From contig JAFEBL010000002.1 of the NCBI GenBank assembly GCA_018242665.1, positions 124,001 through 188,000 of the forward strand: DNA of 64,000 bases, written 5' to 3'. Positions 1 through 64,000 of the stretch are shown one piece after another; position 1 is the stretch's first letter, and each line of letters starts with the position of its first letter. Under the pieces are notes generated by a model, which was not told the origin of the DNA, searched no databases, and saw nothing but the letters and a program-made list of their open reading frames with translations. The DNA is from Nitrospira sp. GTDB taxonomy: Bacteria > Nitrospirota > Nitrospiria > Nitrospirales > Nitrospiraceae. Made by a program: the position numbers and the translations under genes.

Positions 1-1
1 T

Positions 2-505
2 CGCGGTGCGAGCGACGATGTGAGAGTATTCGAGGACATCGGGCGCGCCAAGATCTCAACCGCGCTTGGCATCGATGTGGGCGCGATGTTCCGCCCCTCG
101 TCCTGGTTGCGGATGGGCATCGTGGCGAAGGACATCAACGCACCCACGTTTGACGCTCCCAACGGCGACAAATTCAAATTGTTGCCGCAGGTCCGAACCG
201 GCGTCGCCGTGAACCCGTACAACTCTCTGACGCTCACCGCCGACGTGGACATCACGAAGAACAATACGCTCACTCCCGGTGTGTATAGCCAGGTGTTAAG
301 TCTTGGCGCAGAACAAACGATCCTGTCCGAACTGCTGTCGTTCAGACTTGGTGCCTTTAAGAATATGCAGGATGCCAAGACCCCGTTCATCCCCACTGCG
401 GGCTTCGGACTTCGCATCCTCGCCTTGCGCATCGATATCGCCGGCGGGTATGATTTCAGGGACCAGGCCGCCTTGGCGTCCGGCTCGATCGCGATGACGT
501 TCTAG
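2..505 (+). CDS. TraF-like outer-membrane beta-barrel protein, C-terminal part (5' end outside window)
   Basis: The frame is open from the first bases of the window, so the true start lies upstream. A GTG at 20 is only an internal candidate. The visible ~165 residues alternate hydrophobic and polar residues as in beta strands, and end in a phenylalanine (..SIAMTF), as outer-membrane barrels do. The order 'lGidvGamfrps.wlrmGivakdinaPtF', then 'pqvRtGvAvnP', then 'ltltaDvDitknnt' and 'LsLGaEq' resembles the C-terminal half of the TraF_2 family, often annotated as conjugal transfer protein TraF although many members sit in chromosomes with no conjugation genes. No other transfer gene is visible here, so a role in conjugation should not be assumed; an envelope protein of unknown function is the safer reading. 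It lies 45 bases upstream of a lipoprotein gene on the same strand. Confidence 0.6.
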   Translation, partial: RGASDDVRVFEDIGRAKISTALGIDVGAMFRPSSWLRMGIVAKDINAPTFDAPNGDKFKLLPQVRTGVAVNPYNSLTLTADVDITKNNTLTPGVYSQVLSLGAEQTILSELLSFRLGAFKNMQDAKTPFIPTAGFGLRILALRIDIAGGYDFRDQAALASGSIAMTF

Positions 506-550
506 ACACGGTCGGCCGTGAACCAATCTGCTACACTTGCTGTACGTACC

Positions 551-1156
551 ATGACACGACGCACCTTCTTACGATTCAGCGTGGTTTTCTGCCTTGTGAT
601 GTCCGGGCTGCTCGCCGGTTGCGGCGGGTTACAGGAAATGTGGGAAGGTCCGGCGGCGCGAGGATTCTATCCGAAGACCATGGCGATTCTTCCGATCTCT
701 GGCACCTACGACAGCGCGCGTGAGGATGTCGAGGAAGTGGTCGCTAAGGTGCTCATCAAGAGCCGCCGGGTGGAAAAGGTGGTCCCTCCGGATCAGGTCA
801 CCGATACCTTCCAGACCACAAAGGATGCGTTCGATGCCCTCGTCACCTATTTTTCCCGCATGGAGACGACCGGCCAGTCAGATAAAAATTCCGCCATCAA
901 GATCGGGCATGCCTTGGGCGCGGACTCGTTGCTGGTGGTGAAGGTGAATGCCTGGGAATATACGAGGGAAGAAGGTGACAACATCGCCCGCGTGGGATTG
1001 AGCATGCGCCTCGTCGACGCCGTGAACGGGGCGATCGTGTGGAAAGCCAGGCACCAGGTGCAGGAAAGTTACTTGTTCATCCGGCCGGACATGCGGGATC
1101 TTGCCACGAAACTGGCCTCGGACATGATCAAGTACATGCCCCCCGAAAAGCGTTAA
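551..1156 (+). CDS. Putative outer-membrane lipoprotein (GNA1162-like)
   Basis: The ATG at 551 (MTRRTFLRF..) gives a clean lipoprotein signal: basic n-region, hydrophobic stretch and lipobox LLAGC near residues 20-24. A GTG at 518 is in frame but would add 11 residues before the signal. The mature part (~180 aa) starts with 'ktmaiLPisgtyds.redve', followed by an alpha/beta pattern ending in 'GADSLLVVKVNAWEY' and 'lvDavnGaivWkar'. This is the arrangement of the small CsgG/GNA1162/DUF799-type lipoproteins that form periplasmic ring or scaffold proteins. Family assignment is by resemblance only. It follows the TraF-like gene on the same strand and may be co-transcribed with it. Its stop codon overlaps the stop of the convergent GAF gene by three bases (1153-1156), so the two transcripts must run into each other. 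Confidence 0.55.
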   Translation: MTRRTFLRFSVVFCLVMSGLLAGCGGLQEMWEGPAARGFYPKTMAILPISGTYDSAREDVEEVVAKVLIKSRRVEKVVPPDQVTDTFQTTKDAFDALVTYFSRMETTGQSDKNSAIKIGHALGADSLLVVKVNAWEYTREEGDNIARVGLSMRLVDAVNGAIVWKARHQVQESYLFIRPDMRDLATKLASDMIKYMPPEKR

Positions 1157-2232
1157 GCAGCACTCGACTTTTTTACGCCCGCCTCGCCAACCGATCCCCG
1201 TCGCAGATTGTCGATTGCCAACCCGAACTGGTTCGAAAGACTGGCCAGTTCCAGCACATCCCAATTGCTGAAGGGCTTGCCGCTCCGCCGATTCACGACT
1301 TCCAACACCCCCACGGCCTTCGCGCCCATCCGCACCGGCACTGACACCAGCGAGTTCACTGGAAGCGCCGCTTGCCAGCCTTGGCCGGCGACCAGACGAG
1401 CATCCTGCGCCCCCTGCGTGATCAACACAGCCTGCCCAGTGCGATGCACCCCCGCCGCGACGCTCGACTGCAGGGCGGTGACTCCGATAGCCCGTTCCCC
1501 GCCGATGGCGGACAATCGCAACGACCCATCAGCCGCGCCCAGAAACAAGGCCCCGGCCTCCGCCTCAACGAGCCGAATCGCCGCATCCAACGCCCGACGC
1601 AATTTATCCTGTTCTCCAAGAGCGGAATTCAACAGGTCGCTGACCTGTTCCATATGCTGAATGCGGAGGATCTTCGCCGCGTACTTGACCGTCAAGCGGG
1701 CATGGTCCAACAACACGGACAACCAAGGCTCAATCGCCGTCAGAAGCGACAGGGCCGTTCGGGAAGGGACCCGCTGGACCTTCCCGGCCTGAAACATCAC
1801 CACACCGTCCATCCGGCCGATGCGATGCAAGCGGATGCCGTGCAGGTCACCGAGACTGATCCGCGCTTGTTGTTCGGCCTGTGTCAATCCGGCTTGCCAC
1901 TGCCCCTCCACGGAGACATCGTTACTGCCGGCCTCTGCCAGACAGGTCATCTCGCGAGTCTGTTCATCCCGCACATAAACGGCTACAGCATGGACCTTCG
2001 TGAGCTGCAGGAACGATTGGACGAATACCGCGGCGACACCAATCGGTGACCGCCCCTCCCCTTCCGCGTGCGACAGGCTCTTGAAGAGCGCCTGTTGCAG
2101 CGCTTGAAGCAGACGGTCTTCCCGCACGGGGGCCGAATCCCTCGAGAGGACCTTTCGGCGTGACCCGACGGAGGACTTTTTCGCGGTGGGCTTGCGGCTG
2201 CTACGGACAACTTTACGACGAACGACGGCCAT
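1153..2232 (-). CDS. GAF-domain protein without an output domain
   Basis: 359 aa. Residues 1-35 are rich in Lys/Arg/Ser, a probable disordered or nucleic-acid/polyanion-binding tail. Two GAF-type modules follow, about 60-165 and 195-345; the second is clearer, with 'AGALFLGAADGSLRLSAIGGE', 'slVSVPVRMGAKAVGVLEVVNR' and the closing helix 'FSNWDVLELASLSNQFGLAIDN'. No kinase, cyclase, GGDEF or DNA-binding domain follows, so the protein probably senses a small ligand or redox state and passes the signal by protein-protein contact. The start is supported by GAGGAG 6 bases before the ATG. It lies on the same strand as the trp genes, 151 bases downstream of trpA, separated by an inverted repeat; whether it belongs to that transcript is unclear. 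Confidence 0.6.
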   Translation of the reverse strand: MAVVRRKVVRSSRKPTAKKSSVGSRRKVLSRDSAPVREDRLLQALQQALFKSLSHAEGEGRSPIGVAAVFVQSFLQLTKVHAVAVYVRDEQTREMTCLAEAGSNDVSVEGQWQAGLTQAEQQARISLGDLHGIRLHRIGRMDGVVMFQAGKVQRVPSRTALSLLTAIEPWLSVLLDHARLTVKYAAKILRIQHMEQVSDLLNSALGEQDKLRRALDAAIRLVEAEAGALFLGAADGSLRLSAIGGERAIGVTALQSSVAAGVHRTGQAVLITQGAQDARLVAGQGWQAALPVNSLVSVPVRMGAKAVGVLEVVNRRSGKPFSNWDVLELASLSNQFGLAIDNLRRGSVGEAGVKKSSAA

Positions 2233-2266
2233 GGCATCTCCTCATAAGACGCGTTCAACAGTGCCA

Positions 2267-2287
2267 AGCGGGAACAACAGTCCCGCT
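2267..2287. repeat. Inverted repeat between trpA and the GAF gene
   Basis: AGCGGGA and TCCCGCT form a 7-bp stem around a 7-base loop (acaacag). There is no run of T on either strand after the stem, so it is not a classical intrinsic terminator. It could be a weak pause or processing site at the end of the trp transcript, or chance. Confidence 0.35.
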
Positions 2288-2383
2288 CGGGTTACGTATG
2301 CTTGTGTTGTTAAAGAGAGAACAGGCGGTGCCCAGAGATGAAGGATGCGGGATTGAGGGGCAGACTGAGGAGAGACGCCGCCC

Positions 2384-3184
2384 TTAGGCCGGCTGCATTG
2401 CGGCCTTGAGCGATCGCACAAAGCGTCCCACTTCTTGAACGAGTTGGCCATCCTGCCCATGCTCTCCTACACGACGGACGATTGCGCTGCCGACGATGAC
2501 TCCGTCGGCAACTTGTGCGACGGATGCCGCATCCTCGGGGGTCGCGACACCAAAACCCACGGCGACGGGCGTCTTCGTCTGTTTCTTAATCTTGGCGACG
2601 TTGTCCCGCACCCCCGCCATGTCGTTCAGTTTAGCCCCAGTGATGCCTGTGAGGGAAACATAATAGACAAATCCGCCGGACTCCTTGGCGACATAGGCGC
2701 GGCGCGAGGACGTGCTCGTGGGAGCCAGCAGGAAAATCAGATGGAGTCCCGCCGCATCGGCCGGGCCGCGCAAGGGGCCGGCTTCATCGGCCGGCATGTC
2801 CGGCACAATGAGTCCATCTATGCCGGCGTCAACCGCTTTCCCACAGAACTCGGCTTCACCGAACGCGTGGATGTTGTTGTAGTAGGCCATCAAGACAATA
2901 GGAATCTGTGTGGTGGCACGCAGACGGCGGACCGAGTCCAGAATCTTGCGGAGCGAGGTCCCGCTCTGCAGGCCACGCTCGGCCGCCTGCTGGATCACCG
3001 GTCCATCGGCGATGGGATCGGAAAACGGCACACCGAGTTCGATGATGTCCGCGCCGGCCCGCTCCAGTTCCAACACCAGTTGCTCCGTATCCTGGAGCGA
3101 CGGATCACCCGCCATGATGTAGGTAATCAGGGCCTTCTTTCCCTGCGCGTTCAACCGGCTGAATGTCTGATCCAAGCGATTCAT
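2384..3184 (-). CDS. trpA: Tryptophan synthase alpha chain
   Basis: Cleaves indole-3-glycerol phosphate to indole and glyceraldehyde 3-phosphate; the indole is channelled to TrpB in the alpha2beta2 complex in the cytoplasm. Seen: 'KALITYIMAGDPSLQDTEQLV' at the N-terminus, 'GADIIELGVPFSDPIADGPVIQQA' carrying the catalytic Glu, 'GIDGLIVPDMPADEA' carrying the catalytic Asp, and the phosphate-binding 'VGFGVATPEDA' and 'DGVIVGSAIV' near the end. I place the start at the ATG at 3184 (MNRLDQTF..), preceded by AGAGG; an in-frame ATG 33 bases upstream would add an atypical tail. About 266 aa is normal for the family. It is the last trp gene, 116 bases after trpB. Confidence 0.96.
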   Translation of the reverse strand: MNRLDQTFSRLNAQGKKALITYIMAGDPSLQDTEQLVLELERAGADIIELGVPFSDPIADGPVIQQAAERGLQSGTSLRKILDSVRRLRATTQIPIVLMAYYNNIHAFGEAEFCGKAVDAGIDGLIVPDMPADEAGPLRGPADAAGLHLIFLLAPTSTSSRRAYVAKESGGFVYYVSLTGITGAKLNDMAGVRDNVAKIKKQTKTPVAVGFGVATPEDAASVAQVADGVIVGSAIVRRVGEHGQDGQLVQEVGRFVRSLKAAMQPA

Positions 3185-3300
3185 CTCGATATACCTCTGT
3201 CTCATACTATTCAACACTATCGTCCGCCACAGGATGTGAGGCGTACTTAGGTATGTACGTCGAACCTCTGACCGCCTCTGGCGCCTGGTTCAACATCCTG

Positions 3301-4491
3301 CTACAGCGTGACGCCCTTGATCCTGGCAACCTGTTGCACATCCTTATCGCCACGACCTGAAAGGTTCACGACCAGAATCTGATGCTTCTTCATCTTCGGC
3401 GCGCGCTTCACGACCTCCGCGATGGCATGGGCGCTTTCGAGTGCGGGCATGATGCCTTCTTCCCGTGCCAGCAGATCGAACGCCGCCAAGGCCTCATCAT
3501 CCGTCACGGACGTATACTCTGCGCGATGTGTGTCCTTGAGATAACTGTGTTCGGGCCCAACTGCCGCATAGTCGAGTCCTGCCGATACGGAATGGGTGAG
3601 ATTCACCTGACCGTTTTCATCCTGCAGAAGATACGTCATGGTGCCCTGAAGGACACCGGGACGCCCGCCGGCAAACCGGGCGGCGTGTTTCCCGCTCTCA
3701 ACGCCAAGGCCACCCGCCTCTACCCCGACCATCTTCACCTTCTTGTCCGGAACAAAGGCGTGGAACAGCCCCATGGCGTTGCTTCCGCCTCCGACACAGG
3801 CGATGAGACAATCCGGAAGTCGCCCTTCCGTGGAAAGAATCTGTTTGCGGGCTTCACGGCCGATCACGGACTGAAAATCACGGATCATCATAGGATAGGG
3901 ATGCGAGCCCAATACCGATCCGAGCACATAGTGCGTCGTCCGCACGTTGGTGGTCCAATCACGCATCGCCTCACTAATGGCATCTTTCAACGTCCGGCTG
4001 CCGGCGTCGACCCCGGTCACCTTGGAGCCGAGCAGACGCATGCGGAATACGTTGAGCGCCTGCCGCTGCATATCTTCCGTGCCCATGTAGATTTCGCATT
4101 CCAGGCCGAACATGGCCGCGACGGTGGCCGTCGCCACGCCGTGCTGCCCCGCGCCGGTTTCGGCAATGAGACGCGGCTTCTTCATGCGTTTCGCGAGGAG
4201 CGCCTGCCCGATGGCATTGTTAATCTTATGGGCGCCGGTATGGCAGAGATCTTCGCGCTTCAAGTAAATCTTGGCTCCGCCCAGCCGCTTCGTCAGTCGT
4301 TGCGCAAAATACAGCGGCGTCGGCCGCCCGACATATTCTTTCAAATAGTGTTTGAATTCAGCCTGAAACTTCCGGTCCCGCCGCGTCCGCTGATACACCT
4401 CTTCCAGCTCCAGCAATGCCGGCATCAGCGTCTCGGGAACGTAGCGCCCACCATAAAGTCCGAACCGCCCGTGTCGATCTGGTATCACCAT
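3301..4491 (-). CDS. trpB: Tryptophan synthase beta chain
   Basis: PLP enzyme joining indole and serine to make tryptophan. 396 aa, the usual length of TrpB1. Seen: the N-terminal '[19 protein letters not shown]', the PLP lysine in [10 protein letters not shown] (Lys89), the '[28 protein letters not shown]' segment with the catalytic Glu, the phosphate-binding loop '[12 protein letters not shown]', and '[16 protein letters not shown]'. These mark the TrpA-partnered form rather than the stand-alone TrpB2. The gene lies between trpF (112 bases upstream) and trpA (116 bases downstream); these gaps are longer than in the upstream part of the cluster and could hold internal promoters, but none was convincing. 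Confidence 0.97.
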
Positions 4492-4603
4492 CGCGTGTCC
4501 TTCAGCTAATCATGGAAACGAAAGTATATCAGCCTGCCGAAATCGTCCGCCACCATCGCGTGCCCGTGGATCCGAGCCAAAGCAACCGGCAGACGACGCA
4601 CGA

Positions 4604-5233
4604 TCAGGACGCCAGCTTCACGGCCTGCACGAACGCCCGAACCTTCGCGTGGTCTTTTGTACCTGGCCGCGCTTCGACGCCGCTGCTGACATCCACGCCG
4701 TAGGGACGTACCTGGCTGGCAGCCTGCGCAACATTGTCCGGTGTCAGCCCTCCGGCCAGGAGAATGCGGGCCACGGCCGCGGCTTCTGCGGCCAGCGACC
4801 AATCGGCCACCTGTCCCGTTCCGCCATAGGCGTCCGGCGAAAAGGCATCCACCAAAAATCCACGCACGCCGGCACGGCCTTGAAACTCGGCCAGGGCGAG
4901 GAATGATCCACGATCTCTCAGGCGGATCGCTTTGAGCACGGGGCGCCCCAAGGTTTCGCAATAGGCCGCCGTCTCATCACCATGCAACTGCGCGAGCGCC
5001 AGCCCGCAACTGTCCATGACGTCGCGTACCACGTTCGGCTCTTCGTTCACGAACACACCGATCGGCAACACGAATGGGGGGAGTTCCCTCACGATGGCCT
5101 TCACCGCCGCCGTTTCCGCGCACCGGGGACTTTTTTTGTGAAAAACAAACCCGACGGCATCCGCGCCGGCCTCCACCGCCACGACCGCATCCTCGGCATT
5201 GGTCAGTCCGCAAATTTTGACTTTGATCGCCAT
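4604..5233 (-). CDS. trpF: Phosphoribosylanthranilate isomerase
   Basis: Third step of tryptophan synthesis: Amadori rearrangement of N-(5'-phosphoribosyl)anthranilate to CdRP. 209 aa, a single (beta/alpha)8 barrel. Seen: 'KVKICGLTNAEDA' with the catalytic Cys at the N-terminus, 'GADAVGFVFHKKSPR', 'LAQLHGDE', 'FLVDAF' with the catalytic Asp, 'LLAGGLTPDNVAQA' and 'GVDVSSGVEARPGTKDHAKVRAFV', which together define TrpF. It starts only 4 bases after the small lipoprotein gene ends, so the lipoprotein and trpF are almost certainly translated from one message. Confidence 0.96.
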   Translation of the reverse strand: MAIKVKICGLTNAEDAVVAVEAGADAVGFVFHKKSPRCAETAAVKAIVRELPPFVLPIGVFVNEEPNVVRDVMDSCGLALAQLHGDETAAYCETLGRPVLKAIRLRDRGSFLALAEFQGRAGVRGFLVDAFSPDAYGGTGQVADWSLAAEAAAVARILLAGGLTPDNVAQAASQVRPYGVDVSSGVEARPGTKDHAKVRAFVQAVKLAS

Positions 5234-5237
5234 GGAG

Positions 5238-5552
5238 TTAGCAGCTCTGTTTGCTCTTCTGCATGCCGTAGAATCCTCGGTAGGACCATTGGCAGGCTTG
5301 CCCCTTGGCGTTGAACGTCAGGCCGATCAGGTCCTGGCGCCCGTCCTGCTGCGGGATCATCCATTCACAGACTTCACCGCCGTCTTTAAACGCGTGGCAG
5401 CGGGTGGGAATGCCCATCTCCTTGATGCGCTCGTCCTTGCTGCTGCCCATCCAGGAATCCCACTTCGGGGAATACTCATGAATCTCCTGGTTCACGCAGC
5501 CGCCAAGGGCTAACAATCCGACCGTCACACCGCATGCGAGGATCCGCTTCAT
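5238..5552 (-). CDS. Small lipoprotein inserted in the trp cluster (SmpA/OmlA-like)
   Basis: 104 aa with a type II signal: MKRIL, a hydrophobic stretch and lipobox LALGGC ending near residue 19. The mature ~85 residues contain 'GSSKDERIKEMGIPTRCHAFKDGGEVCEWMI', the W..G.skd.li..mG.Pt....dGgev pattern of small outer-membrane lipoproteins of the SmpA/OmlA/DUF3192 kind, and four cysteines after the lipid-bearing one. It overlaps the end of trpC by 4 bases (ATGA type) and ends 4 bases before trpF, so it is translationally embedded between two tryptophan-pathway genes. Nothing in the sequence suggests a catalytic role in tryptophan synthesis; envelope function is inferred from the signal peptide. 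Gene reality is strong because of the overlap, lipobox and GC pattern; the function is unknown. Confidence 0.8.
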   Translation of the reverse strand: MKRILACGVTVGLLALGGCVNQEIHEYSPKWDSWMGSSKDERIKEMGIPTRCHAFKDGGEVCEWMIPQQDGRQDLIGLTFNAKGQACQWSYRGFYGMQKSKQSC

Positions 5553-6373
5553 TGCGCCTCCTTCTTGAGTCCGTCACCCAGTAGTTCACGAATCTTCACG
5601 CCGACGTCCTGCGCTCGGATGAGCGACTCGCCGATCAACATGGCATGCACCCCGGCCTCCACCAGCCGCACGACATCGTCGCGTTTGTGAATGCCGCTTT
5701 CGCTGACGATCAGTTTGCCGGCGGGAATCCGCTTGGCCAACCGCTGGGTCACGCCGAGATCGGTCGAGAACGTCTTGAGGTCGCGATTGTTGATGCCGAT
5801 CAGTCGCACATCGGGCAGCCATTCGAGCACGATATCGAGCTCACGTTCGTGGTGCGTCTCCACCAGCACGTCCAGCGACAACTCCTTGGCGAGCGCCGCA
5901 AAGTCGATCAACTGGCGTTTCTCCAGACCCGCCACAATCAGGAGCACCGCATCGGCGCCGTAGGCCCGGGCCTCGTAAAATTGAATGTCGGCGACCATGA
6001 ATTCCTTGTTCAGCGCCGGCAACCCCACCCGTTCTTTGACGTCGGCCAGGTATTTCAACTCGCCCTGAAAAAAGTCTTTGTCGGTCAGGACTGAGAGGGC
6101 GGTCGCCCCATGCTCCCGATAGGCTTCGGCAATAGCCACCGGCTCAAACCGCTGTTCAAATTCAGGCCGTAGCAGCCCCAGGCTCGGGGAGGCTTTTTTC
6201 ACCTCCGCAATCAAGGCCGGCCTGGTCGGCGTGCGGCGCGCATCGAGCGTGACGGCAAATCCGAGTGTCGGCCCGGCATCACGAATCTTGGTCTTCAATT
6301 CCGCAAGGTAGCCGCGACTGTTCTTGTGGCGAATTTCTGCTTTCTTATGTTCGAGGATACGGTCGAGAATCAC
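5549..6373 (-). CDS. trpC: Indole-3-glycerol phosphate synthase
   Basis: Closes the indole ring from CdRP with loss of CO2. 274 aa starting at a GTG (MILDRILEHKKAEI..), the typical N-terminal helix of IGPS. Seen: 'ALIAEVKKASPSLGLLRPEF' with the catalytic Lys, 'GATALSVLTDKDFFQGEL' with the second catalytic Lys, 'LNKEFMVADIQFYEARAYGADAVLLI' with the Glu/Lys active-site pair, 'IGINNRDLKTFSTDL' and the phosphate loop 'VSESGIHKRDDV' and 'GVHAMLIGESLI'. It is a single-function TrpC, not fused to TrpF. It starts 4 bases after trpD and overlaps the small lipoprotein gene downstream. Confidence 0.96.
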   Translation of the reverse strand: MILDRILEHKKAEIRHKNSRGYLAELKTKIRDAGPTLGFAVTLDARRTPTRPALIAEVKKASPSLGLLRPEFEQRFEPVAIAEAYREHGATALSVLTDKDFFQGELKYLADVKERVGLPALNKEFMVADIQFYEARAYGADAVLLIVAGLEKRQLIDFAALAKELSLDVLVETHHERELDIVLEWLPDVRLIGINNRDLKTFSTDLGVTQRLAKRIPAGKLIVSESGIHKRDDVVRLVEAGVHAMLIGESLIRAQDVGVKIRELLGDGLKKEAQ

Positions 6374-6377
6374 GATC

Positions 6378-7394
6378 TCACGAGGCCTTCCTGGTAAAGT
6401 CGATCAACTGGTCTAATTTTTCCATCGCCGCCCCGGAGTCGATCGTGTGTTGGGCCAAGGCAAACCCGTCTTGCAACGTTTTGGCCTTCCCTCCGGCCAC
6501 GAGAGCGGGCGCGGCGTTGAGGCACACGATGTCTCGCTTCGGCCCTTTGCGTCCCCGAAAAATATCGCGGGTGATGGCCGCGTTTTCCTCGGCGTGGCCG
6601 CCCACCAGCTCCTTCGGGCGGACCCGCGTGAGGCCGAATTCAGAGGGATCGATGGCATAGCTCGACACCACTCCGGCTTTGCCTTCAGAAATTCTCGTCC
6701 GGTCGGTGACGGTGATCTCATCCAGTCCGTCCATGCCATGCACGACAAAACAATGCTGCGCCCCTAGATGCAGCAGCACCTTCGCCAGCAACTCCGTCAG
6801 CTTCGCGTCGAAGACTCCAACCACTTGGAGCCGTGCGCCGGCCGGATTGGTGAGGGGACCGAGAATATTGAGCAGGGTACGGATACCCAACTCCTGCCGC
6901 GGCTGGGCGCACTGTTTCATGGCGCTATGATAGAGCGGAGCAAAGAGAAACCCGATCCCAACTTCATTCACGCAATCGGCAACCCGCTCCGACGGCAGAT
7001 TGATCGCGACACCCAACGCCGCCAACACATCCGCGCTGCCGGATTTCGACGACACCGATCGGTTGCCGTGTTTGGCCACCGTCAACCCGGCTCCCGCCAC
7101 CACAAAGGCCGCCGTAGTGGAAATGTTGAACGTGTGGGCGCCATCACCTCCGGTCCCGCAGGTGTCCAGCAGCTGCATATCTCTCACCCGAATTCTGGTC
7201 GCACGGGCACGCATCGCCAGCACCGATCCGGCGATTTCTTCGACGGTCTCGCCCTTCATCCGCAGCCCCATCAAATAGGCGGCGATCTGGGCTGGGGTCG
7301 CACTCCCGTCCATGATTTCCCCCATGACCGTCTCGGCCTCCGGCTCGGTCAGGTCGGCCCGTTCGGCCAGTTTGTGAATGGCGTCTTTGATCAT
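6378..7394 (-). CDS. trpD: Anthranilate phosphoribosyltransferase
   Basis: Transfers phosphoribose from PRPP to anthranilate. 338 aa. Seen: the N-terminal helical domain with 'TPAQIAAYLMGLRMKGETVEEIAG', the PRPP-binding glycine motif 'DTCGTGGDGAHTFNISTTAAFVVAGAGL', the anthranilate-site 'KHGNRSVSSKSGSADVLAALG', 'LGPLTNPAGA' and the acidic pair in 'HGMDGLDEITV'. The ATG at 7394 is followed by MIKDAIHKLAER, a normal start for the family. It lies 38 bases after trpG and 4 bases before trpC in the same direction. It is not fused to the glutamine amidotransferase as in enterobacteria. Confidence 0.96.
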   Translation of the reverse strand: MIKDAIHKLAERADLTEPEAETVMGEIMDGSATPAQIAAYLMGLRMKGETVEEIAGSVLAMRARATRIRVRDMQLLDTCGTGGDGAHTFNISTTAAFVVAGAGLTVAKHGNRSVSSKSGSADVLAALGVAINLPSERVADCVNEVGIGFLFAPLYHSAMKQCAQPRQELGIRTLLNILGPLTNPAGARLQVVGVFDAKLTELLAKVLLHLGAQHCFVVHGMDGLDEITVTDRTRISEGKAGVVSSYAIDPSEFGLTRVRPKELVGGHAEENAAITRDIFRGRKGPKRDIVCLNAAPALVAGGKAKTLQDGFALAQHTIDSGAAMEKLDQLIDFTRKAS

Positions 7395-7432
7395 GGTACG
7401 AACCGGTGGCGGGTGTTGCGCCGACCGTTGCG

Positions 7433-7996
7433 CTACAACTTCAGGAAATTACGCAACAGCTCCTTGCCGGCGGTGGTGAGGATGGATTCCGGATGGAATT
7501 GCACGCCTTCGATGCCCAGCGTCTTGTGCCGCATCCCCATGATTTCGCCCTCGGCGGTCTCGGCGCTGATCTCGAAGCACTCGGGCAGGTTCTTCCGGTT
7601 CACGATGAGAGAGTGATAGCGGGTCGCTTCAAACGGATTGGGCAAGTCGCGAAAAATCGTGCGCCCGTCATGACGCACCATCGAGGTCTTTCCATGCATC
7701 AGCCGTTCAGCGCGGATCACTTCACCGCCAAAGGCGACCGCCAGCGACTGGTGGCCGAGACAGACACCCAGCAGCGGAAGCTTGCCGCCGAAATGCCGGA
7801 TGGCTTCGACCGAAATACCGGCCTCGTTCGGTGTACAGGGGCCGGGAGAGATTACCAACCGAGCCGGTTTCAGCACCTCGATCTCCGGAATGGAGAGCTT
7901 ATCATTCCGATACACAACGACCTCTTCCCCCAACTCGCCAAAATATTGAACGAGGTTGTAGGTAAAGGAATCGTAATTGTCGATCATCAACAACAT
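7433..7996 (-). CDS. trpG: Anthranilate synthase component II, glutamine amidotransferase
   Basis: Class I glutamine amidotransferase that feeds ammonia to TrpE. 187 aa: '[23 protein letters not shown]', oxyanion region '[16 protein letters not shown]', nucleophile in '[18 protein letters not shown]', and the His/Glu pair in '[11 protein letters not shown]'. The same protein family can also serve PabB in folate synthesis (amphibolic TrpG/PabA); its place next to trpE and trpD argues for tryptophan as the main role. The 90 bases between trpE and trpG hold a short GTTTCACG repeat. Confidence 0.95.
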
Positions 7997-8049
7997 GTGA
8001 ATGACCCATCGCTCGTCGGTCGCAACTCGTATCTCGACAGGTCGTTGTT

Positions 8050-8085
8050 CCTGCGTTTCACGTGTGACCGTTCACGTTTCACGCG
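8050..8085. repeat. GTTTCACG repeat tract in the trpE-trpG gap
   Basis: GTTTCACG occurs at 8055-8062 and 8076-8083, 21 bases apart, with a partial copy (GTTCACG) between. The reverse complement, CGTGAAAC, recurs at 28841 and 28866, so this appears to be a dispersed intergenic repeat of the genome. Here it sits inside an operon, between two co-transcribed genes. Confidence 0.55.
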
Positions 8086-8086
8086 C

Positions 8087-9583
8087 TTACTCCAGCCCCT
8101 GCTCGGCGAGTTCGATGGCTTTCATCATCGCGCGCGCCTTATTGCACGTTTCTTCATACTCATGTTCGGGAACGGAGTCGGCCACGATGCCTGCGCCGGC
8201 TTGGATGTAAGCCTGCCGCCCCTTGATCACCACGGTCCGGATATTGATGCACATGTCCATGTTACCGGAGAAACCGAAATACCCCACCGCACCGGCATAG
8301 GGTCCGCGCCGCGTCGGCTCCAACTCTTCGATGATTTCCATGGCTCGGATTTTCGGCGCGCCCGAGACGGTTCCGGCGGGAAAACAGGCGCGCGTGACAT
8401 CGTACACCGACTTGCCCTTCTCCAACTGCCCCGTCACTTGGGAGACGATGTGCATGACATGGGAATAGCGTTCGACCTGCATTAGTGAATCGACCTTGAC
8501 GGATCCACGCGCGGCAACCCGTCCCACGTCGTTGCGTCCCAAATCCACGAGCATCACATGTTCGGCCCGCTCTTTTTCATCCGCCAACAGGTTCCGTGCG
8601 AGTTCCTGGTCCTCCTCCGGCGTCTTCCCGCGACGGCGGGTCCCCGCAATTGGCCGCAGCGAGATCTGCCCGTCTTCACAACGCACCAGCGTCTCCGGTG
8701 AAGAGCCGACCAGTTCCACGCCCCCGACGCGCAAATAATACATGTATGGCGAGGGGTTGATGACGCGCAGAGCGCGGTACAGTTGAAACGGCGTCGTATG
8801 AATCTGCGTTTCCCAGCGCTGAGACAACACCGCCTGCACGATGTCGCCCGCGCGGATATATTCCTTGGTCGCCATGACCATCTTTTCGAAGTCGGCCTTG
8901 TTCATGTTCGACGTGAACGTGATCGGCTTGCGGCGCCGCTTGACACGTGGCTGCCGCGCCGGCCGCTTCAAGCGGGCAATCATCTTTTCGATCCGGGCCG
9001 TTGCATGCCGGTACGCTTCGCGGATATCGCGCTCCTTCGTGGATTCCAGATAGGCGTTGGCGACGACTTTGATCTTCTGCGAGACGTTGTCGAAAATCAG
9101 CAAGGTGTCCGTCAGCAGGAAGGCAAAGTCCGGCAGCCCTAGGCTGTCTTTGCGGAGCGACGGCAAGTCTTCGAAGGTGCGCACCATGTCATAGCTGAGA
9201 TACCCGACAGCCCCGCCGACAAACCGCGGCAAGCCTGGCACCGTCACCGGCCGGTACTCCTCCATCAATTCCCGTAGCCGCTCCAGCGGATTGCCCCGGC
9301 TCTGAATACGAAGACGCTTCTTGCCTCGAGTCAAGACCAGGTCGCCCTGTTCCTCATGGATCACCGCCGACGAGCCGCTTCCCAAAAAGGAATACCGAGC
9401 CCAATTTTCTCCCCCGGCAACACTCTCCAGCAGATAGGCGGTCGCCCCATGGTCGATCTTGGCGAACGCCGACACCGGCGTCTCATAGTCCGCCAAAATC
9501 TCCCGGTACAACGGAATGAGATTTCCGTCAGCCGCCAGGGTCCGAAACTCATCCAAGGTTAATGAATAGTGCTGCTTCGCCAT
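8087..9583 (-). CDS. trpE: Anthranilate synthase component I
   Basis: Converts chorismate to anthranilate with ammonia from TrpG; first committed step of tryptophan synthesis. 498 aa. The N-terminal part holds 'PVSAFAKIDHGATAYLLESVAGGENWARYSFLG', the LLES-type site that binds feedback tryptophan in this family. The C-terminal chorismate-binding domain has 'IRAGDIVQAVLSQRW', 'NPSPYMYYLRVGGVELVGSSPETLV', 'RPIAGTRRRGKTPEED', 'LVDLGRNDVGRVA', 'SHVMHIVSQVTG' and 'FPAGTVSGAPKIRAMEII'. All are TrpE landmarks. It starts 32 bases after the LysM lipoprotein gene, so the trp cluster may be expressed from a promoter upstream of that gene. No leader peptide with tandem Trp codons was seen in the short gap. 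Confidence 0.96.
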   Translation of the reverse strand: MAKQHYSLTLDEFRTLAADGNLIPLYREILADYETPVSAFAKIDHGATAYLLESVAGGENWARYSFLGSGSSAVIHEEQGDLVLTRGKKRLRIQSRGNPLERLRELMEEYRPVTVPGLPRFVGGAVGYLSYDMVRTFEDLPSLRKDSLGLPDFAFLLTDTLLIFDNVSQKIKVVANAYLESTKERDIREAYRHATARIEKMIARLKRPARQPRVKRRRKPITFTSNMNKADFEKMVMATKEYIRAGDIVQAVLSQRWETQIHTTPFQLYRALRVINPSPYMYYLRVGGVELVGSSPETLVRCEDGQISLRPIAGTRRRGKTPEEDQELARNLLADEKERAEHVMLVDLGRNDVGRVAARGSVKVDSLMQVERYSHVMHIVSQVTGQLEKGKSVYDVTRACFPAGTVSGAPKIRAMEIIEELEPTRRGPYAGAVGYFGFSGNMDMCINIRTVVIKGRQAYIQAGAGIVADSVPEHEYEETCNKARAMMKAIELAEQGLE

Positions 9584-9615
9584 ATGGAACCGAATGCTGC
9601 GACGCGACCGCCGGG

Positions 9616-10314
9616 TTATGGCTGACTGACCACTAACTTCTGTCCGACGACGACCGTGTTATTGGTCATGTTGTTCCACTTCCGCAACTGCTCCAGCCCG
9701 ACGTGATACTTCTGCCCGATGCGATAGAGAGTGTCGCCCGCGCGCACCGTGTGGGTGGTAGCCCCCTCGGCGGCCGCAGCCGGACTCGACGGCTCCAGCG
9801 CCGCTTCCGCGCGACTCAAAAAGTCCTTCGTGGAATCTTTGGCCTGGTCGAGGCTCACGTCAGCGGGCACGTCGCCTTTCAAGGCGTCGTCGACCGCGGC
9901 GGCAAAATCCTTCTTCTGCGCCTGCGCCGCTTTCTTGGCCTTGGAGGGGATGGTCGTCAGGCGCTTCATATCCTCTTGCGCGTGTTTCTCCAACAGGCTC
10001 GCCTCTTTCATGGCCTGCGCCTCTTCCTGGATCTGGGCCGCCTGCTGCCGCACCGCCTCCACCTGGGCGCTGAGTTCGCGATTGCGGGCCTCGTACTCAC
10101 TCATCTCGCGCCGGCCGCGCTTGACCTCATTATCCAGCTCCGCACTGCGCTTCTCTTCCTGCGCCAGGAGACGCTGAAAGTTCAGGCTGCGAGCCTTCTC
10201 CGCTTCGTATTTTTCCGACATCACACAGCCGCTCAACCCCATACTGCACAGGACCAGCAGCCCGAGGGATTGTACTGCCGCGCGTTTCACGTATCCGTCT
10301 CGCTCAGTCATCAT
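9616..10314 (-). CDS. LysM-domain lipoprotein with a coiled coil
   Basis: 232 aa. Signal peptide ending in lipobox MGLSGC near residue 30, then a long Glu/Arg/Ala-rich coiled coil (about 38-115), a linker (120-180) and a single C-terminal LysM domain (about 187-231: 'THTVRAGDTLYRIGQKYHVGLEQLRKWNNMTNNTVVVGQKLVV') that binds peptidoglycan glycan strands. Start at the ATG at 10314, preceded by GGAGCGAG. Likely a membrane-anchored rod that tethers or spaces the outer membrane and the wall. It is the first gene of the minus-strand run leading into trpE (32-base gap). The link with tryptophan synthesis is positional only. Confidence 0.8.
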   Translation of the reverse strand: MMTERDGYVKRAAVQSLGLLVLCSMGLSGCVMSEKYEAEKARSLNFQRLLAQEEKRSAELDNEVKRGRREMSEYEARNRELSAQVEAVRQQAAQIQEEAQAMKEASLLEKHAQEDMKRLTTIPSKAKKAAQAQKKDFAAAVDDALKGDVPADVSLDQAKDSTKDFLSRAEAALEPSSPAAAAEGATTHTVRAGDTLYRIGQKYHVGLEQLRKWNNMTNNTVVVGQKLVVSQP

Positions 10315-10550
10315 CTCGCTCCTTCGTTGCGGCCATCTGAATGGACGGCGCGTGACCCTCCGAGTGGAGGAACGCCGCCGAATCCGCTCCCGATTCGTCG
10401 CTTGCGAAAGTGGCTAGAATACGGTCCAAGGCAGCGAAAGTCAAAGTGAAATGGGTCTCTGAGGCGTTTGACCCCCTCCCCGCCCCTATGCTACGGTTCG
10501 CTCAAGATTGCAGTTCCATCCATTCTATCCAATCACCGGCACGAAAGACC

Positions 10551-11503
10551 ATGGCATCCAGCCCGCAACCGGCCGCCGCGCGCACCCTGTCCATCGAAGG
10601 CATCTCCCTGCACCTGGCGCAGCCGATGACGATGGCCCAGGAATGGATCGGCAACCGGGAGATTCTCAAGCAGTTGCTGGCCTGCTGGCTCGTGATTGAT
10701 GAGCGCGATCTGCCGCTCTCGCCGCGCATTACCGGTCAACCGGGCATCGGCAAAACCACTCTGGCCATGGCAGGCGCGCAGGAGCGCAAGCAAGACCTCT
10801 ACGTGTTTCAATGCACGGCGGACACCCGTCCCGAAGACCTGTTGATCACGCCAGTGCTGGCGGAATCCGGCACGATCAGTTATCACGCCTCGCCGCTGGT
10901 GACTGCGGTGCTGACCGGAAGCATCTGCGTCCTCGACGAGGGCAACCGGATGAATGAAAAAAGCTGGGCCTCTCTCGCTCCGCTGCTGGATCACCGGCGT
11001 TGCGTGGAATCGATCATCGCGGGCCTCCTCATCAAGGCACATCCCGACTTCCGCTGTTGTGTCACGATGAATGAAGACGCCTCGACCTATGAAGTGCCCG
11101 ACTATATCCTGTCGCGGCTTCAACCGACGCTCGGCATGGGTTTTCCCACGCGCGAAGATGAACTGGCCATTCTACGTTATCATCTGCCCTTCGCACCGGC
11201 CGACATGCTGGCGCTCACGGTCGAGTTCCTGCAGGAGGCGCATCAACTCAGCCTCGAATATTCCGTACGCGACGGCATCCATCTCCTGCAATATGCCCTG
11301 AAGCGCTGCGCCCAGGACCCGGCCCACCCTTTAGCAGCCGATGCCGCCTGGCGGGAATCGCTCATCAAGGTCTTGGGCGAAGAAGCGCTTGATCTGCCGA
11401 CTCAGTCGCGTAAACGCAAGCGTGCGCTGGGCGATCAGGCCTTGCCTCGCGGACTCGGTGATTTCTTTTTCGAAAGTGACGACCCCCTACACCCCGGCCG
11501 ATA

Positions 11504-11504
<1 letters not shown>
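10551..11504 (+). CDS. MoxR-type AAA+ ATPase
   Basis: About 317 aa from the ATG at 10551 ([10 protein letters not shown]..); the frame is open further upstream to 10410 but that part lacks domain character and overlaps a plausible promoter region. Walker A is '[15 protein letters not shown]'; Walker B is '[16 protein letters not shown]' with the MoxR-style E.NR.....W; the sensor 1 region is '[13 protein letters not shown]', followed by '[32 protein letters not shown]'. These fit the MoxR/RavA branch that remodels partner proteins, often metal-site or envelope proteins with VWA domains. Its stop overlaps the start of the next gene by one base, so the 632-aa protein is the obvious partner; no VWA protein is encoded in the window. 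Confidence 0.82.
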
Positions 11505-16710
<5,206 letters not shown>

Positions 16711-16990
16711 AAGACCTATCGAGGCTAGAGCACTGGAACCGAGTTATGTTTGTGAATGTTGAGGGCTTGAATCAGTCCAACGCGCAGGGTCCGGACTGCA
16801 AGACTTACCGTATGTCGTGAGAAGATGACCAGAATTGGTCCTCTCGGATCACTTTCATCCATCGCATAATACACTTAGCATAGGCACGCAGGCGCATCAA
16901 GCGTTACCACAAATTCCGGTCTGCCGGTCAAAACCTCAGAATATCAACAATGTCACTCCATCGCAGAGGCGCGTTCCAGCCAGAGATTCC

Positions 16991-17671
16991 CTACGGAGTC
17001 CCCGCGCGGTCATCACGCACGATCAACGGATCAGTATCGAGTGCCCGCCTCAACTGCCTGGCAGCCTGCTCAGCGGCGATTTCGGTCTGAAACTGCCCGG
17101 CGTATACTCGATACCGTCGTCCTTCAGGCAGCTCCACCGCTACCGCCTTCGTGCCGGGGTAACCTGCGCGCAACCGTTCCACCAGAGCTTGAGCATTGGC
17201 GGGATCAGCAAAAGAACCGACTTGCAGACGCAGGACGCCCATCCCTCCTGCCGATCCCTCATAGCTGATGACGCGCAGTTCAATGTCATCAGTCCCGCTC
17301 CCGACCATGCCCACCGACTGCGCGCCGGCCAGAGAGAGGTCGAGTATGCGTCCACGCGCAAAGGGGCCGCGATCATTGATGCGGACCGTGACCTGCCGGC
17401 CGGTCGTCAGCGACCGCACAACCACCACCGATCCCAGCGGCAACGTCCGATGCGCTGCCGTGAGTTTGTGCATGTCGTACACTTCCCCGTTTGCCGTGCG
17501 ATTGCCGTGAAAGCCGGGGCCGTACCACGAGGCCTGTCCACGTTCGACAACGCCCACCGGGTATCCGGGCGGATAAACAGGACGAGCCGGAGACCAACTC
17601 GAGCACCCGTTCAACCATATAGTCAGTAGAAGGAACACGAGCAGAGGGAGAAGGCGCCTTGTGCCGGTCAT
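16991..17671 (-). CDS. rlpA: RlpA septal-ring lytic transglycosylase-like lipoprotein with SPOR domain
   Basis: I start it at the ATG at 17671 (MTGTRRLLPLL..), preceded by AGAGGGAG; the open frame extends to 17809 but would overlap the ACT gene and bury the signal peptide. About 226 aa: signal with lipobox WLNGC near residue 22, a double-psi beta-barrel RlpA domain (about 42-125: 'GQASWYGPGFHGNRTANGEVYDMHKLTAAHRTLPLGS', 'VRINDRGPFARGRILDLSLAGA') with the His/Asp residues used by lytic RlpA enzymes, and a C-terminal SPOR domain (about 145-220: 'LRLQVGSFADPANAQALVERLRAGYPG', 'YRVYAGQFQTEIAAEQAARQL') that binds denuded glycan strands at the division septum. It follows the ACT-domain gene by 23 bases. 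Confidence 0.9.
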   Translation of the reverse strand: MTGTRRLLPLLVFLLLTIWLNGCSSWSPARPVYPPGYPVGVVERGQASWYGPGFHGNRTANGEVYDMHKLTAAHRTLPLGSVVVVRSLTTGRQVTVRINDRGPFARGRILDLSLAGAQSVGMVGSGTDDIELRVISYEGSAGGMGVLRLQVGSFADPANAQALVERLRAGYPGTKAVAVELPEGRRYRVYAGQFQTEIAAEQAARQLRRALDTDPLIVRDDRAGTP

Positions 17672-17694
17672 CTTCTCCCTCTGCATGGAAGGGA

Positions 17695-18105
17695 TCAAAA
17701 TTCGTCGAGCGAATGGGTGCGCAGCACCCCGAGGGCTTTCGTCGTGTTGGAGACCGTCAGGACGACAATGGCACGCTTGCCCTCGCGTGACGGGGTGCAA
17801 TAGCCACATTTCACGTTGATGCGGGCTCTGGTCAGCGAATCAGCCACCTGCTTCAACGCGCCCGGCTTGTTCTCCAGACTGAGGATGAGGGCTGTCTCTT
17901 CGCGGAATTTGATTTTGGATTTTCTCAGCGCGATCCGGGCGGCATCGACGTCGGCCACAATCAACCGGAGTTTCCCAGGTCCGGTGACTTCGGGCGCGAA
18001 GAAGGCTTTGATGTTGACCCCGGCGGCGCCAAGCACGGCCGCCACCTCCGCCAGCACACCAGGCTTGCTCTGTCCACTCACCACAAATTGCGTCGTTGTC
18101 GGCAT
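17695..18105 (-). CDS. Stand-alone tandem ACT-domain protein
   Basis: 136 aa with two ACT-like beta-alpha-beta-beta-alpha-beta units and nothing else: residues 1-64 ('TTQFVVSGQSKPGVLAEVAAVLGAAGVNIKAFFAPEV') and 68-136 ('TALILSLENKPGALKQVADSLTRARINVKCGYCTPSREGKRAIVVLTV'). The loops after the first strand carry the 'kPGaL/vLaeva' signature that binds amino acids at dimer interfaces. Such proteins act as amino-acid-responsive regulators without catalytic domain. Start ATG at 18105 with GGAGAGGAG upstream. It is first in a two-gene run with rlpA. Confidence 0.82.
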   Translation of the reverse strand: MPTTTQFVVSGQSKPGVLAEVAAVLGAAGVNIKAFFAPEVTGPGKLRLIVADVDAARIALRKSKIKFREETALILSLENKPGALKQVADSLTRARINVKCGYCTPSREGKRAIVVLTVSNTTKALGVLRTHSLDEF

Positions 18106-18301
18106 CGGCTCCTCTCCCTCCGTGAGTCAGTCCATCAGCCTGTCTGTATCCGCCTCGATCCTCAAACCACTGAGTCGTGATTCACCCCGCAACTCCGAAT
18201 CCGTTGACATCAGCCACACGGCAGCATGACCACCTCGTCAGTCGCGTGGCGGCCATCCTCCCATACTTGCCCGAACGGATCAACTCAAAGATCACAACTG
18301 A

Positions 18302-18448
18302 AGCCCTCGCCAGGGCCTGCGCTACTCGATGGCCTGTCAGCTGGCCGCGACCGCCGCGGTGGAATTCCCAGCCAAGGGCTTTCCGGTCATGGAGTTGGAT
18401 GGAGGCTGGCGCTGGTGGAAAGACGACGGATTCGCGATTGAGAAATAG
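18302..18448 (+). pseudogene. Remnant of a rhodanese-like domain (C-terminal end)
   Basis: This frame reads 'YSMACQLAATAAVEF' then 'AKGFPVMELDGGWRWWKDDGFAIEK' and a TAG. That is the last third of a rhodanese domain: the helix after the active-site loop, the 'lGFpVkel.GG...Wk..Gy.ie' strand-helix and the end. A TGA at 18299 ends the frame upstream and the usual CxxxxxR/K active-site loop is absent, so it is a decayed fragment. Neighbouring frames upstream (18177-18300) may hold the rest in shifted form, but I could not read a domain there. Confidence 0.55.
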
Positions 18449-18478
18449 GCTCGCAGGGGACCTGGGGCGCTCTGCCTT

Positions 18479-21400
18479 TCACTGGGAAGGAGATCTGTAG
18501 GGAGAGCTCCCCCATGCCGTGTGCCGAATCGCGTCATAGAGTTGCTCGGTGGGCACTTCCTTCGTGATTAATGCACGGGCACCGGCGTTGATCATTGCCT
18601 CCTGATTTTCCCGACCTGCGTTCACCGACAGCCCGATGATATGACAATCGCTGTTCTGTTCGGCGATGCGCGCGGTGGCCTGGATCCCATCCATGATCGG
18701 CATGTTGATATCCATCAGGATGACCTCGGGCTTAAGGGAGGCCGCCAGTTGTACCGCCTCCCGCCCATTGCTCGCCTCCCCGACCAGTTCGAAGTCCGGG
18801 CAATTCTCCAGCATCATCCGCAAACCTTCGCGCACCATGGGATGATCGTCCACGAGCAGGATACGAATCGGGCCGGACAGGGCCGGCGAGCCGGAGGATC
18901 TGATCTGTTTTCGAAACCGCCGGACCGGATCCTGTGGGACCTGCGTGGGCTGCAGGGGAGCACCGGCAGGCGACCGCACGGAGATGGGCAGCGTCAACAT
19001 CGCCGTCGTGCCTTCGCCGGGAGCCGAACGGATCTCGAACGTTCCATCAAGCGCCTTCATGCGTTCACGAATGCTGAAGAGGCCGAATTTCAACGGCTCC
19101 GGCCGGGAGGATCCCGCGACGGCTACAGGGTCAAAACCCATGCCCTTGTCTTGCACGGTGATAACCAGGTCCTCCTGTCCCATCCTCATGGTGACCCAGG
19201 CCGACTGCGTCCCGGCATGTTTCGCCGCGTTCAGCAATAATTCGCGGACGGATTGGAAGAGCAGGACGCCTTGTTCTTCGGCCAGCATGATGTGTTGGTG
19301 TGCCGGCACCTCCACCGTCACCATCATGCCGCGCTTCTGCATATAGTCGCCCAGCCAGGACAGTCCCGCCGCTAGGCCGTGCTCGCGCAAGACCGGCGGG
19401 CTCAATTCGGCGACGAGGCTGCGCGTATAGCTCAAGGCTTCGATGAAAATAGTCTCTGTCTCCTTCATACACTGGGCGACCTGCGGCAGGTCCTCGGCGC
19501 GCCGCATGCCTTGATTCAGTTTCATCTTTCCCAGCACCAACAATTGTTGCAAGTGGTCGTGGAGTTCGGCAGCCAGACGTTGGCGCTCACGCTGTTCGGC
19601 CAAGTTGAGTTCGGTGGCCAATGCGCGCAAGCGATCTTGCGAGAGGAGCAAATCTTCCGTCCGCGCCTGGACCCGATCTTCCAATTGCATGGTCAGCACG
19701 CGCAGTCGATCTTCGCTGTGGCGCAGCGCATCGTGCGCCAGTTGCCGTTCGATGTGCCGAACGGCTTGCTGCACATACAACTCCAAGTGCCGCAGCTCGC
19801 GCTCGTTAGGACGGTGAGCAGCGGACCAATACATCGTGAGGAGTCCCAAGACGGTATCGTCCATGGCCAGCAGCGGGTGGCACAGGACACCGCCGGCCCC
19901 GTATGGCGCCAGACATTGCGCCAACGCGGCGCAGCCGGGGTCGGCGGAAATGTCCTCCACGATCACCTGCTCATGGGTGCGTACTACCTCGGCGCTGATG
20001 AGGCCATGGTCGTCCGGCGCAATCGAAACGGGATCGGCTGGGTTTGCGTCAAATCCGACGGAAGCCACGACCCGAACCGTTCCGCTGTCAGGATCGCACA
20101 ATTGCGCACTGCAGCGATCGCTCTTGACCAACTCCCGGGTCGAGCGCAACACCTCCTCGATCAGCGAGACCAGCCGTTCATCATTCTGCGCCAACCGAAG
20201 GCCCATGCCATGCAGCTTCCGCATGCCATCGATTTCTTGATCAAGCGCCTGGTCGACGCGGTGCCGTTCCAACACGATGCCGGCCAAGTTCGCGCCGAAC
20301 TCCGCCAAGCGCCGCTCCCAGGTCGTCGGGGTGCGTGACTCCGTCAGGCAAAGAAAAAAAGAGGCAATCGGCTGCCCCGCCTCGTCAAACACTGGTTCCG
20401 AGTGGCAGGCCTTGATGTCATGGGCGAGACAGAGATCGCGCCAGCCGGCAGGCCAGTGGGCCTGGCGCGCCACGTCGGGACACGTGATCGGCTTGTCCGT
20501 GTAGGTTCCAATCGGCAGGCCGGCGATCGGCGAGCCGCGGAGCGCCGTCGTAAACGATAGCGGCAGGTGCATAGAGTAACAGTCCCCGATCGCGGTCCCG
20601 TCGGCATCAGCCACCAGCAACGCCGCCCGCGCGGTCGGATGGAGACGGGTCACGGATTCGGTCAATGCCGACACACAGTCGTAGAGCGGCTGTTTGATCG
20701 CGACTCGCTCGAGCAAGTCTTTGTGTTCGGTCAACAGGAGATTGGCCTGCATCTCCTCAGTGATATCACGTGCGGCACCAAACCATTCCACGATGTCCTC
20801 GTTCGAGCCCAGCATGGGCACGGCGCGGGACACGGTCCAACCCAACGTGCCGTCGACGCGAATGACACGATGGATCAAGGAAAACATCGTTTTGGTTCGA
20901 ATCGCCTGGTTGATTGCCGCCGTCACCTGTGGTTGATCATCTGGATGGAGATAGGCCTCGAGCCAATCGCGGCGTGGACGCTCAGTGTTGGCGAGAAACT
21001 GCTTGCCGTCCAAATACCGCATCTCGCTCCAGTCCGCATTCATGCAATAAACGACATCCGAGGTCGCCGTGATAAATGCTCGGAACCGCGCCTCGTTCTG
21101 CCTGACCGCGTCCGCCGACTCTTTTCGGATCTTCGCCAGATCGAGATGCGCGGCGACTCTCGCGAGCAATTCTCTGGCGCTGAACGGTTTAATTAAATAG
21201 TCATCAGCGCCTCGGTCCAATCCTCCCACGCAGGCTTCTTCACCGGCCCTGGCTGACAGCAGAATCACTGGCGTCATGCGCAAGGCCGCATCGGCGCGCA
21301 CGGCTTCCAAGAGAGCAAATCCGTCCAAGCGAGGCATCATGACATCGCTCAAAATGAGATCCGGCCGCATGCGCCCGGCAACAGTCAATGCCACCTCCCC

Positions 21401-23449
21401 ATCCGCCGCCGTCTCCACGAGGTAGCGCTCACTGAGCAAGCCGGCGACATATCGGCGCATGTCGGCATTGTCGTCCACCACCAGCACGCGCGGCCGTGTT
21501 GGAGACTCATGTGATGCGGCACGTTCGCGGGGGGCATGAGCTCCGTCTGCGCCTGCATCCGCCGTGTCGGTAGCCGGCGCCGTCTCACCAACGTGTTCCG
21601 GCATCACCAGGTCCTGCTCTTGCGCTGGCAACCATCGGAGGGCTTCCTCAACGATGTGCCTGGCGGCGGACTGGTCCGGACGGGGGCCGGTTTTTCGGAC
21701 GAGACGATGTACCGGCAAGTGAGCAGTCCCAAGCGGGATGGTCACGATGAACCGGCTGCCTCGACCGAGTTCACTTTCCGCCCGAATGTCGCCGCCATGG
21801 AGCTTCACCAACTCCTTCACCAGCGCGAGCCCGATCCCGCTGCCTTCATGCGTGCGGCTTCGCATCTCCTCCACCCGGTAAAACCGCTCGAACAGCCGCG
21901 GGATCGCGTCCTTCGGAATGCCCACCCCGGTGTCGCGCACCGTCAACTCCGCCGTGTGCGCTTGGTGGCGCACCGTCACGGTGATGGCGCCTTCGAAGGT
22001 AAATTTGAAGGCGTTGGACAGGAGATTCAGGACAATTTTCTCCCACATGTCGCGATCCATGTAGACGGGCTCGGGAAGCGGAGGACAATCGACCGCCAGC
22101 TGAAGGCCCGCACTCTCGGTGGCCGATCGAAAGGAACTGGCTAAGTCCGCAGTCAAGGCGCTCAGGTCCGTCGCCTCATACCGCGCCTGCACCCGTCCCG
22201 CTTCGATCCGCGAAAAGTCCAACAGACTGTTGACCAATCGCAACAGCCGCGCGCCGTTTCGATTGATGACTTCCAATTGATTTGTGACTTGTGGCGCCAG
22301 GGTGCCGTGGCGGTGCGCGAGGAGATCATCGACCGGGCCCAGCATGAGGGTCAACGGAGTGCGGAATTCATGGCTGACATTGGAGAAAAACGCCGTCTTG
22401 GCACGGTCCAATTCAGCCAATGCTTCGGCGCGCTGCCGTTCCTGCTCATAACTGCGCGCATTCGAGAGACCGGCTGAGACCTGCCCGGCGAGCAGCATGA
22501 GGAATCCCCGGTAGGCCTGGTCGAACGGCCGATACGGATTGAGCCCCGCGATCAACCAACCAGCCTGTTGATCCTGGCCCTGTTGCATCAAGGGAATCAC
22601 GACGGCTTGCCGCGGAGCTTTATTCCAGGGACCAGCCGGAACGGAGGTGAAACGCGACGCGAGGTCCTCGACGATCACCGGCTCCCCGTTGGTCATTTGC
22701 TGCCCAATCGGCCAGGCCCCATCCACATGGAGCGGAAGACGGTCTGGTGCAGTCGGCTCCCCCGCCATCACCCCGCTGGAGCACGCGAGATCGGCCTGCG
22801 CCTGCTTGGGATCCAGCAGATAGGTGACCGTGAAGGGCAGATCCTGGCCGGCCCTGATCAGGCGATGTTCGATGGCCGCAAATAGTTCTCGCTCACTATT
22901 GATGCCGGTCAAGTCAGCCGCCAGCTCGCGCAGCAACGTCAGCCGCCGTTCACCGATGACGCGTTCCGTATCTTCGGTGACCACACACAACATGCCGCCG
23001 ATCGCGCCGTCATCATCCGGAAGCGGACTATAGGAAAACGTGTGATACGTCTCCTCCGCCATTCCGCTTCGTTCCAGAAACAGCGGAAGCGACTGATCCC
23101 ATGTGGCGCAACCGGTCCGCACGACCGACTCGGCGCGAGGCCCGATGTCGTCCCAAATCTCCGCCCACACCCTTCGTGCGGAGGCGCCCAAGACCCAATC
23201 CGCCTTGATTCCCACCGTCGGAAGATACGCGTCATTGCAGAAAAAGTAGAACTCTGATCCCCACCCCATCCACATGGCATAGCGAGACGTGAGCATAATC
23301 CGAACGGCGAGTTTGAGGCTGTGGGGCCATTGGTGCGGGAGTCCTAATGGATGCGCCGACCATTCATAGGTCCCGATACGGGTGGCCATATCTCCCCCGC
23401 TGACGAGAAAGTCCAATGGAGCCTTGTCCTGCCGACGGTCTACGTCCAT
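18479..23449 (-). CDS. 1656-aa hybrid sensor with two histidine-kinase transmitters and two receivers
   Basis: One polypeptide, read in order: PAS-like N-terminal module (~20-165, 'WPHSLKLAVRIMLTSRYAMWMGWGSEFYFFCNDAYLPTVG'), GAF (~185-335), HisKA with phospho-His360 (SNVSHEFRTPL), HATPase (~465-575; N479, DTGVG, GSGIGLAL), receiver 1 (~653-770; phospho-Asp702), PAS (~785-900), GAF-like (~915-1065), GAF (~1090-1240), coiled coil, a second transmitter of the HisKA_3/NarX type (His1297 in ELHDHLQQ) with its ATPase (~1395-1490; N1407), and receiver 2 (~1527-1645; phospho-Asp1580). No membrane segment, so cytoplasmic sensing. No DNA-binding domain, so output must go through partners. Start ATG at 23449, RBS GGAGGAAG. 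The adjacent divergent gene at 23971 encodes a sigma-54 activator, a likely partner. Confidence 0.9.
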   Translation of the reverse strand: MDVDRRQDKAPLDFLVSGGDMATRIGTYEWSAHPLGLPHQWPHSLKLAVRIMLTSRYAMWMGWGSEFYFFCNDAYLPTVGIKADWVLGASARRVWAEIWDDIGPRAESVVRTGCATWDQSLPLFLERSGMAEETYHTFSYSPLPDDDGAIGGMLCVVTEDTERVIGERRLTLLRELAADLTGINSERELFAAIEHRLIRAGQDLPFTVTYLLDPKQAQADLACSSGVMAGEPTAPDRLPLHVDGAWPIGQQMTNGEPVIVEDLASRFTSVPAGPWNKAPRQAVVIPLMQQGQDQQAGWLIAGLNPYRPFDQAYRGFLMLLAGQVSAGLSNARSYEQERQRAEALAELDRAKTAFFSNVSHEFRTPLTLMLGPVDDLLAHRHGTLAPQVTNQLEVINRNGARLLRLVNSLLDFSRIEAGRVQARYEATDLSALTADLASSFRSATESAGLQLAVDCPPLPEPVYMDRDMWEKIVLNLLSNAFKFTFEGAITVTVRHQAHTAELTVRDTGVGIPKDAIPRLFERFYRVEEMRSRTHEGSGIGLALVKELVKLHGGDIRAESELGRGSRFIVTIPLGTAHLPVHRLVRKTGPRPDQSAARHIVEEALRWLPAQEQDLVMPEHVGETAPATDTADAGADGAHAPRERAASHESPTRPRVLVVDDNADMRRYVAGLLSERYLVETAADGEVALTVAGRMRPDLILSDVMMPRLDGFALLEAVRADAALRMTPVILLSARAGEEACVGGLDRGADDYLIKPFSARELLARVAAHLDLAKIRKESADAVRQNEARFRAFITATSDVVYCMNADWSEMRYLDGKQFLANTERPRRDWLEAYLHPDDQPQVTAAINQAIRTKTMFSLIHRVIRVDGTLGWTVSRAVPMLGSNEDIVEWFGAARDITEEMQANLLLTEHKDLLERVAIKQPLYDCVSALTESVTRLHPTARAALLVADADGTAIGDCYSMHLPLSFTTALRGSPIAGLPIGTYTDKPITCPDVARQAHWPAGWRDLCLAHDIKACHSEPVFDEAGQPIASFFLCLTESRTPTTWERRLAEFGANLAGIVLERHRVDQALDQEIDGMRKLHGMGLRLAQNDERLVSLIEEVLRSTRELVKSDRCSAQLCDPDSGTVRVVASVGFDANPADPVSIAPDDHGLISAEVVRTHEQVIVEDISADPGCAALAQCLAPYGAGGVLCHPLLAMDDTVLGLLTMYWSAAHRPNERELRHLELYVQQAVRHIERQLAHDALRHSEDRLRVLTMQLEDRVQARTEDLLLSQDRLRALATELNLAEQRERQRLAAELHDHLQQLLVLGKMKLNQGMRRAEDLPQVAQCMKETETIFIEALSYTRSLVAELSPPVLREHGLAAGLSWLGDYMQKRGMMVTVEVPAHQHIMLAEEQGVLLFQSVRELLLNAAKHAGTQSAWVTMRMGQEDLVITVQDKGMGFDPVAVAGSSRPEPLKFGLFSIRERMKALDGTFEIRSAPGEGTTAMLTLPISVRSPAGAPLQPTQVPQDPVRRFRKQIRSSGSPALSGPIRILLVDDHPMVREGLRMMLENCPDFELVGEASNGREAVQLAASLKPEVILMDINMPIMDGIQATARIAEQNSDCHIIGLSVNAGRENQEAMINAGARALITKEVPTEQLYDAIRHTAWGSSPYRSPSQ

Positions 23450-23833
23450 GTGGGACTCTTCCTCCTTCCCCTGTCGGCCTTTGTCCGATCAGTCGTTGCA
23501 CTGGCACGCATGGCCCGGACGACAGCGGATTCGCTGCGGTCTTACCTGCAAGAGGGCCGAAATCGGCTCGACATCCGTAGGACCTCAGTGTGCAAGACCG
23601 GGATCAGCCTCAGTCTGCCAGCGTGAGAACCGCGCGCACCGGCACGAGGCGGTGCGTTCTCGAGGTATCGCACCGTGCAATGGTGTGAGACGAGCGTTCA
23701 ATCGGCGGACAACAGCGCCGATCAGGCGGACAGGTGAGATCCAGCAGGTGAGGATGCAGCACAGACCAATCATCTCAGAACATCAGGTCCCAATTGGTGT
23801 TTTCACCGTAACAGAACCCACACCATGCCCTTA

Positions 23834-23849
23834 CTAGGAAAACCCCTAG
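23834..23849. promoter_or_regulatory. Palindromic operator-like site A (CTAGG-N6-CCTAG)
   Basis: CTAGGAAAACCCCTAG lies in the 521-base divergent region between the 1656-aa kinase and the sigma-54 activator, 122-137 bases before the activator start. It is a variant of the palindrome also found at 23908, 39544, 46771, 46803 and 52759. CTAG is generally rare in bacterial DNA, which makes the clustering noticeable. Confidence 0.4.
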
Positions 23850-23907
23850 CGGGATGGGCGGCAGTGCTGGGGCAACAACCCGTTCGCCATCAGGCAATCA
23901 GGCAACG

Positions 23908-23922
23908 AGGGATACCCCTAGT
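23908..23922. promoter_or_regulatory. Palindromic operator-like site B (AGGGATACCCCTAGT)
   Basis: Imperfect palindrome AGGGAT/ACCCCT extended by AGT, ending 48 bases before the ATG of the sigma-54 activator. A possible -35/-10 pair (TTGCGC at 23924, TACAAG 16 bases later) starts directly after it, the position expected of an activator site that touches RNA polymerase. The promoter call is weak by itself. Confidence 0.45.
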
Positions 23923-23970
23923 GTTGCGCGCGCGAGCGCCCTGTGTACAAGAGAAGGAGCGAGACCCGTC

Positions 23971-25344
23971 ATGAATTTGGAGCATTCCCACATCCTCATC
24001 GTTGACGACAATGTGGAAACGTTGTTCCTTCTGCAGGAACTCTTGTCCAAAGAAGGGTATGACATTGCCACTGCTCCCCACGCCCAGGCGGCGCTGGAGC
24101 AGGTGCATCAGCGTCAGCCGGATCTCATTGTGAGCGATATCAGCATGCCCGACATGGACGGGCTGGCATTGTTGGCGGAGCTCCGTGCACAGCAACAAGA
24201 TATGCCCGTCATCCTCATGACCGCTTTCGGGTCGCTGAAGACCGCCGTCGATGGCCTCAAGGCAGGCGCGTTCGATTACCTCAGCAAACCGTTCATCATC
24301 GACGAAGTGCGCCTCGTGACACGCCGCGCGCTGGAACACACGCGTCTCCTCCGACGGACCGAGGCTGGCAACGAACAGGCCCTGAACGGCTATCGATTCG
24401 ACGATCTTGTGGGCAGCAGTCCCGCAATGGTGAACGTCTACAAGTCCATTGCGCGCGTGGCGCAGCGAGACAGCACCGTATTGCTGCAGGGTGAAAGCGG
24501 GACCGGCAAGGAATTGATTGCCCGGGCCATCCACGCCAACAGCGCGAGAAGCAACGGGCCCTTCGTCACCGTGGACGGCGGCGCACTTGCCGAAACGTTG
24601 TTGGAATCCGAATTATTCGGCCACGAACGCGGAGCCTTCACCGGCGCCGTGGCCTCAAAAAAGGGCCTGCTCGAACGAGCCCATCAGGGTACCTGTTTCC
24701 TCGACGAGGTCGCCGATCTGTCGCCCGCGCTTCAGGCCAAACTGCTGCGCATGTTACAGAATCACGAAATCCGTCGAGTCGGCAGCACAAGCTCCATGAC
24801 AATCGATTCCCGCATCATCGCCGCATCCAAACGGCGCCTGGACTCGCTCGTCAAGGCCGGGACCTTCCGCGAAGATCTCTACTACCGCATGAACGTCGTG
24901 TCCATCGACATTCCTCCGTTGCGTGAACGGACGGAAGATATTCCATTGCTCGCGCAATTTTTTGTCCAGAAATACGGCGGCTCCAAAGACAGCCCCGTCC
25001 TCGCGGTGTCCCCGGATGCGATGCACCTGCTAGAGCGCTATTGGTGGCCGGGCAATGTGCGCGAGCTGGAGCATGCCATCGAACGCGCCGTCGCCCTCAC
25101 TCCCCACACGGTCATCTGCCCGGAAGACTTACCCGACGGCGTGAGGAACGCCACGGTACAAACCGTCGCACAGGCGCAGGGCTGGGTCACGCTCGCCAAC
25201 CTGGAACGCGAACATATCATCCGGGTGCTGGAGTCGCATGACCGCGACCTGGGACGCGCGTCGCTGATTCTCGGCATCCACCGGAAAACCCTTCTGCGAA
25301 AGCTCCGACTCTACGGAGTCGCGGCTCAATTCGGCGTAACCTGA
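23971..25344 (+). CDS. NtrC-family sigma-54-dependent response regulator
   Basis: I start at the ATG at 23971 (MNLEHSHILIVDD..) with AAGGAG 10 bases upstream; the frame is open further back without domain content. 457 aa: receiver (5-120) with phospho-Asp56 in DLIVSDISMPD and Lys106; AAA+ domain (~143-375) with Walker A GESGTGKE (174-181), the sigma-54-contacting GAFTGA (221-226), Walker B TCFLDEV and the arginine fingers in 'REDLYYRMNVVSIDIPPLRER'; and a Fis-type helix-turn-helix (~410-450, 'RDLGRASLILGIHRKTLLRKLRLYG'). It should bind enhancers and open sigma-54 promoters after phosphorylation. Divergent to the 1656-aa hybrid kinase, its likely partner. No -24/-12 promoter could be found near it. 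Confidence 0.93.
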   Translation: MNLEHSHILIVDDNVETLFLLQELLSKEGYDIATAPHAQAALEQVHQRQPDLIVSDISMPDMDGLALLAELRAQQQDMPVILMTAFGSLKTAVDGLKAGAFDYLSKPFIIDEVRLVTRRALEHTRLLRRTEAGNEQALNGYRFDDLVGSSPAMVNVYKSIARVAQRDSTVLLQGESGTGKELIARAIHANSARSNGPFVTVDGGALAETLLESELFGHERGAFTGAVASKKGLLERAHQGTCFLDEVADLSPALQAKLLRMLQNHEIRRVGSTSSMTIDSRIIAASKRRLDSLVKAGTFREDLYYRMNVVSIDIPPLRERTEDIPLLAQFFVQKYGGSKDSPVLAVSPDAMHLLERYWWPGNVRELEHAIERAVALTPHTVICPEDLPDGVRNATVQTVAQAQGWVTLANLEREHIIRVLESHDRDLGRASLILGIHRKTLLRKLRLYGVAAQFGVT

Positions 25345-25348
25345 CACC

Positions 25349-27067
25349 TCATTCCCTAGCCGGCATGGTGTAATGTGCTTCGATGGCGGCCCGCATCAGC
25401 TTGCGACCTTCGTCTGCGGACAATTGGGATTGCCGCTCGATGTGTCGGGCCGCTTCGGCGAGCGCATCGTCCTTGATCGATTCCTCAAACCAGCGCGAAT
25501 AATCGCCGCGGCGCAGGTGGTGCGCCCAGGTGGCCTCATCCACGCCGTCGGCGAGCTGCGCGAATAGAATGAGATTCTGAGCCCGTAAATTGAGCGCGCC
25601 GGTGGGACCTCTGAAATAGAAACTGCGATCCGCCGGCAGCGCTCCCTCGGCATATTTGCGACGATGCCGACGCCGCTCCGCCTCACCGGGCGTGATGCGC
25701 ATCTTGTAGGGCCCCCCTCCGCCGAGCCGTTCCCATACCAACGCTTCGCCGGGGAGTAGTTTGGTCTCTTCCACCGTCGGCGCCGCCTCGCCGATCGCCT
25801 CACAGAATCCGATGATCGTCCTGGCAGGCGCTTCTCCCAGCGCGATGATCATATCGGCTGTGCCGACCACCGACCGTTCGATCTGATCCGGATGCACCGT
25901 CACATAGATCATCTCAGAGAGGTTCTGCGCCTGCACGAGGGTGGTGGCATCCCTATCGACCGGCATCTGGTGATGGGTTTCATCGACCAGCAGCCAATGG
26001 GGCCGGCCAGTCTTCGTCCGCAACTCTTGTAGGCGTGGAAGCAATTCGAGAAAAAAGCTCGGCCGGTCTTGGAGCGGGAGGCCGACGAGATTGACCACGA
26101 CAGGGTTGCCTGGCTTTGCCAGTGCGGTCAGAATTTCATTGACGCTAGGTCCCCGCTCCGCGCTGCCGAAGACGATCGCGTCGGCAAAGCCTTCGTAATC
26201 GCCTTCCGGATCAATGATGCAGAATTGATAACCGCCTCCGTTCAGCCGTTCAAGAAACCCAGTCGCGAGTGTGGATTTCCCGCTTCCAGACGTACCGGCG
26301 ATGAGTAGATTTCGACCGAACGGCGCGATCGACACCTCCTGTCCGTCTTCGCGCAGGCCCAACGGAATGCGGTGGCGCGGGGGCGAGAAAGCGGCCGGGT
26401 CGAGATCATGATCGACGAGATCAGCGATCAATTCTTCGACACCGGTTCCATGATCGCCGGTGGTGACCAGATCCGCTGCCTCCTTCAGCATCGGCACCGC
26501 GTTGGCGACCGTCACGGCATAGTGCGGCAATCGGAGCAGCGCGTGGTCGTTCTCCCCGTCCCCCACCGCCACGATGTTGTGGGGGGAAAGCTCCAATTCG
26601 TCGAGGACCGCAGCCAGACCTGAGGCCTTATCAACATTGGTCGGCAGGACCATGACCGCGCCTTTGTTGAACACGATCCGCAATTCGAGCCCCAGATCGC
26701 GAATGACATCCAGCACGACCGTTTCATAGGGAGTTCTGGTTGCGACCACCACCTGCCCGACCGACAGGTGACGCACTCCGCGCCGCTGCAGTTCCTCGAT
26801 GAACCTGGGCGGAGGCGAGGCGCCGAGCAGATGCATATCTTTCGTCGCCGGCCGGTAGAGCACCGCGCCGTTTTCTGCGACGACTCGCTCGCAGAGGTCG
26901 ATCTCAGGAAAGACGTCGAGCAATTCCGGGAGAACCCGGCCGGTGACGAGCACCAGCTTTCGTCCGGAGGATATCAATCGCTTCAACGCGGCAATCGTGG
27001 TCTCTCCCACGCGGCCGTCGGTCGCCAAGGTGCCGTCATAGTCGGCTGCCAATGCGAGAAAACGCAC
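25349..27067 (-). CDS. Fusion of HAD phosphatase, HerA/VirB4-like P-loop ATPase and a C-terminal helical domain
   Basis: 572 aa from a GTG with GGAGGC upstream. Part 1 (~1-215): a Cof/phosphoglycolate-phosphatase type HAD hydrolase with the nucleophile pair in DYDGT (Asp9, Asp11), VTGR (41-44), Lys in 'LPTNVDKASGLAAVLDEL' and GDGEND (169-174). Part 2 (~240-455): P-loop ATPase with Walker A GTSGSGKST (258-266), 'FCIIDPEGDYEGF' as in HerA/VirB4-like proteins, and Walker B 'HWLLVDETHHQMP' (~358-368). Part 3 (~485-560): 'FYFRGPTGALNLRAQNLILFAQLADGVDEATWAHHLRRGDYSRWF', probably DUF5752. Every catalytic motif is intact. Substrate and purpose are unknown; ATP-driven regulation of the phosphatase is a guess. 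It is last in an apparent operon after an Slp-type lipoprotein (33-base gap). Confidence 0.85.
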   Translation of the reverse strand: MRFLALAADYDGTLATDGRVGETTIAALKRLISSGRKLVLVTGRVLPELLDVFPEIDLCERVVAENGAVLYRPATKDMHLLGASPPPRFIEELQRRGVRHLSVGQVVVATRTPYETVVLDVIRDLGLELRIVFNKGAVMVLPTNVDKASGLAAVLDELELSPHNIVAVGDGENDHALLRLPHYAVTVANAVPMLKEAADLVTTGDHGTGVEELIADLVDHDLDPAAFSPPRHRIPLGLREDGQEVSIAPFGRNLLIAGTSGSGKSTLATGFLERLNGGGYQFCIIDPEGDYEGFADAIVFGSAERGPSVNEILTALAKPGNPVVVNLVGLPLQDRPSFFLELLPRLQELRTKTGRPHWLLVDETHHQMPVDRDATTLVQAQNLSEMIYVTVHPDQIERSVVGTADMIIALGEAPARTIIGFCEAIGEAAPTVEETKLLPGEALVWERLGGGGPYKMRITPGEAERRRHRRKYAEGALPADRSFYFRGPTGALNLRAQNLILFAQLADGVDEATWAHHLRRGDYSRWFEESIKDDALAEAARHIERQSQLSADEGRKLMRAAIEAHYTMPARE

Positions 27068-27100
27068 GAACTGCCTGCCTCCGTCACACGTAGGGTCCGG

Positions 27101-27634
27101 CTACTCTGCCGCCACCCGCTGTCCTTCCCAAAACACAAAGGGTCTGCTGCCTTTGAACGGGGAACCGGGCGGATAGGGCGTGGCCTTCAGATAGCGATCC
27201 CACAACGTCAGGTCCCGGATACGCAGGGTTGGCGGCGCACCCCCCTGCATCGGCCGCCATACTTCACCCAGCACGGTGACCAACGCGCCCGGCTCCAGGC
27301 GTTCCGGTTGGGTGATGTGGTGTGCCGCATCGATCCCGATGAAGCCACCTTTGGCTGCAGCGGGGTCAGGCAGCGGGCGAAGAGTGGGATCCAGCGGCAG
27401 GTACGTGAACTCCACATGAATCGCATCTCCCACTCGGCTCACGCTCCGCACCGTTCCTCCCCAGGCCACGATCTGGCCCTGATGGAGGTCTGGGCGATCG
27501 CGAACTTGCTCAATGGTCAACGCGTGATTGACCCTGCCCTGCAGTTCCTCCGGCACAACCTGATAAGAGGCACAACCGTCGAGCAGCAGGGAACAGAGCA
27601 CAATACTCAGCGCGAGTCCGACAAGGCGATTCAC
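27101..27634 (-). CDS. Slp-family outer-membrane lipoprotein
   Basis: 177 aa from a GTG. Signal with lipobox LLDGC near residue 21. The mature part matches the Slp pattern: 'YQVVPEELQGRVNHALTIEQVRDRPDLHQGQIVAWGGTVRSVSR', 'IHVEFTYLPLDPTLRPLPDPAAAKGGFIGID', 'LEPGALVTVLGEVWRPMQG'. Slp proteins are outer-membrane lipoproteins induced by starvation or acid in enterobacteria; their mechanism is poorly known. It starts 20 bases after the upstream lipoprotein gene and ends 33 bases before the HAD-ATPase gene. Confidence 0.82.
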   Translation of the reverse strand: MNRLVGLALSIVLCSLLLDGCASYQVVPEELQGRVNHALTIEQVRDRPDLHQGQIVAWGGTVRSVSRVGDAIHVEFTYLPLDPTLRPLPDPAAAKGGFIGIDAAHHITQPERLEPGALVTVLGEVWRPMQGGAPPTLRIRDLTLWDRYLKATPYPPGSPFKGSRPFVFWEGQRVAAE

Positions 27635-27654
27635 GGCTCTCGCCCCCCTGCCAT

Positions 27655-28509
27655 TTATCGTGATTGCGGAGGCACGGCGACATCGATGACCTTGTCGTCG
27701 TTATCGACGAGCAAAATGACCGAATCTCCCTTCGTCAATTGAGAGACACGCTCGCGAATCACTTGATGCACTTCGTAGGGGCGCTCTCCCTGCTCGGTCT
27801 TGATCGTAATCCGTTGGCTTTCGAGCGGCTCGACGATCGTGCCGTCCACCTGGCGATTGGCGCCCTTGATCGGAGAGCGCAGCCCCGTAGCCGTTTCCGC
27901 CGCATGTTTGCTGGCGAACGTGGCGTCGGACACCTTATTCGTTTCATCCAACAGAAAGACGGCCGGCGCGCCGACGTTGATCGCCGCGAGCTTGCTGCGG
28001 GCCTGCGAACGGACCAGGAAAGAATATTCTTTCCCCTGATCGTCGCGGATGACGACCTTATCCTGCCCAATGGGCAGATTCTGGGCGATCTGGCCATAGA
28101 TGATGCGATGGTGTCCGCCGGTATGATTGAGCGGATGGTAATCGACCAGCAGGTTTTCCGCGTTCAAGACCAGGATGAGATCGTCACCGGGTTTAATGTC
28201 GGAGGCAAAATATTTTTCCTTGGCCGGTTTCAACGGAATGAACCGGGGCTGGACTTCGCCGATATCGACCTTAATCTGCCCCGACGTCACCGCCTCGACT
28301 CGACCCAAGACCGGCCGCTCCCCTTCGATGAACTCTCCCGCCGTCCCGCTCGGTTGCTGGGCAGGCATGGCGCTTCGTTGCTCCGACGCCGCGGTCTGCG
28401 TATGAGTGGACATCGTCCGCGACCGGTCGGTTTCATGTGAACAGGCCGCGACGAGCAGCGCCATGACATAACCGGAGACAATCAGTGGCAATGTGATGCT
28501 GCGCTTCAT
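27655..28509 (-). CDS. Hypothetical lipoprotein with repeated small beta modules
   Basis: 284 aa from the ATG at 28509 (MKRSITLPLIVSG..), with lipobox LLVAAC near residue 22. A Thr/Ser/Gln/Ala-rich linker is followed by three similar stretches of beta-strand type: 'VLGRVEAVTSGQIKVDIGEVQPRFIPL' (~65-90), 'KVVIRDDQGKEYSFLVRSQARSKLAAINVGAPAVFLLDETNKVSDA' (~145-190) and 'VDGTIVEPLESQRITIKTEQGERPYEVHQVIRERVSQLTKGDSVILLVDNDDKVIDVAV' (~220-280). Each looks like an OB- or SH3-like unit with 'G..V.LLvDe..kv.d' ends. I do not recognise the family. First gene of the three-gene run with Slp and the HAD-ATPase. Confidence 0.65.
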   Translation of the reverse strand: MKRSITLPLIVSGYVMALLVAACSHETDRSRTMSTHTQTAASEQRSAMPAQQPSGTAGEFIEGERPVLGRVEAVTSGQIKVDIGEVQPRFIPLKPAKEKYFASDIKPGDDLILVLNAENLLVDYHPLNHTGGHHRIIYGQIAQNLPIGQDKVVIRDDQGKEYSFLVRSQARSKLAAINVGAPAVFLLDETNKVSDATFASKHAAETATGLRSPIKGANRQVDGTIVEPLESQRITIKTEQGERPYEVHQVIRERVSQLTKGDSVILLVDNDDKVIDVAVPPQSR

Positions 28510-28840
28510 GGCATGACTCCTTTGCTGAGTGGATGAGAACGGCTCGATCATTCGGGAGCCCTATCGTGTGCTTCCGACATTCCCTATCATCACCAGGACG
28601 ACCGCACAGTGCGCCATCCGGCACCGAATGGACGGCTCCGATCGTCGACGTGCCCGCCCACGACCGGCCATGAAGCACCTAGCAAGATGCAGACCTGAAG
28701 GCATGCCGGGCACACAACGCGCCATGGGGCAAGAAGAGTGAATTCACGCGGGGATTCCTCCTGTCACAAGGAGGCACATATTCACGCCAAGGAATGACTG
28801 AGGGACACGTTGTCCTGCGGGTGGACAAGGAGCGTGGAGG

Positions 28841-28887
28841 CGTGAAACGTCCAACGCGAGAAAGGCGTGAAACGTGAGGACGTGAAC
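28841..28887. repeat. CGTGAAAC repeat tract
   Basis: CGTGAAAC at 28841-28848 and 28866-28873, and CGTGAAC at 28881-28887. It is the complement of the tract at 8050-8085. It lies in the ~1 kb between 28510 and 29536, which otherwise shows only a short inverted repeat (CCTCC-N8-GGAGG near 28757-28774) and no convincing gene. A possible 30-residue membrane segment encoded on the minus strand from 29146 is not enough to call one. Confidence 0.5.
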
Positions 28888-29536
28888 CGAGTGATCCCTC
28901 GTCTTGCCTGTGAACGTTCAAGTCTCCACGCCCACGCGAACAGATAGTACTGAATGGGAATCCGAAGTCGCGCGTTGCCCGTCGGGCGGATGCCGGATTC
29001 ATAGGCTTCATATGTGCGGACTCTTTCCGCCGAGCAGGCTGGCGATCATGCCGTTCGCCCAGCAGCGAGGGCAGTATCAGCATGCCGTCGACAGTCAGCG
29101 CTGTCAGCAGAGCATACATCGCGAGCGCCACAAACGAGTCGTTCATCTTGCTCCCAGATCGAAGACCAGAGTGACCAGGCCCATCGAACGAGTGGACACC
29201 CAACCGGCGAGACGGCCTGCTCCATTCGGCGCAAACCATCCCTCCTCCATTCTTAGGATTGAATGACGCGCTGAGCCCTCGCCGACTCGGTCGCCGGCCG
29301 CGTTGCACCGCACCGGTGCAAATTGCGCACCCTCGCCACCTGTTGGATAGCAATGATTTGGGAACCACCGGGACTTCAATAGGCCGATGCACGGACAAAA
29401 TGTCTGGCGCACCGGACAACCCTTCCAGCTGGAGACACAACAAAACGCCGCCAGCGTCATGTAGACCGCGATGGGGAGGGCATATGGATTGCTCTTATTT
29501 GCAGGACATAGACCGTCACCATCAGGAGGGTTCGCC

Positions 29537-29734
29537 ATGACGATGTTCATCGCCGGTCTGTTGCTGACCTTGGCTGTGAGCGGCCTCTATGCATTCGGGG
29601 GGTTCAGCACGCCCTACCTGGACGCCTTTCGATTCATGTTCTACCTCATCCTCACCATGCTGATTGTGGTGATCGTCGTGGCGATCGGAGAGCAACCGAA
29701 CCAGGGCTACGATCCCACTCCCGGCACTCCGTAA
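29537..29734 (+). CDS. Small two-helix membrane protein
   Basis: 65 aa from the ATG at 29537, with AGGAGGG 8 bases upstream. Two hydrophobic helices are visible: residues ~3-22 (FIAGLLLTLAVSGLYAFGG) and ~30-52 (FRFMFYLILTMLIVVIVVAIG), followed by a short polar tail rich in Pro. No family recognised. The strong ribosome-binding site, good codon pattern and helix spacing support a real gene. It lies 47 bases before the next gene on the same strand. Confidence 0.6.
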   Translation: MTMFIAGLLLTLAVSGLYAFGGFSTPYLDAFRFMFYLILTMLIVVIVVAIGEQPNQGYDPTPGTP

Positions 29735-29781
29735 GGGATCGGTGTGCGGCCACTTCCCAATGTTGTCTGAGGGAGGCTCCT

Positions 29782-30354
29782 ATGACCTGGCGCTACATTA
29801 TTCCGGCCTCACTGCTGTTGAGTACACTGACCGGTGGGACTGTTCGATGCGAGGGGTTGGAATTCACAGCTGATCTCATTATGCGCGTCGAACAGCGAGT
29901 GGAGCGAACGAGAGTCGTCTACAGGGAGGATATGTGGAGGATGGAGCACAATACGTTTGGTCCCGTGCAGGTGACGATTGTCCGCAAGGACCGCCTGCTT
30001 GCGTGGCATCTCCTGCCGGCAACAAGGCAATTCAAGACTGTCCGATTCACGCGCAACCACCGGCTGACGGTGAGGCCGGCACTCGAAGGAGAACTGACGC
30101 GGAAAATCATCGGGACGCAGGTCATGGATGGACATCCTGCCGTGTTGTATGAGGTGACGACCAAGACTGCCGGCGGCGTGGTCAAGCACTTCTACCAATG
30201 GATCGCGACCGATGTGAATTTTCCGCTCAAGCTGGTCAATAAAAACGGTGACTGGACGATGGAGTACCGCCACGTCCGCTTCGGGCCGATGCCGGACTAC
30301 TTCTTTCAGCTCCCGCATGCCTACCTCCCCGTGGACGACACCGCCCGCAACTAA
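29782..30354 (+). CDS. Periplasmic DUF4412/LolA-like protein
   Basis: 190 aa with signal peptide (MTWRYIIPASLLLSTLTGGTVRCEG, cleaved near 23). The mature part reads 'LEFTADLIMRVEQRVERTRVVYREDMWRMEHNTFGPVQVTIVRKDRLLAWHLLP', then 'LTRKIIGTQVMDGHPAVLYEVTTKTAGGVVKHFYQWIATDVNFPLKLVNKNGDWTMEYRHVRFG'. This run of antiparallel strands is that of the outer-membrane lipoprotein-sorting (LolA/LolB) fold as found in DUF4412 proteins, which bind hydrophobic ligands in the periplasm. It has GGGAGG before its ATG. Function is inferred from fold pattern only. Confidence 0.6.
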   Translation: MTWRYIIPASLLLSTLTGGTVRCEGLEFTADLIMRVEQRVERTRVVYREDMWRMEHNTFGPVQVTIVRKDRLLAWHLLPATRQFKTVRFTRNHRLTVRPALEGELTRKIIGTQVMDGHPAVLYEVTTKTAGGVVKHFYQWIATDVNFPLKLVNKNGDWTMEYRHVRFGPMPDYFFQLPHAYLPVDDTARN

Positions 30355-30562
30355 GTGAGGCCCGCAGGCCGGAATGTTTTGTCCTTCATCAAGACATCAT
30401 GTCTTGATCGCCATCGCGACGCGAAGGCGCCGCGGTCACGGCCATGGGATTTTGCCTCATTCTGCATGAACGGTCGTGGATACGGCAGCGGCCTCTAACT
30501 TGCAGCATCGGCTTCGGCATTGTCGTTCAACCAACCAGGCGTCTCTCCAAAGGAGGGTGTCC

Positions 30563-30958
30563 ATGAAACGTTCACACCTGTGTTTGATCGGTTCAATGGC
30601 GACAGTACTTGTGATGGCCGGATGGTCGGCTTCCTCTGCGCAACAGTCCACCGGAGGCACCCCGCCTTCGGTGACCGAAGGACTACCCGGTCAAAAGTCA
30701 TTCGGCGCGGGCGGACAGAAAGGGCAGTCCACCGAAAAATCCATGGTCCCTTCCCAACACGAACCCTCCGGAAAAACCGAACCGGGCGACCGGATGATCG
30801 AAGGATCCAAACCATTCGGAGGAACGGCAGGCAGTTCGAGAGGTTCAGGCTCCAGGGGATCCGGAACAAGCAGTGGAAGTGGGACAGGAAGCGGCGCATC
30901 GGGGATGGGCTCCGGCTCATCCGGCGCCATGGGAAGCGGAGGCGGGTCGGGACGCTGA
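30563..30958 (+). CDS. Secreted low-complexity Ser/Gly-rich protein
   Basis: 131 aa from the ATG at 30563, with AGGAGGG 5 bases upstream. N-terminal signal (MKRSHLCLIGSMATVLVMAGWSASSAQQ, cleavage near SSA-QQ). A polar middle part rich in Gly/Lys/Pro follows ('GLPGQKSFGAGGQKGQSTEKS', 'KPFGGTAG'), and the last ~50 residues are almost only Ser and Gly with a few Ala, Arg and Met. No family recognised; such tails are flexible and may be surface or periplasmic spacers. It precedes the SDR gene by 77 bases. Confidence 0.55.
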   Translation: MKRSHLCLIGSMATVLVMAGWSASSAQQSTGGTPPSVTEGLPGQKSFGAGGQKGQSTEKSMVPSQHEPSGKTEPGDRMIEGSKPFGGTAGSSRGSGSRGSGTSSGSGTGSGASGMGSGSSGAMGSGGGSGR

Positions 30959-31035
30959 GCACGGACGCTGCGGGGTGGGAGACCGCGTCACGCTCCCGCC
31001 CCCGGCAAGGAACAGCCGGATGAAAAGGAGTCGGC

Positions 31036-31890
31036 ATGGCACAGGCACAACGGCCCCCGCAGACACAGGATCGGCGTCCCGGCCTGGAATCGGCGATGAC
31101 GCCTCGACCGAAATCCGAGGATCAAAAACACCACGGCGCCGGAAAATTGCGTGGAAAGGCAGCCATCATCACCGGCGGCGACAGCGGGATCGGCCGGGCC
31201 GTCGCCATCGCCTTTGCCAGAGAAGGCGCGGACGTGGCGATCCTCTACTTGGACGAGCACGACGACGCCCAGGACACCGCGAAACTGGTCGAAAAAGAAG
31301 GCCGGCGGGCGGCGCTATTTGCCGGCGATGTGGGTGACCCTGCGTGGTGTCGCACGGCGGTCGCTCACGTCATCGAGACATTCGGCCACCTAGATATTCT
31401 GGTGAACAACGCGGCCGAACAACACCCGCAGGACGACATCGAGAAGATCAGCCCTGAGCAACTCGCCCGCACATTCCAGACCAATATCTTCTCATTTTTC
31501 TACGTGACCCAAGCCGCGCTGAGACATCTCCGCGAGGGATCGGCCATCATCAACACCACCTCGGTGACGGCCTACAAGGGCAGCGCGCATCTCCTGGACT
31601 ATTCATCCACGAAGGGCGCCATCGTGTCGTTTACGCGCTCCTTATCCCAAGCCCTGGCAGAACGCAAGGTCCGAGTGAATGCCGTAGCGCCGGGACCGGT
31701 GTGGACACCGCTCATCCCGTCGACGTTTCCTGCCGACAAGGTTGCCACGTTCGGCTCCGATGTCCCGCTGAAACGCGCGGGACAACCGGAGGAGATCGCG
31801 CCGAGCTATGTCTTCCTGGCGTCGGAAGACGCCTCCTACATGACCGGGCAAATCTTGCATCCCAACGGAGGCATTGTCGTGAACGGATGA
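31036..31890 (+). CDS. Short-chain dehydrogenase/reductase (YghA/general-stress-39 type)
   Basis: 284 aa with AAAGGAG upstream. Rossmann nucleotide-binding motif 'AIITGGDSGIGRAVAIAFAREGADVAI' (~45-70), 'GDVGDPAWC', 'LDILVNNAAEQHPQDDIEKIS', catalytic Ser in 'AIINTTSVTAYKG', catalytic Tyr/Lys in YSSTKGAI and 'VNAVAPGPVWTPLIPSTFP' all present. The ~35-residue proline-rich N-terminal extension before the Rossmann fold ('QRPPQTQDRRPG', 'KSEDQKHHGAGKLRGKAAIITGG') is typical of the YghA/YdaD stress-related SDR group. Substrate unknown. It lies between the Ser/Gly protein and the hemerythrin gene, 46 bases before the latter. Confidence 0.88.
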   Translation: MAQAQRPPQTQDRRPGLESAMTPRPKSEDQKHHGAGKLRGKAAIITGGDSGIGRAVAIAFAREGADVAILYLDEHDDAQDTAKLVEKEGRRAALFAGDVGDPAWCRTAVAHVIETFGHLDILVNNAAEQHPQDDIEKISPEQLARTFQTNIFSFFYVTQAALRHLREGSAIINTTSVTAYKGSAHLLDYSSTKGAIVSFTRSLSQALAERKVRVNAVAPGPVWTPLIPSTFPADKVATFGSDVPLKRAGQPEEIAPSYVFLASEDASYMTGQILHPNGGIVVNG

Positions 31891-31936
31891 TAGGCCAACC
31901 GCATCCGTTGCTGAAATCCACGCTCAGGAGGTGTGT

Positions 31937-32545
31937 ATGCCGAAACGCGCAATGGCTCCCAAGAAAGACACGACCATGGCCCGCACATCGGATGCGCTCC
32001 AGTTGCTGAAGCAGGACCACCAGGCGGTGTTGTACCTCCTGGACGCCTGCATCGCCGCGCCTTCTGAGGGCCGAGCCGCCTTGGCCCAACAAATCTTCCG
32101 CGAATTGGAGATTCATACGGCGCTGGAAGAAGAACTGTTTTACCCGGCCCTCGAACGGGAGATCAGCGCCTCGGCCTCAGGCGAAGCCGGTCACCACGCA
32201 CTCAACGGCACGACGCTGTTCGTCGATGGCGACGACCTGGATGGGAACGCCGAAGGAGAGGACGCCCTCGACCCGGACGACGTGCCCGATGAAGAAGGTG
32301 AGGACATTGTTGCGACGGCCTACGAAGATCATCGCGCGGTCACACACATGATCCAACGGCTCAACACCATGGATCCAGTCGGGGAAGAGTTCCAAGGGAT
32401 GATGGCCGAGCTGCAACATATGGTGCGCTACCATATCGAAGAGGAAGAAGAAGTCATCTTTCCTGAGGCGCGATTGACGCTGGATCTCCTGTTGCTCGGC
32501 CAGCAGATGCTGGAGCGCAAACAGGAACTTCTGGCGTCGAGGTGA
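31937..32545 (+). CDS. Hemerythrin-like HHE-domain protein
   Basis: 202 aa from the ATG at 31937; AGGAGG ends 6 bases upstream, so the earlier in-frame GTG at 31931 is part of the ribosome-binding site. Di-iron ligand pattern in four helices: 'LLKQDHQAVLYLLDAC', 'ELEIHTALEEELFYPALE', 'YEDHRAVTHMIQRL' and 'ELQHMVRYHIEEEEEVIFPEAR'. An acidic insert (~95-125, 'DGDDLDGNAEGEDALDPDDVPDEEGED') sits between helices 2 and 3. Such proteins bind O2, NO or serve in iron/oxidative-stress handling. Likely co-transcribed with the SDR. Confidence 0.88.
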   Translation: MPKRAMAPKKDTTMARTSDALQLLKQDHQAVLYLLDACIAAPSEGRAALAQQIFRELEIHTALEEELFYPALEREISASASGEAGHHALNGTTLFVDGDDLDGNAEGEDALDPDDVPDEEGEDIVATAYEDHRAVTHMIQRLNTMDPVGEEFQGMMAELQHMVRYHIEEEEEVIFPEARLTLDLLLLGQQMLERKQELLASR

Positions 32546-32560
32546 TCCCGGATTCACACC

Positions 32561-32695
32561 GAGGAACAGAGGAGGCCGGTCGGCGAGGCCATCGCCGCTC
32601 TACTTGGGCAGGATCCCAAGCGCACCATCGCGGAGGACCTGGCGCGCTTCAAGGAAGAGATGGAATCACAACGGGAGGACGCCCTGAAGTCCTGA
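32561..32695 (+). pseudogene. Remnant of an SRPBCC (cyclase/dehydrase) protein C-terminus
   Basis: Directly after the hemerythrin stop, in the same frame, comes 'VGEAIAALLGQDPKRTIAEDLARFKEEMES' and a TGA. This is how SRPBCC/START-like proteins of the YlaF/'cyclase-dehydrase' kind end (..G..v..lfGqdP...i.eDLrRFKq.mE). The rest of the domain is absent and there is no start codon of its own. It is either a deletion remnant or the debris of a gene once downstream of the hemerythrin gene. Confidence 0.5.
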
Positions 32696-32735
32696 CTCCG
32701 GTCCAACCGATCATCGTGAGTGAGCGCCTACCGGC

Positions 32736-35700
32736 TTAGACGCCGGTTGATTGAGGCCGAGTGAGGTCACACACATCCCGATCACGCTCGATGATAGTCG
32801 CCGCCATCCACGCGAGCAGGTCGAGCAGTTTCAATTCGTCGTCAGTCGGTTGATGCGGCCGATCGAACTGTGTGCTCAGCAGGCCGACCGGGTCGCCCTT
32901 GTGGTTGATCAACGGAGTGGATTGCATGGCCCGGATCTGTTCGGCCAACGCAATGTCGCATCCCTTGCGGTCAGCCGGCGACGCCAACTCGTCAATGTCG
33001 TCAACCATGATCCGGACCCGCTGCTCAGGCAGACGATCACAAGCCAGCTTCGCACCTTGATACCGGAGATATTCGAGATAGGGATTGTCCTCCGCATACC
33101 CGCGCCATGCGACCAAGTCGAGCCGTACCCCGTCGTCACTGACGACCTGGAGGCAGCCTCGAGGTGTTCCCGTAAGATCGCACGCGGCCGAGAGTATTTC
33201 ATCGAATGCGGTGTGCAGGTCCCGTTCCGTCGCGATTTTTGTCTGCACATCGTGAAGGCGTCGTAGGCCACGTTGGTCGGGCGCACATTGCGCGTCGCGT
33301 GCCTGAAGGGCGGATTCCGCCTGCCGGCGGGCGATGACCGCGTGTTGCAGATCCCGGTGCAGCTCCTCAATGCGATCACGCGCCTGGACGGCATCTTCAA
33401 GAATATTCAACGCGGCCTGCCGCCCGTCGCGAATGACTGTGTTGGCCCGGTCCAATTCCGCGCGCCGCGCGCCGGCAAGTTCAAGATGTGCCTTGACACG
33501 AGCAAACAATTCGCGGGCAGCGAATGGCTTCACGAGATAGTCGTCCGCACCGGCGTCGAGACCTTGGACCTTCGACTCCTCCCCCGCGCGTGCGGACAGG
33601 AGAATGATCGGGATGTGTCGCGTGGACGGTTCAGCCCGCAATGCGCGGAGCAGCTCCAAGCCGTCCATGCCGGGCATCATGATATCGGCGAGCACGAGGT
33701 CGGGCGGATGTGCCAGCGCGGCTCGCAGCGCAGAGGTCCCGTCCACCACCGCCTGTATGCTGTACTGGCCGGAGAGTAAACGCGTCACGTAGTCCCGCAT
33801 ATCCGCATTGTCATCGGCCAGAAGGATAGATCCTCCATAAATGGCCGGCCTCGGATGAGCCGAGTCCGTCGGCTTGCTGTCCGGTTCGCTCGATGAACCG
33901 GGGCTGGCCTCCGCTGGCAGCCAGCGCAACGCTTCTTCGACAAAAGGCCCGGCACCCAATCCGGTCGAGGCCAACAGGCGCGGTGCGGCGATGCGATCCG
34001 GCGGAAGATGGGCCTTGCCGCGCGGGATACGGACGGTAAAGATGGTTCCGACTCCCACCCTGCTGGCCACGCCGATGGTGCCCCCATGCAGTTTGACCAG
34101 CTCCTGCACAAGCGCCAGGCCGATGCCCGATCCTTCATGCGTACGAGATCGCGCGCCGCGAATACGATGAAAGCGTTCGAAGATCCGGGGAAGATTGCTC
34201 TCCGAGATGCCTGTTCCACTGTCGTTGACCACGAGTTCAGCATGGGACTCCCCCAGCGAGGTCCGGACGGCAATGTCGCCGTCGAAGGTAAACTTCAACG
34301 CGTTCGAGAGAAGGTTCAGGACAACCTTCTCCCACATCTCACGGTCCAGCCAGACCGGCTCGGCGAGCCTAGGGCACTCGATGGACAACGTCATCCCCGC
34401 GCGCTCGACGGCCGAGCGAAAGTTGCTTGCGAGCTCCGCCGTGAAGCCGGCAAAGTCCACCGGTTCATACGAGGCGTCTATGCGGCCCGACTCGATCCGG
34501 GAAAAATCCAGCAGCGTATTCACCAGTTTGAGCAACCTCAGCCCGTTGCGGTGCGCGACCGTCAATTCCTCCCGGACGTTCGCGGGCACGCGGCTTTCGG
34601 AACTCAAGGCCTCTTCCAACGGTCCAAGCATGAGCGTCAACGGTGTCCTGAACTCATGACTGACGTTTGAAAAAAAGACGGTCTTGGCCCGATCCAATTC
34701 TTCCAGCGCTTCTGCCCGCTGGCGTTCCTCAGCGTATGCGCTCGCGTTGGCGACTGCGGTGCCGGCCTGCCTGGCAAGCAGGTCTAGAAACCCGCGATAG
34801 CTGTCGTCCAACTCGAGGCGAGGGCTGAGACCGGCGATAAACCATCCAGCCAACTGTTGTTGACCGGCCTTGATCATCGGCAAGACCAACGCACGCTGCG
34901 CTGGTTCAGGCCAGGGCCCCCCCGGAAGCAACCCGACACGAGGCGGCAGCCGATCGACCAACAGCGGCTGCTTGCTGTTCATCACCTGATGGAGCGGCCA
35001 GGGGCTGTCCGACGAGCCGAGCTCGATGACTTGCGGAGCGGCGGCATGGCCGGCCGGCAGGCCGACCTGTCCCGCCAGTCGCGCGCTCGTCCCATCTGGC
35101 TCCAGCAGATACCAGAGAGCGCAGGGCACGTCATGCGGGTTCCTGATGAGTTCGCCAGCCGCGATCGCACAGGCCTCGTCAGCCGACTTGGCCTGATACG
35201 ATCGGTCGGCCAGCGCCCGGAGCGTCGCCAACCGCCGCCGGCCCAAGACCCGCGACGTTTCTTCGGTGCAGGCGCAAAAGACGCCACCGACCTGTCCTCG
35301 ATCATCCAAAATCGGCCCGTAGGAAAAGGTCATGTAGACCTCTTCCTGATATCCGTTGCGCGTCATGACGATGAGGAGTTCTTCATTCCAATGCGAGCGG
35401 CCTTCCCGCATTACCGCATCGGCCTGAGGCCCCACCAAGGGCCAGGCCTCGGACCAGACCACCGGGGCCGGCTGCCCCAAGGCACCGGGATGGCGCTTCC
35501 CCAGCACCGGCAGATAGGCATCATTGTAGAAATGAATCAGCTCATCCCCCCACCAAATGAGCAGCGGATACTGGCATCCCAGCATAATCGAGACGGCAGT
35601 CTTGAGCGATTGCGGCCACCGGTCCATCGGCCCGAGCGGGGTCGTTGACCAATCGAACGCGCGCGTGCGAGCCCCCATTTCGCCGCCGCCGATCAGCCAG

Positions 35701-35783
35701 TCGCGGTCCTTGGTACCTGCCGCCGATTTCACGCCGGACTTCTTCCCTATCTTCCGGGAACCCTTCGGCCGAACATCAGACAT
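32736..35783 (-). CDS. Hybrid histidine kinase (PAS-GAF-HisKA-HATPase-REC-GAF)
   Basis: 1015 aa. N-terminal Lys-rich tail, PAS-like module (~30-180, 'WPQSLKTAVSIMLGCQYPLLIWWGDELIHFYNDAYLPVLG'), GAF (~190-345), HisKA with phospho-His376 in SNVSHEFRTPLTL, HATPase (~480-590; N494, DSGTGI, GSGIGLALV), receiver (~652-770; phospho-Asp700 in DLVLADIMMPGMDG, Lys752), coiled coil (~775-830) and a C-terminal GAF (~845-1000). Soluble. It is a clear paralogue of the first half of the 1656-aa sensor at 18479-23449, but the second transmitter is replaced by the GAF domain. It begins 12 bases after the CheB-CheR gene, so the two are co-expressed. No adjacent DNA-binding regulator on this strand. Confidence 0.9.
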   Translation of the reverse strand: MSDVRPKGSRKIGKKSGVKSAAGTKDRDWLIGGGEMGARTRAFDWSTTPLGPMDRWPQSLKTAVSIMLGCQYPLLIWWGDELIHFYNDAYLPVLGKRHPGALGQPAPVVWSEAWPLVGPQADAVMREGRSHWNEELLIVMTRNGYQEEVYMTFSYGPILDDRGQVGGVFCACTEETSRVLGRRRLATLRALADRSYQAKSADEACAIAAGELIRNPHDVPCALWYLLEPDGTSARLAGQVGLPAGHAAAPQVIELGSSDSPWPLHQVMNSKQPLLVDRLPPRVGLLPGGPWPEPAQRALVLPMIKAGQQQLAGWFIAGLSPRLELDDSYRGFLDLLARQAGTAVANASAYAEERQRAEALEELDRAKTVFFSNVSHEFRTPLTLMLGPLEEALSSESRVPANVREELTVAHRNGLRLLKLVNTLLDFSRIESGRIDASYEPVDFAGFTAELASNFRSAVERAGMTLSIECPRLAEPVWLDREMWEKVVLNLLSNALKFTFDGDIAVRTSLGESHAELVVNDSGTGISESNLPRIFERFHRIRGARSRTHEGSGIGLALVQELVKLHGGTIGVASRVGVGTIFTVRIPRGKAHLPPDRIAAPRLLASTGLGAGPFVEEALRWLPAEASPGSSSEPDSKPTDSAHPRPAIYGGSILLADDNADMRDYVTRLLSGQYSIQAVVDGTSALRAALAHPPDLVLADIMMPGMDGLELLRALRAEPSTRHIPIILLSARAGEESKVQGLDAGADDYLVKPFAARELFARVKAHLELAGARRAELDRANTVIRDGRQAALNILEDAVQARDRIEELHRDLQHAVIARRQAESALQARDAQCAPDQRGLRRLHDVQTKIATERDLHTAFDEILSAACDLTGTPRGCLQVVSDDGVRLDLVAWRGYAEDNPYLEYLRYQGAKLACDRLPEQRVRIMVDDIDELASPADRKGCDIALAEQIRAMQSTPLINHKGDPVGLLSTQFDRPHQPTDDELKLLDLLAWMAATIIERDRDVCDLTRPQSTGV

Positions 35784-35795
35784 CGTCCCACCCCG

Positions 35796-38700
35796 TCATA
35801 CGTCGCTACCATCCGGCATGGACGGCTCCGGCTCGCCGGCGGGCTTGTACGGTGGAGGATCGCCGCGCAGCCCATAGAGCGTATTGATTTCCTGCTTCAG
35901 CTCCTGCATGCGCAGCTCGCGTCCCACCATGACATGGTTGAACCGCTCCAGTTCGCGGTTGCGCACATTGAGCTCGGCCTCCGCCCGTTTACGCTCCGTG
36001 ATATCGCTTCCCGTGCCGAACCATTCAACGATGTCACCGTCCCGATTGACCAGCGGTATCGCACGCGAAGAGATCCAGCCGATGGTACCGTCCAACCGGC
36101 GAATCCGATGCTCCAATTCAAACGTGCGTCTGGATCGAATCGCCGCGCCGATGGCATCGCAGACCGCCGCCTGATCGTCGTCGGGAATATGAGCGTCCAT
36201 CCAGTCGCTGCGCGGCTGTTCGGTACTGGCGACAAAGTCTTTTCCCATCACGCTCAGCATCTGACTCCAATCCGCATTCATGATAAACACCATTTCGGAG
36301 GTGGCCGCCACGAACGCCCGCAGACGCGCCTCCGATTTCCGCATGGCGGCCTCGGCCCGGGCGCGTTCGATGCGCTGAAACAGGCGTTGCGAGAGTTCGC
36401 GTAGCAGGTCGATTTCGTCCACCTGCCAGTCGCGCGGCTGGACCGCCGTGACGGAGAAAGACCCGCTCCATCGACCAAGACGAGGAAATGGGATCACCAC
36501 AAACGAGCCGATGTTCATGCGTGCAACATGGTCCGCATCCCTGCGGCCGTGGCGGCCGGTGTCCCGCACGACCAGCGCGTCCTCGTCGCGATCGGCAAGG
36601 GCAACCTCCACGCTCGCAGAATCGCCGAGTCCGCACATACCCAGCAGGATCGGGATGTCGGCATTCGACCAGCCGTAGCTGATGGTCACGTCGTGCTTGT
36701 CTTCGTCCGTACCCTTGAACAGACAACCGGAAATTCCCATACAGGCAGCGAGACGCTTGCCGACCGTGTGTAGAACCTCGTCCGGAGCGATGAGCCGGTT
36801 GAAATCTTCGGCAACCTCGGCAAGCAAGGCACTGTGGGCTTCACGGCGTTTGCGCTCGCCGATATCTCTGAACAACACGGCGACTCGTTGTTGCTCCGGC
36901 AAGCCGGCCCGGAACGCAAAGACTTCATACCAGCGTGGCAATGGCAACGCGGCGGCTTGATGCTCAAAACGCGCGGGCGTGCCCGTCAACGCAATCTTGC
37001 CGTACATATCGAACCAGAATTGTTCGTGGTTCGGTGCAAGTTCGCGGATGGTTTTTCCGACGGCATCCGTCAGACCCGTTTGGTTGATGAAGGCGGGATT
37101 GGCCTCCAGAAACCGATAGTCGGCGGCGCGCCCATCTTCGTCGAACAGCACCTCGATGATGCAAAACCCGACGTCGATCGACTCGAACAGGGTGCGGTAT
37201 TTGGCTTCCGACGCCCGCAGGTCTTCTTCCGCCTGTTTGCGCCGGGTAATCTCCACGAACGTCAGCACCACACCGGATACCTGCAGATCCATCGTGCGAT
37301 AGGGTATGAACCGCGCGAGAAACCATCGCTGCTGCTGATCGGCCACTTCGCGCTCCACTTCCACGGCTTCGGCGAGCACGGTCCGCACATCCTGTTCAAG
37401 CCGGTCGTATCGGAGGTTGTGCCGCAGGTCAGCCAACGGCCGGCCCAGATCAGTGGGAATGAGTCTGAACAAACGGGTGGCGGCCGGCGTATACCGCATG
37501 ATCTTGAGGTCACGGTCGAGGAAAATAATGCCCAGGTCTGTGGCATCGATGAAGTTCTTGAGATCGCTATTGACGCGCGTGACATCGTCAATACTCAGGC
37601 TGAGCTGTTGGTTGAGGACCGTCAGTTCCTCGTTGATGCACTGCAGCTCCTGACGGTTGATATCCAGCTCCTCAGTCGCCGACCGCAGCTCCTGGTTGAT
37701 CACCGACAATTCCTGATGGCTCGCGCGAAGGTCTGCCGGACTCAGCTCGCCGACAGGTTGGCGGCGCGGCTCTCCGCCATCCGCCGACCAAGCCGGCGAA
37801 ATCTCCCTCGCCGATGCCTTGAGCAGGGCGGACGTCCCGGCTCCCAACGAGCTGAGTTCCTCGGACCGTGCAAGCAATTCGTTGGCTCCCATGACCCGAG
37901 GAACTGCCGAGCCGCCAGGCGCACGGCGATAGAGTCGGTGCGCGGCATCCAGCGGGACGAAGAGCGGCTTATCGGCTTTCTCCGCCGGACCAAGGAACAA
38001 CAGACCTCCCGGACGCAGGGAAAAACGCAGCGTCTTCAGCACGTGCCGTTGCGCCTCCGCCGTCAGGTAAATCAACAGATTCCGGCAGGAGACCACATCC
38101 ATGCGGGCGAATGGGGCATCTTTGAGCAAGTCATGCACGGCAAACAACACCGGTTCGCGCAACTCCCGTCGCGCGCGGTCGCCGCCTTTTTCCCTGGCAA
38201 AAAACCGTTGCACGCGACCGGGAGACAGATGATCGCGCATGCGTTCAGGATACAGACCGCTCCGAGCCACCATGATGGCCTCTGCATCCAGATCCGTGCC
38301 GAAGATCTGTAGCGCGGGCGGCGCGTCATATCGACCCGCACATTCGATCAGCAACATGGCGATCGAATAGGCCTCTTCGCCGGTCGCGCAGCCCGGCACC
38401 CAGACCCGTATGGCATCATCGGGTCCTTTGCCGCGAAACAGTTCCGGCAGCAGCGCGGCAAACGCGTCGAAATGCTCGGGGTCGCGGAAGAAGTGCGTGA
38501 CGGAGATGAGAAAATCACGCGCCAGCGCCAGGGTTTCTTCCTGGCTGCCCCGCAGCAGCGAGAGGTAGCCGGAAGGGTGGTCCGCCCCGCTCAGTTGCAT
38601 ACGATGCTCGAGTCGGCGTGTGAGCGTCCCGCGCCGATAGCGAGCATAGTCTTGTCCGGTTCGTTCGCGAATGATGCTCAGCGATGCGTCCAACAACGAA

Positions 38701-39434
38701 GTCAGTTCCCCATCTTCGGCCGCATCCGCCTGCTCGTCGCCGAACACCTGCCGCGGACCAGCGCCGCGCGCCGGATGGCCGAAATGGTTCAACAGTCTCT
38801 GCGGCATCTGTCGGGGGCGCAGAATCTCATCGACGGTTCCGCTGGCTATGGCGCATTGCGGCATCGTGGGTCGCACCGAGGTGCCGGGATCCTGCGCGAG
38901 GGTCAACCCTCCCTGCGCCTTCACGTATTGGATGCCCGTCGACCCATCCCCGTCTGCGCCCGAGAGAATGATCGCGGCGGCGCGCGAACCGTAGCTCTCA
39001 GCGAGCGTGCGAAAAAAAACATCGATGGTCAGTCGGCGTGGGATGGTGGCGCTGTGGGCTCCCAGCAACAAATACCCCTTCTCACAGGTCAGATAACGGC
39101 CCGGCGGGATGACGTACACGTGTTCCGGCTGCACAGACTGCATGTGGCGGGCGACGCAGACGCGCAACTTCGTCCAGTGTTGCAGCAACTCCGGCAAGGA
39201 ACTCGGTGTGGTCGGCGACAAGTGCAATACCACGACAAACGACAAGCCAGTCGGACTGGGAAGCGCATGGAAAAATTCCTGCAGCGCTTCCAAGCTTCCG
39301 GCCGATCCTCCGATCGCGACCAGCGGGCAGTCGGACTCCCCTCCTCGCGGGAGGGATTGGTCGGCATGGCCGTCAGGCCGGTGAACGAATGCGTCTACAA
39401 CCGCCAGTTTGTCCTGAGAGGTCACGTCAGCCAT
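35796..39434 (-). CDS. CheB-CheR-PAS-PAS-GAF-PAS fusion without kinase domain
   Basis: 1212 aa. CheB-like methylesterase (~35-215) with Ser44 (GGSAGS), His71 (LHLSP) and Asp163 (SGADGDGS); CheR-like methyltransferase (~245-505: 'RRGTLTRRLEHRM', 'VWVPGCATGEEAYSIAMLL', 'IFGTDLDAEAIMVARSGLYP', 'VSCRNLLIYL'); a heptad-rich coiled coil (~570-630); PAS (~630-735), PAS (~742-862), GAF (~875-1030) and PAS (~1035-1150); then a coiled coil and a proline-rich tail. No HisKA or HATPase follows. The missing kinase is probably supplied by the hybrid kinase encoded 12 bases downstream. The last PAS is closely similar to residues ~785-900 of the 1656-aa sensor. CheB/CheR here likely set reversible methylation of unknown targets rather than chemotaxis, as no chemoreceptor is nearby. 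Confidence 0.9.
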   Translation of the reverse strand: MADVTSQDKLAVVDAFVHRPDGHADQSLPRGGESDCPLVAIGGSAGSLEALQEFFHALPSPTGLSFVVVLHLSPTTPSSLPELLQHWTKLRVCVARHMQSVQPEHVYVIPPGRYLTCEKGYLLLGAHSATIPRRLTIDVFFRTLAESYGSRAAAIILSGADGDGSTGIQYVKAQGGLTLAQDPGTSVRPTMPQCAIASGTVDEILRPRQMPQRLLNHFGHPARGAGPRQVFGDEQADAAEDGELTSLLDASLSIIRERTGQDYARYRRGTLTRRLEHRMQLSGADHPSGYLSLLRGSQEETLALARDFLISVTHFFRDPEHFDAFAALLPELFRGKGPDDAIRVWVPGCATGEEAYSIAMLLIECAGRYDAPPALQIFGTDLDAEAIMVARSGLYPERMRDHLSPGRVQRFFAREKGGDRARRELREPVLFAVHDLLKDAPFARMDVVSCRNLLIYLTAEAQRHVLKTLRFSLRPGGLLFLGPAEKADKPLFVPLDAAHRLYRRAPGGSAVPRVMGANELLARSEELSSLGAGTSALLKASAREISPAWSADGGEPRRQPVGELSPADLRASHQELSVINQELRSATEELDINRQELQCINEELTVLNQQLSLSIDDVTRVNSDLKNFIDATDLGIIFLDRDLKIMRYTPAATRLFRLIPTDLGRPLADLRHNLRYDRLEQDVRTVLAEAVEVEREVADQQQRWFLARFIPYRTMDLQVSGVVLTFVEITRRKQAEEDLRASEAKYRTLFESIDVGFCIIEVLFDEDGRAADYRFLEANPAFINQTGLTDAVGKTIRELAPNHEQFWFDMYGKIALTGTPARFEHQAAALPLPRWYEVFAFRAGLPEQQRVAVLFRDIGERKRREAHSALLAEVAEDFNRLIAPDEVLHTVGKRLAACMGISGCLFKGTDEDKHDVTISYGWSNADIPILLGMCGLGDSASVEVALADRDEDALVVRDTGRHGRRDADHVARMNIGSFVVIPFPRLGRWSGSFSVTAVQPRDWQVDEIDLLRELSQRLFQRIERARAEAAMRKSEARLRAFVAATSEMVFIMNADWSQMLSVMGKDFVASTEQPRSDWMDAHIPDDDQAAVCDAIGAAIRSRRTFELEHRIRRLDGTIGWISSRAIPLVNRDGDIVEWFGTGSDITERKRAEAELNVRNRELERFNHVMVGRELRMQELKQEINTLYGLRGDPPPYKPAGEPEPSMPDGSDV

Positions 39435-39543
39435 GGTTCCTGCTCTCGTGTCAGACGGCCCTCATCATTCTCTCTTTCCACGGTAATGTCCAGATGCGGG
39501 TCTGCATCCGTCCTCGCCTCCCCTGACGGCTCCCCCTCAGCTG

Positions 39544-39557
39544 CGGGTTTCCCTAGT
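39544..39557. promoter_or_regulatory. Operator-like site C (CGGGTTTCCCTAGT)
   Basis: Palindrome-type CGGG/TTTCCC extended by TAGT, in the 169 bases between the divergent CheB-CheR gene and the zinc-module gene. On the plus strand a -35/-10-like pair (GTAGAC at 39556, TAGGAT at 39579, 17-base spacer) begins at its right edge, mirroring site B before the sigma-54 activator. Confidence 0.4.
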
Positions 39558-39603
39558 AGACAGCGATCTGCAGCCCGATAGGATAAGCGGAGAAGGTTCA
39601 TGA

Positions 39604-39972
39604 TTGGGCACCGGGGCGACCGAGCCTCCCATGCGGAAAACTTCTCAGGTTCAACCGGAATTCTCCTGTCCCGATTGCATCGGCGTGCTCAGGATCGAAA
39701 CGATCGAAGGGCACCATCGGGGCTACGTCTGCCAAGTGGGCCATCGCTTTTCGCCCAACAGTCTGCTACAAGCCAAAGAACGGGAATTCGAACGAGCGGT
39801 GTGGTCGGCCGCCGTCTTGTTGCTGCACGTTCTGAGCGCGAATCAAGCGATCGTGAACGAGCCACGAACGCCGCGTTCAGTCAGCCTGGCGCTCAAGCGG
39901 CGCGCCCGCGAAGCCACACAGCAATATCGTACGCTGCTTCGCATGGTCGAGAACACCCATGCGATATCCTAA
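39604..39972 (+). CDS. Stand-alone zinc-finger module of the CheB C-terminal type
   Basis: 122 aa from a TTG at 39604 placed 6 bases after GGAGAAGG; an in-frame ATG at 39631 is the alternative. Core: 'FSCPDCIGVLRIETIEGHHRGYVCQVGHRFSPNSLLQAKEREFERAVWSAAVLLLHVL'. The CxxC .. CxxGH pattern followed by a long helix is what is normally found as a C-terminal extension of stand-alone CheB esterases ('fxCPeC.G.L.......l.rfrC.vGHaf....Ll'). Here it is a separate gene placed before, not after, a CheB gene, and overlapping it by 14 bases. Probably a metal-bound partner of that CheB. Confidence 0.7.
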   Translation: MGTGATEPPMRKTSQVQPEFSCPDCIGVLRIETIEGHHRGYVCQVGHRFSPNSLLQAKEREFERAVWSAAVLLLHVLSANQAIVNEPRTPRSVSLALKRRAREATQQYRTLLRMVENTHAIS

Positions 39973-40624
39973 CGGGGCACAGAACCAGACTTCGCGCCAT
40001 TTCTCCGCCCGCCCCTCGCCAGCCCCGTCCCTCATCAATGAGCAACGCATCATTCGGGACGTCATCGTGCTCGGGGCCTCCGCCGGAGGCATCGAAGTGC
40101 TGCGGCGCGTGCTCTGCGAATTGCCCACGGATCTGCCGGCGATCATCGGCATTGTGTTGCATCGCCCTCCGAACCCCAGCCGATTGGTGCAGGTGCTCGG
40201 GATGCGCGCCGGCATGGAGGTCGTGGAGGGCTGCGACCATGCGCGCCTCAATCGAGGGTGTATCGTCGTCGCCCCTCCTGATCATCATCTCGAGTTCGGG
40301 TCCCGGCGCATGGTCGTGCGCCGTGGTCCGAAGGAACATAGCGCCAGACCGGCTATCGACCCGCTGTTTCGATCCGCCTCCCACGCCTTCGGACGGCGGG
40401 TGGTCGGGATGCTGCTGAGCGGCGGAGGCGACGACGGAGTCAGCGGATTGATCCTGATCAAACGGAATGGTGGTATTTCCCTGGCGCAAGATCCCACGGA
40501 CGCGGACATGCCGTTCCTGCCTATGAACGCGGTGCGCTACGACCATCCAGACGGCGTCCTGCCGACACGCATCATCGCCTCGACATTGATCGCATTGGTC
40601 GACGGACAGACCATCGAATGCTGA
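39959..40624 (+). CDS. CheB-type methylesterase domain protein
   Basis: 221 aa. The esterase triad is readable: Ser41 in LGASAGGIE, His68 in VLHRPP, Asp159 in LLSGGGDDGVSG. Other landmarks are 'HARLNRGCIVVAPPDHHLEF' and 'KRNGGISLAQDPTDADMPFLPMNAV'. The N-terminal ~30 residues are polar and no receiver domain is present, so the enzyme is not controlled by its own phosphorylation. The start at 39959 overlaps the end of the zinc-module gene by 14 bases, so the two are translationally coupled. Normal CheB substrates are methylated chemoreceptors; none is in the window. Confidence 0.85.
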   Translation: MRYPNGAQNQTSRHFSARPSPAPSLINEQRIIRDVIVLGASAGGIEVLRRVLCELPTDLPAIIGIVLHRPPNPSRLVQVLGMRAGMEVVEGCDHARLNRGCIVVAPPDHHLEFGSRRMVVRRGPKEHSARPAIDPLFRSASHAFGRRVVGMLLSGGGDDGVSGLILIKRNGGISLAQDPTDADMPFLPMNAVRYDHPDGVLPTRIIASTLIALVDGQTIEC

Positions 40625-40762
40625 CGCGCAAATTTCGCCTTGTGCGTTTGCGTCGAAACCCGTACAATGCCGACCTTCCCTCCGGCAGGCTGCGGACCCT
40701 TCCAGGGCCCCCTCGGATTCCAGCCGGAGTCTCATTGCTCATTGCCGATCAGGTTTCCGGCC

Positions 40763-43753
<2,991 letters not shown>

Positions 43754-43778
43754 CGCGTCCCGGATTATCAGCGATACT

Positions 43779-45044
43779 ATGAGCCGCCGCCCCACCGACA
43801 TTCAGCATCTCCGGCAGAAGGCGGAAGAGGTCCTCGCCGAAGCCGACACCACCGGTGCCTCGACTGCGTCGAAGAAAGACACGGTCTCTCTCCTGCACGA
43901 ACTTCAAGTCCATCACATCGAATTGGAAATGCAGTGCGAAGAGTTGCGCCGGACGCAACAGGAGCTCGAACAGAGCCGCGACCGCTATGCCGAGCTCTAC
44001 GACACCATTCCTGTGGGCTCCGTCACCATCAACAACCGGGGGATCATTTCCGACATCAACGCCACCGGCGCGTCCATGCTCAAAAGTTCCAAGAAGGCGC
44101 TACACGGCAGGCGGATGCAGCTGTTCATGCCCCTATCGGAGCGCAAGCGCTTCAGCGATTTTTGCAACCAGCTCGCCCAACAGAAACGAAAATTGAGCTG
44201 CGAGATCGCGCTCGGAGACGGATGCGACGCATCGGAGGAGGTCGCAATGACGGTGCTCCTGGAAGGGACGCCGGCGCACGGGCGCGAGGGGCTCCTGCGC
44301 CTGGCCATGGTCGATATCAGCGGACGCAAGGCCGCCGAGGACCGGCTCAAGCAGCATGAGGCGGAGCTGCAGGCCGGGCGGCAGAAACTCCAGGACACCA
44401 ATGCCACGATCGTACATGCGGTGGACGAGGAACGCCGGGCTATCGCGCGGGAGCTGCACGACGACTGCTGCCAGCAATTGGCGATGCTGATGATGTCCGC
44501 GACGGGGCTCGAACGCACATTGGCCGAGCCTGCCTCGAGAAAGTTGCGCGCGATGGGCCAACAGATCAAGCAGGTCCTCGACAGCCTGCGTCACATCGCC
44601 TACGGCTTGCATCCTGCGATGGGGGAACCGATCGGCATCGAGGCCGCGATCAGGACGTATCTGACGGATTTCATCGAGGTCACGGACCTGGTCGTCGAAT
44701 TTCATTCGGTCGACGTGCCGGAACGGGTGCCGCAATCCATCTCCTTGTGTCTCATCCGCACCCTGCAGGAGAGTGTGCACAACATCGTGAAATATGCGGA
44801 GGCCACCAGCGTGGAGGTGCGGCTCTTCAAGGAAGGCGCAACAATCCGGCTGGTGGTCGCCGACAACGGCCGGGGGTTTGATGTGGACGCGGCCAAGGCC
44901 TCTTCCCGCGGTATGGGACTCGCCAGCATCCGGGAGCGGTTGGAACTATTGAACGGCACGGTGGAGATTGCCAGTGTGGTGGGCAAGGGGACGACGGTCC
45001 GCATCAGCGTGCCGTTTGCCGAGTCGGTCCAGCACCCTGCTTGA
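43779..45044 (+). CDS. PAS sensor histidine kinase of the NarX/DegS type
   Basis: 421 aa. N-terminal coiled coil (~30-70, 'LLHELQVHHIELEMQCEELRRTQQELEQSRDRYAELYDTIPVG'), PAS (~70-185), second coiled coil, HisKA_3 with phospho-His227 in ARELHDDCCQQL, and a HATPase_c (~310-415: N of 'LQESVHNIVKYAEA', 'VVADNGRGFDVD', 'GMGLASIRERLELLNGTVEI'). Kinases of this class pair with LuxR/NarL-type response regulators; one is encoded close by at 46052-46681 on the other strand, a plausible partner. It follows the CheB-CheR fusion by 25 bases. A truncated second copy of its N-terminus lies immediately downstream. Confidence 0.9.
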   Translation: MSRRPTDIQHLRQKAEEVLAEADTTGASTASKKDTVSLLHELQVHHIELEMQCEELRRTQQELEQSRDRYAELYDTIPVGSVTINNRGIISDINATGASMLKSSKKALHGRRMQLFMPLSERKRFSDFCNQLAQQKRKLSCEIALGDGCDASEEVAMTVLLEGTPAHGREGLLRLAMVDISGRKAAEDRLKQHEAELQAGRQKLQDTNATIVHAVDEERRAIARELHDDCCQQLAMLMMSATGLERTLAEPASRKLRAMGQQIKQVLDSLRHIAYGLHPAMGEPIGIEAAIRTYLTDFIEVTDLVVEFHSVDVPERVPQSISLCLIRTLQESVHNIVKYAEATSVEVRLFKEGATIRLVVADNGRGFDVDAAKASSRGMGLASIRERLELLNGTVEIASVVGKGTTVRISVPFAESVQHPA

Positions 45045-45137
45045 CGGTTTGTTCACATGCGATGTCCTGGCAGATGCGACGGCAGTCACACGTGACTCCT
45101 GTTGGTGGATGAGTGACGGGCTGCGGGGAAACCCCTG

Positions 45138-45386
45138 TTGGAGGTTCCCCATACCGCGAAGCCAAGCGATGCCTCCTCCGCCGACGCCCTCCGATTGGTG
45201 CATGAACTCCAGGTCCATCAGGTTGAACTCCAGCTGCAGTGCGATGAGCTTCGACAGGCGCATCTGGAATCGCAGGAAAGCCGGGATCGCTATGCGAAAC
45301 TGTATGAATCGATTCCCGTGGGTTATTTTTCTCTGACGACGCAAGGCGCGATCGACGCGTGGAAATGTCAGTATTTTCTGTCGTGA
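45138..45386 (+). pseudogene. Truncated copy of the PAS-kinase N-terminus
   Basis: An open frame of 82 codons reads 'ALRLVHELQVHQVELQLQCDELRQAHLESQESRDRYAKLYESIPVGYFSLTTQGAI', nearly line by line the same as residues 36-92 of the kinase just upstream ('SLLHELQVHHIELEMQCEELRRTQQELEQSRDRYAELYDTIPVGSVTINNRGII'). It then breaks into unrelated residues and stops. No transmitter follows. Either a partial tandem duplication or the leftover of a second kinase after deletion. It could still be expressed as a small coiled-coil protein (TTG at 45138), but I treat it as a remnant. Confidence 0.7.
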
Positions 45387-45502
45387 AATCTTGACAGGAG
45401 AATCCCTCGTGTCGCGGCAGTGCTCTTGGGTCCGATCTGCTAGTCTTTCAACCACAAGGATGCAGATGCGTGCGAGCGCATTCAGTGAATATAGGGCAAC
45501 GC

Positions 45503-45787
45503 ATGAACCTCGTGGTTGATGGCCTTTCCCCTCTCGTCACCGAAGCCGACATCCTTGCGCTCTTCTCCGCCTGCGGGACCGTCACCGCCGTTGAAATCAT
45601 CAATGGCGCGGCAGGCAAACCTTTAGGCGTGGCGCGTGTCACGATGGCGACGGTGGAAGAAGGATATCTGGCTATCGCCGCGTATCACCGGTGCCGGTTT
45701 CACGACCATACCCTGTTGGTGTTCGAAGATACTGCGGCCAATCGGAGGGAGGAAGTATGGAGCACAGACCTGTCGAAACGGCCGTGA
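45503..45787 (+). CDS. Small RNA-recognition-motif (RRM) protein
   Basis: 94 aa from the ATG at 45503. One RRM domain: RNP2-like 'MNLVVDGLSPLVTEADILALFSACGTVTAVEIIN' and RNP1-like 'GKPLGVARVTMATVEEGYLAIAAYHRCRFHDHTLLVFED'. The usual aromatic residues of RNP1 are replaced (GVARVTM rather than GFGFVxF), so RNA binding would be atypical. Single-RRM proteins of this size occur in cyanobacteria and scattered bacteria, sometimes cold-induced. It overlaps the following zinc-ribbon gene by 31 bases, so the two are translated from one message. Confidence 0.72.
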   Translation: MNLVVDGLSPLVTEADILALFSACGTVTAVEIINGAAGKPLGVARVTMATVEEGYLAIAAYHRCRFHDHTLLVFEDTAANRREEVWSTDLSKRP

Positions 45788-46059
45788 CCGACAGCCCTGA
45801 TGCCCCCCCGGCACAATGCTCTCACTGCTCGTCGCGAACACTGTTTTGGTGGCGCAATCCCAAAGGTCGGTCGCTCACGTGGTACTGCTCCGCCTGTCGG
45901 GCGGTTCACACCCGCACCCTGTCGGACTCGAGAATCACAACGGCCTCAACGACGGAGGAAACGACCCGTTCCACCGCGCGGCCTGCCGCCTCTTCTTCCC
46001 TGTCACGCCCCGCGTCCCAGCGATCCCGCGTAATCGGCCTTCGCCATTCACTCAAATAA
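45757..46059 (+). CDS. Small zinc-ribbon protein
   Basis: 100 aa from the ATG at 45757, preceded by GGAGGGAGG. Two CxxC pairs: 'AQCSHCSSRTLFWWRNPKGRSLTWYCSACRAVHTRTL' form one zinc ribbon, and the remaining ~55 residues are Ser/Thr/Arg/Ala-rich and probably unstructured. Its start overlaps the end of the RRM gene by 31 bases in another frame, implying coupling; a pair made of an RRM and a zinc ribbon suggests a nucleic-acid-binding unit. Its last 8 bases overlap the convergent response-regulator gene. Confidence 0.6.
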   Translation: MEHRPVETAVTDSPDAPPAQCSHCSSRTLFWWRNPKGRSLTWYCSACRAVHTRTLSDSRITTASTTEETTRSTARPAASSSLSRPASQRSRVIGLRHSLK

Positions 46060-46681
46060 GAGCGTGTTCCAGCGCGTAGCGCGTGAGCTCGGCGTTCGAT
46101 TTGACCCGGAGCTTCTCAAGGATACGCGCGCGGTAGGTGCTGACCGTATTGGCGCTCAAGCACAACTCCGTGGCGATCTGCTTGAGCGATTCACCTTGCG
46201 CGACCTTCCGTAAAATCTGGAATTCTCGATTGGACAGGGCGTCATGCAATTGGCCGGAATTCTTGGTCCGCATGCGGTCCACCAATACATGCGCCACCGC
46301 CGGGTTGATAAATTCTTCCCCCGCCAATAAGGACCGCATGGCCTCAATGAGTTCATCCAGACCGGTCGCCTTATTCAAATAGGCACTCGCCCCGCTTTGG
46401 ATCATCCGCACCGCATAACTCTCTTCCGGGTGCATGCTATAGACGAGCACGGGTGTGGTTGGTTGCAACGTGCGAAGATGCTCCAACAGATCCGTCCCCG
46501 ACTTGCCGGGCATCGTGACATCCATGACACAGGCATCCCAATGCCCTTGCGACGCCAGCGTGATCATCTCCCAGCCGGTTTTGGCTTCCACGACTTCCAC
46601 CGGCGCAAAATGCTCCTGAAGCACGTCTTTCGTGCCGCGCCGAAATACGGCGTGGTCGTCTCCGATCAAAATTCTCAACAT
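46052..46681 (-). CDS. LuxR/NarL-type response regulator
   Basis: 209 aa. Receiver (~1-120) with Asp8/Asp9 (IGDDHAVFRRG), phospho-Asp54 in ACVMDVTMPGKSG, Thr/Ser in 'VLVYSMHPEESYAVRM' and Lys in 'ASAYLNKATG'. LuxR helix-turn-helix (~145-205): 'LSNREFQILRKVAQGESLKQIATELCLSANTVSTYRARILEKLRVKSNAELTRYA'. It would bind DNA as a dimer at inverted repeats. The likely kinase is the HisKA_3 enzyme at 43779-45044. Two palindromes, AGGGATTTCCCT and AGGGATTCCCCT, lie 90-133 bases upstream of its start, suggesting self-regulation. Confidence 0.93.
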   Translation of the reverse strand: MLRILIGDDHAVFRRGTKDVLQEHFAPVEVVEAKTGWEMITLASQGHWDACVMDVTMPGKSGTDLLEHLRTLQPTTPVLVYSMHPEESYAVRMIQSGASAYLNKATGLDELIEAMRSLLAGEEFINPAVAHVLVDRMRTKNSGQLHDALSNREFQILRKVAQGESLKQIATELCLSANTVSTYRARILEKLRVKSNAELTRYALEHALI

Positions 46682-46770
46682 ATCGGCCTTCCCGTTAGGG
46701 TCTCGAGCACTATGACGTCGGCACTGTCACGATACCACTACTGTACCCTTTGCAAGACTGACTGAAAACC

Positions 46771-46782
46771 AGGGATTTCCCT
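46771..46782. promoter_or_regulatory. Operator-like palindrome D (AGGGATTTCCCT)
   Basis: Near-perfect palindrome (five of six base pairs per arm). On the minus strand a possible promoter for the response-regulator gene follows 2 bases later: TTTTCA, 17-base spacer, TACAGT. That is the position of a class II activator site or a repressor overlapping -35. The centre is 32 bases from site E. Confidence 0.5.
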
Positions 46783-46802
46783 TGTCGCGAATCGAACCAT
46801 GC

Positions 46803-46814
46803 AGGGATTCCCCT
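46803..46814. promoter_or_regulatory. Operator-like palindrome E (AGGGATTCCCCT)
   Basis: Second copy, one base different from site D, with centre-to-centre spacing of 32 bases (three helical turns), so dimers bound at both would lie on the same DNA face. It is farther upstream of the response-regulator gene. Confidence 0.5.
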
Positions 46815-47103
46815 ACAAAGTCTCGTAGGAAACTGACCGCGCGACCCACTCAGTGTTTGCGCAGGCTACCAGACAATCTGTGTTCGAGGGAACAGGTTGT
46901 GGCGATTCGAAACCGATCGTGTTACGACGGCGCGGAAATCAGGCGTGATCGATTTTTCGGCTCTTCCTCAGCCGGGAAAGGCTTCATCCGTCCGCCGCCT
47001 TGTGCGCATGATGGCCCGCTGAAGATAGATGAGAACTTCCAGCCTCCCCATGCCGGTCCAGTCTGCAGCGGGCCGGACAATCGCCAACAACAGGGAGAAG
47101 GAT

Positions 47104-47231
47104 TTGAATATCACCTGCTGGTGATCGGCATGAGCCTCGCGCTTGTGCTAGACGGCGGCGGACGCTGGTCTGTAGACCGGCTGATCGCCAACACGCTGGC
47201 CCCTCGCGGATGGGCCGGGACCCACGGGTAA
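47104..47231 (+). pseudogene. Remnant of a DoxX-family membrane protein (last helix)
   Basis: The frame reads 'FEYHLLVIGMSLALVLDGGGRWSVDRLIAN', the typical last transmembrane helix and 'Gg GrwSlDrll' ending of DoxX proteins, then runs on to a stop at 47231. The preceding part of the frame (from 46782) does not resemble the other DoxX helices. It sits in the ~580-base gap between the response regulator and hpnR; besides sites D and E this is all I can read there. Confidence 0.45.
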
Positions 47232-47262
47232 TAGGCCAAGGCATTCAACCAGCCGCCGCGGT

Positions 47263-48834
47263 CTAATTCCGCTGAGAGGAACGGTCTCCCACCGCGATGG
47301 CCCGGCCGCTGCTCTGATTGACGAACCTGACGCTGTCCTCGTCCAATTGCTGGGCCGCTTGTCCTTTCATGCGATGGATCGAGATCACTCCGTCACGGCT
47401 GCATCCGTTGGCATGTTGGGGAAGGTCCATCGCATAAAAGACCGGTTTCCGATGGTCGGCCATTTGCAGATCAGGGTTATAGACGCTGTTGAACTTCCAA
47501 AGCATCTTCACGAAATTCGTTTGTCCTCGCAGAAGATGCCCCGCGGCGAGTTTTGCCGTTCCTTTTATCGCCGCCCAACCGAGATGCTTTGTGTTGAGAA
47601 TCTGCTGCGTCTTGACCAGTTCGCAATAGAACTCCGACAGCGGCAGTCGCGTCGGCAAAACGGCATGCTGAATGTCGAAGAGGCGATAGTCGCGCGTGAG
47701 GATCGGCCTGGTCTCCGTCTGCCAGCTTTCCGTCCCCGGATAGGGCGTATTGACGCTGACATTCACGATCTCGGGAATCTCCAGGCACCATCGCCGAACC
47801 GTCTCGAACCGTTCCCGATCCCAGTCGGGGTCGGCGATCAGATTGATGGCTACCGTAATGCCTAATGTTCTGGCAAATTCCAGCGCTTCGAAATTTTTTC
47901 CCAGCGAAATTCGCTTACGATGCTGGGCCAGCCCTTCTGCATCGATCGCTTCGATCCCGAGAAACATATATTTGAGACCAAGCGTGGTCCAGAGTCGGAA
48001 CACCTCTTTGTTGCGGAGCAACACATCGCCGCGTGTTTCCAGATAATATTGTTTGCGGATGCCGTGGGAAGCGATGGCCTCCCCGATCGCAAATCCTTGC
48101 TGCGCTTGAATGAACGCCACGTCGTCCACGATGAAACAGGCCGGCTCGCTGATCCGCTTGAGATCCTCGACAATCGCCTCGCAGCTTCTGGCCCGATAGC
48201 TGCGTCCGTAAAATGTCCAGGCGCTGCAAAACGAGCAGTCCCAGGGGCAGCCTCTGGTGAACTCAATCGAGGCGCAGGGGTCCAGCACTCCGATGAAATA
48301 TTTGCGGCGCTGTCGCAGTAGATCTCTCGCCGGCTGAAGATCGTCTAAACTATGCACGAACCTCGCCGGCGGCCCTTCGCCGTTCGACGTGACGATTCCC
48401 GGAACGTGTTGAAGAGTGACTCGATCGTTGGTGACCGCATCCAGCAAGGCTCGCATGGATTCTTCGCCTTCTCCTCGCAACACACAATCGATCGCGCCTT
48501 GTCCGTGGCGAAGCAATTGCGTCGCGATGAAGGACGCGCTATGCCCGCCCACGCACACGTAACAGGCGGGAAGCAGGCGTTTCGTTAATTTAGCGAGATC
48601 GACGACTTCCGGGACATTGGCGAGATAGTTACAGGAGAAGGCTACCACCTCCGGTGCCCATTCGTGCAACAGTCTGGCATAGCGGTCCTGGGTCTCGATC
48701 TGTAGGTCGATGAGGCGCACGTCGTGGCCGGCTTGCCGGAGTCCTGCCGCCACCAGTTCAAGGCCGAGCGGCTCCAGTCGAAGATAGATTTTGGTATACA
48801 TCAACGGGCCGGGATGAACCGCGAGGACACGCAT
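47263..48834 (-). CDS. hpnR: Hopanoid C-3 methylase, B12-binding radical SAM enzyme
   Basis: 523 aa from the ATG at 48834 (MRVLAVHPGPLMYTK..), with AGGAGG 5 bases upstream; the longer frame adds an unlikely 31-residue tail. N-terminal cobalamin-binding Rossmann domain (~1-140: 'LRLEPLGLELVAAGLRQAGHDVRLIDLQIETQD', 'VVAFSCNYLANVPEVVDLAKLTK', 'VCVGGHSASFIA', 'LRGEGEESMRAL'), then the radical SAM barrel with the iron-sulfur motif in 'EFTRGCPWDCSFCSAWTFYGRSYRARS' (CxxxCxxC), 'FIVDDVAFIQA', 'QYYLETRGDVLLRNKEVFRLW', 'MFLGIEAIDAEGL' and 'NVSVNTPYPGTESW'. These match HpnR, which adds a methyl to C-3 of bacteriohopanoids. No other hopanoid gene is in the window. It lies 157 bases after ku. Confidence 0.9.
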   Translation of the reverse strand: MRVLAVHPGPLMYTKIYLRLEPLGLELVAAGLRQAGHDVRLIDLQIETQDRYARLLHEWAPEVVAFSCNYLANVPEVVDLAKLTKRLLPACYVCVGGHSASFIATQLLRHGQGAIDCVLRGEGEESMRALLDAVTNDRVTLQHVPGIVTSNGEGPPARFVHSLDDLQPARDLLRQRRKYFIGVLDPCASIEFTRGCPWDCSFCSAWTFYGRSYRARSCEAIVEDLKRISEPACFIVDDVAFIQAQQGFAIGEAIASHGIRKQYYLETRGDVLLRNKEVFRLWTTLGLKYMFLGIEAIDAEGLAQHRKRISLGKNFEALEFARTLGITVAINLIADPDWDRERFETVRRWCLEIPEIVNVSVNTPYPGTESWQTETRPILTRDYRLFDIQHAVLPTRLPLSEFYCELVKTQQILNTKHLGWAAIKGTAKLAAGHLLRGQTNFVKMLWKFNSVYNPDLQMADHRKPVFYAMDLPQHANGCSRDGVISIHRMKGQAAQQLDEDSVRFVNQSSGRAIAVGDRSSQRN

Positions 48835-48991
48835 CTCCACCTCCTTCTTGGTGAGATCGATCATCAGGCCGAGGCAGGCCGGACAGGGGTCAGGCGGAAT
48901 CTCCGGCCGAGACGCCGTTCTAAACACGCCAGCAAGGCAGCCTCATCCGGCGGCAGACCTCTCGACGAAGAGAGTCAACAGCCTGCCACGA

Positions 48992-49867
48992 TCACGCACT
49001 TTTACGGCTGTGCACCCGATCGTGACGGACGGTAGGACGCTTCCCACTCGCCGCCTGTCGGGGTGTCTGTTCACGCTCCTGCACGCTCCGTTTCAGCAGG
49101 GCCATGAGATCGACCACCTCGGCACGCTTCTGGGGTTTTGCTTCCTCTTCCGGCTCGCTGACCACTTCGGTCTGGCCGGCCTTGATGCGTTTGTCGATGA
49201 GCTTCAACAGATCCTCGTGATACGTGTCCCGGAAGGCCTCAGGTTTCCACCGATCGGTCATTTCTTCGACCAGTTTCGTCGCCATCTCGATTTCACGCGG
49301 GCTGACCCCGGCGCTCTTGAGACTGGCTGCCGGCAAATCGATGTCCTTGATCGATTTGAGTTCATTCGCGTAGCGCAGCGTGTTCAGGACGATTGCCTCG
49401 TCGGCCGGCAGCAGAGCGCACACATATTGTCTGGTACGGATCACCACCATCGCGATGCCGGCCTTGTCCGTTTTCTTAAGCGTCTCCCGCAGGAGCGCAT
49501 AGCCCTTGTCGCCCCGCTTGTCCGGCGCGAGAAAATAGGGCGTCTCGAAATAGATCGGATCGATGTCCCGGGCATCAACGAAGCTGACGATGTCGATGGT
49601 CTGTGTGGCTTCCACGTTGGCCCGGCGAAAATCTTCCTCCGTCAACACCACGTAGCGTTCCTTTTCGTATTCGTAGCCTTTCACGATATCGTCCCAGCCC
49701 ACGTCCTTGCCCGTCTCTTTGTTGTAGCGCTTAAAGCCGATCGGCTTCATGTTGCGGCGGTCCAGCATCGTCAAATCGAAGCTATTACGGTCTTCAGCCG
49801 AATAGAGCACCACCGGGATGTGAACCAGTCCGAAGCTGATCGCGCCTTTCCACAATGAACGCGGCAT
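48992..49867 (-). CDS. ku: Non-homologous end-joining protein Ku
   Basis: 291 aa from the ATG at 49867 (MPRSLWKGAISFGLVHIPVVLYSA..), the standard Ku start, with GAGGTGA upstream; a GTG at 49900 overlaps the stop of yihY but is atypical. Landmarks: 'LTMLDRRNMKPIGFKRYNKETGKDV', 'DIVKGYEYEKERYVVLTEEDFRRANVEATQTIDIVSFVDARDIDPIYFETPYFLAPDKRGDKGYALLRETLKKTDKAGIAMVVIRTRQYVCAL', and the Lys/Arg-rich C-terminal tail ('GKRPTVRHDRVHSRKSA') seen in bacterial Ku. It forms a ring that threads DNA ends and recruits LigD. No ligD is in the window. It is third in a run DUF748-yihY-ku. Confidence 0.93.
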   Translation of the reverse strand: MPRSLWKGAISFGLVHIPVVLYSAEDRNSFDLTMLDRRNMKPIGFKRYNKETGKDVGWDDIVKGYEYEKERYVVLTEEDFRRANVEATQTIDIVSFVDARDIDPIYFETPYFLAPDKRGDKGYALLRETLKKTDKAGIAMVVIRTRQYVCALLPADEAIVLNTLRYANELKSIKDIDLPAASLKSAGVSPREIEMATKLVEEMTDRWKPEAFRDTYHEDLLKLIDKRIKAGQTEVVSEPEEEAKPQKRAEVVDLMALLKRSVQEREQTPRQAASGKRPTVRHDRVHSRKSA

Positions 49868-49896
49868 GGTGTCACCTCGCTTCTCCGCACTTTCCT

Positions 49897-50856
49897 TCAC
49901 GCGCGCCCGATCCGTCTGGTTCCACCCAAACCCGTTGTGGCCTCGTCGCCTGTTCCGCCTTGTGTGGCTCCGGCCGCCTTGGCGATTTCGGCGTTCAGTT
50001 CCCCGCCTAACAACAGCGTGATTCCCGTGAAGTAGAACCAGAGCATCAGCACGATGACCCCGGCAATGGATCCGTAGACTTTGTTATAGTCGCCGAAGTG
50101 TTCGACATAGAGCTTGAAGGCGAGCGACACGAGCAGCCAGAGCAGCACCGCAAGCAGCGAGCCGGGAGTGACCCAGCGCCAATCCTGTTCCACGTCGGGG
50201 CAGAAGTAGTACACCGCGGCGAGGGCGAACAGCATCAGCCCGATGGCGACCGGCCATTGCACAAGCACCCAGCTCAATTCGAACAGCCACCCGAGTCCCA
50301 CGAAATCGGCGACCCAGGCGCCGATATGCTCACCATACAACACGAGTGTAATGGACAGAATGATGAAGCCGGCCAGCGCAATGGTCAGCAGAATCGCAAG
50401 CAGGCGTACCTTCCAGAATGGGCGCGATTCCTTCGCCCCATAGACCGTATTCAACGAATCGATGACGGCCGTGACGCCGCTTGAGGACGCCCATAGGGCT
50501 CCGAGTAGTCCGAGCGAGAGCAATCCTCCGCCGCTGCCCCGCACCACCTGCTCCAAATATTTTTGCACCAGCGAAAGCGCGTCTCCCGGAAGGACGTTCT
50601 GCAAATAGATCATCAGTTCCGGCATGGCGTCTTGGAGCGGAAACAGGCCCATCAACGCCGTCAAAAAGATCAGGGCCGGGAACAACGACAGAATGAAGTA
50701 ATAGGCCAGTTGCGCCCCCCGGCCGAGAATTTCATCTTTCTCGGTTTCGCGCCACAGACGGCGCGCCAATTCCGGGAGTGACAAGCCGCCGAGTTTCCAG
50801 GGGCTTTCTCTGGCCGAAGCTGAGGATGGCGAGGCAGATCTCGCAACGGATGTCAT
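49897..50856 (-). CDS. yihY: YihY/BrkB-family membrane protein
   Basis: 319 aa with about six transmembrane helices: 'GAQLAYYFILSLFPALIFLTALMGLF' (~47-72), 'GGGLLSLGLLGALWASSSGVTAVIDSLNTVYG' (~108-138), 'VRLLAILLTIALAGFIILSITLVLYG' (~148-173), 'WVLVQWPVAIGLMLFALAAVYYFCPD' (~195-220), 'VTPGSLLAVLLWLLVSLAFKLYV' (~228-250) and 'YGSIAGVIVLMLWFYFTGITLLLGGELNAEI' (~258-288). These are the YihY/virulence factor BrkB signatures, once mislabelled ribonuclease BN. Function unknown. Start overlaps the stop of the DUF748 gene by 4 bases (ATGA). Confidence 0.88.
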   Translation of the reverse strand: MTSVARSASPSSASARESPWKLGGLSLPELARRLWRETEKDEILGRGAQLAYYFILSLFPALIFLTALMGLFPLQDAMPELMIYLQNVLPGDALSLVQKYLEQVVRGSGGGLLSLGLLGALWASSSGVTAVIDSLNTVYGAKESRPFWKVRLLAILLTIALAGFIILSITLVLYGEHIGAWVADFVGLGWLFELSWVLVQWPVAIGLMLFALAAVYYFCPDVEQDWRWVTPGSLLAVLLWLLVSLAFKLYVEHFGDYNKVYGSIAGVIVLMLWFYFTGITLLLGGELNAEIAKAAGATQGGTGDEATTGLGGTRRIGRA

Positions 50857-52427
50857 GCTTTGCCGTGCTCCTTTTCCAACCCCGGCAGGATTGCCTTAAA
50901 GAAGGCGTTTTGAATGAGGGTTCCCACCACCTGCCAGGTGTCGGCGGAGGGATTGGGAAGCGGCCCCGTCACAGCCCCGTCGGCCGCAACCTGATCAGTC
51001 TTCGCATTCTTCAAGAGATCCACCACGTCGCCGATAACCAACTCGTACACCTTTTTGCTCCACGCCTTGTCCTCATCTTGATGAGGGTCATAGACTTCGA
51101 CGTCCCGGAAGATGGGCTTGAGGTAGCCGGAAACCTCTCCCTGCCGGATAGAGAGTTCACTGAAAAAGGACAGGTTGCCGCGCTGGACGTCAAAGTCGGC
51201 ATAGGCCCGCAGCACGTCATTCAATGACTTCATGTCGGTTTTGATGATTTGAACGTCGAGGTCGAAATCAGGCGTCGGTTTCTCCGGCCGAAACGTGCCG
51301 GCGATCACGCTGCGGCCCGTACCCATGAATCGGCCCGTCACCTTGACGACGGCGTCGCCTCCCTGCAGGTCGCGCAGCCTGGTGGTGAAATTATCGAGAT
51401 CGGCGTTCACGTCGGCGGCAAAGATCCGATAGTCCCGCGACGCCGCCTGGTTCACAAACCCGAATTCACTCTCCAACACTTTTCCACGTTGGATGTTAAT
51501 CACCAGCAGCGGATCATCCTTTGCTTTCTTCGCCACAGCCGCCGCCTCCGCCCGACGCGCGTCATCGTTCGGCCGCCGCCGATAGACATAGTCCGCCTTC
51601 ACACCTTCCAGTCTGATATCGCTGATGTCCGCCACCTGCCTCCAGGGCGCGATATCGGCGTGACCGTTCCCCGCCAGCCGGCCCCGATCAAGCCTCAGGT
51701 TATATCCGCCGGCGAGGCCGATGAAATCGATCAGCGCGATGTTGTCCAGCTCGAAGTCCACGTTGATCGCCGGAAACGGTCTGGTCAATAGGTTGGTATG
51801 GCCCTTGACCGTGATGTGGCCCCCTTGCGGAAGACGTGCGTCCACCGAAATGGAAGAGGGATAGGCTTCTTCCTCGCCGCCGCGATTGATGATGTCTCTC
51901 GCTTCAACCTGTACATGCGAGAGCGTCACAGGTTTCGCCTTGTGATGGTCGTAGTACGTGACCTCCGCGTCTGTGACGGTCACGGTATTGATGCGAAGCG
52001 GAAAGATCTGCCGAACCACATCCTGCCAGGCACTTGGACGTGCGTCGTGCAGTTCGGCCTTGGCCTGCGGCCGGGTCAGGCTGGCCGACGGCCGATCGAT
52101 GCGATGGTCGCTCACGACTTGCCCCGTCAAGAGCCCAGTCCATTGCAGGCCGGCATGCCATTTCGGGATGTGCGCCATCGGTGGGTCGGGATGGCGATGT
52201 TGAATGAGCGTCACATTCTCGAGATCGAGGGACAGGGTCAGCGGATGGAGATTCAGTTTCTCGATATGGAGGGTGTAGCCTTTGAGCGAGGCATTGGTTT
52301 TTTCTTCGATGTACGTTCTCATCGGCTCATCGGCGATGGTCGCAGCAAGCAGAATGATCGCAATCAAGGCGATCCCTAAACTGCCCGTCCATGTGACCCA
52401 ACGGGGTATGGAAGTATACGTCGGCAC
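50853..52427 (-). CDS. DUF748 AsmA-like envelope protein
   Basis: 524 aa. One N-terminal membrane anchor (~14-32, 'LGIALIAIILLAATIAD'), then a long beta-rich periplasmic part with AsmA/DUF748 motifs: 'LNLHPLTLSLDLENVTLIQHRHPDPPMAHIPKWHAGLQW', 'LRINTVTVTDAEVTYYDHHKAKPVTLSHVQVEARDI', 'FPAINVDFELDNIALIDF', 'GGDAVVKVTGRFMGTGRSVIAGTFRPEKPTPDFDLDVQI', and 'GNLSFFSELSIRQGEVSGYLKPIFRDVEVYD'. Such AsmA-like proteins form bridges that help move or balance lipids between membranes. It leads the DUF748-yihY-ku run. Start ATG at 52427. Confidence 0.82.
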   Translation of the reverse strand: MPTYTSIPRWVTWTGSLGIALIAIILLAATIADEPMRTYIEEKTNASLKGYTLHIEKLNLHPLTLSLDLENVTLIQHRHPDPPMAHIPKWHAGLQWTGLLTGQVVSDHRIDRPSASLTRPQAKAELHDARPSAWQDVVRQIFPLRINTVTVTDAEVTYYDHHKAKPVTLSHVQVEARDIINRGGEEEAYPSSISVDARLPQGGHITVKGHTNLLTRPFPAINVDFELDNIALIDFIGLAGGYNLRLDRGRLAGNGHADIAPWRQVADISDIRLEGVKADYVYRRRPNDDARRAEAAAVAKKAKDDPLLVINIQRGKVLESEFGFVNQAASRDYRIFAADVNADLDNFTTRLRDLQGGDAVVKVTGRFMGTGRSVIAGTFRPEKPTPDFDLDVQIIKTDMKSLNDVLRAYADFDVQRGNLSFFSELSIRQGEVSGYLKPIFRDVEVYDPHQDEDKAWSKKVYELVIGDVVDLLKNAKTDQVAADGAVTGPLPNPSADTWQVVGTLIQNAFFKAILPGLEKEHGKA

Positions 52428-52721
52428 AGTGAGTCGTCTCTTGCTCGTTTCTTTTCAGATGTACACGGTCGAAGGCAGGAGTCCCACTCGGATGAACCCT
52501 AGTGGTGCGGGATGAGACAGCACGAATTGCAGATCGACTGTTCAGAGTATGTACACGCTGCGGCCGGCGTGAAAGACAGATCGAGACCTGTGCATCTCCT
52601 TCCTCGATGGTGCATGGAGGATCGTCCAGTGGCTCCCAGATGCTTCCGACGGGAGGAATTTCTCTTTGCAATCATCAGTCGTTGCACTCCCCGCGTTCTC
52701 TTCCTCGCGTCGAACCCCCGT

Positions 52722-52773
52722 CTAGTGACCCTAGTAGATTCATCGCTGGATGCCTTCTGGAGATACCCCTAGT
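52722..52773. promoter_or_regulatory. CTAG-rich cluster with operator-like site F
   Basis: Site F, GGAGATACCCCTAGT at 52759-52773, matches site B in 11 of 15 positions. ACCCTAGTAG at 52729-52738 and CTAGT at 52722-52726 lie just before it, and a further ACCCTAGT lies at 52496-52503. They sit 70-350 bases upstream of the DUF748-yihY-ku run. Confidence 0.35.
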
Positions 52774-52977
52774 TTCCGGCGAACCTCGGTCGAGGGATTC
52801 CGGTTTATCGGCGATCCAAATCATCTCCGGGCATTAGTTGCGGACCGCACCCGGAACTATCGTGAGGCTTTAGATGTGGGAAGGCTGTAGTGCGACGGAA
52901 TGCGCAGTCGCGTTTGGGAAGCAGCAGAAAGAGGTTGTATCAAAGACGGCGGTGGGAATCACCGCGATACGAGGGGG

Positions 52978-53027
52978 CAATACACGGAAGGGGATGCGGC
53001 CGTTGCCGCATCCCCTTCCGTGTATTG
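52978..53027. repeat. Perfect 23-bp inverted repeat with CGTT loop
   Basis: Left arm 52978-53000 begins CAATACACGGAAGGGG and ends GCGGC; right arm 53005-53027 is its exact complement; the loop is CGTT (53001-53004). No T run follows on either strand, so it is not a typical terminator. It stands in the ~1.2 kb between the DUF748 gene and the TonB receptor (52428-53661), where I see no reliable gene; another 7-bp stem (CGTGGCT-N6-AGCCACG) lies at 53095-53114. Open frames across this hairpin carry its palindrome as peptide and look spurious. Confidence 0.75.
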
Positions 53028-53661
53028 GCACATGTAGCTTCGTTTGACGGTACCACTCGCACCCAAACATAACGGCATTCCCTTGACACGTCTCGTGGCT
53101 AGTTGAAGCCACGACCGACACGGCATCGTTTACGCCGTCGGCCGCCGCGGCAGACGGCTTAATGGCAAACTCAACAGTGTCGCAGACTCCAAAAGCGCCA
53201 TTCGGAACGAGTGTGATCCTGTGGTATCCCCGACAGATTCCCATCGCGAAGCGGATCGGTCGCTCAGAATTCATCAGACCCCCTTCTGGCTGCATCGGAA
53301 ATCAGAAGGAGAAGGGTACGGAACACTTGATTATTGTCAAATATCACGAAGCGTCACGGTTCGCGACTTTGTAGTTCCGAACGCCCTATGTCTCAGCTTG
53401 ATAGAGATCAAGCCGAGCGCCGCCTTTCGTCAATGCGTCGAATCTTCGTGAAGTCTATAGGACTGCGTAGGTGCCGGCGTGCGTTCGGAATCATCTGAAG
53501 CGTGACCGTCGAGGAAGACAGATCGTGAGTGGGGCGTACGAAGGCGTCAGACCGGCTGGCCCCATCGACGCGGTTCACATCGCAGTTGCGCGACGAATCC
53601 TCAAGGGTTACGCAGCGTTGGAGGGAAATCTGACATCACAGGGCAATGGAGGAGCTCAAGC

Positions 53662-55986
53662 ATGATGGCCCGATTGCTAGTCTTCGTACTGCTGTGGGTA
53701 TTCACGCCCCTGTCTCCTGTGTCTCCTGCTTGGCCGCAATCAAGCGGCCAGGTGCCAGAACCATCTGACGCACCCACACACCAGAGTGATCAGGACAGCT
53801 TGGTGTTAGACACCGTGGAGGTGGAAGGTCATCGGAAAGCCACCATTTCGCCCACTTATATTGTGACGAAAGATCGAGAACCCAATACGGAACGTACAAT
53901 CAGTCAACAAGGCATACGCCAGTTCGCGACGCCTGCACAAACTCAGTCGTTACTGGGCATCAATATGTTGCCGTCCGTGAATATCCAAACGGCCGAACCC
54001 TATGGATTGGGCTCGCAGTTCAGCGTCAACATCCGAGGCAAAACGGCTTTTCACTTGGCCCGTACGATCGAGGATTTACCAATTAATGGGGTCGTCGGCG
54101 GGTTCGAGCTGTTTGATCTCGAAAACGTCAACAGCCTGACCCTCTACAGTGGCGCCATCCCTACTGACCACGGATTCGCGCCCTCCAATGCGACGGGACA
54201 GTTGAACCTCTCTCTGCTACGTCCTCGGGATACGTTTGGGGTCACCTACCGGCAGAGCAATGGCTCGTTCCAGTTCAATCGGACCTATGGGCGGGTGGAT
54301 ACCGGGGAATTGCCCACCAAGACCAAGCTGTTTCTTTCGTATTCCTACTCGGATGCGCACAAATGGAAGGGAGACGGGGATTCGCCGGCTGGTCGGTCCA
54401 ATGGCGAGTTCGGGCTTTCTCAAGAACTGGGTCAACACGCGAAACTTGAGATTTTCGGTGTCGTTCAAAGCTATCAGACGAATACCTTCCGAGCGCTGAC
54501 GTATCCACAGTCCCAAAATTTAGGAACGTTTCGCGGATTTGATTTCAATCGCACGACCACCGGCAATCCTGCGCAAGACGTGTTCTTCTATGGATTCAAC
54601 TCCGCGCAATACAATACGTGGGCGCTCTTTGCGAATTTGGAAGTCAAACCGACGGCCACCAGCCGGTTCATGCTCAAGCCCTACTACTGGAACAACGACG
54701 GGTTCACGTTGACCGGCGGCACAGTCCTGGGACAGCCGGGAGTCACGAGGTGGGATCAAAACAACCGCAACTATGGCCTAGTCGCGCAATACGATGTCGA
54801 TTTCTGGGGCGTGACGGGTTCGGTGGGGTATTGGCATGACACGATGCAAGCGCCGCCGCCACCCGTCAACATGAAAGCCTTCAATGTGCTTCCGAGTGGT
54901 CAACTGCAGTTTCGTCAATGGTCGCTCTTGGATCAACAAAATCAACATGTCTTCCATGCTCCGTATGTGAAGTTGGCGAAACATACGGATCGCTATGATG
55001 TCCAAATCGGCCTCAAATATCTCTATCAAATACGTCCATCGTATCAAGGCTATAATCTCACCGGACTTCCCGATGTGCCGTACGACCAAGTGTTTAATGC
55101 CAATCCCACGGCCAATCCCAACTTAGCGATCGGGTCCGGTTCTTACCATCAGTTTCTTCCGTACGCCGGCTTCAGTTATTCCTTCACCAGCGAGCTGGCG
55201 GGCCGATTCGTCTATGGCCGCAACTATGGCCGCCCTGACTGGGGACCGGCCATCAGTGCGTTTAATGGGAATCAGGCCGCGTTTCTGTCGCAAGGATTGA
55301 CGCTCAACAGCATCGTGAGTCCGTTGCGACCTCAGATCACCGACAATTTCGATGTCGGCCTCAGATACACCCAGCGGCATTGGTACATTGCGCCGACGCT
55401 CTTCGACACCGAGGTGCACAATCAGGAAACGTTTATTTTTGATCCGAAGGTCAATACCCAGTACGCCGTCCCCGACATGCAGGCACGATCGGTAGGAGGA
55501 GAACTCGAGGTCGGCATCGAACCCTTCGACAAGTTTTCGATCTTCGGAACGGCTTCGTACTTTCGGTATTATTTCTTGAACAATGTCAGAACCGGCACGA
55601 ACGCAACCCTTCAGGCCCAAGGCAATCAGGTGCCTGATGCTCCGAAGTACATGGCAAAAATCGGTGCCAGCTATGAATTCCACGGATTGACGGTCGCTCC
55701 GATCATACGCTGGATCGGCTCTCGCTTCGGAGATGCCGCCAATACCCAACGCGTGTCCGACTACTATATCGTGGACGTCAATCTCGCCTATGCCATTCCC
55801 GAGGCATTCGGGTACGAGAAGTTGGGTCTCAAGCATCTGCAGTTGTTTGCGAGTTTTCTCAATGTCACCGATCGAAAATACGTCAGCCTCATCAGCTTCA
55901 ACGAATTGCAGTTTACGGGAGGGACGTCCTATTTTGCCGGGGCGCCCTTCACGGCCGTGGTCGGCTTGACGGCGAGCACATTCTAA
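53662..55986 (+). CDS. TonB-dependent outer-membrane receptor
   Basis: 774 aa. Signal peptide (~1-25, ending SPAWPQS), a TonB-box-like 'VLDTVEVEGHR' (~47-58), a plug domain (~75-195) with 'FSVNIRGKTAFHLARTIEDLPINGVVGGFELFDLENVNSLTLYSGAIP' and a 22-strand-type barrel thereafter, rich in aromatic residues and ending in ASTF. The closing strands 'LKHLQLFASFLNVTDRKYVSLI' and 'FAGAPFTAVVGLTASTF' are typical. It imports a large scarce nutrient with energy from TonB-ExbBD. Substrate is not readable from sequence; cobalamin would make sense given nrdJ and hpnR nearby, but no B12 riboswitch motif was found in the upstream 370 bases. A GGAGG lies 8 bases before the start. Confidence 0.9.
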   Translation: MMARLLVFVLLWVFTPLSPVSPAWPQSSGQVPEPSDAPTHQSDQDSLVLDTVEVEGHRKATISPTYIVTKDREPNTERTISQQGIRQFATPAQTQSLLGINMLPSVNIQTAEPYGLGSQFSVNIRGKTAFHLARTIEDLPINGVVGGFELFDLENVNSLTLYSGAIPTDHGFAPSNATGQLNLSLLRPRDTFGVTYRQSNGSFQFNRTYGRVDTGELPTKTKLFLSYSYSDAHKWKGDGDSPAGRSNGEFGLSQELGQHAKLEIFGVVQSYQTNTFRALTYPQSQNLGTFRGFDFNRTTTGNPAQDVFFYGFNSAQYNTWALFANLEVKPTATSRFMLKPYYWNNDGFTLTGGTVLGQPGVTRWDQNNRNYGLVAQYDVDFWGVTGSVGYWHDTMQAPPPPVNMKAFNVLPSGQLQFRQWSLLDQQNQHVFHAPYVKLAKHTDRYDVQIGLKYLYQIRPSYQGYNLTGLPDVPYDQVFNANPTANPNLAIGSGSYHQFLPYAGFSYSFTSELAGRFVYGRNYGRPDWGPAISAFNGNQAAFLSQGLTLNSIVSPLRPQITDNFDVGLRYTQRHWYIAPTLFDTEVHNQETFIFDPKVNTQYAVPDMQARSVGGELEVGIEPFDKFSIFGTASYFRYYFLNNVRTGTNATLQAQGNQVPDAPKYMAKIGASYEFHGLTVAPIIRWIGSRFGDAANTQRVSDYYIVDVNLAYAIPEAFGYEKLGLKHLQLFASFLNVTDRKYVSLISFNELQFTGGTSYFAGAPFTAVVGLTASTF

Positions 55987-56168
55987 GAACCGACTGCATC
56001 ATACTCCTCCCACTGGACAGAGAGTGTGACGCGTATCGCCTGCGTGTAAGCTACGTTGGAGTCATTTTTCCCCATACCGAAACCAGCCAGCGGTATACGT
56101 AGATATGTCGCGGCTATCTCTGAGTCGTGGCGTGCGAAAGTTTGATGTGGTATTCCTGCCCTGAGCAC

Positions 56169-56213
56169 AAAAAAGGCCGCGGCTACCCTCGTTCACCCAG
56201 GGTAGCCGCGGCC
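56169..56213 (-). terminator. Rho-independent terminator downstream of nrdJ
   Basis: A perfect 15-bp GC-rich stem, GGCCGCGGCTACCCT with its complement, around a 9-base loop (56175-56213). Read on the minus strand it is followed by six T (56169-56174 are A on the plus strand). It lies about 160 bases after the nrdJ stop. On the plus strand there is no T run, though it may also slow transcription from the TonB receptor gene. Confidence 0.85.
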
Positions 56214-56371
56214 TCTCCGTTACGCTGATGGTGCCTCTGCGATCTAACTGTTACTGCCTATCAAATAACTTCCCGTAGAACCTTAATCCAAGAATCACAT
56301 CGACGTTGAACTTCTTTATTTGCTAGTAAGTGAGAGTATTTTCTGGTTAACAGATTTATTTTTCTCCACGA

Positions 56372-59300
56372 CTACGAACAGCCGCTGGTTTCGCCGCAGG
56401 TCATGCATTTCAGGCAAGTCCCGTTGCGGACGAGCGTGAACTGTTTGCAATTCTGGCACGGGTCGCCTTCGTAGCCCTTCTCCCGCGCTTCTTGTCTCAC
56501 GGAGGTCACGGTCAACGTCTCCCGCTTCAATTCTAATTTGTGGGCAACACTGCCGTTGCCGGCTCTTTGCGAGTGGCCATTGCCACCGTTCATGCCGTTG
56601 CGTCGCACGGGCAAGTGTTCGGTGAGGATCGAAGCCTTCTTCAGCGCCGTCATATCGACTTCTTCGTCGTCACATTCGGGATCTTGGTCATCCTTCTTCA
56701 TCGAATCCATCCGCAGATCATCTTCCTGGACCTGCGCCAGATCCTTCCGCTCAAGGTACGTAATCGCCAGTTCGCGGAAGATGTAGTCGATGATCGACGT
56801 AGCCATCTTGATTCGATCGTTCAACTTGACCGGCCCGTTCGGCTCGAACCGAGTAAACACGAAGGCTTCGACGAACTCTTCCAGCGGCACGCCGTGCTGC
56901 AGCCCGAGCGAAATCGCGATGGCGAAGTTATTCATCAAGCTGCGGAAGGCGGCGCCTTCCTTGTGCATGTCGAGGAAAATTTCGCCGAGCGTGCCGTCTT
57001 CATATTCGCCGGTGCGCAGATACAATTTGTGCCCGCCGATGATGGCTTTTTGCGTATACCCGCCGCGCCTCGCCGGCAGCGAACGGCGCTTGTGGAGATA
57101 GCGCACCAACACTCGTTCGGCAACCTTTTCCGCCACCTGCGCCACGCTGGGTGCTGCCTCCGCGCCCTTCCCGCTGTCGGATGAGGCGTTCAACGGCTGG
57201 CTCAACTTCGAACCGTCCCGATACAGCGCCACGGCCTTGACCATGCTCTTCCAGGCGAAGAGGTAGGCCGCTTTGACATCTTCCAGCGTCGCATCGGAAG
57301 GCATGTTGATGGTCTTGCTGATCGCCCCGCTGATAAAGGGCTGGGCGGCGGCCATCATGCGAATATGCGCATCCACGGGAATAAACCGCTGTCCGATCCG
57401 ACCGCACCGGTTGGCGCAATCGAAGATCGGCAGGTGCTCCACCTTGAGGTGGGGCGCGCCTTCGACCGTCATCGTGCCGCAGCAATAGTCGTTCGCCGCC
57501 GAGACATCTTCCTGCGTGAAGCCCAGCGACTTCAGCATATTGAACGTCGGATCGGCCAGCTGCGCCTCATTGATGCCCAGGTTCTGGCGGCAGAACTCTT
57601 CGCCCAATGTGTATTTGTTGAACGCGAACTGAATTTCGAACGCCTGTGCCAATGAGCCTTCCAGCCGCTCCAATGCCGCTTCGTCAAACCCCTTTTGCCG
57701 CAACACCTCATGGTTGATGTAGGGCGCACCCTTGAGGGTTTGATGCCCGGCGCAATAGGCCACGATGTCCCGGATCTGGGCTTCGGTATAGCCGAGCGCC
57801 TGCAGCGCAGGTGGCAGACTCTGATTGATGATCTTGAAATAGCCGCCGCCTGCCAGTTTCTTGAACTTGACCAAGGCAAAGTCCGGCTCGATCCCGGTGG
57901 TATCGCAGTCCATGACCAGACCAATGGTCCCCGTCGGCGCGATCACGGTGACCTGCGCGTTTCGGAACCCGTAGGCCGTCCCCAGTTCCAGAGCGCGATC
58001 CCAAGCCCGCCTGGCCGCCAGCAACATGGCGGGCGGACAATGTTCCGGCTGAATCGGAGCCGGCAGAATCGTGAGCTGTTCATATTCCGCCTGCGGCGCG
58101 CTGTAAGCTGCGCGCCGGTGATTGCGGATCACGCGCAACATCGACTCACGATTGCGGTTGTAGTGGGGAAACGGACCGATCTCCGCCGCCATTTCCGCCG
58201 ACGTCGCATAGGACTCGCCGGTCATGATGGCCGTGATCGCGCCGCAAATCGCCGTCGCTTTCGGGGAATCGTAGGGAATGCTCTGCTTCATGAGGATGGT
58301 GCCGAGGTTGGCATAACCCAATCCCAATGTCCGATAGTCGTAACTCTTCTGCGCAATCGCGCGGCTGGGGAACGACGCCATCAGCACGCTGATTTCCAAC
58401 GCCACCGTCCATAGTCGGACCGCATGGCGGAACGACTCCAGATCGAACTCCCCTTCCTCGTTGAAGAACTTTGCCAGGTTCAACGACGCGAGGTTGCAGG
58501 CCGTGTCGTCCAGGAACATGTATTCCGAACAGGGGTTGGAGGCGTTGATCCGCCCGTCTTCCGGGCACGTATGCCACTCGTTGATGGTCGTATCGTACTG
58601 GGTGCCGGGATCGGCGCAAATCCACGCGGCCCAAGCAATCTTGTCCCACAGGTCGCGCGCCTTGAGCGTCTTGCTGACCTTGCCGTCGATCCGGCGGCGT
58701 AGTTCCCAGTCGCCGTCCTGCTCCAACGCCTCGAAAAATCCGTTCGGAATGCGCACGCTGTTGTTGGAGTTTTGCCCCGACACGGTCTGGTACGCCTTGC
58801 CGTCCCAATTGGTGTCGTATTCGTGGAACGCAAAGTGGGTGTAGCCCTGCTTCGCATAATCGAACATGCGGTGGATGTAGGCTTCGGGCACCATGTCGCG
58901 CCGGGCTGCTGTCACGGCCTCGCGCAGTCCTTGGTTCTTTTTCATGTCCAGTTCGAGCTGCGCCCCGCCCTGCGCATCCGACGCCTGGCAGGCCTTCAGC
59001 ACGGCATTGAGCCGCTGCGCGCAAATCTTGGAGCCGGTGACCATGGCGGCCACCTTTTGCTCTTCGACGACTTTCCAATCGATAAATTCTTCGATGTCCG
59101 GATGGTCGAGGTCCAGACAGACCATCTTGGCCGCCCGTCTGGTCGTCCCGCCCGATTTGATCGCCCCGGCGGCACGATCGCCGATCTTCAGGAACGACAT
59201 GAGGCCGGAGGAACGTCCGCCGCCCGACAGGGATTCGCCGTCGCCGCGCAGGCGCGAGAAATTGGTGCCGGTGCCCGATCCATACTTGAACAGCCGTGCC

Positions 59301-59914
59301 TCACGCACCCAGAGGTCCATGATGCCGTTCTCGTTGACGAGATCATCCTCGATCGATTGAATGAAGCAGGCGTGCGGCTGCGGATGTTCGAACGCATTCG
59401 TCGCCCGCACGACTTCGCCTACCGTGGGATCGACATAAAAGTGGCCCTGCGCCGGCCCCGAGAGCCCGTAGGCATAATGCAGCCCGGTGTTGAACCACTG
59501 CGGACTGTTGGGGGCGGCCATCTGATAGGCCAGCATGTAGCACATTTCATCGTGGAAGGCGGTCGCATCTTCCGGTGTCTTGAAATAACCGTGATTCTTG
59601 CCCCAGAACGTCCAGCACCCGGCCAGCCGTTCAAATACCTGCCGGGCATCACGCTCGCCGCCCAACACGGGTTTGCCGGCGGCATCCACGACCGGCGTGC
59701 CGTCCTCATGCACTTGCGGCACCCCGGCCTTCCGGAAATACTTTTGCGCCAGGATGTCGATCGCCAATTGCGTCCAATGTTCCGGGATATCGATATGCTC
59801 CAACTTGAACACGGTCGATCCGTCGGGATTCCGGATCTCCGAGGAACGCTTGACGAACGCAAGACCCTCATAGGGGCTTTGTCCACGCTTGGTGAATCTT
59901 CGTTCAATTCTCAC
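56372..59914 (-). CDS. nrdJ: Adenosylcobalamin-dependent (class II) ribonucleoside-diphosphate reductase
   Basis: 1180 aa from a GTG with AAGGAGG 5 bases upstream. Makes deoxyribonucleotides with a B12-derived radical, without oxygen. Seen: '[21 protein letters not shown]' (~135-155), first redox Cys in '[13 protein letters not shown]', '[31 protein letters not shown]', the radical-site region '[25 protein letters not shown]' (N, C and E), '[35 protein letters not shown]', a TSCPD domain (~990-1090: '[52 protein letters not shown]'), and a C-terminal Cys4 ribbon (CQNC..CLKCMTC). No allosteric ATP-cone domain was seen at the N-terminus. Expression is probably under NrdR (two boxes at 60048-60094). 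Confidence 0.96.
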
Positions 59915-60047
59915 TGGTTCCTCCTTAACAGGTACCGATTGTTCGATGCAGGAAGCGGATGGTCACTGCTGTATGGGATGTGACTGGAAAAGAGGCTTGC
60001 CCATCAGGGTCGATCTCTTCGACAAACTCGCACTCAACCGCAATGAC

Positions 60048-60063
60048 TACTAGATATAGTGAT
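60048..60063. promoter_or_regulatory. NrdR-like box 1 before nrdJ
   Basis: On the nrdJ strand the 16 bases read ATCACTATATCTAGTA, close to the established NrdR-box consensus (ACACTATATMTAGTGT type). It covers the proposed -10 element of nrdJ. Box 2 is 31 bases away centre to centre. Confidence 0.65.
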
Positions 60064-60079
60064 CCTATTTTTTTGTCAA
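60053..60079 (-). promoter_or_regulatory. Proposed nrdJ promoter between the NrdR boxes
   Basis: A perfect -35 TTGACA (60074-60079 on the minus strand), 15-base spacer and -10-like TATATC (60053-60058). The -10 lies inside NrdR-like box 1 and the -35 abuts box 2, as in known NrdR-repressed nrd promoters. The leader to the GTG would be about 140 bases. Confidence 0.55.
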
Positions 60080-60094
60080 ACAAAATGTTGTGGC
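60079..60094. promoter_or_regulatory. NrdR-like box 2 before nrdJ
   Basis: On the nrdJ strand it reads GCCACAACATTTTGTT; core CCACAACATTTTGT has the ACAACAT..TTGT pattern of NrdR boxes. Spacing of 31 bases (three helical turns) from box 1 is the usual tandem arrangement. Confidence 0.55.
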
Positions 60095-60108
60095 ACACCT
60101 GTGAGTAA

Positions 60109-60182
60109 TGGGGATAAGCTGGTGATAGCGTCGCCGCTAGAATTGATGCAGAGTTTCACCATTTTTCGACCAGTTATCCACA
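60109..60182. promoter_or_regulatory. DnaA boxes upstream of nrdJ
   Basis: TTATCCACA at 60174-60182 (plus strand) is the exact strong DnaA box; TTATCCCCA at 60109-60117 (minus strand) differs at one position. Both lie just upstream of the proposed nrdJ promoter. DnaA is known to act on the nrdAB promoter in Escherichia coli; the same role here is inference. The 59915-60243 gap contains no gene. Confidence 0.5.
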
Positions 60183-60243
60183 GCAGACGTGCGGCTGTGG
60201 AAGGCGGTATTTCACCGCGGGGCGAGAAAATTTTTGGCACAGG

Positions 60244-60615
60244 TTAAAACGCGAGCCGGCCGACCCTCACGGTCGCCTCCTCCACCCCGCGCAACGGGAT
60301 AAATTGACCAGCCATCCCCAGCACCAACACCGGTTGATCGAGCACGTTGGTTTCAAAAAGGCTCAACAATCCCCAGTTATTCCGCGTCGTCTTCGGCCGC
60401 ACGAGACTTTCCACGAGTTTGGGGCCTTGCGCGCGGAAGATGGCCTTGATCAGGTCGCGATCGCGGCGTGGCCCGGATTGGTCCATTTTCTCGATCTCGG
60501 CAGTCAGACGGGCCTCGACGAACTGCACATAGGCATCCATCGTCGGGTTCGTCGCCGCCAACCAGACGGCGAGCAGCAGACCGGCGACCACCGCCCCCAA
60601 CGTCAGATTACTCAT
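60244..60615 (-). CDS. DUF4359-family membrane-anchored protein
   Basis: 123 aa from the ATG at 60615 (MSNLTLGAVVAGLLLAVWLAATNPTMDAYVQFVEARL..); a GTG directly before it is also possible. One N-terminal hydrophobic helix (~4-22) followed by 'TNPTMDAYVQFVEARLTAEIEKM', the typical DUF4359 opening, and 'NNWGLLSLFETNV' and 'VLVLGMAGQFIPL'. Function of the family is unknown; the helix suggests a membrane anchor with the rest in the periplasm. Its end lies 3 bases from the DnaA-box region rather than in an operon with nrdJ, since a strong promoter for nrdJ separates them. Confidence 0.7.
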   Translation of the reverse strand: MSNLTLGAVVAGLLLAVWLAATNPTMDAYVQFVEARLTAEIEKMDQSGPRRDRDLIKAIFRAQGPKLVESLVRPKTTRNNWGLLSLFETNVLDQPVLVLGMAGQFIPLRGVEEATVRVGRLAF

Positions 60616-60774
60616 CACACCGCCGTAGCGGAAGGCTGTGGCACAGCATCGTGAGGGAGCCGTCCGGATGGTTTGACAAATGCACCGCCTCTGATTAGCT
60701 TACGCCCGATTTTCAGGGAATGGAACCCCGAGGTTATGGAATGGGCCAATCAACGACAAATGGAAGGAGCCTCT

Positions 60775-61065
60775 ATGGTGGTGTGGAGTAAAAGCCTTGT
60801 GACGGGCCTGCTGGCCGGATTTCTGCTGCTCATCGGCTTGTTTCTCATTCAAGGAGAGGCGGAAGCGGTGAGCGGGTTGAAGATCCATACCACCCGCTGG
60901 ATGGCCGTGAATTACATCGGCCTGCTGATCTGGGTCTTCGTGTGGATGTTCGAGCAGGCCAGGGTGCGCGGAGACAACGCATTGCTGTGGCTGGTGCCGT
61001 TCGCGCTCGCGCCGCTGCCGACCTTGATGTTGTTTGTGATGTTTTTACAGCGAAAGGGAAAATAG
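60775..61065 (+). CDS. Small membrane protein (three helices)
   Basis: 96 aa from the ATG at 60775, with AAGGAG 6 bases upstream; in-frame upstream ATGs lack a ribosome site. Hydrophobic segments at ~7-27 ('LVTGLLAGFLLLIGLFLIQGE'), ~40-60 ('WMAVNYIGLLIWVFVWMF') and ~70-90 ('LLWLVPFALAPLPTLMLFVMFL'), ending in RKGK. No family recognised. The stop (61063-61065) is directly followed by the 123-bp palindromic repeat, which may act as its transcript end. Confidence 0.65.
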   Translation: MVVWSKSLVTGLLAGFLLLIGLFLIQGEAEAVSGLKIHTTRWMAVNYIGLLIWVFVWMFEQARVRGDNALLWLVPFALAPLPTLMLFVMFLQRKGK

Positions 61066-61188
61066 CAGGATGCTGAAACAGGCCGCCGGCGGCGTTCTCG
61101 CTTCATTCAGACCCTCAACGTACCCCAAGGGTACGCCTCGGCCCTTCATTTGCTGCGGCCTTGCCGGACAGCCTGTTTGAGCATCCTG
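61066..61188. repeat. 123-bp palindromic intergenic repeat element
   Basis: The ends are inverted copies: CAGGATGCTGAAACAGGC at 61066-61083 and GCCTGTTTGAGCATCCTG at 61171-61188 (one mismatch). In the middle CGTACCCCAAGGGTACG (about 61117-61133) forms a second hairpin, and GCCGCCGGCGGC flanks the left arm. The whole can fold into one long branched stem. From memory, elements of this wording recur many times in Nitrospira genomes, but I could not check. It separates two convergent genes. Confidence 0.7.
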
Positions 61189-61220
61189 ACAATGGCCTCA
61201 CGGAACGAGTATCCCACAAC

Positions 61221-62489
61221 CTACGAGCAGGAGGCCTCGATTTCGTTCTTCCCCAGGTTCATCTCGGCATGATCGGCCACCGGCTTCCGGAGGTACCACA
61301 AGAGCCAGAGGCCCGGCAATGCCGCCAGAAAGGTCACAAAGAAAAAGGGTCCCCAGCCGGCCAGCCCCACCAGTTTCGCCGCCGGCCAACCGAGGAATAC
61401 GCGCCCCAATGCTTCCACCGAGGAGAGCAGCGCAAACTGCGTCGCCGTGTACCGATGGTTGCACAGCGACATGACCAGGGCCACAAACGCCGCGGTGCCC
61501 ATGCCGCCGGTGAGATTTTCGATACCGACCGCCAGCGCCATGACGGGGTAACTCTTCCCCACCCAGGCCAGCCATAAGAAGGACAGGTTCGACAGGGCCT
61601 GCAGCACCCCAAACAGAAACAAGGCCCGAAACAGTCCCATGCGGGGCAACAGCGCGCCGCCAATGAATGCCCCCAAAATGGTCGCACCGATCCCGAAGGC
61701 GCGCACCACCCCAATGTCTTCCGATGAAAATTGCATTCCTCGCAGGAGGAACGACGTCGTCAGCGCCCCCGCAAACGCATCCCCGAGCTTGTAGAGGACG
61801 ATCAACCCCAGCAAGGCCACCGCCATCGGGCGCGAAAGAAATTCCGTCAGCGGCCCCCACACCGCCTCGGCCATTGACTTCGGCGCGATCTGCGCCTCTT
61901 CCGGCTCAGGGCTCATCAGAATAGTGATGACGCCCAACGCCATCAATCCGGCCATGCACAAATAGGCCACCGACCAGCCCATGCGCGAAGCCACGATCAA
62001 CGCCAACGACCCGGATGCGATCATGGCGATCCGATAGCCCATTACCCAAGTGGCAGCGCCCAATCCTCGCTCCTCCGGTTTCAAGACATCCGTTCGGTAG
62101 GCGTCAAACACAATGTCTTGTGAGGCGGACAGAAACGCGACACCTAGCGCCAAGACCGCGAAAATCTGCGCTCCGCTGGAGGGCCCAATAAGAGCCATAA
62201 GCGCCAACGCAAAGGCCAGGCTGGTCTGCGTCACGATCATCCACCCCCGACGGCGCCCTAGCCACGGCGGCACGAGACGATCCATCACCGGCGCCCAGAG
62301 AAACTTCAGGGTGTAGGGAAGTCCGACATAGGCAAACAACCCGATGGTCGTCAGGTCCAACCCCGCCTCCGTCAGCCACGCTTGTAATGTCGCTCCGGTC
62401 AGGGCCAGCGGGAGGCCGGAGGCAAAGCCCAGCGGTAGCATCATGCCGAGGCGTTGGGTGAGGAGCGCGCGAATGGACGACTGGTTCAT
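61221..62489 (-). CDS. ampG: AmpG-like MFS transporter (muropeptide permease type)
   Basis: 422 aa from the ATG at 62489 with about 12 transmembrane helices. Landmarks of AmpG: 'MLPLGFASGLPLALTGATLQAWLTEAGLDLTTIGLFAYVGLPYTLKFLWAPVMDR', 'GRRRGWMIVTQ', 'SASQDIVFDAYRTDVL' and 'RGLGAATWVMGYRIAMIASG'. AmpG brings anhydro-muropeptides from the periplasm back for recycling and also signals beta-lactamase induction; neither NagZ nor AmpD is in the window. It is convergent to the small membrane protein and separated from it by the 123-bp repeat. Confidence 0.85.
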   Translation of the reverse strand: MNQSSIRALLTQRLGMMLPLGFASGLPLALTGATLQAWLTEAGLDLTTIGLFAYVGLPYTLKFLWAPVMDRLVPPWLGRRRGWMIVTQTSLAFALALMALIGPSSGAQIFAVLALGVAFLSASQDIVFDAYRTDVLKPEERGLGAATWVMGYRIAMIASGSLALIVASRMGWSVAYLCMAGLMALGVITILMSPEPEEAQIAPKSMAEAVWGPLTEFLSRPMAVALLGLIVLYKLGDAFAGALTTSFLLRGMQFSSEDIGVVRAFGIGATILGAFIGGALLPRMGLFRALFLFGVLQALSNLSFLWLAWVGKSYPVMALAVGIENLTGGMGTAAFVALVMSLCNHRYTATQFALLSSVEALGRVFLGWPAAKLVGLAGWGPFFFVTFLAALPGLWLLWYLRKPVADHAEMNLGKNEIEASCS

Positions 62490-62657
62490 GAGATTCACGT
62501 ATACCTACTCGACGGGCAGCATACCATTGCCGGAGGCGCCGAAGGCATCAGAATCGTGAATCTCTCTACAACTGCCTGAAGTTCTTGCACCGGCGTGAAT
62601 CAGGAGAGGCTTTTGTGTGGCTGAACTGGTATAAGAAGCCATATGGAGAGGGATGCG

Positions 62658-63062
62658 ATGAACGTCACGAATCTAGGCCTCTCATGGAACTCCCGCTATC
62701 TCGAATTGGCCCCGACGGAATTGGCGATCGCCATCGTGGCGGCGCTCCTGATCGGAGGCGCGGTGCTGTATTTTCTTTTAAAGGTGCTGCGAAGCAAACC
62801 CGTCAAACTACTCGGCATGGTGCTGCTGATCGCCGCCGTTGCCCTGGTCGGCTGGTTGGCACTCGACCGGCATCAGCAGGATGAGCGTACACGCGTATCC
62901 GAGATCTGGAGCCGCACCTTCGAAAACAACGCGATCAAGGACTTCGAATCCTGCGTGGCGAATCGGACACCGCGCAACCCCGGCGCACAGTATCGTGTGG
63001 AAGTCGTGACGGAATGCGGGGACGTCGCCAAAGCAATCAAGGAAGGACTGGAGGCCCGCTGA
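62658..63062 (+). CDS. Small double-helix membrane protein with a cysteine pair
   Basis: 134 aa from the ATG at 62658, with GAGAGGG 5 bases upstream; the ATG at 62643 is in frame but holds that ribosome site. Two membrane helices (~23-42 and ~50-69) and a C-terminal soluble part with 'RTFENNAIKDFESCVANRTPRNPGAQYRVEVVTECGDVAKAIKEGLEAR'; the two cysteines (~98 and ~119) may form a disulfide. No family recognised. Confidence 0.6.
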   Translation: MNVTNLGLSWNSRYLELAPTELAIAIVAALLIGGAVLYFLLKVLRSKPVKLLGMVLLIAAVALVGWLALDRHQQDERTRVSEIWSRTFENNAIKDFESCVANRTPRNPGAQYRVEVVTECGDVAKAIKEGLEAR

Positions 63063-63171
63063 TCCTTGGCGGGCTCGGCGGAGATTGCACCAGTGCATAC
63101 GCGCGCCGCGATCTCAGGCGGCGGATAGGCATCGGCGACTGAGCCGGTGGCAGGAGAAACTGGCTCGGCAG

Positions 63172-64000
63172 TCATGTGATCAACATCACATGCATGGAAG
63201 GAGTGGGCACGGGAGTCGGCGTCACTTTCTCCAGCCTCACCGTCGACACCTTATACTCCGGGCATTTGGAACTTTCATCAGCGCTGGAGGACAGCAGCAC
63301 ATTCAGGTCCGTGTCGGGAAAGTGGAAACTCGTGAACAGCTCTCCAGGCTGGACACGCTCGCTCACCAGAACCGGCAATCGCGCTTCCCCACGTGCGCTG
63401 ATCAGCCGGACTAGGTCGCCGTCGCGCAGGTCCAATCTGGCCGCGTCGCCCGCATGAATTTCCAAGACATCGGTATCGACCACCTGCATGATGTCGGTTC
63501 GCCTGGTCTGCGCACCGCAGTTGTAGTGTTGCAGAATTCTTCCGGTCACCAACACCAGCGGATAAGTATCGCTCGCAACTTCTCCCGGCGGCAAATGTTC
63601 AACGGGAACGAACTGCGCCTTCCCCTTTGGGAACGACGCTTCGTGCATGAGCGGGGTGCCTGGATGATCTTTCGACGGTACGGGCCATTGCAGTGCGTCC
63701 GGCCGATCGAGCCGATCGTAGGACACCCCGGCGAACAGCGGCGTCAATTGCGCAATCTCATCCATGATCGCCGAGGGATGGGAATACTGCATCGGGTACC
63801 CCATACGCGCGGACACCTCGCAGACCACCTGCCAGTCCGGCAGCACACCAGTCGGCGGCTCCACCGCCTTTCTGATGCGCTGGATGCGACGTTCGAGGTT
63901 GGTGAATGTGCCGTCTTTTTCCAGGAACGAGGCGCCGGGGATGACGAGATGCGCCAGCTTCGCCGTCTCGCTGAGAAACAGATCCTGCACGATAAGGAAG
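63172..64000 (-). CDS. Molybdopterin oxidoreductase, formate-dehydrogenase-type (5' end outside window)
   Basis: The frame is open to the right edge; the N-terminal and catalytic parts lie outside. The visible ~276 residues are the end of an Fdh alpha / FdhF-type enzyme: 'QDLFLSETAKLAHLVIPGASFLEKDGTFTNLERRIQRIRKAVEPP' (MopB region), 'PDWQVVCEVSARMGYP', then the C-terminal molybdopterin-binding MopB_CT domain with 'YPLVLVTGRILQHYNCGAQTRRT', 'LEIHAGDAARLDLRDGDLVRLISARGEARLPVLVSERVQPGELFTSFHFPDTDLNVLLSSSAD' and 'CPEYKVSTVRLEKV'. NAD-linked and other formate dehydrogenases share this end, so the exact substrate is not settled by the visible part. It ends convergently, 109 bases from the small membrane protein. 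Confidence 0.82.
   Translation of the reverse strand, partial: FLIVQDLFLSETAKLAHLVIPGASFLEKDGTFTNLERRIQRIRKAVEPPTGVLPDWQVVCEVSARMGYPMQYSHPSAIMDEIAQLTPLFAGVSYDRLDRPDALQWPVPSKDHPGTPLMHEASFPKGKAQFVPVEHLPPGEVASDTYPLVLVTGRILQHYNCGAQTRRTDIMQVVDTDVLEIHAGDAARLDLRDGDLVRLISARGEARLPVLVSERVQPGELFTSFHFPDTDLNVLLSSSADESSKCPEYKVSTVRLEKVTPTPVPTPSMHVMLIT

Follow-up and report, generated by a model that had tools for sequence, protein, structure and literature searches.

Closest described systems

The HerA DNA translocase possesses an N-terminal HAS barrel, and a TQ-R/N-P motif that follows its Walker B motif acts as an arginine finger. The capped HAD-IIB phosphatases include PH1421 of Pyrococcus horikoshii (PDB 1wr8). 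Stand-alone DUF5752 proteins (PF19027) and OrfY of Thermoproteus tenax (4cso) consist of two repeats and carry neither a HAD nor an ATPase domain. Literature searches returned no paper on DUF5752 or on T. tenax OrfY. The msc-gt-tpsp trehalose complex of T. tenax, in the accessible part of its description, brings together a GT4 enzyme, a HAD trehalose-6-phosphate (T6P) phosphatase and a channel (PMC3634074). The accessible part of a study on S. acidocaldarius reports a GT4-type T6P synthase and a non-canonical HAD T6P phosphatase that acts on several sugar phosphates (PMC7688234).

The window, a 64-kb stretch of Nitrospira sp. DNA, encodes a protein in which a HAD-IIB phosphatase, a HerA-like ATPase and a DUF5752/OrfY-like domain are fused. 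Literature searches found no description of this protein, nor any paper combining DUF87, haloacid dehalogenase and HerA. Among the papers returned on HAD/HerA fusions, phosphatase and FtsK, none, in its accessible parts, is evidently about this protein.

Architecture of the fusion protein

The fusion gene (25349..27067, minus strand) encodes 572 amino acids from a GTG start codon, with a GGAGG sequence 10 nt upstream by inspection. Its AlphaFold2 model has a mean pLDDT of 91.7 and a pTM of 0.81. Inspection of the protein revealed no evident signal peptide or membrane segment.

Residues 1-224 (26396..27067, minus strand) form the HAD-IIB domain, which matches the Pfam family Hydrolase_3 (PF08282, 1.2e-27; 97.7 bits, cut-off 20.9) and the HAD-IIB model TIGR01484 (91.8 bits, cut-off 41.8). 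The model superimposes on 1wr8 with Z 27.4 and rmsd 2.5 over 222 residues, and its other fold matches include sugar phosphatases, sucrose-phosphatase, MpgP and T6P phosphatases. The DxD, T/SGR, Lys and GDxxND motifs of HAD-IIB phosphatases are all present. Motif I is D9-Y-D11 (27035..27043, minus strand); D9, D11, G43, R44, K147, D170, N173 and D174 are invariant in 58 homologues, and T42 is kept in at least 90% of them. A DxDGT pattern missed 4 of 72 relatives, in which DxD is followed by E or D. PH1421 shares this fold and these motifs but covers residues 1-224 only, to which the fusion adds the ATPase and DUF5752-like domains. Identity with the canonical T6P phosphatase OtsB finds no support from family models: the trehalose-phosphatase model is absent from the 25 Pfam families matched at E of 1 or less, and TIGR00685 from the best 25 of 42 NCBIfam matches.

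The HerA-like P-loop ATPase domain occupies residues 229-466 (25670..26383, minus strand) and scores 28.5 bits against the HerA/DUF87 family (PF01935, cut-off 23.2). It superimposes on 9x1m (Z 20.7, rmsd 2.8, 225 residues aligned) and on HerA itself (4d2i, Z 20.4). A profile search of the PDB gave mainly generic P-loop matches among the best 60 of 270 (E of 1 or less), HerA chains being among these 60 at E of about 5e-4. In Walker A (GTSGSGKS, residues 258-265; 26273..26296, minus strand), G258, G263 and K264 are invariant and S260 is kept in at least 90% of the 58 homologues. D286 and G289 of the DPEGD motif (286-290) are invariant, while P287, E288 and D290, and D362-E363 of Walker B (25979..25984, minus strand), are at least 90% conserved. 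Since these residues are conserved across the 58 homologues, the HAD motifs, Walker A, DPEGD and Walker B are intact in the window protein. Simple patterns missed Walker A in 18, Walker B in 11 and DPEGD in 2 of 72 relatives; for the Walker motifs, these were mostly letter variants or offset. Walker B truly deviates in three of the 72 (L044, L057, L070), and the ATPase is therefore not essential in every member.

The fold, Walker A, DPEGD and Walker B are common to the fusion and the HerA/VirB4-type ATPases. Unlike HerA, the ATPase of the fusion is joined to a phosphatase and has no room for a HAS barrel before it, as it directly follows the HAD domain in the model. It also lacks a TQNP-type motif: the position after Walker B is variable and mostly TVHP-like in 16 sequences of the family, whereas the genome's other HerA-like protein carries TQNP there. 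The loss of TQ-x-P makes a motor role uncertain.

A single DUF5752/OrfY-like helical repeat lies at residues ~478-566 (25370..25636, minus strand). Its profile aligned with DUF5752 at an hhalign probability of 94.3; the second repeat of DUF5752 gave 95.6 (E 1.3e-8) and the first 76.9, and 20 column-shuffled controls all stayed at or below 0.34. The window sequence alone reaches 13.2 bits against the Pfam model (cut-off 23), and a paralogue (L014, 31-33% identical) reaches 27.8 bits, above the cut-off. In the PDB, OrfY was the sole profile match with E below 0.5 (2.8e-5) and the top structural match (Z 6.9 over 70 residues; the next of 44 chains, 4.0); Foldseek alone gave E 2.6 and a probability of 0.51. 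The C-terminus thus aligns with one repeat of a domain that occurs as two repeats in the stand-alone proteins and OrfY.

An earlier note on this DNA had described a HAD phosphatase fused to a HerA/VirB4-like ATPase, with the HAD nucleophiles and both Walker motifs retained. The Pfam scores, the PDB folds and the conservation bear this out, and the catalytic residues whose loss would have spoken against an active ATPase are in place. The two-part make-up it gave was incomplete, as the DUF5752/OrfY-like domain had been overlooked.

Distribution of the family

Homologues from many phyla share 41-58% identity with the fusion; the analysis kept the 80 best loci, and in 72 of them the fusion frame is open over at least 520 codons. 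The frame at L092 stops after 478 amino acids. Antisense ORFs hide the gene in seven loci when ORFs are called; neighbour counts for the 80 loci, and for 11 Nitrospira loci, were made by tblastn, independently of ORF calls. Within Nitrospira, 14 genomes carry the fusion and 15 others were compared. Carriers include a Sinorhizobium and, with a plasmid copy, Synechococcus sp. PCC 7502. Plasmid copies are annotated merely as HAD hydrolase or left unannotated. A phage origin was rejected: none of 10 records with matches spanned 80% of the query, and the matches listed covered the HAD part only. The fusion is a widespread, unnamed and unstudied three-domain bacterial family.

Neighborhood and proposed function

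The genomic company of DUF5752 and of the fusion suggests a link to trehalose and glycogen metabolism. In 27 of 27 DUF5752 loci of Nitrospirota, which are the best-scoring ones returned and not a random sample and include the locus of this genome, a TreS-like (18) or TreT-like (9) gene lies within 1.5 kb. TreS was family-confirmed on L120 only, and TreT, on the same locus only, by its Pfam domain; the TreT NCBIfam model stays under its cut-off on L120, L136 and L148. In this genome, GlgE and maltokinase come after DUF5752, TreS and TreT, as identified by family matches. Two Nitrospirota loci (L146, L148) combine OtsB (family-confirmed on L148 only), an MscS-like/DUF5752 frame and a TreT-like gene. 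In this they resemble the T. tenax complex (PMC3634074), which, in the accessible part of its description, lacks the HerA-like domain found in the fusion. When one genome (G032) with a domain fragment only is counted, 9 of the 14 Nitrospira genomes that carry the fusion also have DUF5752, against 4 of 15 others.

The fusion itself keeps similar company within the genus. Of 11 fusion loci in Nitrospira, 8 contain TreZ and an archaeal-type debranching enzyme, whose families were confirmed on L122 only. TreZ lies 1.4-5.7 kb from the fusion in 9 of the 14 fusion-bearing genomes, and at 69% identity or more it is present in 12 of 14 against 5 of 15 others; the Fisher tests of the DUF5752 and TreZ co-occurrences ignore ancestry. 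In the 64-kb window, tblastn queries detected no trehalose genes, and this genome's TreZ is on another contig. On the Aminobacter plasmid pAA02, the fusion is divergent from a set of GT4, debranching enzyme and trehalose-6-phosphate synthase genes, and a GT4 of the same family also occurs at L092, L099, L105 and L106. Outside Nitrospira, the 80 loci yielded few such genes: debranching enzyme 3, GT4 3, TreS-like 2, TreZ-like 2, OtsA 1 and TreT-like 1, the truncated L092 being one of these loci. Among ten neighbors scanned, nine of them of about 750 amino acids, one is a debranching enzyme (L036), seven belong to other families and two to none.

These observations suggest that the fusion is a cytosolic enzyme which dephosphorylates sugar phosphates under ATP control in stress metabolism (trehalose, glycogen or compatible solutes), a reading to which we assign a probability of about 0.4. 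The HAD domain would dephosphorylate a small sugar phosphate under stress. The ATPase domain may sense ATP or oligomerize, and so switch or scaffold the phosphatase, while the DUF5752 domain could dock the protein onto alpha-glucan or trehalose enzymes. The PDB names OrfY a transcription factor, so that the role of this domain may be regulation and not docking. OtsA-made T6P is not the substrate throughout the family, since 16 of 40 fusion genomes have no GT20 OtsA match; of the 40, many of them metagenome-assembled, 5 match neither OtsA nor TreZ. No matched background stands behind these counts; among 14 unmatched control genomes, Ku matched in 1, TreZ in 3 and OtsA in 5.

Alternative explanations

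The protein might instead be an ATP-regulated phosphatase of general metabolite repair or of the phosphoglycolate type, with DUF5752 as an oligomerization domain and stress islands that merely gather accessory genes. The highest NCBIfam scores are indeed phosphoglycolate phosphatases, all below cut-off (103.1 against 198; the archaeal model TIGR01487, 102.7 against 122.75), and identity as a phosphoglycolate phosphatase proper is thus unsupported. The diversity of neighbors outside Nitrospira fits such a role, as does a paralogue in a NiFe-hydrogenase operon, flanked there by hypF and hypD, a place that no trehalose role explains. Metabolite repair would, however, reduce both the association of DUF5752 with trehalose genes and the TreZ/debranching-enzyme neighborhood in Nitrospira to coincidence, and we consider it rather unlikely.

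A role in DNA-end processing, in which DNA would be handled by the HerA-like domain and stripped of its end phosphates by the HAD domain alongside Ku and LigD in non-homologous end joining, draws on the fact that HerA proper is a DNA translocase, as the title of 4d2i states. All 14 Nitrospira genomes with the fusion have Ku, against 3 of the 15 others, among them G038 with its fusion remnant; in this genus its linkage to the fusion is thus no looser than that of TreZ. Ku lies 0.5-3.7 kb from the fusion in 10 genomes, and in 9 of the 14 it does so together with TreZ at 1.4-5.7 kb. Of the 80 loci, 6 have a Ku or LigD-like gene nearby (L053, L057, L074, L090, L095, L098), and 27 of 40 fusion genomes have Ku against 1 of 14 unmatched controls. 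The genomes share ancestry, so these counts are not independent, and 13 of the 40, including Nostoc, Phormidium and Paludisphaera, have no Ku match. Ku and the fusion are 22 kb apart in the window. PNKP-type 3'-phosphatases are uncapped, unlike the IIB-type HAD domain of the fusion, which also lacks the HAS barrel. Moreover, Ku, catalase and TreZ together resemble a general stress island. The linkage to Ku and LigD keeps DNA repair among the rivals, as a quite improbable one.

A phage-defense identity, based on similarity to the PADLOC model mad8 (E 6.9e-11 over residues 233-316) and to two defense HerA models (E 0.002-0.006), was rejected as extremely improbable because the mad8 match spans only model positions 3-70 of 314, the P-loop/DPEGD region, and an unsystematic look at the neighbors showed no conspicuous defense genes; a literature search found no paper on mad8.

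The lipoprotein genes of the window

The fusion is the last gene of a run of three on the minus strand. An Slp-family lipoprotein gene (27101..27634) precedes it by 33 nt, and a gene for a predicted lipoprotein of no known family (27655..28509) precedes slp by 20 nt, both gaps as reported earlier. The Slp protein scores 53.6 bits against PF03843 (cut-off 22.5) and 23.2 bits against TIGR00752, under its cut-off of 88.45. The other product has 284 amino acids from the ATG at 28509, or 298 if begun at an ATG further upstream, and matches no Pfam or NCBIfam family above cut-off. By inspection, both carry a signal peptide that ends in a lipobox-like sequence. A scan of 25200-29000 found no sigma-70-like promoter (0.9 expected in shuffles) and two terminator-like sites (2.7 expected), one within slp and one within the 27655-28509 gene. 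Co-transcription of the three genes is plausible.

The earlier note had called the fusion co-transcribed with the two lipoproteins, and its link to the outer membrane unexplained; if this is read as an envelope module, the close spacing is in its favor. Slp also adjoins an open fusion in a second of the 14 fusion-bearing Nitrospira genomes (G040, L018), where two Slp genes lie upstream and the nearer one ends 19 nt before the fusion, and it stands beside the fusion remnant of G038. It is found within about 3.4 kb of the fusion in G012 and G003; G014, G037 and G039 have weaker Slp-like matches at a distance of about 8-11 kb. In contrast, Slp had no match in the examined flanks of 8 of 11 Nitrospira loci and 79 of the 80 best loci, the exception (L097) being the Nitrospira contig already named for G012. 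All 29 genomes of the genus encode a relative of the other lipoprotein; in six of them it is separated from the fusion by 45-74 kb, and it is near none of the 80 loci. An envelope module would also sit poorly with a fusion protein that has no evident signal peptide or membrane segment. As a conserved unit the lipoprotein module is rejected, and the functional link can hardly be upheld; judged by what the earlier note set as refuting it, lipoproteins never linked elsewhere, the link largely fails, although the adjacency of Slp and fusion recurs in G040. The lipoprotein genes are probably bystanders, and the carbohydrate-stress genes are better supported partners.

Implications

An uncharacterized three-domain family present in many phyla is now delineated, and DUF5752/OrfY, a domain of unknown function, gains a catalytic partner. 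A more specific and rather doubtful proposal is that a HerA-family ATPase was recruited away from DNA, so that its ring or ATP switch would gate a sugar phosphatase docked through OrfY/DUF5752. It would then provide energy-sensing control of stress carbohydrate metabolism in many phyla, and a paralogue would have been adopted by the NiFe-hydrogenase maturation operon. If this is true, a HerA-type ATPase would be working in metabolism and not on DNA.

The fusion gene and its neighbours

The fusion gene (25349-27067, minus strand) is an uninterrupted open reading frame with a GTG start. As the earlier note had proposed, it joins a HAD domain (Hydrolase_3, 97.7 bits) to a HerA-like ATPase domain (HerA/DUF87, 28.5 bits), both exceeding their Pfam cut-offs. 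NCBIfam places the protein in HAD-IIB (91.8 bits against a cut-off of 41.8), and the other 24 models among the best 25 of 42 matches fall below their own cut-offs. The coordinates bear out the three-gene run, with gaps of 33 and 20 nt. Its middle gene (27101-27634, minus strand) encodes the expected Slp-type lipoprotein (Pfam, 53.6 bits; cut-off 22.5), and the 298-aa frame of the unknown lipoprotein (27655-28509, minus strand) matches no Pfam or NCBIfam family above cut-off. Large hybrid sensor kinases and a CheB-CheR-PAS protein occupy the flanks of the region (18479-23449 and 32736-39434).

The linkage of the fusion to lipoproteins, also put forward in that note, stands in the window and in G040, a Nitrospira genome with two Slp genes directly beside the fusion. 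Across phyla it mostly fails: among the 80 best-scoring loci, Slp occurs at one, itself from Nitrospira, and relatives of the unknown lipoprotein lie close to the fusion at none. Within the genus, Slp adjoins a fusion remnant in G038, lies at most about 3.4 kb from the fusion in G012 and G003, and has weaker family matches at distances of about 8-11 kb in G014, G037 and G039; none was found at 8 of the 11 Nitrospira fusion loci searched. All 29 Nitrospira genomes contain relatives of the unknown lipoprotein, and often several of them; the distance to the fusion is 45-74 kb in six (G009, G011, G035, G037, G039, G040). In other Nitrospira genomes the two are on different contigs, so that adjacency is not always excludable.

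Distribution of the family

HAD-HerA-DUF5752 is a real, conserved and unnamed family; no published description was found in the literature searched, whose coverage left out most subscription papers. One scan of genome contigs yielded at least 440 relatives among at least 595 pattern matches. The best 80 loci are 41-58% identical to the fusion in the best segment, except for one Nitrospira locus at 68%. By our own assignment from genus names in record titles, they represent Cyanobacteria, Planctomycetes, Alpha-, Beta- and Deltaproteobacteria, Acidobacteria, Actinobacteria, Bacteroidetes, Verrucomicrobia, Chloroflexi and Fibrobacteres. The frame is uninterrupted for at least 520 aa at 72 loci, stops earlier at five and runs past the contig end at three. 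Twelve plasmid records match, 11 of them covering 80% or more of the query, and these copies are annotated as HAD hydrolase or not at all.

Sixteen of the 29 Nitrospira genomes have a match. The fusion is full-length in 10, divided between two frames in G001 and G003, and truncated by contig ends in G012 and G002; these 14 are counted as fusion genomes. G033 and G038 carry a paralogue only, G038 with an additional short fusion remnant containing a stop. The gene may be dispensable in Nitrospira with split or remnant copies (L007/L013 in G001, L008/L012 in G003, L021 in G038). The paralogue, 31-33% identical, lies between hypF and hypD in a Nitrospira NiFe-hydrogenase gene cluster (L132:9180-10910; L133:7864-9594; also L014, L019 and L020), and family matches confirmed hypF and hypD on L132.

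Domain structure

A full model built from 58 sequences reached a pLDDT of 91.7 and a pTM of 0.81. The predicted fold of residues 1-224 aligns with PH1421 (1wr8, Z 27.4), and that of residues 230-466 with HerA (9x1m, Z 20.7; 4d2i, Z 20.4). The HAD and Walker motifs are kept, as had been claimed, with key residues conserved among homologues; Walker B deviates in three of 72 relatives (L044, L057, L070). ATP binding and hydrolysis by the predicted ATPase domain are plausible. Unlike HerA, the fusion has no space for a HAS barrel, and the TQNP that follows Walker B in the genome's other HerA-like protein is replaced by a variable, mostly TVHP-like motif. The P-loop region (residues 233-316, window 26120-26371) is also hit by PADLOC's mad8 model (E 6.9e-11), and mad8 may have this same compact HerA-like ATPase.

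The C-terminus is a distinct domain. A 106-aa piece of it scores weakly against DUF5752 (13.2 bits, cut-off 23); a full-length paralogue (L014) reaches 27.8 bits. In a profile-profile comparison, 12 fusion C-termini matched eight DUF5752 proteins (probability 94.3, E 9.6e-8). DUF5752 is a tandem duplication (half against half, 99.2), of which the fusion has one copy and DUF5752 proteins two; the C-terminus matches the second half at 95.6 and the first at 76.9, against at most 0.34 in all 20 column-shuffled controls. Against the PDB, DUF5752 finds OrfY of Thermoproteus tenax (4cso, E 6.3e-36), as does the fusion C-terminus (E 2.8e-5, a whole-sequence value; runner-up 0.59). Modelled alone (pLDDT 78.8), the domain recovers 4cso in Foldseek at just E 2.6 and probability 0.51; a second structural aligner ranks it best of 44 chains (Z 6.9 against 4.0 for the next rows, with 70 residues aligned at rmsd 2.4). 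The domain is probably of DUF5752 type, a claim based on sequence with moderate structural support.

DUF5752 and trehalose genes

DUF5752 matches occur in 49 of 148 Nitrospirota genomes (47 above cut-off, paralogue-type matches counted). At all 27 of the best-scoring DUF5752 loci, a TreS-like (18) or TreT-like (9) gene flanks it within 1.5 kb; TreY (3), OtsB (2) and an MscS-like query match (5) also occur. At L145, L146 and L148, DUF5752 sits within a frame of 458-464 aa whose start is MscS-like and which adjoins a TreT-like gene; at L146 and L148, OtsB lies on the opposite side. The MscS match at L148 is weak (27.4 bits, cut-off 321). This set resembles the T. tenax msc-gt-tpsp operon, whose glycosyltransferase and synthase/phosphatase form a complex according to PMC3634074, and which is the functional precedent for such groupings. 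On another contig of the window's genome (L120:5486-14922), the order is DUF5752, TreS (909 bits against 678), TreT (PF21269), then GlgE (PF11896) and maltokinase (463 against 375).

Neighbourhoods of the fusion

At 8 of 11 Nitrospira fusion loci, TreZ and an archaeal-type debranching enzyme are present; Ku and an FAD oxidoreductase each occur at nine and a KatE-like catalase at seven. At fusion locus L122, TreZ (636.6 against 538.8), the debranching enzyme (395.9 against 364.15) and Ku (309.5 against 150) exceed NCBIfam cut-offs, and the catalase falls below its own (916.6 against 1102). The fusion lies 1.4-5.7 kb from TreZ in nine of the 14 fusion genomes and 0.5-3.7 kb from Ku in 10. In the window's genome, TreZ is on a different contig, and Ku (49046-49867), 72% identical to the Ku near the G040 fusion, is 22 kb away. 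The TreZ-Ku pair also occurs without the fusion, since the two are adjacent in fusion-free G004 and G033. With ancestry ignored, Ku is found in 14/14 fusion genomes against 3/15 others (Fisher 1e-5), TreZ of this type in 12/14 against 5/15 (0.008) and stand-alone DUF5752 in 9/14 against 3/15 (0.025), or 4/15 if a fragment in G032 is counted.

Neighbours at the 80 loci include an SDR dehydrogenase (16), LigD-like protein (5), debranching enzyme (3), GT4 (3), Ku (2), TreS-like (2), TreZ-like (2), OtsA (1) and TreT-like (1). An Aminobacter plasmid copy is oriented divergently from a GT4, debranching enzyme and trehalose-6-phosphate synthase set; this GT4 family recurs at L092, where the fusion frame stops at 478 aa, and at L099, L105 and L106.

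Proposed function

In a set of 40 fusion genomes, OtsA is found in 24, TreZ in 26 (25 above cut-off) and Ku in 27; both OtsA and TreZ are absent in five. Because OtsA is missing from 16 of the 40, T6P made by GT20 OtsA is no universal substrate. The objection is softened because S. acidocaldarius makes T6P with a GT4-type synthase, and its non-canonical HAD enzyme dephosphorylates T6P and several sugar phosphates, as stated in PMC7688234. A generic phosphatase is a less likely alternative, under which the TreZ and debranching-enzyme neighbours in Nitrospira would be coincidental. A DNA-repair role, to which Ku might point, is less likely still, and DNA translocation by the fusion is doubtful. 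On the most likely reading, the fusion is a putative phosphatase of stress carbohydrate metabolism, with a domain that would regulate it in an ATP-dependent manner.
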